This document shows, one piece after another, positions 1-41,328 of a stretch of DNA of 41,328 nt. The DNA is from a virus. How positions within the stretch are numbered: the first letter of the stretch is position 1; every line of letters begins with the position of its first letter. The notes beneath the pieces were generated by a model, which saw only the letters and a program-made list of their open reading frames with translations, had not been told where the DNA came from and searched no databases. The position numbers and the translations under genes are program-made. The DNA is taken from positions 1 through 41,328 of the IMG/VR virus record IMGVR_UViG_3300031758_000171. One strand, given 5' to 3'.

Positions 1-23
1 TGCGTCGCCTTTCTATCTAACTA

Positions 24-1361
24 TTAATCCTCGTTTGACTTGATAATAAAGTCAACATTGTTGTCGGACACATAGTTCAAGTTTCCAGGAACATTGTATG
101 TATCTTCTCCAGAACCATTAGCGTACTTGGTGTCAATTGCGGTAGTAGTAACAGCGGTGTAAGAACCAGCCTCAGTTACGCTATCTACTAGATTGATACG
201 GCTGTACTTGTCCAAGGTTGCGGTCAAGTTTGATGACAAGTTGGCGTTAGTGGTGTAGTAGAACGCAGTCCCACCAGCAATACTAAACACTAAGTTTCCA
301 TTTCCAGTTGGAGCAGTAGTCACGGTAAATGCGGTGCTATTTACAATTGTGGCAATTGTTGTGTTTGCTAGCGTTGCTCCACCAGAAACCTTGGCAATAG
401 CCTGACCAACCACATATCCAGTAGTGTCAGCCACGGTAATTGTAGTGTTTGAGGCAGTTACATTCGCAGCAGCCGTTTGATTTCCAAGAACAGTGATAGC
501 AGTGCCAACAGTTGTAGTGTTGAAAGGCTCACCACAGTTATTTACATAAATTTTGTCACCAGTGACAATGGAAGCGTTTGCGGTTGTGTCGCTCAAAGTT
601 ACAGTAGCAACATTTCCATTTCCATAAATACTGTCAACAGCAATATCGGTTGCTCCCTGAATTCCAGACTTGGTAAAGAACTTCTGGTAAGAAGCCTCGT
701 CAGTCCAAGTGTAGAACCCAGCAAGACCAATTGGAGCCCAAGAACTTCTTGAGTAAGAATACGGCCTTTCAGAAGCAACAGGGAACTCCCAACGGCCATC
801 AGAACCAGAACCAAAGTTCTTATTTCCTAGACCGTATCCCTCAAATGTGGTAGCCAACATACCGTTTTCAATAACTCTGTCACCACTTTGACGAAGTTTT
901 GCGTAAGGAAATACCCAATGGAAGTAAGGCAAAACGCTAGCACGCTTTCCGTCTTTGACGGCGTGTGACCACGCTTCAATTGCCACACCGTTTCCAGCAG
1001 GGTCATCGCCTACACCTGGAGCAGCCCAACCAACAGATTTGACTACACCATCAACGGTCTTACGAAGCAACAGACCGCCAGAAAGCAACTGTGAAAGTTC
1101 AGCATCTGGTTCACAAATAGCCAACTCCATAGTAATTCTTTTTAGCGTGTCTGGAGCCTTGTAAGTAACGCAAACAGTTCCATTGGCACTTTTTTCGGTA
1201 ATCTCGTCGCCTTCTTCATATTCTGGTGTGAAAGACACACGCATAAACGCAGAAGTTGTGTAAGAATCGCCAGGGCCATTTAATAAGTTGCCAGCAGCGT
1301 CTAAACGCGTTACGCGAATAGACACACCTTGAATGCTGGCTGCGTATTCCTGAGTTGCCAT
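24..1361 (-). CDS. Major tail (tail-tube) protein, paralogue 1
   Basis: A 445-residue virion protein that probably forms the tail tube. Residues 1-230 have the style of actinophage major tail proteins (N-terminal MATQEYAASIQGVS, then FTPEYEEGDEI and HWVFPYAKLRQSGDRVIENG). They match the next upstream gene (1377-2498) at all but about a dozen positions, so the two are tandem paralogues. Residues about 240-365 form a Thr/Ala/Val-rich beta insert containing VTGDKIYV; it is about 70 residues longer than in the paralogue. The C-terminal part (DKYSRINLVDSVTEAG to IIKSNED) is again shared. The ATG start is preceded by AAGGAGA overlapping the stop of the upstream gene, so translation is probably coupled. 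Family assignment is by recall of actinophage sequences; which paralogue is the main tube subunit cannot be told. Confidence 0.75.
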   Translation of the reverse strand: MATQEYAASIQGVSIRVTRLDAAGNLLNGPGDSYTTSAFMRVSFTPEYEEGDEITEKSANGTVCVTYKAPDTLKRITMELAICEPDAELSQLLSGGLLLRKTVDGVVKSVGWAAPGVGDDPAGNGVAIEAWSHAVKDGKRASVLPYFHWVFPYAKLRQSGDRVIENGMLATTFEGYGLGNKNFGSGSDGRWEFPVASERPYSYSRSSWAPIGLAGFYTWTDEASYQKFFTKSGIQGATDIAVDSIYGNGNVATVTLSDTTANASIVTGDKIYVNNCGEPFNTTTVGTAITVLGNQTAAANVTASNTTITVADTTGYVVGQAIAKVSGGATLANTTIATIVNSTAFTVTTAPTGNGNLVFSIAGGTAFYYTTNANLSSNLTATLDKYSRINLVDSVTEAGSYTAVTTTAIDTKYANGSGEDTYNVPGNLNYVSDNNVDFIIKSNED

Positions 1362-1376
1362 TTAAAACTGTTCTCC

Positions 1377-2498
1377 TTAGTCTTCGTTAGACTTGATGAT
1401 AAAGTCGACATTGTCGTCTGCGACATAGTTAAGGTTGCCAGGCACATTGTAAGTGTCTTCACCTGAACCATTAGCATACTTAGTGTCAATATCGGTTGTT
1501 GTAACAGCAGTGTAGTTGTTGCTACCCGGCTCTGTAACGCTGTCAACCAAAGCAACTCTGCTGTACTTGTCGAGTGTTGCGGTACCTGTGTAAGCACTAG
1601 CAATAGTGTATGTAATAGCAGTGGAGTTAACATTTGTAATAGCAGCGCCAGCCGTGACCGTGTTGAACGGTTCACCAGCATTAGAAACACGAATCTTGTC
1701 GTTTGTCTCAAGATTGTGGCTACCGCTAAAGATAACTGTTGCTGTGGTTGAAGTAGCGTTAAGTTGTGTAATGTAAGGAGTAGTCTGACCTTGAATGTTT
1801 CCACCAGCAGTAAAGAAGACTGCTTCGCTAGCCTTGTCGGTCCAAGTATAGAAGCCTTGTAGTCCGACTGGTGCCCATGAAGCACGAGCATATGAATAAG
1901 GGCGTTCTGCCGCTACTGGGAACTCCCAGCGGCCGTCTGCTCCAGCACCAAAGTTTCTGTTTCCCAAACCATAACCTTCAAAAGTTGAAGCAAGCATACC
2001 GTTTTCAATTACACGGTCACCTGACTGACGCAACTTGGCGTAAGGGAACACCCAGTGGAAGTAAGGAAGTACCGAAGCACGCTTTCCATCCTTTACTGCG
2101 TGAGACCAAGCCTCAATTGCAACACCGTTACCCGCTGGGTCGTCACCAACGCCAGGGGCTGCCCAACCAACGCTCTTTACAACGCCATCTACATTCTTAC
2201 GAAGAAGTAGACCGCCTGAAAGAAGTTGCGAAAGTTCAGCGTCAGGCTCACAGATTGCAAGTTCCATAGTGATACGCTTTAGGGTGTCAGGTGCTTTGTA
2301 AGTTACACAAACCGTGCCGTTTGCTGACTTTTCAGTTATTTCATCTCCCTCTTCATATTCAGGGGTAAATGAGACTCGCATAAAAGCAGAAGTGGTGTAT
2401 GAATCACCTGCGCCATTTAGCAAGTTGCCAGCAGCGTCAAGGCGCGTGACACGGATAGAGACACCTTGAATGCTAGCAGCATATTCTTGAGTAGCCAT
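1377..2498 (-). CDS. Major tail (tail-tube) protein, paralogue 2
   Basis: A 373-residue paralogue of the gene at 24-1361, with the same N-terminal domain (about 1-230) and the same C-terminal segment ending IIKSNED. It carries a shorter beta insert at about 235-300 (HNLETNDKIRVSNAGEPFN). Codons differ from the paralogue at many third positions while the protein is nearly unchanged, so the duplication is old and both copies are under purifying selection. It starts at ATG with an AAAGGAG ribosome-binding site about 8 bases upstream, and follows the structural gene at 2516-3604 after a 17-base gap. Position after the capsid genes fits a tail tube role. A virion spike or decoration role for one copy is possible. 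Confidence 0.75.
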   Translation of the reverse strand: MATQEYAASIQGVSIRVTRLDAAGNLLNGAGDSYTTSAFMRVSFTPEYEEGDEITEKSANGTVCVTYKAPDTLKRITMELAICEPDAELSQLLSGGLLLRKNVDGVVKSVGWAAPGVGDDPAGNGVAIEAWSHAVKDGKRASVLPYFHWVFPYAKLRQSGDRVIENGMLASTFEGYGLGNRNFGAGADGRWEFPVAAERPYSYARASWAPVGLQGFYTWTDKASEAVFFTAGGNIQGQTTPYITQLNATSTTATVIFSGSHNLETNDKIRVSNAGEPFNTVTAGAAITNVNSTAITYTIASAYTGTATLDKYSRVALVDSVTEPGSNNYTAVTTTDIDTKYANGSGEDTYNVPGNLNYVADDNVDFIIKSNED

Positions 2499-2515
2499 TT
2501 GGCTTTCTCCTTTTT

Positions 2516-3604
2516 TTAGACTGTCAGGTCAACCCTGACAGCGAGGTGGATGGATGTACCAAAGTAAACCGCAGCGGGGCGAATTGCCTTTAGTCTGATG
2601 TCATTTTTATTTCCTGCAATGTCATAACCTTGACCTAGGTTGTCATTTACTACATCTACATCGCCAAGGTAGACCCTGACATTGCCAGTTGCGTAAATCC
2701 ACTTTTCAGAAGCCGTTCCCAACTGTTGAATATATCCAGTAACTGCTTCTGAAGTAGCGTTAGTTGCACTAGCAATAGTGATAGTAACTGTGTCAGCGTC
2801 TACTTTAGTTACAGTAGCAGATGTAGAACTTTGGTCAATGTTTGCTCCAACTGCGGAAAATGCCACAGTATCTCCAGTCACTAGATAGTGCGGAGAAGCA
2901 GTGTTAAGAGTAAGAGTTGTGTTAGTAGAAATTGCGGCAGTTGCTAAAGCAATTCTGGGCCCATTTCCGCTATAACCACTACCAACAACAACTGGAGTTC
3001 CGCCCATAGTTTGTAGGTGGTCTTTACCAGTTTCGTGGAAAAGCATATTTGAGTTGCTAGACAGTAAGGCAACAACATCACGAGTAGCGTGGATAACTCC
3101 CTGCTCACCGCCGTGAGAGACAGTGGCAATTGAGTGTTCTAGAAAAGCCAAGGCACGCTTTGGTGAAAGTGCAACTCCAGAATTTATAACGGTAGCATTG
3201 CTTACTAACGCCCTGTTGTCGTGGCTTCTAGCAATGCGAATATCGCCATCCCACAATTCACGCTCTAAAGCCTTTTGGCTTACACCATCTAATTGGCGCT
3301 TTAGTCTTTCAATTCTGTCAATTCCTAGAAATCCTAGAGTTGAACGGACTTCATCAATTTCTATAAAGAAAGGTTTTATTTCGTCGTAATAATTTACGGT
3401 TGCGTTGCTTACAAGTGCGTAACTGCTCGTGTCAGTGTCGTCAAAGTTTTTTAAGTTGTTTACGGTAGTCTCATATTCTTGAGAAAATCCCCGAATCCAA
3501 CGGTCTTCGTCTGCCGAGTTTTCTGGCTTGACTACAGCAAGTAGGCCAAAAGCGGAGGGCACAATTTTTCCTGCCTCTACAACGCCATTCTTTGGAAAAG
3601 CCAC
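2516..3604 (-). CDS. Capsid-like virion structural protein (possible minor capsid or pentamer protein)
   Basis: A 362-residue protein between the major capsid and tail-tube genes. The segment IERLKRQLDGVSQKALEREL and the later GGEQGVIHATRD and GGTPVVVGSGYSG stretches resemble HK97-fold capsid proteins, as does the end (RPAAVYFGTSIHLAVRVDL). I therefore read it as a second capsid-related subunit, for example a pentamer or minor head protein. A head-tail connector cannot be excluded. Residues about 222-295 are a Thr/Ser/Val-rich beta insert with LVTGDTVAF, related in style to the inserts in both tail-tube proteins. The start is GTG at 3604 with AAGGA six bases upstream; no ATG lies nearby. It follows the capsid gene after a 102-base gap with a strong hairpin. 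Confidence 0.55.
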   Translation of the reverse strand: MAFPKNGVVEAGKIVPSAFGLLAVVKPENSADEDRWIRGFSQEYETTVNNLKNFDDTDTSSYALVSNATVNYYDEIKPFFIEIDEVRSTLGFLGIDRIERLKRQLDGVSQKALERELWDGDIRIARSHDNRALVSNATVINSGVALSPKRALAFLEHSIATVSHGGEQGVIHATRDVVALLSSNSNMLFHETGKDHLQTMGGTPVVVGSGYSGNGPRIALATAAISTNTTLTLNTASPHYLVTGDTVAFSAVGANIDQSSTSATVTKVDADTVTITIASATNATSEAVTGYIQQLGTASEKWIYATGNVRVYLGDVDVVNDNLGQGYDIAGNKNDIRLKAIRPAAVYFGTSIHLAVRVDLTV

Positions 3605-3615
3605 TTTGAATCCTT

Positions 3616-3629
3616 AACTTTATAAAGTT
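3616..3629. repeat. 14-bp perfect palindrome upstream of the capsid-like gene
   Basis: The sequence AACTTTATAAAGTT is its own reverse complement and sits just upstream of the GTG start at 3604, next to its ribosome-binding site. It could be a binding site or part of a promoter, or could occlude translation as an RNA hairpin. No function can be assigned from sequence alone. Confidence 0.4.
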
Positions 3630-3646
3630 TATGTTTTGTGGTGTTT

Positions 3647-3672
3647 GGAGTGGCTCCCGAAAGAGCCACTCC
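3647..3672 (-). terminator. Stem-loop after the capsid gene (attenuator, terminator or mRNA-stabilising hairpin)
   Basis: A perfect 10-bp stem (GGAGTGGCTC / GAGCCACTCC) with a 6-base loop lies 35 bases beyond the stop codon of the capsid gene. In the minus-strand direction it is not followed by a T-run, so it is not a textbook intrinsic terminator. It may instead protect the 3' end of the highly expressed capsid mRNA or partly attenuate transcription into the downstream structural genes. Confidence 0.45.
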
Positions 3673-3706
3673 GCACACAACGGTTTTGCTTTTACTAAAG
3701 AAGTTT

Positions 3707-5719
3707 TTACTCTTCGATAGCAGCGGCGGTAGCACCACCAGTGGTGTCGCGTAGAGCGGCAGCCACACCATTGACGCTGATGCTTGTGGTAATCTTCAAA
3801 GACTCCACACCAACAAAGGCAACGCCCTCGAAGGTTTCAATGAACATCTTGTAGTCGTTGGTGTTTACCAGTGAAGAGTCACGGATAATACCAAGGTCAA
3901 GAGTTCCACCGTCTAGGAACAAGAATGTTCCCTCAGCGAATAGGTACCATACGAACTGGTCTGGGAACTCAAGCAACTTGGCAGAAGCGCCTGGCTGAGC
4001 ACCAAATGAGTTCAGGTCTAGCGATGCGACTAGGTCGACATTGCTTCCTGCTAGGTAGCCCTTGATTTCGTTTGCACCTACGCCTAGAGTGCCGTCGCCT
4101 GGCATCGAAAGAGCCAAGTCAGCAGCCATAGCGTCGTAAATCCAAGCAGGGATAATCGCCTTTAGACGAGTCTCTGGGTTTAGACGGTGGCGTGAGCGGT
4201 AAGCAACAGCAGCCTTACGAACCTGAATCAAGAAGTCACGAGCAACACCAATTAGGTTTGCTGCTTCGGTAGTTGCGGCGTGAGCGTTAACTGCCTTAGA
4301 TGCGCTACTAATCTTGTCAAGTAGAACAAGTTCTGCTTCACGAGCATGCTGAACAAGAGCCAACTCGTTGTGACGAGAAATCAACTCTGGGTAAGCACGG
4401 GTCATCAGGTTACCGAACTGCAACTGTAGAGTAACAGCGTCGGTGTAAGCAGTGTTTTCTGCCGCAGCCGATACAGTAAGGGTTCCCTTAACTGTAGTGG
4501 TGTTGTCACCAATGTTGTTAGTCCAAGAAGCAACGCTTGGGCTAGCAGTGGTTTCGTTCCATAGACCTACAGCGTTAGCGTAGTCATAGACCGAAGCAGC
4601 GTTAGCGTTAGCGTTGGTTAGGCTGATTAGGGTTGGAGGAGTTACGAAACGAACACCACCACGGTCAGCCTGGAACTTCGGTAGAAGGTCACGGACTGGG
4701 CGGTCAGTGGTCGAGCCGAGACCAAAGATGTCATACTTGACCTCGAATGGAGCAGCGTGTCCACCAGAAGCGGTAAGTGCTTGCTGGCCTACAACTGCGT
4801 CAATCTTGGAACGGTTTGACTCTGGGTCGGTGGTGAGGACTCTGTCCTCTGGGTATGAAGTAGAGAAAGATGCAACGATGTGCTGCTCTCCATCTCCACC
4901 ATTGACACGACGAAGCGCGTGTAGACGCTTCTCCATTGCCTGAGCAACTTCGGTCATGTCTGCAATTGCGCTACCTGCAGTGTAACCAGGGATGTCAGCA
5001 CCTGCGGTGATTGCCACCTGTGCTGGCTCCTTAACCTGAATTACTGGCTGACGGTCAGCGGGAGCCTGGAAGCCCTCTTCTGCTGCTGCGGTCACGGGAA
5101 CCTGTTCTTCCTGTGGAACTTCTTCCACTGTTGGAGTTTCGATTGTTGGGGTTTCTTCGGGGGCAACTTCTTCGCCACCCTCAGTTGATGGTTCGACTAC
5201 ATCTGGTGTAGCCTCGGTAGAGAACTCTAGGGTCTCTTCAGTAGTAGTAGACGCTGCGTCTTCGGTTGAGTATTCAGGAGAAACTTTTTTCTTTTCCTCT
5301 TCATCATCAACTGGGACCTCTTCGACTGGAGCCTCGTCAGTTACAGGCATATCACCCATAGCATCTGGCTGCTCTTCGTCGACAGGGGCAACTGGCTCGT
5401 CGGTTGGAACTACTTCTTCCATAGGAACAACATCGGTACCTTCACCTGGAGCCACATCGCCTTCACCCTCACCCTTTACGCGCATTGCTGCTTCAGATGC
5501 TCGTGAGGCGAGTTCTTCTGCTTGCAATTCCCGACGCTGGATATCACCGCGTACAGTGTCCAACATATCGGCGAGGGATGACATAGCGTCAACTGTTTCT
5601 GGAGAAATGTCCTGAGACTCGACCTTCTCAAATTCGCTTACGATTGCCTGTTGCAACTCGGTGACTTGTTCGTCACTAAGTTCAGACAGGTTATCTACCT
5701 GCGACTTAATTTGGTCCAC
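3707..5719 (-). CDS. Scaffold-major capsid protein fusion (HK97 fold)
   Basis: A 670-residue fusion. Residues 1-100 are predicted helical or coiled coil and behave like a scaffold (delta) domain. About 100-205 is a very acidic, Pro/Glu/Val-rich low-complexity stretch. A probable processing zone holds two similar motifs, VTAAAEE (T210) and ITAGADI (T238). From about 240 the protein is a typical actinophage HK97-fold major capsid protein (GGVRFVTPPTLISL, AREAELVLLDKI, NPETRLKAIIPAWIYDA, FPDQFVWYLFAEGTFLFLDG), giving a mature subunit near 430 residues. The start is GTG with a strong AAGGAGG site; no better ATG exists. It lies immediately downstream of the protease gene, the usual order for capsid maturation. 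The exact cleavage position is inferred. Confidence 0.9.
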   Translation of the reverse strand: MDQIKSQVDNLSELSDEQVTELQQAIVSEFEKVESQDISPETVDAMSSLADMLDTVRGDIQRRELQAEELASRASEAAMRVKGEGEGDVAPGEGTDVVPMEEVVPTDEPVAPVDEEQPDAMGDMPVTDEAPVEEVPVDDEEEKKKVSPEYSTEDAASTTTEETLEFSTEATPDVVEPSTEGGEEVAPEETPTIETPTVEEVPQEEQVPVTAAAEEGFQAPADRQPVIQVKEPAQVAITAGADIPGYTAGSAIADMTEVAQAMEKRLHALRRVNGGDGEQHIVASFSTSYPEDRVLTTDPESNRSKIDAVVGQQALTASGGHAAPFEVKYDIFGLGSTTDRPVRDLLPKFQADRGGVRFVTPPTLISLTNANANAASVYDYANAVGLWNETTASPSVASWTNNIGDNTTTVKGTLTVSAAAENTAYTDAVTLQLQFGNLMTRAYPELISRHNELALVQHAREAELVLLDKISSASKAVNAHAATTEAANLIGVARDFLIQVRKAAVAYRSRHRLNPETRLKAIIPAWIYDAMAADLALSMPGDGTLGVGANEIKGYLAGSNVDLVASLDLNSFGAQPGASAKLLEFPDQFVWYLFAEGTFLFLDGGTLDLGIIRDSSLVNTNDYKMFIETFEGVAFVGVESLKITTSISVNGVAAALRDTTGGATAAAIEE

Positions 5720-5863
5720 TGTTCCTCCTTAAGGACAGTTGTAGTGAGCGTATTTCACTCACTTGCTTGGTATAAGCAAAGGGACTACACACACAGATAT
5801 GGCGTGAAGGCACTCCACCTAAGTTTTATTTTACAATAGATTTTTTGTGTCTATTATTTAGTT
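5720..5863 (-). promoter_or_regulatory. Leader region of the capsid gene with possible promoter
   Basis: This 144-base gap is long for this tightly packed operon. In minus orientation it starts with an AT-rich stretch holding TCTATTGTAAAAT (5828-5841), a possible extended -10 box (TAAAAT preceded by TG). A related element occurs in the gaps at 11844 and 24283. An AATAGA / TCTATT inverted repeat overlaps it. Further on are small inverted repeats, including TTGCTT / AAGCAA around GGTAT, and the AAGGAGG ribosome-binding site. A dedicated promoter and structured leader for the capsid gene is plausible but unproven; no good -35 box is visible at standard spacing. Confidence 0.3.
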
Positions 5864-8800
5864 TTAGGTAAGCAACCTAAGCAATTTGGACATTTCAGAA
5901 GAAATGTTGCTTTGATTGAAAACATCGGAACCGCTCTTGAATTGTCTAAGTTTTTCAGTTGCGATATCGGCATCTTCCTTACCAATTTTTGCCTCAACTT
6001 TGGCAACCATATTGTCCATAAGGTCACGCAAGGCTGGTGGCAAGTCAGAATATCTGACTTTTTCGGCTTGGTTATTGAAACCTAATGGTAGGTTTGCGAT
6101 AACCGTGCCGAGTTCTTTAGCAGAAGCACGCACATTTTCTAGTGCCCTGTTGTTCAAAGCACCAGAATCTAGTCTTCCAATGATGTCTTGAAGATTGACG
6201 CTAGCGTTTGCTGCTTCTACATAACTACCTAAAGAGTGTAATTTTTCTACTCTCTTTGCCTCATCTAGCGCAGCCTGAAGACCAGAAGTTCCAAGGTCTT
6301 GGCTCAGACGAGCCAATACTTTTCTAAACTTTCCGTTCTGGTCTCTAGGCTGAGTTTGCGGAGTATATCTTCCAGTTTCTGGATTTTTTAGTCCGCTTTC
6401 TACGCTAGTAGGGGCTGGGGCTGGGGCTGGAGCCTCTGGCTGGGTAGGTGCGACTGGGCTTGCTGGGTCGTAAGCAACCTGCTGTGGGGCCTCTGAAATT
6501 CCAGATGGAATTTCAGGTGCTACAGGTACTTCAGCAAACTCAGTCGCTAATGCTTTTCCCAGGCGTTCCTCCGCACTGGCTAGCCTTGCTTTTAGTTCTT
6601 CAGCACTTGCTGTGATTGAGCGAGTAGAAAACTTTTTCCAATCGTCTGGAACAAGGTCATATTTGCCCAAGGCACGAGCACGCTTGATAATGTGACGCTT
6701 TACATCTGCTCGCTCTGATTCCTTAGCACGGCCAAAAGCCTTTATAGCATTTTGTAAGTCTTCGGCATTGCGAATAGGGAAAGAGCCACTTGGCATAGCC
6801 TTTCCAGCCTTAGCAAGTTTTTGACGCTCAATCATAGGAATGTAAGCAAATACATCTTCTTCTTCAGCACTAGCGGTTAGAGATTGGAACTTTGCTGACA
6901 ACTCTCTAGCCCTCGAAGCAAGTTCTTCTGCTGACGGGGCAACCTGCTCAATGTTTTTATACTGAGCAAACTTAGCCTTGATAGCATCAACTTGCTCAAG
7001 TTTGTCCGAAACAGAGTATGCTTCTAGTTTCTTTAGACGCTCTGTAAGTTCGGTTAGCGGGTCTGCTTTCATCTTGGCAAGAGTAGCGGCACCAGCAGCA
7101 ACCAGAGCCATAACAGCACCTGAAGCAACACGAGCACGAGCAACTGGGAAGCCTGGAACATTTACCTGACAGACGGCTACAAGTTCAAGCGACCCGCGGA
7201 TTGGTCGCCAGTCACCTGATGGAGCCGATGCACGAAGTGCTCTAATTTGCTCTGGTGTAGTTCCCGGTCTCAAAGCACCTGCGACAAAAATTCCATACTG
7301 GTCTTCACCTGCGTGGACATCTGCTACTGCTGATGCGGTGTCGTCGTAGTGCTTTACAGCGTCAGCAGCACTTGCTTCTAGAGAAGCGTGTCCGCCAGCC
7401 AATGTCAGTTGACCGACTGGAATATCGCTACCCTCAGCAGTTTTACATACTCCAGTGTGGAAATATGCGTAGTTGCTTCTACTGCGTGGTGGTTTTGTGC
7501 CTCTGGAAAGACCAATGTGGTCAGTTTCCCAAGAAGCAATGTGTCCATACACCTGACCCTCATCAGTTACGGTAAGGGGGGTAGGACCATTTAGAGTTGG
7601 CTTTTTAAACCAATCGCTAGGTGGATTGACGGGAATTGCTCCCGCTACCATACCGCAAGCGATAAGGCTAGTAGCGTCGAATTCATCCGCGTCATCCACA
7701 TAGATTCCGTCGTTAATCACGGTTTCCTCCTGTGGATTTATATTTTGATTATCTTCTTCGGTCAAGAAGATTTTGCATTCTTGGAATGCTGGTTTTGGCA
7801 CAATGGTAATTGCCATAATTCTGGCTTTACTAATTGTGAGTTTGTCCTTGCCTACTTCTTTTTTATCTAGGCTAGGTTTTTCTTCCGTCAAGCCAGCCTT
7901 TTCTTCAGGCTTCTCTTCGGTGGCTTCAAATTGGTCCATATCCGCAGAAATTCCGCGAATAAAACCGTTCTTTATAAGTCTTACTACTTCAGTAGCGTGT
8001 GGCCCATTGTCAAATACTCCATAGCAACGACCAATTCCGCCATCTATTCTTTCAATGTGGTCAATACGCCCAACTACAACTGAGCCAGAATGTCCGTCTC
8101 CAGTTTGTGGTTGCCATAACAATGGAAGTGGAAGTTCACGCCAAGTTATAGCGTTTTCTTTGAACTTTCTACCATCACCAGATTCGGTTTGCTCTGGAAT
8201 TACTAAAGGTATAGAGAAGTTAGCACCATCGCTATTTTCCCTAAGTGGCATTGATTTTACTAATCCAGGAATAGAAGAAGCAACCAAAGCCATTTTGTTT
8301 GACAAATCATTTTTTTCTGCTGTCAAATAAGTAATTTTTAGTATTTCTTCAGAAGAATTGATTACATCGTTGCTAAAGAAATTTCTACCTCTACTTCGTT
8401 TTCCGCCGTAACGCTGGATATGTTCTTTATCTCCAGTCCACATACCAGTCATTTCCTTGTGGCGTAGAGCGCAATATCCCTTAGCACGAGGACCTAAATA
8501 TTTAGCAAGGTGCTTGACACAACGGGTCCAGTCTCCACCAGTGTTCCATTTAATCTTGCGACGGCCACCACGACCAATAGTCCAATAACGACGCAATTTT
8601 TCTGCTTTACGCCTGTTTCTATCTAAACCACCAGCGGCAACTAAAGCATCATACTCTTGGTCGCTACATCTAGACAGTTCGCTAAGTGCTTCAACTATTT
8701 CTAGTGGCGGGTTCCACTCAGAATCATAAAGATTATCTTTTGTGTCCCTAACAATTTCACCAATTGGAGTAAGCATATCCCTGTCAGTTACATGGGTTGG

Positions 8801-11137
8801 CTCACCATAATTTTTAGTAATTACTTCTTCAAGTAAAAATTCTTGAACGCTATTTTCTCTATCACGCTTAGCGTGAGTAGCAGTGTACATACCAGTTGCT
8901 TCTTTGTGTCTAAGTTGGCAATAGCCCTTAGCACGAACTCCAAGATACTTAGATAAGTGGCGAACACAACGAGTCCAGTCGCCAGGCTGACCCCAACGAA
9001 TTTTCGCAGCACCCTTGCCACGGGTCCAATAATGACGGAGTTTTTCAGCGTTGCCTCGGTTTCTATCCAAACCGCCAGCAGCAAACAAACTTTCTAGTTC
9101 GCTAAACTCTTCAATAATTTCAACTCTAGGACCAAAAAGAACCATTAGTTCAAGGTCTCTACTATAAGCAATGCTAGCGGTTAGCCCATCAATTTGAATT
9201 AGGACATCGTTCAAAACTTCTGGCTTTAGCGGAACAACTGGTGGTGGAGTTGCCGATTTTAAGTCTTCTAAAAACTTAGGGTCTCTCTCCCATTTTTTGT
9301 TTCTACGAACATAAGTCATAGGTTGATTAGAAGTTTCACTTGCTGGAACTACAGCAACGCAATCCATAACAGCACGAGGGTCGTCTGGAGAAACAATAGC
9401 CAAATAAACTGGCTGGACATCAGAGCCTTTTGCTTTTCCAGCAGCCGTTACTGGCTTTGCCCAAGCATCCTCTGGGTTGCTATCAGACGGATTTGGAGTC
9501 TCTGGGCTTATGCTTTTTTCCCACTGACGAAGAAGCGGGTGATGTACCTTTGGGTTTACTTTTGGCTTTCTTGGCCTACCCATTTTTGTTTCTGATTTTT
9601 CTTCAGATTCTAAATCTTCTGAAGCATTGTCAAATTCATCATCTAAAGCAAAATTTGAATCTGGGTGTTGAGGAGTTCCTTTGAACTGTGCTCTTTGCTC
9701 TCTAACCCAAGCAGGGAAATCACCAAGAAGTTTGTGTAGGTCATCTCTACCTAAAGGTGGATAAGTGTCTTTTAGTCTTGCTTTTGGCATATTTTGTGGA
9801 GTTCTAGGCTCGCCTAAAATTCCAGAAACATCTAGCGGTTTTTGTATTTCTGAGCCACTATAAGGACCGACTGGAGAAGCAATGTCTTCTTCTTCTACCT
9901 GCTTAGTGTCTTTTGCTGGGACTACTACGGACTGACCGTTTTCCATCTTTACGGTAACATTTCCAGAACCTTGGTCAACATTGGTAATAATTCCATTACC
10001 CTGACCTTTTACTGAAACATTTTTACCTTGAGTAGCAAATCTTCCGCCACCGTCTCTTAGTTGCTTAGAAGCATTTTGAGAACGCTCTTGTGGAGTGTAG
10101 TTTCCGTCTTTATCAACGACACCACCTCCCTCTCCAGCAGCGGTAATAACTTTGTCAATAAAGTCCCAGTCCTCTTCGGAAGCAGCCTCCGCCGCTAGGC
10201 TAGCCTCTTCTTCATCTATTTCATCAATAGAAATATTTCTGAACGGGTCAGTATTTAAACGAGCACAAATAATAATTGCTGACTCAGGGTCAATCTGAAC
10301 ATGTGTTTTTTCCACGGTGTCGTAGGGGTCATCTAAAGCCTTGTCATAAGTCCAAATGTCGCCATTTTCTGCGTGGCCTAAATCATCCCAAGTTCCGTCA
10401 TCCCACGCATAAACTTTTCCGTCTAAATCAATTTTGTAAATGCGGTCAATGCCAGAGCCGTCAAGACGAACACGAGCCAAAAAGTCTGGAGCAATACTGT
10501 CATCCATCCTAAAAGCGTCTTCAATTGGAGATAAATCAGCCGAAATAATTTCTGAATAACCAGCGTCTGCTTTTAGAGCCTTTTTGTTTTCACGCTCAAC
10601 AATTGCACGGGCCCAACGCCAAGCAGCGTCTCCGCCCCAAAGCGCCCAGGCTATTCTTCCGTTGCTAGGAAAGTTATCTTCTCCGGGCTCCCAGCCTTTA
10701 CCTTTTTTATCTACTTCGTGGCGAGGGAAATACTTGGCGATATGACGAACTTTTTCAATGCCAATCTGTCCACCACGGGCAAGAGTGCGAGCAGTGTTTA
10801 GACCTACAGGAGTTCCGCCACGCTTTTCTTCTTTACGCCACTCAAGTGCTTTTTTAGCCTCTGCTTTTACACCTGCTGGTATGGTGTATAAACGAGCAGA
10901 CGCTAACAAAGTTTCGGTATCTTCTTTTGTAGCGGATAAGGCAGATATAGCAAGTTCTATCGTTTCAATTGGCAAAGCAACTGGCGGGTTTAGAGAGTCT
11001 ATTTTTTGCTGAACTTCTTTTGTAACAGTTCCGTGCTCAACTACGGCATTAAAAACGGTGTTGATAGCAACATATCTTTCAGAGTTTCCATAGTAGGCAA
11101 TACTGTTTTTATCTATACCTAAACATTTAGATAACAT
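5864..11137 (-). CDS. Giant capsid maturation protease (S78 prohead protease in a multidomain protein)
   Basis: A 1757-residue protein, several times the usual prohead protease length. Residues about 75-185 are a conserved phage domain (KVRHIAKYFPRHEVDKKGKG, SNGRIAWALWGGDAAW). Two copies of a basic domain begin AAGGLDRNR at about 685 and 833, each with DWTRCV.HL.KYLG.RAKGYC.LRHKE.TGM. The protease core is at about 960-1110: H1016 in GDGHSGSVVVGRI and S1064 in RGISADMD fit the His/Ser pair of family S78. Then come GQVYGHIASWETDHIGLSRG and GEDQYGIFVAGALRPG, both seen in actinophage proteases. A later domain (MPSGSFPIRNAEDLQNAIKA, about 1450) and Pro/Ala linkers follow. The ATG overlaps the upstream stop (TAATG). 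It lies directly before the scaffold-capsid gene. Confidence 0.85.
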   Translation of the reverse strand: MLSKCLGIDKNSIAYYGNSERYVAINTVFNAVVEHGTVTKEVQQKIDSLNPPVALPIETIELAISALSATKEDTETLLASARLYTIPAGVKAEAKKALEWRKEEKRGGTPVGLNTARTLARGGQIGIEKVRHIAKYFPRHEVDKKGKGWEPGEDNFPSNGRIAWALWGGDAAWRWARAIVERENKKALKADAGYSEIISADLSPIEDAFRMDDSIAPDFLARVRLDGSGIDRIYKIDLDGKVYAWDDGTWDDLGHAENGDIWTYDKALDDPYDTVEKTHVQIDPESAIIICARLNTDPFRNISIDEIDEEEASLAAEAASEEDWDFIDKVITAAGEGGGVVDKDGNYTPQERSQNASKQLRDGGGRFATQGKNVSVKGQGNGIITNVDQGSGNVTVKMENGQSVVVPAKDTKQVEEEDIASPVGPYSGSEIQKPLDVSGILGEPRTPQNMPKARLKDTYPPLGRDDLHKLLGDFPAWVREQRAQFKGTPQHPDSNFALDDEFDNASEDLESEEKSETKMGRPRKPKVNPKVHHPLLRQWEKSISPETPNPSDSNPEDAWAKPVTAAGKAKGSDVQPVYLAIVSPDDPRAVMDCVAVVPASETSNQPMTYVRRNKKWERDPKFLEDLKSATPPPVVPLKPEVLNDVLIQIDGLTASIAYSRDLELMVLFGPRVEIIEEFSELESLFAAGGLDRNRGNAEKLRHYWTRGKGAAKIRWGQPGDWTRCVRHLSKYLGVRAKGYCQLRHKEATGMYTATHAKRDRENSVQEFLLEEVITKNYGEPTHVTDRDMLTPIGEIVRDTKDNLYDSEWNPPLEIVEALSELSRCSDQEYDALVAAGGLDRNRRKAEKLRRYWTIGRGGRRKIKWNTGGDWTRCVKHLAKYLGPRAKGYCALRHKEMTGMWTGDKEHIQRYGGKRSRGRNFFSNDVINSSEEILKITYLTAEKNDLSNKMALVASSIPGLVKSMPLRENSDGANFSIPLVIPEQTESGDGRKFKENAITWRELPLPLLWQPQTGDGHSGSVVVGRIDHIERIDGGIGRCYGVFDNGPHATEVVRLIKNGFIRGISADMDQFEATEEKPEEKAGLTEEKPSLDKKEVGKDKLTISKARIMAITIVPKPAFQECKIFLTEEDNQNINPQEETVINDGIYVDDADEFDATSLIACGMVAGAIPVNPPSDWFKKPTLNGPTPLTVTDEGQVYGHIASWETDHIGLSRGTKPPRSRSNYAYFHTGVCKTAEGSDIPVGQLTLAGGHASLEASAADAVKHYDDTASAVADVHAGEDQYGIFVAGALRPGTTPEQIRALRASAPSGDWRPIRGSLELVAVCQVNVPGFPVARARVASGAVMALVAAGAATLAKMKADPLTELTERLKKLEAYSVSDKLEQVDAIKAKFAQYKNIEQVAPSAEELASRARELSAKFQSLTASAEEEDVFAYIPMIERQKLAKAGKAMPSGSFPIRNAEDLQNAIKAFGRAKESERADVKRHIIKRARALGKYDLVPDDWKKFSTRSITASAEELKARLASAEERLGKALATEFAEVPVAPEIPSGISEAPQQVAYDPASPVAPTQPEAPAPAPAPTSVESGLKNPETGRYTPQTQPRDQNGKFRKVLARLSQDLGTSGLQAALDEAKRVEKLHSLGSYVEAANASVNLQDIIGRLDSGALNNRALENVRASAKELGTVIANLPLGFNNQAEKVRYSDLPPALRDLMDNMVAKVEAKIGKEDADIATEKLRQFKSGSDVFNQSNISSEMSKLLRLLT

Positions 11138-11823
11138 TACTTACCACCAACTTCATAAGTTTTTAGAATTTCTCGAACTGGAAATAGACCATCTGCATCG
11201 TCAAATTTTTTCAACAATTCATTGGCTTTTTCTGGGTCTATTTCAGCAACTGCTAGGTCTTCATAGTAGTCATAAGATACTTCACTACTCTCCCAATCGT
11301 AGTCAAGGCGAGTGTAATTACCTATAGAAGACATATAGTTCAAAGCAAAAATGTTTTTAGATGCCTCAGAAAAATAAACAAGCAAAGTTTCAAATTCAGG
11401 TAAAGTGTCTGGAATATTTACGCCAAGATATTTGGTAAGTGCTGGCTTTGACCTACCAACTATAAGTTGCTGTAAAACTTCGGTAGGAAGTTCCATCTTG
11501 TATTTAGAAAGCCAGAGACCGTCTTCTTGCTCTAAACCTCTAATTAGCCAAAACTTTCCATCACCCTCAAAAGTTATGTAAGCACCGTCGTTTTGACTGC
11601 CTAGTTTTACTACATCTATGTCAAAATACTTTATTTCGCCCTCTGGTAGAACAAAATACAAACCTTTGTATTGACCAGATGGCTCATAATAAGCCCCAAT
11701 AATAGCGTGAGTTTCGCTAGGGGTTTCGGCTTCAACAGAGTCATACGCCTCAAGCACACCAGTGTCTTTATAGACAACTCCAAGTGTGTCTGAGTTGAGA
11801 GTGAACTCAGGGTTTTGTGGCAT
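11137..11823 (-). CDS. Hypothetical acidic protein, head gene cluster
   Basis: A 228-residue acidic protein of unknown function. It is rich in Tyr, Glu and Asp (for example DYDWESSEVSYDYYEDLAV near residue 180) and has no signal peptide or membrane segment. It starts at ATG with GGAG about 8 bases upstream, and its stop overlaps the protease start as TAATG, so the two are translationally coupled. Its position between the 4108-residue protein and the protease suggests a head-assembly partner, cargo chaperone or immunity-like partner of the giant protein; this is inference from position only. Confidence 0.6.
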   Translation of the reverse strand: MPQNPEFTLNSDTLGVVYKDTGVLEAYDSVEAETPSETHAIIGAYYEPSGQYKGLYFVLPEGEIKYFDIDVVKLGSQNDGAYITFEGDGKFWLIRGLEQEDGLWLSKYKMELPTEVLQQLIVGRSKPALTKYLGVNIPDTLPEFETLLVYFSEASKNIFALNYMSSIGNYTRLDYDWESSEVSYDYYEDLAVAEIDPEKANELLKKFDDADGLFPVREILKTYEVGGK

Positions 11824-11843
11824 ATTTATATCTCCAAAGATAC

Positions 11844-11855
11844 TTCTACAATAAA
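11844..11855 (-). promoter_or_regulatory. TTTATTGTAGAA element (possible late promoter -10)
   Basis: In the 42-base gap between the 4108-residue gene and the 228-residue gene, the minus strand reads TTTATTGTAGAAGTAT. Nearly the same string occurs at 24283-24296 and a weaker form at 5828-5841, each just after a stop codon and before a new translation unit. It could be an extended -10 promoter element. No clear -35 box accompanies it. Confidence 0.3.
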
Positions 11856-11865
11856 GTTTATCTCA

Positions 11866-14800
11866 TTATTGGTTAGGCGTGTTTGTTCCGGGTAGCGGAG
11901 CGTCTGGATTTAACGGGGTAGTTAATCCAGCATCAACTTGGTCCTGTAAAGTTACTCCAGGCGGCAGTTGCTCTCCACCAGCACTTGGATTTTCTTGAAT
12001 TGTTGGGTCAACTTGTCTTACACCTAATAATTCACCAAGTCTCCGCATCATTTCTTGTCCGTAATCTTTTGCGGCTTCTTCGTTTTCGTGTTGATTAACT
12101 ACGGCTGGCGGTAGCCCAGCATCTCTATCTGCTTTTCTATTCCAACCAGCACTAATCCAACTATTTCCAAAAGGTGATGGGCTAATACCAATAATTGGAG
12201 AATTGTCAGCGTCTCTACCTGGAACTCCTTCAAGACCTAAGTAAGCCTTTCCGTCTGAAGCGGACTGCCACTGAAGAATGTTGGAGGCGTTTCTCTGTGC
12301 TTTACGCTCAGCGATTGCTTGGCGAATAGCGGCTTCCGCTTCTTCTGGAGTGTCATAAGAGCCAGTGGAAATTGGGTTAGTGTTATTCATAGCATCTATA
12401 CCGTTTTCGTGAACTCTAACAGCCCACTTGCCATCAGCACCCTTGATAGCAATTCCATATTCTTCGTTTTCATTATGAACTGAGAATATGTCATTTCCAA
12501 GGTTTGTTTTAGTTCCAGTATTTGCTTGCGGTTGCGTTTGTGCTTGCGGTTGCGGTGCTGGGGGGTTTCTTCTATCTAGTTCTTTTTGAATAGATAGATT
12601 TGCCTTGTTGTAAATACTGTCTTGAGATGAGTCAAAGAACTCTTCCATTGGATTTATTGTAGCAGTAGCATCTGCTTTATTTGCATAAAGTGCGCCAACC
12701 CAGTCTTCTGAATCTTCATTCCAATCAACTCTTACAACTGGTCCATCTGGGTCATTAGGATTTTCTAGATAATAACCATTGCCGTTAGCAACTCTCTTAT
12801 AGCCTTGAGGTTTAGTAGCGCTTGGCGCAAGTCTGTCTCTAGGTTGAATAGGGGTTTGGTAATCTATCAACTTTCCTTTTAGGTCACGAATACCATTTAC
12901 AATGTCATTTGCTTCTTGCCAAGTTCTGGCATTAGCAATAATTTTTCTAGTTTTTCTGTCATAAATATCAAACAAAGTTTGAGGACCGCCATTAGGGTCT
13001 CTTCTTGAACGAGTTTTGATATACCTATCGCCAGGTTTTACTGTATTTACTCTAGGTCTACCTTGCGGAATTTCTGGCTCCACTGCGTCTGCTGGCTCCT
13101 GAGCAGGTGGAACTGGTGTCTGAGCAGGTGGAACTGGTGGGTTGTTGGTAGGTGGGGTGTCACCGTTTCCACCGTTTGATGGTCCAGTAGGAGTTGCTGG
13201 AACTGCTGGAACTGCTGGAGCGTTATTTCTATTACCTCCCTGTGCCACATATCGTTCCCTAATATCACTATAGAAGTCACGGAATGCATTTAATGCTGCT
13301 GCTTCGGCTTCGTCTCTGCTAGCAAAGATTTTTACTTCACCAGAATTTGATGTTATTCCGTCTACTCCCCAGCCAGCAGTGTATTTTATAACATTCAAAT
13401 CTGAGTCTTGTGAGATTGGGTCTCCAACAAAGAATGTAGTACTATCAGGATTTCTATTTATTTGTACTTTTACTGGGGCGAGGTTGCCATCACCGTTAGG
13501 GTCCATAATAACTTCAAAACTACGAATTGCACTAATTTCTAGAGGCTGAACTTCGTTTCTCTTGTCATTCCAAGGTAAGTCTATTTCAGGGACTCGTTGT
13601 GGCGTAGAATCAAGATTTACTTGGTTAAACCCTTGCTGGTCATCATAACTTTGCAGTATGTTTCCAAACTGAACTATTGCCTCAAACCTATTAGAGAAAC
13701 CAGATACATTGCCGTTTCTAAAGTCGGTGACTATATATTGTCCGTCTGGCCCAGGTGCTTGAATAGAGGCTATCTCATTATCAGCATCATAGGCTGTAAC
13801 TTCTGTACCATTGGTGAGCAGTCTTCTAGAGTTATTGACTCTACCTCTATTTACAAAGTTTCTTATAGCGGGGTCAGTATCCATAAGTTCTTGGTCAGAC
13901 GGAACTTGGTTAGACGGAACCGCAGGAGCATTTTGAGCAGGAGTTTCTGGTGCTTCAAGAAGTTCTCTGTTATTTTCATTGTTGCCAGTCATGTCGTTGA
14001 TAGCAATTGCTTCGGCTAGATTACGGTCACCATACTGAGCAGGGTATGGGTCTGGGTCTATATAGTTTCCGTTGTTATCCCTACGCCTTCTAGGGTCAAC
14101 TACTTTCCAGTTTCCTTCTGGAGTTCTTTCAACTTTTATAAACGCTTCAGCACCGGGGTTGTCGCCACCAATTCCAAGGAATCTAGTGCGGTTTTCATCC
14201 CTAACAACTTGATACCGAGTAGGTGGATAATCGTCATCCCAAAATGTGTTGACTTTAGGAATAGTTCCGTTGATAAAACGAAGAACTCCTTGCGGTGATT
14301 GACCGTTTCTACCACGAGATAGGTCTAGCCCAGGGGCAGAAGACTCTGCTTCTTCACCGTCACCAGCAGGTGGATTGTTAGGTGGAGTTGGGACACCGCC
14401 GCCAGCATCGTCGGGTGAAGAGCCACCACTAGAATCTGAAGATTCGTTGTCATCTCTTCTAAATGGCTGGGTTATAGCGTGAAGTACAAGTCCTTCTAAA
14501 GCATCGTCTAGGTCTCTAGCAACTCTTCTAGACACTGCTTGACCGTTTTCTCGTATTTCTTGTACGATTGAAGAACCGTCTTGATATACGCGACCTACTA
14601 TAAATTCTCCGTCACTAGTTAATTCAGTAAGAACTATAGGTGAACGACCACCAAGATTTGCACTATCAATTGCATCACTGCGGTCTAGAGTGTAGTTATC
14701 AGGCAGTTGGCCAGTGAACTGCCCCATTTTTTGAACGATAAGGCTTTCGGTGATTTGTTCTGGTTCACGAATTGGAGGAATACGGCGGCTTGGGGCAACT

Positions 14801-17800
14801 GGCCTAGGAACAACTCTCTTAGGTTGCACTGGAAGAGCGTCAATTGACGGAGACGGTGGAGTAGAACCGCTGTCTTGAACCGCTGGAATTGGGTCAGTTC
14901 CGTCGGCTCTTCTAGTAACTTCTAGACGGCGTGGGGCAGCCTGATGTGGTCTGCTGGTATCATCCCATTGAACAAATGTTTGGTCAGTGTACTCATACTG
15001 CCCACTTGGTTTAACATTTAGAGTGTATGGAACACGCCTAACTACGGTACCAGTTCTTGGTTGACCGTTAGCCATAAGTTTTGGAGTTCCATCGGCATTG
15101 TAATGAACAACCCTGTCGCCAACACGAACAATAGTTTTGTTGTCTTTAGAAACATAAGGAATAACATTCACGCCTGGATATAGACGGTTAGCCTCAAGAC
15201 GGTCAATAATGTCATCCATTTGCGCTCTACTGAATAGACGCTGGTTTGGTCCAGTTACTTGGTTGATAATTTCTGGAGCAGAAATTCCTCTAGCAACAAG
15301 GGTTTGAACATACTCGATAAGAGCGTCTTTTGCTGGGTGTCCAGTTTTTTCAATTCCAGTAGTACCAATAAATCTCTTTTGTAGATTTACAAGAGTTTCT
15401 GGTAGCAATAGACCAGTTGATGGGTCAGTTACTTCTGGTTGAACATCTCCAACTTGATTGAATCCGTTTGCTGGATTTGCTGCTGTTAGAGCAGGTACAA
15501 CTCGTTTTCTAAGCCTGTTCTTAAGTGCTGTTGCTGAGTGTGCTGGGGTGGTTAAGTAGGCAGCCTCACTTGGTCCAGTTGGCGCTCTGTCTGCACCTAA
15601 TTCTTGTCTTCTTACATAGCCAACAAATTCGTCAGACTTTAGTTTATGGACCACTGCTTCATAGCGGAATACTCTTCCATCTGCCATACGGTGGTCTCTT
15701 TTACCGATAATTATATCGCCGTTAGGCAAAGTATAAGCGTTGGGGTAAGCGCGCCTTATTTCGTCTTGAATAAGTTCGTTTCTTCTCCGCCTTACAGCAA
15801 GACCTTGTGCTGCTGGTTGCTGAGCAGGTGCTTGTTGAGCCTGTCTTCCATAAATGCAGTCCAACACTCTGTTTCTGCCAACTTTGTAAATCTTAAGTTG
15901 ACCATCGTCTCCAACCACACCAATATTTACGGTATCGTTTTCGCCAGGAACTGTAAAGACAACATCGGCATTGATGTTTCCAAGAATTCTATGTCCAACT
16001 TCAAGGTCTCCAGCACGAACCGCGTGTCTTCTGTTAGCACCGTCTCCAGCGTTCTCAAGTGAAGATTCTTGGATAGGGTTGCCAGCATTGAAAGCATCTA
16101 ATTCTGCTTGGTCAGATGCTTGTATTTCTGCAATATCTCTATCTTCTCTATCTTTAAGTTGACCAATTATCCAACCAACATCACCGACAGTAGGGTTTCT
16201 CTGAGAAAGAATAGCCTTGTACATTGCTCTTTCTTCAGCAGTTGCTTGCTTGTTTTTGACCAGTCTCTTAGCCAAACGAGATTGAGCATCTGTAGTTGGA
16301 TTTAGATATCCTCTTTCAACAACAAATGGAGGTTGAACATCTGGGAAGAATGTAGTATCTGTTGGGTGGTCGGTGAAGCGTCTTCTAGCGTCTTCTCTAA
16401 CGCCAACTTGGTTATAAATTCTTCGACTTAGCCAGTTTTCAGCATCAGATTTATTTCTAAAGAATGCTTTTTCAGCACCAACATTGTTGTTGGTGCCAAT
16501 TTTGTCTGGCATCAATGTTGCTACCCAATAGCCGTGCTCCAACGGTTTTACATGTCCTAGTAGGTTGTCAAATTCGCTGACTACCTTAACTGCTCCATCT
16601 CTGCGACGATAAATATTAAATTCGAATTCCATTTCTGGCATTCCAGGAAGAGCGGAAATAGCAGTGAATCTGGAGAATGGTTGCCAGTCATCGTCTGAGC
16701 CAGACATAGGTGGAGTTGTTCCGCCGCCACCGTTACTTGGGTTAGATGGACCGCTTCCATCGTCTCCACCGTTTGAGTCCCCGCCTGAAGGTGGTTGGTT
16801 TCCAGCAGGTGCTGGATTGGTGTTTTCCCAACGGCGAGCCTTTGAAACAAGACGCTCTCTTTCTGTAGCGTCAAGTGGAATAAAGTTGTCATCTCCTTGG
16901 TCACCGTAAGGATTTTGGCTCCAAATTGCCCATCTTCTAGATAAAGCGTATCCCTGAGTAGGGTGAGGTTGTGATATTGACATATCAAAATCAGCAATAT
17001 CAGCAATTATTACTCTGTGTACTCCATCAAGTCCAGGAACAGACCTAAGAATTTCTTGTGTAGCAACAACTTTATTTTCCGCTTCTACACCAAAACGCTC
17101 ATTAAGTATTTCTTGAGCGGATGGGCGTACATCAAACCTTTCATGTTCTTTATATGCTCCGCCAAACCTGTCTCGATTTGCACGACCAAAAGGAGTGTTG
17201 TCGCCATCTGGCTTTACAAGTAGATATTGATAGTTTCCGTTAGCATCTTTTCTTCTAGCAATTACTGTTGTGTATCCGTGGTTTAGAGCAGATGCTGGTC
17301 TAAGCACGCCAGAGCCGTCAATAACTATTGAATTTTCTGGATTGGTTGAATCTACTGCGTGAAGTGGTAAGTTTTCTGGAACTACCTCTCCCCTTGCGAT
17401 TGCATTTGCAATATCAGGTGTAATTGCTTCAAGTGGCATAACCCAAAGACCATTTGATTGTAGTTCACCCGGTAGGCCGACAATTGGTTTTCCAGCAGGA
17501 TTTATGCCGACAACAGGAACTGCTCCATTTGCCCCATTTGGCAATTCATTTGGTGTCCCACCAGGAACATTTGCAGTAGGGGGTTGGACTCTTGGAGCCT
17601 GAACCGCTGGTGCTTGTCTAGTAGGCGGTGTTTCGTTATGGTCTATTCCCAAGTAATTTAGCATTGCTAAACGCCTTGCCTTTAAACCTTGTTTTGCCAA
17701 AGCATTATCGTTTGGGTCAGTTATGTGGGCATCAACAATTCTGTCTATCTTGTCGTCAGTGTAACGAAGCAAGGTTCTTCTAGCAATGTCAAGCATTTTT

Positions 17801-20800
17801 TCTTTAGTAAGACCGCGCCTCATGTGGCCACTTTCAGAAGATTTGTTTACTCTTCCAGAGTTCATAAAATCGCCGCAGTAGTGAATAAATTCCTCTACGG
17901 CATCATTTCCGTCTGCAAAATTATTTATTAATTGTTGACGAATAGCGGTGAACATTCCGCCACCAACATCACAACGAACACCTCTTCTAACTCCATCTCT
18001 AACCGCAACAAAAGAGTTTCCAGTGTTTAGCACAAAATCTTGATTGCCAAGCCAGTAGTCAATAATTAAACCTTCTTGTATATCTGCAATTGCTTGCTGA
18101 TTTTCTGGCTTATCAAATTCGCTATCCTTAAACAAGTCTTGACCAGGCATGTGCCCATTTCTGCGACCAGAAACTATATCTGGCTCAAACGGGTCAATAA
18201 CATTTACTGCATGTGTGGTGCCAGGCGCTTTTCCAGTTCTTGCTTCAGTTGCTGGAATTCCAAGTGCTAAATGTAGAGCATGGTTCAGTGATTCAGACGC
18301 TGCTTTTCTAGCGCCCTCATCTTTTACTTTAAACTTTCTACCATCTGGTAATTCATATTTTCTAGAACCAGATTGTCCTAGACCCATACCGCCTTTATCT
18401 TCTGCACCAGTAATATCAAGCGGGGTATTTCTAACTCTTAGGAAGTCGTCAAAAACGCCATCTGCAAAAAGGCTTTTATCTTCTGGGGCTGGCGGTGGCG
18501 GTGGTGGCTCAAGTTTAACAGCCCTATTTACAAGTCTGATTCTAGGTAGTACAGACTGACCGTCGGCTCTTTGCTGATTAGTTATGCCAAATGATTCTTC
18601 AAGTCTGTATTTTAGGCTTTCAAAAGCCTCTTCTTTACTGTTAGCAAAGAAAGTACCATTTCTTAATATTGAACTTATTGCGTGTTCTTTAAAACTTGGT
18701 GAATTTGTTGAGGAAACAGTTACCCACTGTCTTACTCCAGTTCTAGTAATTTTACCAGTGATAAGAGGTTCGTCTGGCTCATTGCCAAAACTAAATTCAG
18801 CAAACACATACTGTTGATTGTCCTCGCCGTTTCTCCAAGTAGGGTGAGCACCTTTCTTAACATTGATTTTTAAAAGACCTTTAACTCCGTCAGTCATTTT
18901 TACTGGAGTATTTATTTGAATAGAAGAGTTGTCTTGGAATATGTTTTGATTTGACAAATCCGCACTAGCAGGAACTCTTTCTTGTCTGACAGAAAGATTA
19001 GGAAATACTTTCTCTCCAGGTAATCCTATATGACCAGCCAATAATTTTTTATTGGCATAGTCTTTAGCATCTTCGTAATTATCAAATACAAGTGTTTCGG
19101 TCCTAGTTACGCCACCCTCATCTGGATGATATTTGTGAGTTGTAAGTTCAAATCCACGATTAGTTTTTGCAATCTCATAAATTCTTTGTTTTCTAACTGG
19201 GTCAGAGCCTATGAAAGATTTTCTGACCAAATCAAAGGCTTCAATTTTCCCGCCATCTTCTCCTACGGAATAAGTTTCTGCGGTATAAACCGTGCCAATT
19301 GTGTTGTTTTCAATACGAGCAGTAGAAATTCTTCTAAATCTGCCAGTTCCAGCACCGTTAGAGAAAACAACAAAACTTTCAGCACCGTCTGGTCTTTGTA
19401 ATGTTAAATCACCAACGGTAACTTCTGCCTCATCATTTGCTCCACCAACAATAGCAAAACCGTTACTAACTGTAGGCGCTCTTCCTTGGCCTAGCAGGTT
19501 GGTAGATGCATCTATATTTGCATCGTCTGAGATGTGGTTCTTAACATCATACAAAGCCTCTTGTAAGGTTTCATAAACACCGCTAGGTTCTCCAGAAAAT
19601 TCATCTGTTTTGTTGTCGGCTCTATTTGCCACCCAAACTTCGTAGTTGCCTTCGTCATTTTTCTTGACTTTTGCTAATTTGGCAACTATTGTTCTGTTAT
19701 CTTGCGGACTAGATAAATCAACTACATCCCACTCGTGTTCCCCTGTGGTGTCGTTCCTCTTTTGTCTAATGCCAGGACCGTTTAGTCTAATTTCTTCGCC
19801 ACTTGAATTATAGATGGCCCACTCGCTAATTCTGGTGCCATTACCGTCTGCGTTCTCCCTGTCAGAAACGCTACTAATTCTTTTTAATTTAGGTTTTAGA
19901 CTAGGTTCTTCTCTTAAAACGGTATTTATGTCATACCCTTGGTACTGTAAAGCATCTCGAATAGCATTGTTTGGAACATCTATGGTCTGTCCGTTAGGGT
20001 ACCTAAGTTTTACAGCGTAATTATTCTTTGTAACTGAGTCAATAAGAGCATTTCTTAGGCCAGTTGGGTTAAAGTTTCTAGCAATAACCTTTGGGTTGTC
20101 TGATACTCCATCAATGTAATAACGAGACATTGATATTTCTGGAGTGTGATGTTGAGAAAGAATTACTTGAGTTCTTGCACCAGTTGGACCTAGATAATCA
20201 TATGCTTCGTTATCCAAAGAAAGTGGTCTTAATTGGAGTGCTGTAGGAATTTCTCCAGTTTCTCCACGCCTAACTAGGTCAGACTGAAGAACTTTACTTT
20301 CTGAGTCATACTCTCCGCCAATTCTAGAAAATTCTATTGGAGCCTTTACATCTGCTATTTCATTAGTTATTTCTTCTATGATGCCTTGCAGATTTCCAAG
20401 TTCTTGTCTTTTTGCTAACAACTTTTCAGTATTTACCGAATTGCCGTTTAGTTCATCGTAAATGCCAGCAAGAATTAGTTCTGTGTCATATCCGTTATTC
20501 TCTAGTGCTTTATAGACTGCTGTTGGGTCAACGGTATTTTCTTCCCCATTAATGTCTGGAAGTTTGGCAGATTTACCTTTTTTGTTCAAAAGAGCGTCGC
20601 GCAAGGAAGCAAGCAAAATTTCTGGACCGTAAAGGTCTTTTAGTGCTTGTGGCTCTTCTGTCCAACCATCTGGTTTTGACCAGCCTCCTCTGTGTGGTCT
20701 AGCACTAAATGGTAAATCGTTTAGAACTCTATTTACATCTCTTGGCAAAACCCAATCATTAAATTTAAAGTAGCCAGCAAATGGAGATTCAATTGCTCTA

Positions 20801-23800
20801 ATACTGTTTGGGTCAAAAGATTTTGGCCTATTGTAATTGTTGTCGCTTTGGTTCCAAAATCCAATACTAATTCCATCTCTTAGTTGCTTTAAGCGTCTAA
20901 GCAACTCTCTGTGGTCAGCATTTCTGCCAAATGCTCTATCTAATTCTGGTAGCCCAGTAATTAAACTGTCTAGGAAATCTACTGCTTCCTGTTGCTTCAT
21001 TCCGTCAGCATAAGCAGTTTCCAATATTTTATATTGAACATCAAAATCAGCGGTTCGGCCTATGCTATCTCTAGACCTATCTCCAGCAAAGAAATCTCTA
21101 AAAATTGGAGGCATAGCGTCAAGTATCGCTTGTTGTTCTTCTGGAGTTTTTCTTAAGAACTCTCCGTCATAAGCCCTGACCTCATCGTTAATGCTATAAC
21201 TTGTTAAGACAGATACATTACTTGAGTAACCAGAGTTGTTGGTAAATGTGAGCCTTCTTAGCCAACCGCGCCCACCGCTGTGAGCCCCGTAACCGCCCGG
21301 AGTGTCATCATCTTGTTTTGCTCCAGGGGTTGCTGGAATATACTCACCGCTAATTAATCCCATATCTTTGAGGACTTTAAAAATAGTAGCGTTTGGGCAA
21401 CTCATATGAACTGCCTTGTCTGCTTGACTTCTGTCGTGCCAACGCATGTCTCTAGAAACCATCTTTGAGTATGGGTTTCCTCTAGCACTTAAGTTTGAAC
21501 TATGCTTGAGCCTTCCGCCAAACATGCTTTGTACCCACCTAATTAGGTTTATGTGAGCACTTGCTAAACCTAAAGCGTGGTGTCCGTCGTTAGTAAATGC
21601 CCCACCAACACTGGCAATTCTAGGTACTGGTTTTCCATCAACAATTTCGTCATACATTTGTCCACCGTTAAATGAAATACCTCCACCATCGTTACTGTCG
21701 TTTACAATTCCGTTTTTGTCGATGCTGTGGGCGTGAGAGTGGTCTGGTGTCCACTTAACCATGTAAGGTTTTCCATTTTTAGCAATAATTATTGCTTCAA
21801 AGTACTGAACTTTTCTAATACCATTGTTGTCGGTACCATATCTAACAGTGTTTGGAAGAACTCTAACTGTTTTTAGTTTTTCTTCTGGGTTGCTAGTACT
21901 AATTGATAATTCAGTATCGGCAGCATAATTCTTATTGTTAGAAAAATTCTCGTGTATTTGATTTAAAAGTTTTGTGACTCTTTTAGCAATTTCAAATTGA
22001 TATCTAAATTTTTCTTGGTCTTGGTCTAAAGCACTCTCTTTCATTGCTTTTATCATTGAGTCTCTATACTTCAAAAGATTATTTACAACTGTGCGAGAGC
22101 CAGGGAACGGGCTATTCCTATCCTCTGGGTTGGGAGTATCTTCTGTGAGTCGGTCACCAAAGTCTGGAATAATTTTGTCGCCGACATTTGCCAGTTCCCT
22201 GTCAAGAAAACTCTTAAAGTTTTCTCCGCTTGGGGTGGACAAATTGTCGTCGGAAGGAGCATAATTTACTACTAAATCTGGCTGAGGGCTAACACGCGGC
22301 AAATCTGGAGTAGCAGACGGTGATGTAATTTTAGAAGTGGCTTGCGGAACTGCTGGGGCTTGTGGTCTAGGCTCTCTAACATCCTTACCACCAACGGTTA
22401 TCCTGCGAATTCCAGCGTAGTCGTTCCACTCGTTAGCAATCGTTAATGCTTGTTCGTGGTCTATGTCAAGTTGAACTACTTTTAGACCCTTAAGGGCAAG
22501 TTTGTCGCCTCTTTTTTGGGCTAGCCAAGCAGCAGCCCAGCGGTGATGTCCGTCAAGAACATAACCATCTCTTGATATAACAATTGGGTTTTCGTGTGGG
22601 TTAAATTTATTGAATAACTCAATGTCTTTCCAAGACTCAGCAATCTTGGCAATATCGCCCATGTCCATTTCCATTTGAACAGGGTGTAATTGGTCTGGCA
22701 TCATTCTTGTGTATCGGTGACCAACACCAATTCTTGCCATGTCTCGTAAAAATAGAGGCAGGTTTTTTTCATCAAGTTGTGGCATATTGATACGCTCAGC
22801 ACCGAGGTTGTCGTTGCTAAAAGCATCTTCTCCAGAAATTCTTAGGTTGGTTATGTCAACCGCAAGATTCCTAAACTTACGGTGAAGTTCAACCATATCT
22901 TCTGGTGATAACGGAGAGCCGGGCTCTATTTTCCCATCTACCCAAGCCTTTAGTTCATCAATATTTTCCTCGTTCATAAATCTAAGATTTATGGCACGCT
23001 TAATTCTGTATTCTTGCCACTCTGGTAGGGACTCAAGTAAGTTTGCTATGTGTCTAAGTCTTGGGTCATCTGGATTTGACGCATATAGTGGGTTTTCGTC
23101 TCTACCTAAGTACTTCTGCTGACTAAGCGCATAATCACAGGCTGCTATTGCTTTGTCTAAATCTGCTTCAGCAAAACCACCGTTATATAATTCTTCGTAA
23201 ATTTCTTGAGGAGTCTTTAAATTTTTACGGACTTCTTCTCGTCTTACTCTGGCTTTGTTCCAAAAACCCTCTTCTGGGTCATGCTCTGGAAGTTTTTCTG
23301 GAATTGGACTAGATTCTGGTTTAAGACTAGGCTTAAACTCAATTAAGTTTCCATTTCCATCAATAATTTTGTCGTTTTCGCCTTTTTCCCCTTCGCGAAT
23401 ATAAATTCTTTTATTTTCTGGAGTTTTATCGGCTTCAGTTAGTCTTTCATCTGGAATACGCTTACCGTCTTTTTCATACCAAACATCATTGCTTTGGCGT
23501 TTTTCATCCCACTGGCTTGTGTCTGGAACTGGGAACTTTTCGGCTGGCTTAGCCTTTTTGCTAGGCTTTTTTACATCTGGTTTTGCTGGCTCTTCGTCTT
23601 TATCAATCCTGTTGCCTTTTTCATCAACAATGTTGTAGGACTTGTGCTTAGGTGCTCTTAGACGAGCCTTTTCAATAACTCTTTTTTCTGGCTTTGATAC
23701 TTCGCCACGAGCCATACTAAGTTCAAAATCGGTAGGCTTGTTGCCTTTCCACATTTGGTCAATAAACTCAATGTCTCTGTCAAGAATTTCGCCAACGCGG

Positions 23801-24192
23801 TTTCCGTTAACATCTAGATTTACGCCAACATCTTTAAGTGCTTCTTTGCTTAGAAGTGCCTTAGCAACCGTAGCAACTCGGGAAGGGACTTCGTAGATAC
23901 CCGGTCTTCTGGCCTCTGTGACATAGACCCGCATATAGTCTGGGCGTTCAGCGGGACCGACATAACGACCAACAAATTTTTCAATAGTTCCGTTTCCTAA
24001 ACGGCCAGGGAACGAAATACCGCCACCCATTTCGGCCCAACGACCATAACGGTCACGCCTTTGAAGTGCTACACGAGCACGACGAGCAAGGGTGGAGTTT
24101 CCGCCAGATGTCCAGCGATTACCTGCCGCTACTAAACCTTCTTGGGTTTCGTCACATTCAAACTCTATACCGAAAGAGTTATAGTAGGTCAT
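11866..24192 (-). CDS. 4108-residue polyvalent head-associated protein with several enzyme-like domains
   Basis: An uninterrupted 12.3-kb gene. A short N-terminus leads to LVAAG (20-24), then a basic module (LARRAR, QRRDRYGRWAEMGGG, 35-58) shared with the 3229-residue protein. About 495-590 is a ParB/sulfiredoxin-like segment with DGHHRWAAAW (D547). At 642 is the linker VNYAP. About 790-910 resembles a GNAT acetyltransferase (DGHHALGLASAHINLI, then LKHSSNLSARGNPYSKM). About 1930-2180 looks like a HipA/phosphatidylinositol-kinase-type domain: DYWLGNQDF (D2052) and RCDVGGG (D2075). About 2290-2430 contains a Nudix-like box (GGAYKEHERF, then QEILNERFGV). The remainder is a dozen or more beta modules of 70-100 residues joined by Pro/Gln/Asn-rich linkers. 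The start is ATG with AGGAGA upstream. A packaged effector or internal head protein is likely; domain calls are by motif only. Confidence 0.7.
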   Translation of the reverse strand: MTYYNSFGIEFECDETQEGLVAAGNRWTSGGNSTLARRARVALQRRDRYGRWAEMGGGISFPGRLGNGTIEKFVGRYVGPAERPDYMRVYVTEARRPGIYEVPSRVATVAKALLSKEALKDVGVNLDVNGNRVGEILDRDIEFIDQMWKGNKPTDFELSMARGEVSKPEKRVIEKARLRAPKHKSYNIVDEKGNRIDKDEEPAKPDVKKPSKKAKPAEKFPVPDTSQWDEKRQSNDVWYEKDGKRIPDERLTEADKTPENKRIYIREGEKGENDKIIDGNGNLIEFKPSLKPESSPIPEKLPEHDPEEGFWNKARVRREEVRKNLKTPQEIYEELYNGGFAEADLDKAIAACDYALSQQKYLGRDENPLYASNPDDPRLRHIANLLESLPEWQEYRIKRAINLRFMNEENIDELKAWVDGKIEPGSPLSPEDMVELHRKFRNLAVDITNLRISGEDAFSNDNLGAERINMPQLDEKNLPLFLRDMARIGVGHRYTRMMPDQLHPVQMEMDMGDIAKIAESWKDIELFNKFNPHENPIVISRDGYVLDGHHRWAAAWLAQKRGDKLALKGLKVVQLDIDHEQALTIANEWNDYAGIRRITVGGKDVREPRPQAPAVPQATSKITSPSATPDLPRVSPQPDLVVNYAPSDDNLSTPSGENFKSFLDRELANVGDKIIPDFGDRLTEDTPNPEDRNSPFPGSRTVVNNLLKYRDSMIKAMKESALDQDQEKFRYQFEIAKRVTKLLNQIHENFSNNKNYAADTELSISTSNPEEKLKTVRVLPNTVRYGTDNNGIRKVQYFEAIIIAKNGKPYMVKWTPDHSHAHSIDKNGIVNDSNDGGGISFNGGQMYDEIVDGKPVPRIASVGGAFTNDGHHALGLASAHINLIRWVQSMFGGRLKHSSNLSARGNPYSKMVSRDMRWHDRSQADKAVHMSCPNATIFKVLKDMGLISGEYIPATPGAKQDDDTPGGYGAHSGGRGWLRRLTFTNNSGYSSNVSVLTSYSINDEVRAYDGEFLRKTPEEQQAILDAMPPIFRDFFAGDRSRDSIGRTADFDVQYKILETAYADGMKQQEAVDFLDSLITGLPELDRAFGRNADHRELLRRLKQLRDGISIGFWNQSDNNYNRPKSFDPNSIRAIESPFAGYFKFNDWVLPRDVNRVLNDLPFSARPHRGGWSKPDGWTEEPQALKDLYGPEILLASLRDALLNKKGKSAKLPDINGEENTVDPTAVYKALENNGYDTELILAGIYDELNGNSVNTEKLLAKRQELGNLQGIIEEITNEIADVKAPIEFSRIGGEYDSESKVLQSDLVRRGETGEIPTALQLRPLSLDNEAYDYLGPTGARTQVILSQHHTPEISMSRYYIDGVSDNPKVIARNFNPTGLRNALIDSVTKNNYAVKLRYPNGQTIDVPNNAIRDALQYQGYDINTVLREEPSLKPKLKRISSVSDRENADGNGTRISEWAIYNSSGEEIRLNGPGIRQKRNDTTGEHEWDVVDLSSPQDNRTIVAKLAKVKKNDEGNYEVWVANRADNKTDEFSGEPSGVYETLQEALYDVKNHISDDANIDASTNLLGQGRAPTVSNGFAIVGGANDEAEVTVGDLTLQRPDGAESFVVFSNGAGTGRFRRISTARIENNTIGTVYTAETYSVGEDGGKIEAFDLVRKSFIGSDPVRKQRIYEIAKTNRGFELTTHKYHPDEGGVTRTETLVFDNYEDAKDYANKKLLAGHIGLPGEKVFPNLSVRQERVPASADLSNQNIFQDNSSIQINTPVKMTDGVKGLLKINVKKGAHPTWRNGEDNQQYVFAEFSFGNEPDEPLITGKITRTGVRQWVTVSSTNSPSFKEHAISSILRNGTFFANSKEEAFESLKYRLEESFGITNQQRADGQSVLPRIRLVNRAVKLEPPPPPPAPEDKSLFADGVFDDFLRVRNTPLDITGAEDKGGMGLGQSGSRKYELPDGRKFKVKDEGARKAASESLNHALHLALGIPATEARTGKAPGTTHAVNVIDPFEPDIVSGRRNGHMPGQDLFKDSEFDKPENQQAIADIQEGLIIDYWLGNQDFVLNTGNSFVAVRDGVRRGVRCDVGGGMFTAIRQQLINNFADGNDAVEEFIHYCGDFMNSGRVNKSSESGHMRRGLTKEKMLDIARRTLLRYTDDKIDRIVDAHITDPNDNALAKQGLKARRLAMLNYLGIDHNETPPTRQAPAVQAPRVQPPTANVPGGTPNELPNGANGAVPVVGINPAGKPIVGLPGELQSNGLWVMPLEAITPDIANAIARGEVVPENLPLHAVDSTNPENSIVIDGSGVLRPASALNHGYTTVIARRKDANGNYQYLLVKPDGDNTPFGRANRDRFGGAYKEHERFDVRPSAQEILNERFGVEAENKVVATQEILRSVPGLDGVHRVIIADIADFDMSISQPHPTQGYALSRRWAIWSQNPYGDQGDDNFIPLDATERERLVSKARRWENTNPAPAGNQPPSGGDSNGGDDGSGPSNPSNGGGGTTPPMSGSDDDWQPFSRFTAISALPGMPEMEFEFNIYRRRDGAVKVVSEFDNLLGHVKPLEHGYWVATLMPDKIGTNNNVGAEKAFFRNKSDAENWLSRRIYNQVGVREDARRRFTDHPTDTTFFPDVQPPFVVERGYLNPTTDAQSRLAKRLVKNKQATAEERAMYKAILSQRNPTVGDVGWIIGQLKDREDRDIAEIQASDQAELDAFNAGNPIQESSLENAGDGANRRHAVRAGDLEVGHRILGNINADVVFTVPGENDTVNIGVVGDDGQLKIYKVGRNRVLDCIYGRQAQQAPAQQPAAQGLAVRRRRNELIQDEIRRAYPNAYTLPNGDIIIGKRDHRMADGRVFRYEAVVHKLKSDEFVGYVRRQELGADRAPTGPSEAAYLTTPAHSATALKNRLRKRVVPALTAANPANGFNQVGDVQPEVTDPSTGLLLPETLVNLQKRFIGTTGIEKTGHPAKDALIEYVQTLVARGISAPEIINQVTGPNQRLFSRAQMDDIIDRLEANRLYPGVNVIPYVSKDNKTIVRVGDRVVHYNADGTPKLMANGQPRTGTVVRRVPYTLNVKPSGQYEYTDQTFVQWDDTSRPHQAAPRRLEVTRRADGTDPIPAVQDSGSTPPSPSIDALPVQPKRVVPRPVAPSRRIPPIREPEQITESLIVQKMGQFTGQLPDNYTLDRSDAIDSANLGGRSPIVLTELTSDGEFIVGRVYQDGSSIVQEIRENGQAVSRRVARDLDDALEGLVLHAITQPFRRDDNESSDSSGGSSPDDAGGGVPTPPNNPPAGDGEEAESSAPGLDLSRGRNGQSPQGVLRFINGTIPKVNTFWDDDYPPTRYQVVRDENRTRFLGIGGDNPGAEAFIKVERTPEGNWKVVDPRRRRDNNGNYIDPDPYPAQYGDRNLAEAIAINDMTGNNENNRELLEAPETPAQNAPAVPSNQVPSDQELMDTDPAIRNFVNRGRVNNSRRLLTNGTEVTAYDADNEIASIQAPGPDGQYIVTDFRNGNVSGFSNRFEAIVQFGNILQSYDDQQGFNQVNLDSTPQRVPEIDLPWNDKRNEVQPLEISAIRSFEVIMDPNGDGNLAPVKVQINRNPDSTTFFVGDPISQDSDLNVIKYTAGWGVDGITSNSGEVKIFASRDEAEAAALNAFRDFYSDIRERYVAQGGNRNNAPAVPAVPATPTGPSNGGNGDTPPTNNPPVPPAQTPVPPAQEPADAVEPEIPQGRPRVNTVKPGDRYIKTRSRRDPNGGPQTLFDIYDRKTRKIIANARTWQEANDIVNGIRDLKGKLIDYQTPIQPRDRLAPSATKPQGYKRVANGNGYYLENPNDPDGPVVRVDWNEDSEDWVGALYANKADATATINPMEEFFDSSQDSIYNKANLSIQKELDRRNPPAPQPQAQTQPQANTGTKTNLGNDIFSVHNENEEYGIAIKGADGKWAVRVHENGIDAMNNTNPISTGSYDTPEEAEAAIRQAIAERKAQRNASNILQWQSASDGKAYLGLEGVPGRDADNSPIIGISPSPFGNSWISAGWNRKADRDAGLPPAVVNQHENEEAAKDYGQEMMRRLGELLGVRQVDPTIQENPSAGGEQLPPGVTLQDQVDAGLTTPLNPDAPLPGTNTPNQ

Positions 24193-24295
24193 TAAAAACT
24201 TCTCCTGATTGGTTATAGAGGAGCGGATATTCTATAAAAAGTATAGCAGCGCGTCTGATAACCTATTTATTAGGTTTGTTCTATTCTACAATAAA
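24193..24295 (-). promoter_or_regulatory. Leader of the 4108-residue gene
   Basis: A 103-base gap. In minus orientation it opens with AATTTATTGTAGAATAGA (near 24283-24296), a candidate extended -10 element (TGTAGAAT). Then comes a perfect small hairpin (AACCTA / TAGGTT around ATAAA), a second AT-rich patch (TATAGAATAT), and the AGGAGA ribosome-binding site. This fits an internal promoter with a structured leader, though no convincing -35 sequence is visible. Confidence 0.3.
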
Positions 24296-24589
24296 TTAAA
24301 AAGTCTTATATTTTTCAGGGATTTCTGGAACTAAATCACCCTCAAATTTGACCATTACAAAATTCTCTTCTATAAACATTCTGAAGAATAGCGGGTCGTC
24401 GCTTTTCACTTCCATGTCTGCCAGAAATTTATCAAATCTGTAAGTTTTTGTGCCTTTATCTAGTAGCAACATACGCCAATCAAGCCAAGCGCGGAGAGCC
24501 AAACACTTGTCGTTATCTAGAAACTCTGGCTTTATGTCTAAATAAAAATAATAATTTAGATAACTTCCATCTGGAAAAGTGACTTTCAT
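24296..24589 (-). CDS. Hypothetical small protein (97 aa)
   Basis: A 97-residue acidic protein with many aromatic residues (SYLNYYFYLDIKPEFLDND, then WLDWRMLLLDKG). Length and composition give no family match I recognise. The ATG follows the upstream stop directly (TAA then ATG), so translation is coupled to the 76-residue gene. No membrane segment is evident. It lies between the two giant polyvalent genes and could be a chaperone or cognate inhibitor for one of them, but this rests on position alone. Confidence 0.55.
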   Translation of the reverse strand: MKVTFPDGSYLNYYFYLDIKPEFLDNDKCLALRAWLDWRMLLLDKGTKTYRFDKFLADMEVKSDDPLFFRMFIEENFVMVKFEGDLVPEIPEKYKTF

Positions 24590-24820
24590 TTAGACACCTT
24601 TTGGCTTTATGTGCCCAGACTTGATTAGTTCGTTTAGCAGTTCGGCTGGCATAGCCTTGGCTGCTGGCAATTTCAAAAAGTCTTCAATGCTGGTTCCACC
24701 TAGAGACCTTAGAAACTCTTCTGGCTCAGTCGGTAAATCCCAAGAAAGCGACTTTATCCAGTCGGCGTTTTCGTTGTCGGTTTCAGACCAGATTACTTCT
24801 TCATTTTCGTTTTCTGCCAT
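24590..24820 (-). CDS. Hypothetical small acidic protein (76 aa)
   Basis: A 76-residue, strongly acidic N-terminus (MAENENEEVIWSETDNEN) is followed by a helical half (EEFLRSLGG, IEDFLKLPAAKAMPAELL). I do not recognise a family. Its ATG overlaps the stop of the 3229-residue gene as TAATG, so it is translated with it. The size, acidity and tight coupling would suit a small chaperone or antidote for the ADP-ribosyltransferase array, but nothing in the sequence proves that. Confidence 0.55.
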   Translation of the reverse strand: MAENENEEVIWSETDNENADWIKSLSWDLPTEPEEFLRSLGGTSIEDFLKLPAAKAMPAELLNELIKSGHIKPKGV

Positions 24821-27800
24821 TATGGTATTCCTTGCTTTTGTTTTGCTAATTCATTCATTAATAAAGATAATACTATACCCACTGGCAAGGCACCAGCATT
24901 AAAAATCGGACCATCTGGTATAGTAAAGTATTTAGGTGTTCCGTCTGCGTTAAAACCTACTCTAAGTTTATCTCCAGGACTAACAAGATTTCCTGGATAC
25001 ATAATGGTCGGGTCCCCCGAAAACATGGCTTGAGTTAGAGTTGAGAAAAACTCTCCATGAAGAAACGGATTTAGCCCGCGAACTCCACCAACTTTTTTAG
25101 AACCTTTTTGATGTTGCGTAGAGTAAGGAGTGGAAATTTCAGGAGCAAAAACCGACACTTCTTCGTTGCTTAATAATGCAAGCAAACTTGCTGGTGTAAG
25201 ATTAGTTATTTCACTGCTCAAAACCGTGTCTCCAAGATTTCCGTTTACAAGATTTTGAATTAGATTTCCGTTAGCATCCCTTTGGGTTATAAAACGAGCC
25301 AAAACAGCCCACTCCGCTGGCTTAAGTTCTGGAAATAATGCTTGTATCATCATATGAGTCAGTTCATGTGCCGCAACGCTCACTGCCCTTTTCCTACCAC
25401 TACCCGGTATCGGTCTGCCACTTGAATCATCTTCATCTGGCCCATCTAGACCAAGTGACATAAACGCATCTTGCGGCGAAAGATTGCCCGATAAACTATA
25501 GGTACTCCTATCTTTAGGCAGGTAACTAAAATTTCCTCTATCTGTGGCAAAAAATATAACATCATTACTTGCTATAAAGTTTTTTACTAGCAAAGCAATC
25601 GGGTAAGGTAAGGTTTGTATTGCTTCAGTCAAAATAGAAGCATACCCTCTAGCATCTGTTAAATCACCAGTAGCCCGAATTGAAGGATTAGGAACAAAAA
25701 CGGGGTTACGATTCGCATCATGACCAAGGGAACCTTTTCCAACATAGTTTATTTCTCTTGGTTCTATAGTGACACTATGGCCAAAAACAATTCCTAACTC
25801 TTCTAATTTTGGTTTAATTATTTCATCATGCACCTTTTTAGAAAAATCTGTTATTGCTTTTTTGTAATTCTTTTTATTATCTTCATAAATTTCTAATTTA
25901 TTAAACAAATTCCTAGCAAGTTGGTTATAATCAGGTATTGGATTATTGCCAATAATTTCGGACAATTCCGCTTCCCAAGCCGCAGAGTTCGGGTTATTAG
26001 TAACATTTAAATTATGCGCGGCATCAAAAAATGATTCCCATGTTTGAGTAAAGTAAGTTCCTAACATCATTTTTGCAATAACTTTTTTTACTTCTGCGTC
26101 TCTTTGAGCAGAGTCTGGCATTTTTGCAATTTCAATTAAGTGAGAGTTGGCGGCTGTTAATAATGCCAATGTTTTTGTGAGGGCTTCGTCTTTCGATATA
26201 TTTGGATATCTCTTTTTTACAGCCCACTGAGCAAAAGCACCAAAATCACTATTCCAAACCAAATCTGGGGCGTTAGGGTCTTTTAAAAAATATTTGTCAT
26301 TGATATAACTTAAAGCCGTATCTATAATACTTTGTCGCACAGGACTGTTATTAGCCCCAAAATTATTTAGAATTGCTGAGTTTTCTAACTGCTGGGCTGC
26401 TCTTTCTAGTGTTCTTAATCCTAATTCTGCTTCATCTCTAGACGCTTTTACTTGCTTCTTTTGAGCATTTAAATCTTTAATTGTTTCAGCAAATTTTTCA
26501 TTTACTTGATTTTCAATATCATCAGAAGCAGCAGAACCCAATGCTTCCATTGTTGAAACTAAATCTTTCCAAACTTGATTAGGCTCTAAAATTTGAATTG
26601 AGTTTGGTTTTTCTGGGTCGTCACCGCCAGGCACATTAAAAATTTCTTGAGTAATGTCTGTAGAGCCCAAAATATTTAACGGCTGATTAGGGTCAAGTAA
26701 ATCTTGTGGAGACGACGGTAGCATTTGAGCAATTTCTGGAATTTTTTGTGCTAACTCTTCTTTTTGCTCCTCCATCCTTTCTTTAAGAATTTCTTTTTCT
26801 TTTTCTTGCTTTTCTTTAAGTTCTCCTTGTATCTTTTTTTGTGCTTCCGCTAATTTTTGTCTTCTTTCAACTTCTTTAGCAAGACCAGCGCCTTTATTTT
26901 TGTTTTTAGGGGCGTAATTTACTACTAATCTATTATCTGGTTCTATCGGAGCGTCGTTGCCTAATATAAATCCTTCAGGAGTTTCTAATGCGCCAAGGTC
27001 CTCTGGTTGTGGCATTATTTGTTCTACTACTTGACCGTCTTTTTTGATTAAGCCACTTTTATTTGATTCAATTTCTTCTTTTGTTTTTGGCTCTACATCA
27101 AACTCAAGGTAAGTAACTCCGTCTTTTTCGGTTTTACTTACTAATTTCATTTTTACATCTGGGCGCAAAAGAACTGCTTGCACCATAGCGTCTTCTCTAT
27201 CTCTTCCAGCATCAATATCGCTAAAGTTTTCACTTTCGTCTGCTTGATTTTTTGTATATAAAGCATTCATACCTTTAGGGCAGTTCAATCTAAGAACCAC
27301 TGGTTTTTTGCCTTTGTTGAAATAATAGGTTTTATCTAATTGGTCGCCGTTCCTGCGAAGCAATTGTTTGTTAGGCACATCAGATAACAAACTCAGTTCC
27401 TGTATATTGTCAAAATAAATTGAGTCTCCCACTTCGGCAGCGTCAACTATATTTTCTGGTAGCCACTCGCCTCTGTGAAGTTGAGTATTTTCTTTTAAAG
27501 TTGATTGAGATATTAGTGGAGAAATTCTAGAAACAAATTCAGGTTTCATACTCTTGTTATAGACATAACTACCTCTTGTGCTGGCTAGTACCTGTCTTGA
27601 TGTCTCACTTGCGCCCCAGTCGCCTATGGCATATAACGATTCTTTTCTGACATTTTTTAGTCCTTGCCAAATATCTCCCGGACTTGTAATTTCTGTCCTT
27701 GACGGCGGATTTGGTATAACTCCGCCAACAGATAATTCAAACTTGCTTTCAATAAATTTCTTATCAAAATCTCTCAGAGCGTTTATGGAATCAGCCAAGT

Positions 27801-30800
27801 CTTGAACTAAATTAAAATACTTTCTTCCTAGTTCGTCTATAAGACGAGGATTAGGCACTAATCTGCCATTTTCATCCATATCGTACTTATACGGTAGTGG
27901 TCGGTAGGCACCTCCGTTAGCCCTCCTCGCCGCGCGCTCTTTGTCTAAAATCTCTTTTCTGGCTCTGTCTAACTTATTTTCTGCTTCTTCATATTTTTTA
28001 AATAATTGTTCGCGCTTTTTTAAATCTTTTCCGTATTTTTTAGGTTCTGGGACATCTGAACTTACTAATTTTTGAGGACCAGTTAGATTTAGTGGGGCAT
28101 AACTTACTATAAAACCTTCTGCTGGAGAGTCAAGTGGCGCTTTTTCAGCATTAGCCTCTAATTTTTCGGCAAAAAATGGTTCCACATTTTCGTATGTTTC
28201 TGGCTGGTCATTTTTAGATTCAGGCTTGTTTTCGTCAATGCTATAAACTTTTTCTTGTTCCAACTCAATTACTTGAATTTCTTTTGGTTCGCTCAACATC
28301 CAAACTGAAATTGGAATGGAGTATTTGCTTCTATTTCTGTCGTTAGTAAATTTCAACGTATCGGTGTTGAAGCGTGATAAATCGTCTTTTGGATTTTTTA
28401 TCAATGCTTCTCGTATTTCATTTAGCAAATCTTCTGGTACTTGCCCACGAAGAATTGGTATACCCTCTGCTGGGCGGTCTTCAGTGTCAAAAATATTTAC
28501 ATAATCTCTTGACCAAACTGGAGTAAGAACGGTTTGGTTGCCGACTACTCTAAACTTTCCGTTTACTACAGTTTCGTAATCGTGCGGGTAGAATGAGTTA
28601 GTTTTAGAGAGAGACACTCCATTAGCACCTTCTCTAATTTTTAGAATTATAGGACCCCTATCTGTGCCCCTATTAGTTGCGTACCAAGTGGCAACTCCGG
28701 GTGAGCGCGTGGCAGAAGCAAGTGGCATATCAACCGTATCGCCCTCTCTAACGCTTCTTAGTCTTTCTAATTCTGGAGTAGAAGCGTTTTCGCCATATCC
28801 GTTTGCCAACCCACGATATAGTGGCGGTTGAGGGCGACTATTTGCAATAGCATTGACCATTCCCTTTATGGCTTTTTCGCCCGGAGCACCCCAGCCTCTT
28901 TGGAGCATAAAGTGGCTTCCCTTGCCCTTATCAAACTCAGTTTCTGGAACTGGTAGTCCAATTAAACGACAAGCCTGTTGACGCATGTAGTCAATGAATT
29001 GATTTCCGTCAGGACCTCTCTCCCACGCCCACCAAGTGTTTCGTGTCATTCCGCCAGCATTTTTTGGAGAATTAGGTATCTCGTCTGTGGGGTCAAACGA
29101 GGTTATGTCAGCAACTGCGTCTCTTTCTGGCCGAATAAGTCTTTCAGGAGCATAGTTAACCCATTCGCCAAGTCTAAATCCACTTTCAGCAATTTGGTCT
29201 AGCGGACTTTCAACATCGCTATCAAATACAACTTGATAATTGGCTGCCCTGTTTTCAAAGTTAAAAGCATCACTTATTCCTCCTAATGGGCTCATATCTC
29301 TTTGACTAGAGACATCTATGCCTTTAGTGTTTCCACCAAGAACAACAAATTCTCTTTCATCTAAGCAACCAAAACCAGTGCCAGGGAAACAGAATATATC
29401 TTTTACATCAAACTCTTTGCGGAACAACCTACTTTGTTCGTAGCGGTTGGCAAAAATTGTTCCAATTCTTCTGCTTGTAGTCCAAGCCGATAACGGTCTA
29501 AGGCCCAAAGTTGCGGTAAATTTTCCACCGTTAGGAAAAGTAGACTCTACAATTTCGTGGTTACTAAATTTCTTTACTCCACGGAACAAAGTAAGTTTTT
29601 TTATTCCCTTACGCTTGAAATATTCTTGAGTAAGGTCGTATTGAGCCCTTAGAAACTTTCTAATTAAGTTTTCGCTAGTTTCTAAAATTTTATCTACTTT
29701 TACTTGTTTCTCTGGGCTAATTTCCCAATCAGCCGCCTTTTCAATTCCAAATTCTTTTTTGGCTAATTCTTGAATTGCTAAAGATAAAGGCTCGTCGCCG
29801 TTTGAAGTAAAAGCCCAAGAACTAATAAGTGCTCTTACAACTCCATATTGACTGCTCTCTTCATCATTAGGAAAGTTGACGACTATGCCCAAGTCTTTGA
29901 AAAGATTTGCTGTTTCTGCCCACTCCGATGCTTCAACAGAAGACATTTTATTTTCAAGGTTTTGTGCCACACCCTTTTTCAAAGCCCTTGCTAGTTCTAC
30001 GGTCCCCTCGCCCATAGGACCAGTTCCTATTTGACCAGTGCGAATTGCCTCTCTGTCGTGGAATTCCAATGAATTTTTTAGAGTAAGTGGCATCTCCCTT
30101 TTGTGGAAAGTGGAGTCTTCGGCAATTGATACCCAAATTGCTTCTGTTGGGTGGTGTCGCGCAATTTCATTTCTTTCTGCGTCGTTTAGTAGTCTAGAGT
30201 CACGGCGCGAAGGAGCGTAATTTACTTCTAATCCCAAGTCTGGAAGTAAGTTTGGAAGAGATTCGTAAGTAATGGCTTGTGGCTCTGGAGATGGGTATTT
30301 GACTGGACTACCTTCTCCACGAGTGTTTAGAACACTGTAGGTTCCTATATCAACGCTATCTACAACTCCACCTAGAACTACCATTTCTTTTTCTTCATAA
30401 CAACCATTACCAAAGCCTGGCATAGAAAATATGTTTTTTACATCAAATTCTTTACGGAATACTCTTCCGTCTTCTCCCCTAGCAAACCCAATTGCTACCC
30501 CCTCTGAAGTCGACCAAGATGATAAAGGTCTTAGTCTTACTGCTCCTGAAATGCCATTTTCTGTTGAGGAAGTGGTCTTTGGCATATCGTGAGCCTTGAA
30601 GTTTTTGACTCCACGATAGAGAGTTATTTTAGATATACCCTTTTTCTTGAAATATTCTTGAGTGAGGTCATACTGGGCTTGTAAAAATCTTCCAATCAAG
30701 TTTCTGTTTTTGTCAGCAACATCTTTAACCTGTATCTCCATACCGATTCCGTTATTCCATTCGGCTGAACCTCTAATGCCAAACTGTCTTCTAGCCACTT

Positions 30801-33800
30801 CTTGAATAGCAAGAGACGAAACATGCGAACCGTTGGATGTGGATGCCCATCGACTAACTAGGCTTGAAACGGCGGTATACCTAACAGCATCTAAAAATTC
30901 TCTATTATCACTGTCTGGAAGAATAAGATTTTTGAAAAGAGTAAATCCGCCTAATCGACCATTTTCATTATAGGCATCAAGAATTAGTCGTGCTTCTTCA
31001 AGAGTTACCTCTTTAGTAGAATTAATTTTGTCAACGAGTTCCTTCTGTTCTCTATAAAAATCATTATTTGTCGTAGCCCATCTCAAGACATTAGCAAATT
31101 CTGCTCTAAGGTTTACACCAACTTCTTTTCTTGCATCTAGACTATAAAAAATTACTTCTTGAAGTTTTTTAGGCTCAGACCAGTCCATGTGTTTAGATAG
31201 TCCAGAGAACACCCCCAAATCATCTAATACTCTTACAAACTCTTTGTCGTCAACATCCTTGAGTTTTTCTGCTAGAGATTTAGCAACATTTGCTTTTAGC
31301 CTTTTAGCCAAGTGTTTTTCTGGGTCATTGTTTTGATTTATAGCAATAGCCTCGTCAATTATGCCGTTTAGACTTACTCCCAGTACATCTTTAGAAAGTC
31401 TTAGCCAAATTGCTAGTTGTGGGTCAGTTACTCTTTCTGAGTCTGGTCTTGTGGTGGGGAGAGGCGCGTAATTAACTTCGAATGGGCCTCCTTCGCCCAA
31501 GCCATCTGCTCCTCCTCCGTCATCTGGGAGAAGTTCTCCGGGACTTTCACTAGATTCAGGTCGTGGCCCTTTGACGAGTCCTTGGAGTCTGACATCTATT
31601 TGCTCCTTTGTTTGAGGTTCGATATCCACATCAATGTATGTTGTGTCATCTAACTTAGTTTTTCTAATTATAGTCATTTTTGTATTGCGACGCATAATTA
31701 CTTCATCGTCGCCAACATGTATAGCATTCATACCCTGCGGAGCAAGAATTCTAAAAACAACTCTTTCTTTGCCTTGACTTTTTTCGGCTCTAAAATCTAA
31801 ATAACTTGTTGCGGTGTCTACATCTAGTCCAGAAGACTGGAAACCTCTGTCAAAGTAAGAGTCCTGAATTTCTATTTGACTTACCAACTCAGGGTCTAGC
31901 CAAGCCCCCCTATACAGCACGGTGTTTTGTTTTAATTTAGATTTATTTACAAGCCTATCCACGCTTTTTACTTTAGAACTAGCAACCTGACCTTCTCGGA
32001 GACCAGCGTTCATCTTTAGAGTTGCTTCATCGTCGCCGACATACCTATCTCTAATGTCTAATAAACCTTGATTAACAGCAAGTCCGTTGTTTTTCCCGCC
32101 CGGGTCCATACCGTCAGCCATTTCAAAAACTGAACGAATGTAATTTTGGAATACAGAATTTCTATTTTTTTCAGCGTCGTCTCTGCGTTTTAGGTGTTCA
32201 TAAATTTCTGGACTTACTTTTGCTACTTCTGGATTTGGAGAACCGTCGTCTTTAAAAAATCCTATTCCAGTATCACGCTCAAAGTTTTGCCAAACTGCAT
32301 AATTATCTCTAAACCACTTATTTTCTTCATCTGTAATCCTGTCGGATTCTTCCCTAACTCTTTTATCTTCTTCTTTATCTAGAACTGGAGTATTTCGTAT
32401 TGTTTCTCTTCTACGCTTTTCAACTTCAATGTAATAACTCTTGCCCTCTGAGGCACCAAAAATAGCAATTTCGCCTCGTTTTTCTCCAGCGTCAAATGCA
32501 TCATCAAAATCTTTTATCCACTCACTGACATCTAGAAAGACCATTTCTTTCTTGTCAATTACATTTCCATTTTCGTCTTTCACCTCAACCATGTCTGTCC
32601 AAGTTCCAAGATAAAAACCTTTTTCCATAAGTTTTTCTTGGTTTTTTAAAGCATAAGCACGAAGAATTTTTGGCCCCTCGATTGGGTCCATAAAGTCTTC
32701 TGGAGTAACTAACTGCTCACGCTTTTTTACGCTTCCATCTGGTTGCACAACATCAGCCTCGTGAGCAACTAAATATCCTTGGTCTGGATTACTTCCATCA
32801 ACAAAATCAACCGAGTTTCCGCCCCACTGCAATGTGTTGGCAATTATTTCTTCGTAGAAATCTTGTCCTTGTTCTAGGTCTTTTGGAATTTCAGTATCAC
32901 GCTCAATGTCTTCGGTATCTTGGTAGTAGCCAAGTATCTCTCTTTTACCGTCGCTTCTTACTCTTTCAAGTCTCCATAAATTGCTTACATCGCCATCCCA
33001 GTCTTTAGCACCGTCAAAAGTTTCAATTGGCTTCCCACTTTCAAGAACTTGCTTTCTAACATTTTTGGCTTGCTCTTGCTTTTTAGGAGCCATAGATACA
33101 GCAATAAATCGGCCACTAGGGTCTGTATAAGAATCGTTTCCCATAGCGACATCTCTGCCCCCAGCGTAGTATCCGTAAGGATTATAATCCGCTGGTATGT
33201 AGCCTCTTTCTTGCTTTTTCCAGCCTTTTATAAATCCTTGCTCTTGTGGTTCATCTAATTCGGCTTTCTTTTTGCTAGGAGAAAGTTTCTTATCATAGCG
33301 AGCAATCAACGCCTGAGCGTCACCCCACCCCTGAGCCACGGCAAATGGCTTATCAACTACCGTTCCGTCAGCGGAACCTTGGGCAATGTGATAAACGGGT
33401 AGGTCTGGATTTATGCTTTTATCAGAATTAGCACCACGAGTACGAGTGATGCTACTCTCTTTTGGTGCTGAGGCAAGGTTAGGATAGCGAGTTGCTATCC
33501 AACCATCAGCGGAACGGAAAACATCAACGCCGTTTTCGCTAGAAACTTTTTCCCAACCAGTTGGAGCATCTTTTAGTTGTAAAGTGCTTGGGTCCACAAT
33601 TAAATTTTTAGCAACGCTCTTTGAGCGTGGCTCTGGCAACCCTAAACTGTCTGGAAGAATTGCTTTTATCGCTTCTACTTGTGAAGCGGGAACGCTAATA
33701 ACTTTTCCAAAGTAAGGGCTACCTGGAACGCCCTCTAGGTCAAACGAATCTGTTTTTGCGTCGTATCCAGCAAATCTGAACAAAGAAGATACTGCGTCAA

Positions 33801-34509
33801 ATAATTTTCCGAGCCATACTCTGGCTCCACCGCCCATCCAAGCAAAGCGACCTCTTCTGTCGCGGCGCTGAGCCCTAGCCCTGGCGCTTCGTGCTAAAAA
33901 AGAGTTCCCCCCAGCGTAAGGGTTTCCAGCGGCGGTCAAGCCGAGGATGATATCCCTTGGTACTTGGGTAGCGTTAGTTGCTTCCAACTTTGCTATTAGA
34001 TACTCACGCTCTACGCTCTCTTCTGGTGTAACAAAAGCAGTAGCGACTAATGGGCGGAACTCTTCGGCAATTCTAGGGTCTGCCGACATCCACTCAGCAC
34101 GGGCTTGAGCCAACTCTTCCTCAGAAAAGTCGTTTGGTCTGGTTGATAGGGGGTGTCCTACTGGAAGTAGGTCTCTGTGTTCTCCAGCAATCTTTGGCTG
34201 TGCGCCAGTAGTTGCCATATTCACAAAGTCTGATAATTCTCTCATTGCGGTAAACGCTCTTTGAGAGGGGTTGTTGAAATTGGTGACTGTTCTGTTGAGA
34301 CTTCGCTCTAGAACTTCAAGCATTTCAAATCTTCCAACTCTACGGCTAGGAAGAGTTTTGCTGTTTGCTGACGCTACTAAAGCAGTACCTTCGATGACAA
34401 CATTTGTTTTATCTTTCTTCACATAAACAGATGGAAGAGCAGGTCTGTCGGCACCTTCAATGATTTTATTTATTTCATCAACAGGGTCAAAGTTTTCGTA
34501 TTCACTCAT
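24820..34509 (-). CDS. 3229-residue polyvalent protein with five tandem ADP-ribosyltransferase-like domains and a C-terminal HExxH domain
   Basis: Early residues hold ALVASA (V45) and LTAAGN (T192), then the basic module QRRDRRGRFAWMGGG (214-228). ART-like domains follow: ART1 (R867 in VLYRG, S892/S893, E936); ART2 (R1299, SSWSTS, E1373-K-E1375); ART3 (R1643, E1718-R-E1720); ART4 (R1899, SATRS, E1979); ART5 (R2346 in LHRG, but Ala where ART1 has E936). Each unit is preceded or followed by V[NS]YAP, at 1012, 1429, 1784, 2135 and 2530. ART2 and ART3 are paralogues with the same helical prelude (QYDLTQEYFK); ART1 and ART5 form another pair. After 2530 come a charged coiled coil and HELTH (3048-3052), a zincin motif. 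The ATG overlaps the Dps stop (TAATG). R-S-E ART logic is established; packaging and injection are inference. Confidence 0.8.
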   Translation of the reverse strand: MSEYENFDPVDEINKIIEGADRPALPSVYVKKDKTNVVIEGTALVASANSKTLPSRRVGRFEMLEVLERSLNRTVTNFNNPSQRAFTAMRELSDFVNMATTGAQPKIAGEHRDLLPVGHPLSTRPNDFSEEELAQARAEWMSADPRIAEEFRPLVATAFVTPEESVEREYLIAKLEATNATQVPRDIILGLTAAGNPYAGGNSFLARSARARAQRRDRRGRFAWMGGGARVWLGKLFDAVSSLFRFAGYDAKTDSFDLEGVPGSPYFGKVISVPASQVEAIKAILPDSLGLPEPRSKSVAKNLIVDPSTLQLKDAPTGWEKVSSENGVDVFRSADGWIATRYPNLASAPKESSITRTRGANSDKSINPDLPVYHIAQGSADGTVVDKPFAVAQGWGDAQALIARYDKKLSPSKKKAELDEPQEQGFIKGWKKQERGYIPADYNPYGYYAGGRDVAMGNDSYTDPSGRFIAVSMAPKKQEQAKNVRKQVLESGKPIETFDGAKDWDGDVSNLWRLERVRSDGKREILGYYQDTEDIERDTEIPKDLEQGQDFYEEIIANTLQWGGNSVDFVDGSNPDQGYLVAHEADVVQPDGSVKKREQLVTPEDFMDPIEGPKILRAYALKNQEKLMEKGFYLGTWTDMVEVKDENGNVIDKKEMVFLDVSEWIKDFDDAFDAGEKRGEIAIFGASEGKSYYIEVEKRRRETIRNTPVLDKEEDKRVREESDRITDEENKWFRDNYAVWQNFERDTGIGFFKDDGSPNPEVAKVSPEIYEHLKRRDDAEKNRNSVFQNYIRSVFEMADGMDPGGKNNGLAVNQGLLDIRDRYVGDDEATLKMNAGLREGQVASSKVKSVDRLVNKSKLKQNTVLYRGAWLDPELVSQIEIQDSYFDRGFQSSGLDVDTATSYLDFRAEKSQGKERVVFRILAPQGMNAIHVGDDEVIMRRNTKMTIIRKTKLDDTTYIDVDIEPQTKEQIDVRLQGLVKGPRPESSESPGELLPDDGGGADGLGEGGPFEVNYAPLPTTRPDSERVTDPQLAIWLRLSKDVLGVSLNGIIDEAIAINQNNDPEKHLAKRLKANVAKSLAEKLKDVDDKEFVRVLDDLGVFSGLSKHMDWSEPKKLQEVIFYSLDARKEVGVNLRAEFANVLRWATTNNDFYREQKELVDKINSTKEVTLEEARLILDAYNENGRLGGFTLFKNLILPDSDNREFLDAVRYTAVSSLVSRWASTSNGSHVSSLAIQEVARRQFGIRGSAEWNNGIGMEIQVKDVADKNRNLIGRFLQAQYDLTQEYFKKKGISKITLYRGVKNFKAHDMPKTTSSTENGISGAVRLRPLSSWSTSEGVAIGFARGEDGRVFRKEFDVKNIFSMPGFGNGCYEEKEMVVLGGVVDSVDIGTYSVLNTRGEGSPVKYPSPEPQAITYESLPNLLPDLGLEVNYAPSRRDSRLLNDAERNEIARHHPTEAIWVSIAEDSTFHKREMPLTLKNSLEFHDREAIRTGQIGTGPMGEGTVELARALKKGVAQNLENKMSSVEASEWAETANLFKDLGIVVNFPNDEESSQYGVVRALISSWAFTSNGDEPLSLAIQELAKKEFGIEKAADWEISPEKQVKVDKILETSENLIRKFLRAQYDLTQEYFKRKGIKKLTLFRGVKKFSNHEIVESTFPNGGKFTATLGLRPLSAWTTSRRIGTIFANRYEQSRLFRKEFDVKDIFCFPGTGFGCLDEREFVVLGGNTKGIDVSSQRDMSPLGGISDAFNFENRAANYQVVFDSDVESPLDQIAESGFRLGEWVNYAPERLIRPERDAVADITSFDPTDEIPNSPKNAGGMTRNTWWAWERGPDGNQFIDYMRQQACRLIGLPVPETEFDKGKGSHFMLQRGWGAPGEKAIKGMVNAIANSRPQPPLYRGLANGYGENASTPELERLRSVREGDTVDMPLASATRSPGVATWYATNRGTDRGPIILKIREGANGVSLSKTNSFYPHDYETVVNGKFRVVGNQTVLTPVWSRDYVNIFDTEDRPAEGIPILRGQVPEDLLNEIREALIKNPKDDLSRFNTDTLKFTNDRNRSKYSIPISVWMLSEPKEIQVIELEQEKVYSIDENKPESKNDQPETYENVEPFFAEKLEANAEKAPLDSPAEGFIVSYAPLNLTGPQKLVSSDVPEPKKYGKDLKKREQLFKKYEEAENKLDRARKEILDKERAARRANGGAYRPLPYKYDMDENGRLVPNPRLIDELGRKYFNLVQDLADSINALRDFDKKFIESKFELSVGGVIPNPPSRTEITSPGDIWQGLKNVRKESLYAIGDWGASETSRQVLASTRGSYVYNKSMKPEFVSRISPLISQSTLKENTQLHRGEWLPENIVDAAEVGDSIYFDNIQELSLLSDVPNKQLLRRNGDQLDKTYYFNKGKKPVVLRLNCPKGMNALYTKNQADESENFSDIDAGRDREDAMVQAVLLRPDVKMKLVSKTEKDGVTYLEFDVEPKTKEEIESNKSGLIKKDGQVVEQIMPQPEDLGALETPEGFILGNDAPIEPDNRLVVNYAPKNKNKGAGLAKEVERRQKLAEAQKKIQGELKEKQEKEKEILKERMEEQKEELAQKIPEIAQMLPSSPQDLLDPNQPLNILGSTDITQEIFNVPGGDDPEKPNSIQILEPNQVWKDLVSTMEALGSAASDDIENQVNEKFAETIKDLNAQKKQVKASRDEAELGLRTLERAAQQLENSAILNNFGANNSPVRQSIIDTALSYINDKYFLKDPNAPDLVWNSDFGAFAQWAVKKRYPNISKDEALTKTLALLTAANSHLIEIAKMPDSAQRDAEVKKVIAKMMLGTYFTQTWESFFDAAHNLNVTNNPNSAAWEAELSEIIGNNPIPDYNQLARNLFNKLEIYEDNKKNYKKAITDFSKKVHDEIIKPKLEELGIVFGHSVTIEPREINYVGKGSLGHDANRNPVFVPNPSIRATGDLTDARGYASILTEAIQTLPYPIALLVKNFIASNDVIFFATDRGNFSYLPKDRSTYSLSGNLSPQDAFMSLGLDGPDEDDSSGRPIPGSGRKRAVSVAAHELTHMMIQALFPELKPAEWAVLARFITQRDANGNLIQNLVNGNLGDTVLSSEITNLTPASLLALLSNEEVSVFAPEISTPYSTQHQKGSKKVGGVRGLNPFLHGEFFSTLTQAMFSGDPTIMYPGNLVSPGDKLRVGFNADGTPKYFTIPDGPIFNAGALPVGIVLSLLMNELAKQKQGIP

Positions 34510-34982
34510 TACTTGAACTCGATTCTGGTTATGACGGTTGAGTCAGCACCAATAGTGGTGCCTATTTGCCAAACCCACTTAGCGTGTTGGTCAATACGCT
34601 CTGCTAGGAAGTTGGCAATTCCTTGTTCATTACAAGCGTTGGCAATATCAAACGCTTTTGTTAAACACTCTTTAAGGTGGCAATTTATTTCGTATAGATT
34701 GCTACTCATTTCAATCGGGTCGCCTGAAACTGGATTTACGCTAACGCAAGTTAGAGAAGCAAAGTCTTCTAAAGTAAATGGAGCGTCAAACCCAAGTTTG
34801 CGAATATTCTCGGCTAACGGGTCAATTGCTGAATCAGCGTCTTCATAAAGTGTTGCGAAGAAGTCGTGAAACTGAGTGAACTCAGGACCTTTCACATTCC
34901 AGTGATAGCCGTGAGCAATGAACTTGTATGTAACCGTATCGGCTAAACATACTGCTAGATGTTCTGCTAATTTCTGATGCAT
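34509..34982 (-). CDS. dps: Dps/ferritin-like DNA-protection protein
   Basis: A 157-residue protein with the Dps signature HWNVKGPEF at 27-35 followed by FHDFFATLYEDADSAIDPLAENIRKLG. H27, H39, D54 and E58 match the spacing of the inter-subunit ferroxidase ligands known in Dps (H-x11-H, then D and E four apart), so iron oxidation is likely. Dps dodecamers bind iron, detoxify peroxide and often bind DNA; here there is no Lys-rich N-terminal tail, so DNA binding is uncertain. It sits between portal and a giant head protein with TAATG coupling downstream, an unusual place for a stress gene. The start is ATG; only a weak AAGAAAG-type ribosome-binding site precedes it. Confidence 0.85.
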   Translation of the reverse strand: MHQKLAEHLAVCLADTVTYKFIAHGYHWNVKGPEFTQFHDFFATLYEDADSAIDPLAENIRKLGFDAPFTLEDFASLTCVSVNPVSGDPIEMSSNLYEINCHLKECLTKAFDIANACNEQGIANFLAERIDQHAKWVWQIGTTIGADSTVITRIEFK

Positions 34983-34991
34983 TTTTCTTTC

Positions 34992-36818
34992 TTACTGAGT
35001 AGGTTCGGCTAGGCCTGGCGGAGTAGCGTCTGACGGAGCGATAGGCTGTGGCGGTGCGACTTCTTCTGTCGGTGGAACTGGAGCACTTTCTTCGGTTACT
35101 CCTGGCTCTGCTAATCCAGGTGGTGCTTCTTCTGGAGCGGGTGGTGCTTCTCCACCTTCAGGTGGCGGACCGCCCTGAAGCATTTGGTCTAGACCCGGAA
35201 CTGCTGGAGTTGGCTGTGCTGCCTGTGCTGAAGCACGGATTTTCTCCATAACATCTGGAGCAACAACACCAAGCATTGCTTCAGTAAGTTCTGGAGTAAT
35301 CATTCCCTTTTCAACAAGCAAACGCAACGCAACTTCGGTTGGGCTTGGTGCCTCTGCTTCGGAGAAACCGTGTGCTCTACGCCAAGTCTCAAACGAAACT
35401 GCCATCTTCTCAAAACCGCTGTCCGCATCTGCGGCACGGTCATTGCGAGTAGCAACCTGTGATGGGTCATACCAAACAACAATGCGTTCTACTTCTGGCT
35501 CGGTAAATCCGTTAGCAAGTAGGTATGGGCGTAGATAGACAACTGTAAGAGCGTCGGCGATAAGCAACATCAGTGGCTCAATGTGAGCCTTGTACAAAGC
35601 CTCGTCAATTTGAAGTGCGTTTGAATACTTCACATTTGCTAGACCAGTAACGATGTCTTTTGGAACATCTAGACCCTGAAGAATTCTTTCAAGAACACGG
35701 TCAGCACGCTGAGCAAGAGCAGGGTCAAATGAACGCTCAAACTTGAACTGCTTGATTTTATCTCCAAGTTCAGCAGGTCCACGAATAATCAACGGAACAA
35801 CGGCAGACGCTGAATCTTCATCCTTGATAGGAGTTGTCATAGCATCCATAAGTTGGTCTTCAAATTCGTCTTCCAACTCCTCTGGAGTAGGGCCGTCGTA
35901 GATACCATCGGCATCTGTGTATGGGAAATCTGGGTCTGGGTTAGCAGCAACCGAAAGACCGTCAGGCAGATAGAGCGCACCAGCGTTCAGACGGGAACGC
36001 GCCGTTGCACGGAATGTGCGGTTCAAAAGTAGAAGTTCAGCACACAAGTCTAAAATTCCACGCATTGATGAATCGGCTTCTTCGGAAAAGCGTGGGTGTG
36101 CTTTCCAAATACGACCAATGAACGCACCTTTCGGCAAAACATAAACGCCCTTTTGAGTTCCACCACCAGCGGTCTTTAGTTCTCGTCTAGGACTGATAAC
36201 AACATTTGCTCTGCTATCAACTGTGATTTCATCAACGGAACGAATATCCCAAGACTCTGGAGTTCCATCTGAAGGGCGTTGAGGAATTTGACTTAGGTAG
36301 CACTCACCAGTTACTTGGAGATTTAGTGCTGCGTCTTTTAGCAGACCAGCCTGACCGCCATACGCTGAATCAAGTCTTGCTAGAGCACGCTCAGCGGCAG
36401 CGACAATACGCTGGTCAAAGGCTTCAACATTTCTAATTGGACTTGGGCTTTCAGCGGGATTAGAAACTACTGCTGGATAAAGACGAATACGAGAAACAAC
36501 GCTAGCAACAAGATTGAAAGCGTATTTGATTTCACCAATTGCGTCGTAGTATTCCCACGCTTCTGATTGCCAAGCAGACGACGCTGCTGCCCTACGATTT
36601 TTGAATTGCTCGGCTTCGGACTTGTCGCCAATTTTTAGTTGAGCAGCCGCAGCGGTCAATGCTCTAGGTGCGTTGTAAGGGGCAGACGGGGCAGCGTTAG
36701 GAACTGGTTTTAGAAAAACAGAGTTAGCAGGGAGAGTATTCGCTACTGGATTAGAAGCACGAATACCACGCTGTGGAGTATTTGTTGCGGGTGATTTATC
36801 ACGCCTGAAAACGCCCAA
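34992..36818 (-). CDS. Portal protein
   Basis: A 608-residue protein forming the dodecameric DNA channel at one capsid vertex. Actinophage portal features include WQSEAWEYYDAIGEIKYAFN near 83-102, the GECYL segment, LDVPKDIVTGLANVKYSNAL, and the helical IDEALYKAHIEPLMLLIADAL stem region. The last 90 residues are a Pro/Glu/Ala-rich tail. An early ALTAAAAQ motif (T55) resembles the putative processing motif in other head proteins here. The only in-frame start near the AAAGGAG site is TTG at 36818; the site overlaps the stop of the upstream gene. The position between a putative small terminase and the head cargo genes is standard. Confidence 0.9.
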   Translation of the reverse strand: MGVFRRDKSPATNTPQRGIRASNPVANTLPANSVFLKPVPNAAPSAPYNAPRALTAAAAQLKIGDKSEAEQFKNRRAAASSAWQSEAWEYYDAIGEIKYAFNLVASVVSRIRLYPAVVSNPAESPSPIRNVEAFDQRIVAAAERALARLDSAYGGQAGLLKDAALNLQVTGECYLSQIPQRPSDGTPESWDIRSVDEITVDSRANVVISPRRELKTAGGGTQKGVYVLPKGAFIGRIWKAHPRFSEEADSSMRGILDLCAELLLLNRTFRATARSRLNAGALYLPDGLSVAANPDPDFPYTDADGIYDGPTPEELEDEFEDQLMDAMTTPIKDEDSASAVVPLIIRGPAELGDKIKQFKFERSFDPALAQRADRVLERILQGLDVPKDIVTGLANVKYSNALQIDEALYKAHIEPLMLLIADALTVVYLRPYLLANGFTEPEVERIVVWYDPSQVATRNDRAADADSGFEKMAVSFETWRRAHGFSEAEAPSPTEVALRLLVEKGMITPELTEAMLGVVAPDVMEKIRASAQAAQPTPAVPGLDQMLQGGPPPEGGEAPPAPEEAPPGLAEPGVTEESAPVPPTEEVAPPQPIAPSDATPPGLAEPTQ

Positions 36819-36831
36819 GTTGTGTTCTCCT

Positions 36832-37122
36832 TTAGTCGTCTAGACGCTTGGAAATGAGTGCGGCAACTGCTGATAATGCAAAAGGTAGAGCAACGATAGC
36901 AGTTGCCACAGGAACTATTGTATAGCAAATTGCGAAAGCCGATGAAATCCAAATGCTCAAACACCAATAACAAGTAATCAAATAACCTAGCCAAGTATGT
37001 GGTGGAAACTTTTTCCAAATCGCTTCTCGCAAACGCTCAAAGATTTGGTCTTCAATAATTAGTCTGCTAATTCTGAAAACGGCAAGGGCAATAAGAATAA
37101 AAGTAAATGGGTCAATAAACAT
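36832..37122 (-). CDS. DUF1360-like membrane protein
   Basis: A 96-residue protein with hydrophobic segments at about 5-20, 45-70 and 72-90. The pattern is FRISRLIIEDQIF, then ITCYWCLSIWIS with paired cysteines C51 and C54, which resembles DUF1360 proteins seen in many phages. I chose the ATG at 37122 because it overlaps the stop of the upstream gene (TAATG). A longer reading to 37167 would add 15 residues lying entirely within that gene. Function is unknown; a membrane role in entry or lysis is possible. It lies directly before the portal gene. Confidence 0.7.
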   Translation of the reverse strand: MFIDPFTFILIALAVFRISRLIIEDQIFERLREAIWKKFPPHTWLGYLITCYWCLSIWISSAFAICYTIVPVATAIVALPFALSAVAALISKRLDD

Positions 37123-37499
37123 TAGAACTGGTCCTTTACGGAGTGAAGTGTGCGATACGGATTCCAACTCTTGAGCCTAGACCCGCATCCACAGTTGCTG
37201 TCTTTTTGAAACGCTATGAGTTTTCCGCTTATGGTTTTTGCTCTGGACACCTGCTCTTGTTTGTCCGCTTTGTAAAATTCTGATAAACGCTCTTGGAAAA
37301 TAATTTGAGCACCTGTTGGTGAATCTTGAGCGACCCAAATCGTTAGACCTTTTTCATCTTCAATAATTACTATACGAGTAATGTCTCGGTAAAAAACGCC
37401 CTTTGGATTTCCCTGAGCCTCAATTGAAAACACATCGTCTGAATAATCGGTTGGAGCAACGCTTAGGTGAGACGGAAAGATGTCGTGAATTATTTTCAT
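37122..37499 (-). CDS. Hypothetical protein with C-terminal CGCGSRL motif
   Basis: A 125-residue protein. The first 75 residues look like small beta structure (GVFYRDITRIVIIEDEKGLT). The C-terminus has SNCGCGSRLKSWNPYR with C103 and C105, a short motif that recurs in actinophage proteins encoded near the terminase and portal. The two cysteines alone do not make a metal site, but oligomerisation could. TAATG overlaps couple it to both neighbours. No function can be stated. Confidence 0.6.
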   Translation of the reverse strand: MKIIHDIFPSHLSVAPTDYSDDVFSIEAQGNPKGVFYRDITRIVIIEDEKGLTIWVAQDSPTGAQIIFQERLSEFYKADKQEQVSRAKTISGKLIAFQKDSNCGCGSRLKSWNPYRTLHSVKDQF

Positions 37500-38023
37500 T
37501 ACTTACCCAATCTACGAGCAATGGCTCGGTTTGTAATTCCCGCTGCTCTCGCAATCTCGGCAATCTTGACATTGTTATTGTATAACTCCCGAACTATTGC
37601 CGTCATCTCTTCGTTTGCTATTGCAAAGGGCGTTGATGAATTCATACCACTTCTATAATAACGAGCAAGGGGGGCTAGTTCTCGCAAACGCTTCTGTGTT
37701 TCTTGTGTAATACCGGGGGACTTAGGGCGTTTGAGTTGATAGCCTTTTACGGGTTTTGGCATAGGAGCGTCGGCGAACCCGCCCCAAGGAGATGGAACTG
37801 GTTTGTTTGTGGCAAAGGCTGGGTTAGCCTGTGTTGTCCAATACTGAACAGTGGAGCGTTGTTGCGTTGGCGTAAACGCATTTCCTATTGCTTGTAGCGA
37901 CCAACCCGCATCAAAAAGTTGCTTGGCTCGGTAGTACTTTGCTTTTTTCGTAAGGGCGTTGATGAAATCAACTTCGTCTTGGCCGAGTTGATAGTTTCTA
38001 GCGTATTCTCTGTCTTTACTCAT
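37499..38023 (-). CDS. Helix-turn-helix protein, candidate small terminase subunit
   Basis: A 174-residue basic protein with two likely helix-turn-helix units: residues 31-62 (YRAKQLFDAGWSLQAIGNAF, ending RSTVQYW) and 140-174 (VKIAEIARAAGITNRAIARR). A Pro/Lys-rich linker joins them. It opens the minus-strand operon next to the repeat-rich gap, and is two genes away from portal. The small terminase normally recognises the packaging site, so this is the best candidate, with the phased repeats as its possible target. A transcriptional regulator is the alternative. The ATG has no Shine-Dalgarno sequence; a TAAACT box 9 bases upstream suggests a very short leader. Confidence 0.65.
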   Translation of the reverse strand: MSKDREYARNYQLGQDEVDFINALTKKAKYYRAKQLFDAGWSLQAIGNAFTPTQQRSTVQYWTTQANPAFATNKPVPSPWGGFADAPMPKPVKGYQLKRPKSPGITQETQKRLRELAPLARYYRSGMNSSTPFAIANEEMTAIVRELYNNNVKIAEIARAAGITNRAIARRLGK

Positions 38024-38175
38024 AATGTATTGAGTTTAGCACTGTGTATTGGAAGCGATTTTTTTGGAAAATCCGGGAGCGGCCCTTATGCGATAAAAAC
38101 TTATTACTGACGGAGAAAAAAGATACATTAGTGTTTTTTGCCTTTGGTGGGTGAGACGGCTACGGTTACTGGCGA
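38024..38175. other. AT-rich upstream part of the control region
   Basis: No open reading frame of substance is present. On the minus strand TAAACT lies at 38028-38037 just before the HTH gene start and may be a -10 box, but no standard -35 box is visible. The remaining bases show no repeat longer than the short ones described separately. Confidence 0.3.
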
Positions 38176-38180
38176 GCACA

Positions 38181-38196
38181 TCGAAATTTGTTTCGA
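38181..38196. repeat. Inverted repeat TCGAAA-TTTG-TTTCGA
   Basis: A perfect 6-bp inverted repeat with a 4-base loop, the first of a run of symmetric and phased elements in the non-coding region between the HTH gene and the phosphatase. It could be an operator or part of a packaging or replication site. Confidence 0.5.
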
Positions 38197-38210
38197 GAAG
38201 CGGCCAAAAA

Positions 38211-38238
38211 TGCCGAAAAAAATGCCGTTTTTATGCCG
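38211..38238. repeat. Three phased TGCCG repeats
   Basis: TGCCG occurs at 38211, 38223 and 38234, spaced 12 and 11 bases and separated by A- or T-tracts. Spacing near one helical turn with intervening A/T tracts favours curvature and side-by-side protein binding. Confidence 0.5.
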
Positions 38239-38265
38239 ATTTTAGCGACCAAACAGCCTATTTAT

Positions 38266-38387
38266 GACTTATTTATGACTTATTTGACATATGTGAGCAC
38301 TTGTGATGACTTATTTGTTCTTAGAAGAAGCAATGTAAGACTTATCTAGGACTTATCTAGGCTCTACATAGCCTATCTAAGACTTAT
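38266..38387. repeat. Six GACTTAT direct repeats, partly at 11-bp spacing (iteron-like)
   Basis: GACTTAT occurs exactly at 38266, 38277, 38308, 38339, 38350 and 38381, with a variant GACATAT at 38286. Two pairs are exactly 11 bases apart (38266/38277 and 38339/38350) and further spacings are 31, 31 and 31 bases (38277 to 38308, 38308 to 38339, 38350 to 38381). Regular spacing on one DNA face suggests a protein array such as a small-terminase packaging site, a replication initiator, or a repressor. Confidence 0.6.
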
Positions 38388-38419
38388 TAGTAGGCTAAGA
38401 AAAGCCTATGAGTAGGCTA
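38369..38419. repeat. Alternating TAGCCTA / TAGGCTA inverted repeats
   Basis: TAGCCTA at 38369, TAGGCTA at 38391, AGCCTA at 38403 and TAGGCTA at 38413 alternate in orientation and can form competing hairpins or dyad binding sites. A further AGCCTA lies at 38255 and TAGCCTA at 38811. The family overlaps the last GACTTAT repeat. Confidence 0.5.
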
Positions 38420-38423
38420 TCTT

Positions 38424-38458
38424 AGGCACTTAGGTTAGCCTGACCTAACTAAATGCCT
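38424..38458. repeat. Nested inverted repeat AGGCA-TTAGGT / ACCTAA-TGCCT
   Basis: Inner arms TTAGGT (38430-38435) and ACCTAA (38443-38448) lie within outer arms AGGCA (38424-38428) and TGCCT (38454-38458). No T-run follows on either strand, so a terminator is less likely than a dyad binding site or processed RNA hairpin. Confidence 0.45.
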
Positions 38459-38465
38459 CAAAACA

Positions 38466-38510
38466 GGGCTTAGATGGTGGGAGTTGGCATACCGACCTGC
38501 CGACAAGCCC
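38466..38510. other. Potential structured RNA element
   Basis: GGGCTT (38466-38471) can pair with AAGCCC (38505-38510), and inside it GTTGGCA (38483-38489) pairs with TGCCGAC (38498-38504) with one G-T wobble. The two helices stack on the 3' side and leave an 11-base bulge on the 5' side. It is not a tRNA. A small regulatory or packaging RNA, or a DNA cruciform site, is possible. Confidence 0.3.
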
Positions 38511-38829
38511 AGACGAGCAGTACAAATACAATTCATAAGAACTGGCTGACCGCATTATCATTCGGGAGCAAGTACGGAGAAAAGCGGGCTTGCTATACCA
38601 GTTATTACATAAGATGCTATGTTTCTAAGGACACACGGGCTCAGATGGGGCAAAAAGAAAAGGAAAATCTGGTAACCCAGGGGAGAAACCCTATGTTGTT
38701 TGTGTGTGTGTCGGTGTGTGAGCAGCCGTGTATCTGGGGCGGACTGGGCGACACCCGTGTATATGCGACTAAGTAAATAACTGGGAACGGCAAGGAAATC
38801 TGGGAATAAATAGCCTATCCGTATGGTTA
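38511..38829. other. Non-coding stretch, no convincing gene
   Basis: Reading frames of about 100 codons exist on both strands but lack ribosome-binding sites and protein-like composition. A short GT-rich tract lies at about 38698-38718. The stretch looks less AT-rich than the flanking repeats. No tRNA-like fold was found by eye. Confidence 0.4.
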
Positions 38830-38862
38830 TAGATAGAGTAGTGATAGAAAGTAATCTATCTA
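38830..38862. promoter_or_regulatory. Inverted repeat TAGATAGA / TCTATCTA upstream of the phosphatase promoter
   Basis: A perfect 8-bp dyad (38830-38837 and 38855-38862) whose centres are 25 bases apart ends 6 bases before the -35 box. A second small dyad, AGTG-GTAT-CACT (38898-38909), covers the likely transcription start. Both look like regulator binding sites, so the phosphatase gene is probably controlled. Confidence 0.45.
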
Positions 38863-38868
38863 AACCAC

Positions 38869-38897
38869 TTGACAAATAGTTATCTGTTTGTAATAAT
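38869..38897 (+). promoter_or_regulatory. Housekeeping-type promoter of the phosphatase gene
   Basis: TTGACA (38869-38874) matches the -35 consensus exactly. AATAAT (38892-38897) matches five of six -10 positions and the spacer is 17 bases. The start point would fall near 38904, giving a leader of about 34 bases that contains the AAAGGAG ribosome-binding site. It is the best promoter in the window. Confidence 0.75.
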
Positions 38898-38937
38898 AGT
38901 GGTATCACTTATAAACAAACGAAAGGAGTGATTACAA

Positions 38938-39483
38938 ATGACACTACCAACAAGAAATAATCTGTCTGACTTTGAGCGACCACGGCACAATGATTTGCCT
39001 AAATCTCTATGGACTGAAACTTTGCCTGACCTATGGCAAGGTGGAACACTTGATGCTTATGGCAATGAAGACTGGTTTGAGCAAGTAGATGTTATCGGCA
39101 AAGAGATTAGCAAGAAACACTTTGATTGCGTCTATACACTTTACGCAAGTGCTGACCCAGTTGATTGGTTCGTCAAGGAACTTAGGTTCGGCTTCTATGA
39201 TAGTTCGCTAACTGACTTTGACCCAGTAGAAAATCTATTGGACATAGTTAAGATGGCTCATAAAGATTGGAAGTCTGGTAAGAGAGTTCTTATTAGATGT
39301 CAGGCTGGACTAAATCGTAGCGGTTTAGTTATGGCTTTGGTTCTAATTCGTGACGGCTATGAGCCAGCAGATGCTATCAAACTGATGAGAGAGAAGCGTT
39401 CATCTTGGGTTCTATGTAATAAGAACTTTGAGAGATACTTACTCGGCTTAGATGAAAAGCAGTTAGCAATCTGGAGAAACTAA
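38938..39483 (+). CDS. Dual-specificity protein phosphatase
   Basis: A 181-residue protein of the cysteine-based phosphatase superfamily. The P-loop RCQAGLNRSGLV fits C-x5-R-S, with C121 as nucleophile, R127 binding phosphate and S128 following. D88 in FGFYDSSL is a likely general acid, about 33 residues upstream as in the family. The length is normal for a minimal dual-specificity phosphatase, and there is no signal peptide or membrane segment. It removes phosphate from Tyr/Ser/Thr residues, or possibly from RNA or lipid. It is the only plus-strand gene, with its own promoter, ribosome-binding site (AAAGGAG, 9 bases upstream) and terminator, as in phage morons. The target is unknown; a host kinase pathway or the kinase-like domain of the 4108-residue protein are possibilities. 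Confidence 0.85.
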   Translation: MTLPTRNNLSDFERPRHNDLPKSLWTETLPDLWQGGTLDAYGNEDWFEQVDVIGKEISKKHFDCVYTLYASADPVDWFVKELRFGFYDSSLTDFDPVENLLDIVKMAHKDWKSGKRVLIRCQAGLNRSGLVMALVLIRDGYEPADAIKLMREKRSSWVLCNKNFERYLLGLDEKQLAIWRN

Positions 39484-39488
39484 GATTT

Positions 39489-39517
39489 ATCCCCTGTCAA
39501 TGTGGCAGGGGATTTTT
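39489..39517 (+). terminator. Intrinsic terminator of the phosphatase gene
   Basis: ATCCCCTG (39489-39496) pairs with CAGGGGAT (39506-39513), with a 9-base loop and a run of T residues (39513-39517) on the plus strand, 6 bases after the stop codon. On the minus strand the hairpin also ends the terminase transcript region, but without a T-run. Confidence 0.85.
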
Positions 39518-39518
39518 C

Positions 39519-40910
39519 TTATCTAACTCTAAAGAAACTACTTCTAGCATCTGGTATTTTACGACCAGCCATAGACTTAGCAGTTAGTTTGCCACCTACA
39601 AACCCTGCTGGTGGCTTTATCATAAGAGCGGTAAGAGCGTGAACTAAAGCATCTACTCTGTCTGGCGACCTACCCTCACCCGGAACCCAACTTAGCATCT
39701 GACTCTCTAAGTCAGGTAAGTATCCAATGTGATGGACACGCCCTTGCTCATAGCCAAGCACGACTGGTTCAGCACGAAGTTGCTTTCCGTATTTGCTATG
39801 GACTTCTAATACTTTGATACTAGGGTCAATGGCGTTGATAGCATTACGAACTAATGCTCCACCTTGATTGACTTCAGCAATAACTGGACAGCCCCACTTG
39901 CGAGCCATAGCAACTACTCGGTTAGCCCACACTTCAGGCGAACCTAACACGCTAGCATCTTCTAATACCCAAGCCTGACGCTTATACAAATCTCTCTCAC
40001 CAGTTGATGCGACTACAACTATTCCGCATTCATCTCTAGGGTTCTCAGCAACGCTAGGGTCAACACCAATACAACGCAGTGGTGTGTTCAGTGGTAGAGC
40101 GTTCTGTCTATGTACCTCAATCAAATCATCATTCCACAAAGCACCCTCAACGCTATCCAACATCTCACCATAAAGTTCCTGTTGAGCAAGACGAGTTCCA
40201 GCATAGACACCCGTAATAGCATCAAGATAAGCAACGCTTAGGTTTCCAGAGTTATCAAGAGTAGAACCACGAGTGATAACTACACGACCAGTGTTCTTAC
40301 TTTCTTCTATCAACTTGTAGAGCAATGGAACACGCTTAGGTGTAGTAGTAACCATAATCTGTGGATTACGACCAAGACGAGTTCCTACACGCAAGTTATC
40401 AAAAGCAGTCATACCTGCTGCGTCAGGTGTCTGTCGCCAAGCAGCAATCTCATCTCCCCAAGCGTGAGTAAATTGTGGACCACGCAAAGAGTCAGGCTCA
40501 TCGGCAGTAAAGCAAGTAGCAGTATTTCCATTAGGCCAAGTTAGTCTTCGCTTTGATGGTTCATACAATGGTCTTTCGCTAGGTGGAGATACATTCATAA
40601 TTCCACTCTCACCCTCAACGATTACATCTCGCACATCTGCTGCTGTTCTCGCAACCAAAGCAAAACGCCTTTGACCCGTGTTAGTGTATTTGGCTTGCTC
40701 TCTCACCCACTCGGCTGCGGCACGGGTCTTACCAGCACCACGACCACCAAGATACATCCAGACTGCCCAATCACCTACGGGAGCGTGCTGTTCAGGTCTG
40801 CCCCAGACTGACCAATCCCACATAAGAGTATCGGCATCCATGCCAGATAAGACGAGTGCTCTCTCTGCATCAGGCAGAAGAGCGATTTGTTCCATTATAG
40901 ATTTGGCCAT
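39519..40910 (-). CDS. terL: Terminase large subunit (packaging ATPase and nuclease)
   Basis: A 463-residue motor protein that cuts concatemers and pumps DNA into the procapsid. Counting from the ATG at 40910, Walker A is GGRGAGKT (55-62), Walker B is HAWGDE (D153, E154), and the coupling motif is TTTPKR (about 189). The C-terminal RNase H-like nuclease has D284 in CIGVDPSVAE, E346 in IAEVNQGG and D417/D420 in SPDRVDAL. All key residues are present. An upstream in-frame GTG at 40928 would add six residues, but neither start has a Shine-Dalgarno sequence, and TACAAT lies exactly 6 bases before the ATG, which suggests a leaderless mRNA. It converges with the phosphatase gene. Confidence 0.92.
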   Translation of the reverse strand: MAKSIMEQIALLPDAERALVLSGMDADTLMWDWSVWGRPEQHAPVGDWAVWMYLGGRGAGKTRAAAEWVREQAKYTNTGQRRFALVARTAADVRDVIVEGESGIMNVSPPSERPLYEPSKRRLTWPNGNTATCFTADEPDSLRGPQFTHAWGDEIAAWRQTPDAAGMTAFDNLRVGTRLGRNPQIMVTTTPKRVPLLYKLIEESKNTGRVVITRGSTLDNSGNLSVAYLDAITGVYAGTRLAQQELYGEMLDSVEGALWNDDLIEVHRQNALPLNTPLRCIGVDPSVAENPRDECGIVVVASTGERDLYKRQAWVLEDASVLGSPEVWANRVVAMARKWGCPVIAEVNQGGALVRNAINAIDPSIKVLEVHSKYGKQLRAEPVVLGYEQGRVHHIGYLPDLESQMLSWVPGEGRSPDRVDALVHALTALMIKPPAGFVGGKLTAKSMAGRKIPDARSSFFRVR

Positions 40911-40916
40911 GAATCT

Positions 40917-40922
40917 ATTGTA
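40917..40922 (-). promoter_or_regulatory. TACAAT -10 box for leaderless terminase transcript
   Basis: TACAAT is followed by exactly 6 bases (AGATTC) and then ATG, so transcription would start at or next to the A of the start codon. The -35 region is weak. The same TACAAT-N6-ATG layout occurs upstream of the gene at 40974-41243. Confidence 0.45.
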
Positions 40923-40973
40923 ATGCACAGAAAAAATGGCAACCCAGGCAAACTTGCCCAGTGGATGGAGATG

Positions 40974-41243
40974 TTAGTTGCTTCGTTCTTTCTTCAGCAT
41001 CAACTCGATGCCACGATTTGCGATATCTACTGAGAGCCTAATCAATGCTTCTTTCTTAGCGGTATTCATACCACGAACAGGGGCAATCAGGTTTTCTTTC
41101 TCGGTAGCGACTATCTGGTTCAGCACTTTAGTAATTGCTTTTCCAATAGACATACAGGCTTCTTCATCGGTGAGCCTGTCCCAAGGCACGCCTTGGTAGT
41201 ACTTGGTGTATAACTTATCTGAGAGTTTTTCTATGTTGTTCAT
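40974..41243 (-). CDS. Hypothetical small helical protein upstream of the terminase
   Basis: An 89-residue protein from ATG at 41243 (MNNIEKLSDKLYTKYYQGVP). It is predicted mostly helical and is mixed in charge (TEKENLIAPVRG, MLKKERSN). An upstream in-frame start at 41282 would place the start inside a strong hairpin and lacks a ribosome-binding site; the ATG at 41243 has TACAAT six bases before it, as for the terminase. I do not recognise the family. It lies 63 bases before the terminase ATG, so a packaging helper is possible but unsupported. Confidence 0.55.
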   Translation of the reverse strand: MNNIEKLSDKLYTKYYQGVPWDRLTDEEACMSIGKAITKVLNQIVATEKENLIAPVRGMNTAKKEALIRLSVDIANRGIELMLKKERSN

Positions 41244-41249
41244 ACAAGT

Positions 41250-41255
41250 ATTGTA
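41250..41255 (-). promoter_or_regulatory. TACAAT -10 box for leaderless transcript of the small gene
   Basis: TACAAT is followed by ACTTGT and then ATG. The spacing matches that at the terminase gene and would give a leaderless mRNA. A TTGACA lies further upstream but about 28 bases away, too far for a normal -35 box. Confidence 0.45.
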
Positions 41256-41264
41256 TCGCAGTAA

Positions 41265-41299
41265 AGTGAAAACCCCTGACATTTGTCAAGGGTTTCACT
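41265..41299. terminator. Long near-perfect hairpin, probable bidirectional terminator
   Basis: AGTGAAAACCCCTGACA (41265-41281) pairs with the complementary arm ending at 41299 with one bulge and a G-T pair, around a short TTTG-type loop. On the minus strand the 3' arm reads GGGGTTTTCACTTT, as in an intrinsic terminator for a gene beyond the window. It lies immediately upstream of the small gene's promoter, isolating that transcript. Confidence 0.6.
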
Positions 41300-41328
41300 A
41301 TTGGCGAACAAGTTTCGGTATTACTCAA

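What the first reader, a model, noticed from the sequence alone, without database searches (positions are those of the whole stretch)
24820..34509. Five-domain ADP-ribosyltransferase array in one head-locus protein
The 3229-residue protein has five successive domains with an (L/H)(Y/F/H)RG-type Arg motif. Four keep a later Ser/Thr-rich strand and a Glu motif (EKE at 1373-1375, ERE at 1718-1720, E936, E1979). Known phage ARTs (T4 Alt, ModA, or ART domains fused to MuF) usually occur singly. Five in series, in at least three subtypes, between portal/Dps and protease genes, suggests a packaged multi-effector. The R-S-E motifs are seen; delivery with DNA is inferred.
Basis: partly seen in the sequence, partly recalled or inferred. 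Interest (0 to 1): 0.92.

Follow-up and report, generated by a model that had tools for sequence, protein, structure and literature searches.

The report
Phage head protein with five ADP-ribosyltransferases
A lake phage carries, among its head genes, one giant protein made of five ADP-ribosylating enzyme domains (four look catalytically complete) plus a likely protease, with the same short motif after each ADP-ribosylating domain; relatives swap the enzymes and some use a different motif, which suggests a modular cargo injected with the viral DNA.

Summary
The 3229-aa ORF (34509..24820, minus strand) contains five domains of the ADP-ribosyltransferase (ART) fold in three subtypes. Modules 1 and 5 belong to the Vis/C3-exoenzyme type, 2 and 3 are DraT-like with R-S-ExE, and 4 is toxin-like R-S-E. 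Four keep Arg and Glu. Module 5 lost the Glu, and its homologue in a relative lacks it too. A C-terminal module has an HExxH motif (probable zincin).

The protein shares its N-terminal module with about 50 viral loci whose giant head-locus proteins carry other cargo (GNAT arrays, helicase, exonuclease, ArdC/MPTase-PolyVal). This fits the known class of 'polyvalent proteins' (Iyer 2017), where up to 12 ART copies are already described, so serial ARTs are not new. R-S-E ARTs of several subtypes are a new composition.

The unexpected part lies outside the finding. A short motif follows every ART domain: [VI]N[YN][AGS]P here and in four relatives, GFxQx[PA]G in a second lineage, EDLG in a third. 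It is confined to the giant cargo proteins, one motif per genome. I think these are processing or packaging signals co-evolving with a phage factor. Delivery, cleavage and enzyme activity remain inferred.

The parts
24820..34509 (-). giant ART-array protein, 3229 aa
   Evidence: single ORF, ATG start overlapping the end of the Dps gene by 1 nt; near-identical in L001/L002 (99-100%)
33931..34509 (-). N-terminal leader (aa 1-193), predicted capsid-targeting propeptide
   Evidence: conserved at N-terminus of about 50 giant proteins; inferred function
33925..33939 (-). LTAAG (aa 191-195), predicted head-protease site
   Evidence: L[TV]A[AS] at a near-fixed distance upstream of RDRxGRF in 37 of 54 proteins by the pattern used, 8% in shuffles; same motif in capsid protein and protease
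33832..33867 (-). RRDRRGRFAWMG module (aa 215-226)
   Evidence: invariant core shared with 4108-aa ORF, DSL-LC01 proteins and about 50 loci
31477..32169 (-). ART module 1 (R867, S-rich strand, E936)
   Evidence: Pfam ADPrib_exo_Tox E 1.3e-3; profile hit to Vis 4xzj E 1e-6
31462..31476 (-). junction motif VNYAP (aa 1012-1016)
30226..31458 (-). ART module 2, DraT-like (R1299, E1373-x-E1375)
   Evidence: Pfam DRAT E 9.9e-6 as a piece; ExE invariant in 17 homologues
30211..30225 (-). junction motif VNYAP (aa 1429-1433)
29161..30207 (-). ART module 3, DraT-like (R1643, E1718-x-E1720)
   Evidence: Pfam DRAT E 1e-3 as a piece; 47% identical to module 2
29146..29160 (-). junction motif VNYAP (aa 1784-1788)
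28108..29145 (-). ART module 4 (R1899, SATRS, E1979)
   Evidence: AF2 model; 12 best PDB matches all ARTs; R, S, E invariant in 3 homologues
28093..28107 (-). junction motif VSYAP (aa 2135-2139)
   Evidence: strain L001 has a 16-aa tandem duplication just after it
26923..28086 (-). ART-fold module 5 (R2346 kept, Glu replaced by Ala): predicted inactive or altered
   Evidence: BLAST to module 1 E 3e-22; A at the E position also in the L091 homologue
26908..26922 (-). junction motif VNYAP (aa 2530-2534)
24823..26904 (-). C-terminal module with HELTH (aa 3048-3052, nt 25354-25368) and a later invariant Glu: probable zincin metallopeptidase
   Evidence: H, E, H and later E invariant in 7 homologues; no significant PDB fold match
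11866..24192 (-). second giant cargo ORF (4108 aa): short leader with LVAAG (nt 24121-24135), RDRxGRW module, ParB-like domain, one VNYAP (nt 22255-22269)
34509..34982 (-). Dps/ferritin-like protein
   Evidence: Pfam Ferritin E 1.6e-15
34992..36818 (-). portal
   Evidence: phrog_776 E 9e-105
5864..11137 (-). head-maturation protease fusion protein, 1757 aa
   Evidence: phrog_859, phrog_18402, phrog_3244
3707..5719 (-). major capsid protein with scaffold-like N-terminus
   Evidence: 65% identical over 455 aa to annotated DSL-LC01 major capsid protein

Best explanation
It is a polyvalent-type virion cargo protein of a freshwater, probably actinobacterial, phage. The N-terminal leader targets it to the procapsid and is removed by the head protease at LTAA. 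The body is a string of ART modules joined by disordered linkers that carry a genome-specific motif, ending in a probable zincin. It is ejected with the DNA, whole or cut at the motifs, and the four complete ARTs ADP-ribosylate several host proteins early in infection; ExE modules 2 and 3 probably on arginine. Module 5 is a catalytically altered ART fold, perhaps a binding module. Shown: ORF, five ART folds, residues, locus, shared N-terminal module, swapped cargo, motif at every ART junction. Inferred: packaging, leader removal, cleavage, targets, timing, host.
For: Five ART folds. Head locus between portal/Dps and protease/capsid genes, similar in order to DSL-LC01. About 50 loci share the N-terminal module but carry different cargo: six-GNAT array, RNase_T + UvrD + ArdC + MPTase-PolyVal; the second giant of the L028 genome holds ArdC x2 + MPTase-PolyVal x2 + ADPrib_exo_Tox. 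ART order is shuffled between relatives: 1-2-3-4-5 here, 1-4-2-2' in L013, 1-2-5-2' in L091, 1-2 in L017, 1-4 in L018. The same ART type is fused to MuF in L095 and L102, and ART modules stand as separate genes shortly after MuF in L094. Leader site L[TV]A[AS] is conserved and shared with capsid protein and protease. Junction motif after every ART and confined to the giant proteins, one per genome.
Against: No virion proteomics or activity data; the phage is known only from metagenomes. Pfam polyvalent families match only relatives, not this protein. L018 has the ART and C-terminal modules but no junction motif. The zincin model found no significant PDB fold match. The module 4 model is of modest quality.
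Confidence: 0.75

Rival explanations
1. The junction motifs are proteolytic processing sites: the array is a polyprotein cut into single effectors, by the embedded zincin or by the head protease.
For: Motif at all five ART junctions, none inside modules. Different motif in each of three lineages, always in the giant cargo proteins only, as expected for sites co-evolving with a protease. Every punctuated genome checked encodes a zincin motif in those proteins (HELTH; HELGH; HELAH/HELVH). Precedent: P1 DdrB is processed before packaging, and Iyer 2017 proposed its MPTase as the autoprotease. Motifs flanking module 4 lie at or next to model segments with pLDDT under 50.
Against: The motifs are absent from capsid protein and protease, whose predicted sites (L[TV]A[AS]) look alike across lineages, so the head protease is an unlikely cutter. 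L018, L019 and L021 have HExxH modules but no motif. N4 vRNAP carries an MPTase and is packaged uncut.
Confidence: 0.35
2. The motifs are docking tags that bind a capsid or scaffold protein, so that a very long cargo is tethered many times and packed in order; the chain stays whole.
For: Motif restricted to cargo proteins and present in both giant ORFs of a genome; constant sequence but freely varying neighbouring linker, including a 16-aa tandem duplication between strains.
Against: No receptor identified; L018 and most relatives manage without such a motif.
Confidence: 0.3
3. The motifs are mere linker remnants copied with modules during recombination, without function.
For: Modules are clearly duplicated and shuffled.
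Against: Codons of the motif differ synonymously between copies while flanks are dissimilar; it follows unrelated modules (ART types, GNAT, ParB) alike; VNYAP corresponds to NNAP or NYGP at junctions of relatives.
Confidence: 0.2
4. The protein is a structural inner-head or scaffold protein whose ART folds are inactive binding modules.
For: Module 5 lacks the Glu, and so does its homologue in L091.
Against: Modules 1-4 keep R, S and E; R and ExE are invariant in 17 homologues of modules 2/3.
Confidence: 0.08

Closest known systems
Polyvalent proteins (Iyer, Burroughs, Anand, de Souza, Aravind 2017, PMC5512222)
   Same: giant multi-domain proteins in portal-terminase head loci, ARTs the commonest modifying domain, zincin-like peptidases, ArdC/helicase/GNAT partners in relatives; up to 12 ART copies in one protein already reported (WP_023121221.1)
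   Different: the polyvalent ARTs described there are the H-Y-D (Tox-ART-HYD2) clade; [quoted passage not shown] Here R-S-E/DraT-like ARTs of three subtypes are in series. The word 'linker' does not occur in that paper
T4 Alt and internal proteins (capsid-targeting sequence cleaved by gp21)
   Same: head-packaged R-S-E ART; N-terminal leader ending in a head-protease site (predicted here)
   Different: T4 Alt is a single-ART prototype with a 10-20 aa leader; here five ARTs and a leader of about 190 aa (the second giant ORF has about 20 aa)
MuF-ART fusions
   Same: the same DraT-like ART subtype sits C-terminal to Phage_Mu_F in L095 and L102
   Different: one ART and a MuF domain there; no MuF domain found in this protein
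Dinitrogenase reductase ADP-ribosyltransferase (DraT, Pfam PF07357)
   Same: modules 2 and 3 match the C-terminal part of the profile (positions about 156-251 of 256)
   Different: no sign of a nitrogen-fixation context; the N-terminal half of the profile is not matched
Vis / C3-type exoenzymes (ADPrib_exo_Tox)
   Same: modules 1 and 5 by profile, module 4 by fold
   Different: phage head locus, modular array; module 5 without the catalytic Glu

Membership tests
ADP-ribosyltransferase superfamily, R-S-E type | ART fold | tested here: met
   modules 1/5 profile to solved ARTs; 2/3 Pfam DRAT; 4 Foldseek
ADP-ribosyltransferase superfamily, R-S-E type | Arg, Ser/Thr-rich strand and Glu | tested here: met
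   modules 1-4 yes; module 5 no Glu
ADP-ribosyltransferase superfamily, R-S-E type | NAD+-dependent transfer activity | not testable with these tools
   needs protein assay
Polyvalent proteins | several enzymatic effector domains in one giant protein | tested here: met
   five ART folds plus HExxH module
Polyvalent proteins | encoded with portal and head genes of a portal-terminase phage | tested here: met
Polyvalent proteins | linked by shared domains to the known polyvalent network (MPTase-PolyVal, ArdC) | tested here: met
   only through relatives sharing the N-terminal module or locus: L077, L104 second giant; no PolyVal Pfam model matches this protein itself
Polyvalent proteins | ART of the H-Y-D (HYD2) clade, as in those described | tested here: not met
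   R-S-E residues; not a strict requirement of the class, so I call it a variant
Polyvalent proteins | packaged in the virion and injected | not testable with these tools
   no isolate
MuF effectors | Phage_Mu_F domain | tested here: not met
Zincin metallopeptidase (C-terminal module) | HExxH plus a third ligand, zincin fold | tested here: inconclusive
   H, E, H and a later E invariant in 7 homologues; no significant fold match

The most novel reading that the evidence does not exclude
Phages of this group make injectable effector polyproteins in which every module is bounded by a genome-specific short motif recognised by a co-evolving phage factor (an embedded zincin or a packaging receptor). 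Any domain that gains the tag becomes cargo, which explains how ART, GNAT and other arrays are assembled and swapped.
Probability: 0.4. Interest if true: 0.88.

Novelty: new variant of a known kind. Interest (0 to 1): 0.72.

Why it matters
It extends polyvalent phage proteins to serial R-S-E ARTs of several subtypes. It also gives a clue, the first to my knowledge, to how such giants might be partitioned: a motif that marks the module junctions and differs from genome to genome. If the motif is a processing or loading signal, module boundaries, cargo content and possibly new anti-host enzymes could be read straight from sequence in uncultured phages.

Tried and rejected
(1) Head protease as cutter of the junction motif: capsid protein and protease lack VNYAP, GFxQxPG and EDLG, while their own L[TV]A[AS] sites look alike across lineages; not favoured. 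(2) Recent copying of linkers: codons differ synonymously. (3) Direct Pfam search for ART (PF01129) in the window record: none, and the controls were silent too, so uninformative. (4) Pfam and PHROGs on the N-terminal 830 aa: nothing reliable. (5) Zincin fold: no significant PDB match, only weak ones, some to zincins. (6) Relatives in bacterial genomes by the N-terminal module: none confirmed. (7) Modules 1 and 4 in named phages: no match. (8) Search with the mixed module 1/5 alignment: no stretch conserved enough. (9) Punctuation motifs in other relatives: mostly generic Pro/Glu/Gly-rich linkers.

Full report
THE OBJECT. The ORF 34509..24820 on the minus strand encodes 3229 aa. The window is a 41 kb viral record. 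Near-identical copies occur in other IMG/VR contigs, among them a 135 kb contig L001/G001 and an 82 kb contig L002. Order along the transcript: terminase, portal (phrog_776, E 9e-105), Dps-like ferritin (E 1.6e-15), ART protein, a 4108-aa ORF, a 228-aa ORF, a 1757-aa protease fusion, then a capsid protein. The order resembles that of DSL-LC01, a 129 kb phage genome from Dishui Lake whose predicted host is an actinobacterium (PMC10611076).

FIVE ART DOMAINS. Modules 1 and 5 are homologous (BLAST E 3e-22), as are modules 2 and 3 (47% identity). The module 1/5 profile finds the solved arginine-ART Vis (E 1e-6) and C3larvin. Modules 2/3 match Pfam DRAT, 45.9 bits on the whole protein against a cut-off of 25, and across 17 homologues R and E-x-E are invariant; by established knowledge ExE points to arginine-directed transfer. 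Module 4 has no sequence hit, but its AF2 model (pLDDT 58, pTM 0.59) returns ARTs as its twelve best PDB matches, with a clear gap to the next. Module 5 keeps the Arg but has Ala where the Glu should be; so does its homologue in L091, so this is an inherited altered subtype, not fresh decay.

THE REST OF THE PROTEIN. The C-terminal 694 aa hold HELTH with a later invariant Glu in 7 homologues, a probable zincin although its model had no significant fold match. The N-terminal module carries QRRDRxGRFAxMGGG, shared with the 4108-aa ORF, two DSL-LC01 proteins and about 50 loci. About 17-22 aa upstream of it lies L[TV]A[AS] in 37 of 54 proteins, against 8% of shuffles; several of the others hold near variants such as LLAAL or LTAGI. 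The same tetrapeptide recurs in capsid protein, portal and protease: 15 in 10.8 thousand aa of head-locus proteins against 2 in 23.8 thousand aa elsewhere. In the 4108-aa ORF it follows a leader of only about 20 aa. I read it as the head-protease site removing a capsid-targeting leader, as in T4 internal proteins and Alt (PMC7411985). This is inference.

RELATIVES SHOW MODULAR CARGO. With the N-terminus constant, ART order is 1-2-3-4-5 here, 1-4-2-2' in L013, 1-2-5-2' in L091, 1-2 in L017 and 1-4 in L018. In L094 modules of type 2 and 1 are separate neighbouring genes shortly after a MuF gene; in L121 ART-like genes again lie in a portal locus; in L095 and L102 the DraT-like ART is fused to Phage_Mu_F. 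More distant giants carry six GNATs plus a zincin, an ART-like and a RelA/SpoT-like module (L022; GNATs by Pfam, the others by eye), RNase_T + UvrD + ArdC + MPTase-PolyVal (L077), UvrD (L055) or RNase_T (L037). A tree places the DraT-like modules in at least two clades that coexist within single proteins.

THE PUNCTUATION MOTIF. VNYAP (once VSYAP) follows every ART module: 5 copies, against 0.003 expected in shuffles. One more copy lies in the 4108-aa ORF after its ParB-like domain. In G001 no other protein has it. In L013, L091, L017 and L015 the junctions read NYGP, NNSP, NNAP or NYSP even though the modules are reordered. A second lineage (L025, L028) uses GFxQx[PA]G 15-21 times, a third (L022) uses EDLG at every junction. 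The genome-by-motif table is diagonal except for one probably chance PEDLG. Codons vary synonymously and flanks are unlike; a strain differs by a 16-aa tandem duplication in the linker just after the motif, the motif intact. This pattern - constant within a genome, different between genomes, confined to cargo proteins - suggests co-evolution with a trans-acting phage factor. Candidates are the embedded zincins, present in each punctuated genome, or a packaging receptor. L018 (modules and zincin but no motif) is the main counter-example.

KNOWN OR NEW. The class is known: polyvalent proteins (PMC5512222), with ARTs as the commonest modifying domain and one protein with 12 copies. That paper assigns those ARTs to the H-Y-D clade and states that the R-S-E Alt/VIP2 clade is absent from genuine polyvalent proteins. 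The present protein is therefore a new variant: R-S-E and DraT-like ARTs of three subtypes in series. Literature searches held here found no account of the junction motif, but the library is incomplete.

VERDICT.

Noticed in passing
window 34509-34982: Dps/ferritin-like gene between portal and the ART protein, overlapping it by one base; homologues in 25 ORFs of relatives, often just upstream of the giant gene. Possibly a packaged or early oxidative-stress protein.
   Followed up: partly
window 38938-39483 (+): Dual-specificity phosphatase gene (Pfam DSPc E 6e-10) on the opposite strand between terminase and portal, conserved in several relatives.
   Followed up: partly
window 24-1361 and 1377-2498: Two neighbouring tail-type genes, 67% identical over their length: a tandem duplication; their DSL-LC01 match is annotated as a single major tail protein.
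   Followed up: no
window 5864-11137, aa about 685-760 and 840-915: The protease fusion protein holds two copies of a domain with GDWTRCVxHLxKYLGxRAKGYCxLRHKExTGM (phrog_6439 hit); role unknown.
   Followed up: no
G008 contig (L131/L132): One ORF of about 4800 aa (read in two pieces) carries 21 GFxQx[PA]G motifs; it seems to be the two giant cargo proteins fused.
   Followed up: partly
L022:9428-18355: Six GNAT acetyltransferase modules in series, then an ART-like and a RelA/SpoT-like module, each bounded by EDLG: an acetyltransferase counterpart of the ART array.
   Followed up: partly
window 11866-24192, aa about 1930-2180: The 4108-aa ORF matches the DSL-LC01 giant over a stretch that looks kinase-like by eye; it has no Pfam hit beyond a weak ParB-like one.
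   Followed up: no
L121:8611-12343: Neighbouring ART-like ORFs after a portal gene; the first begins with a GGHDQESHGNWADGG-type tag; no Pfam ART hit.
   Followed up: partly
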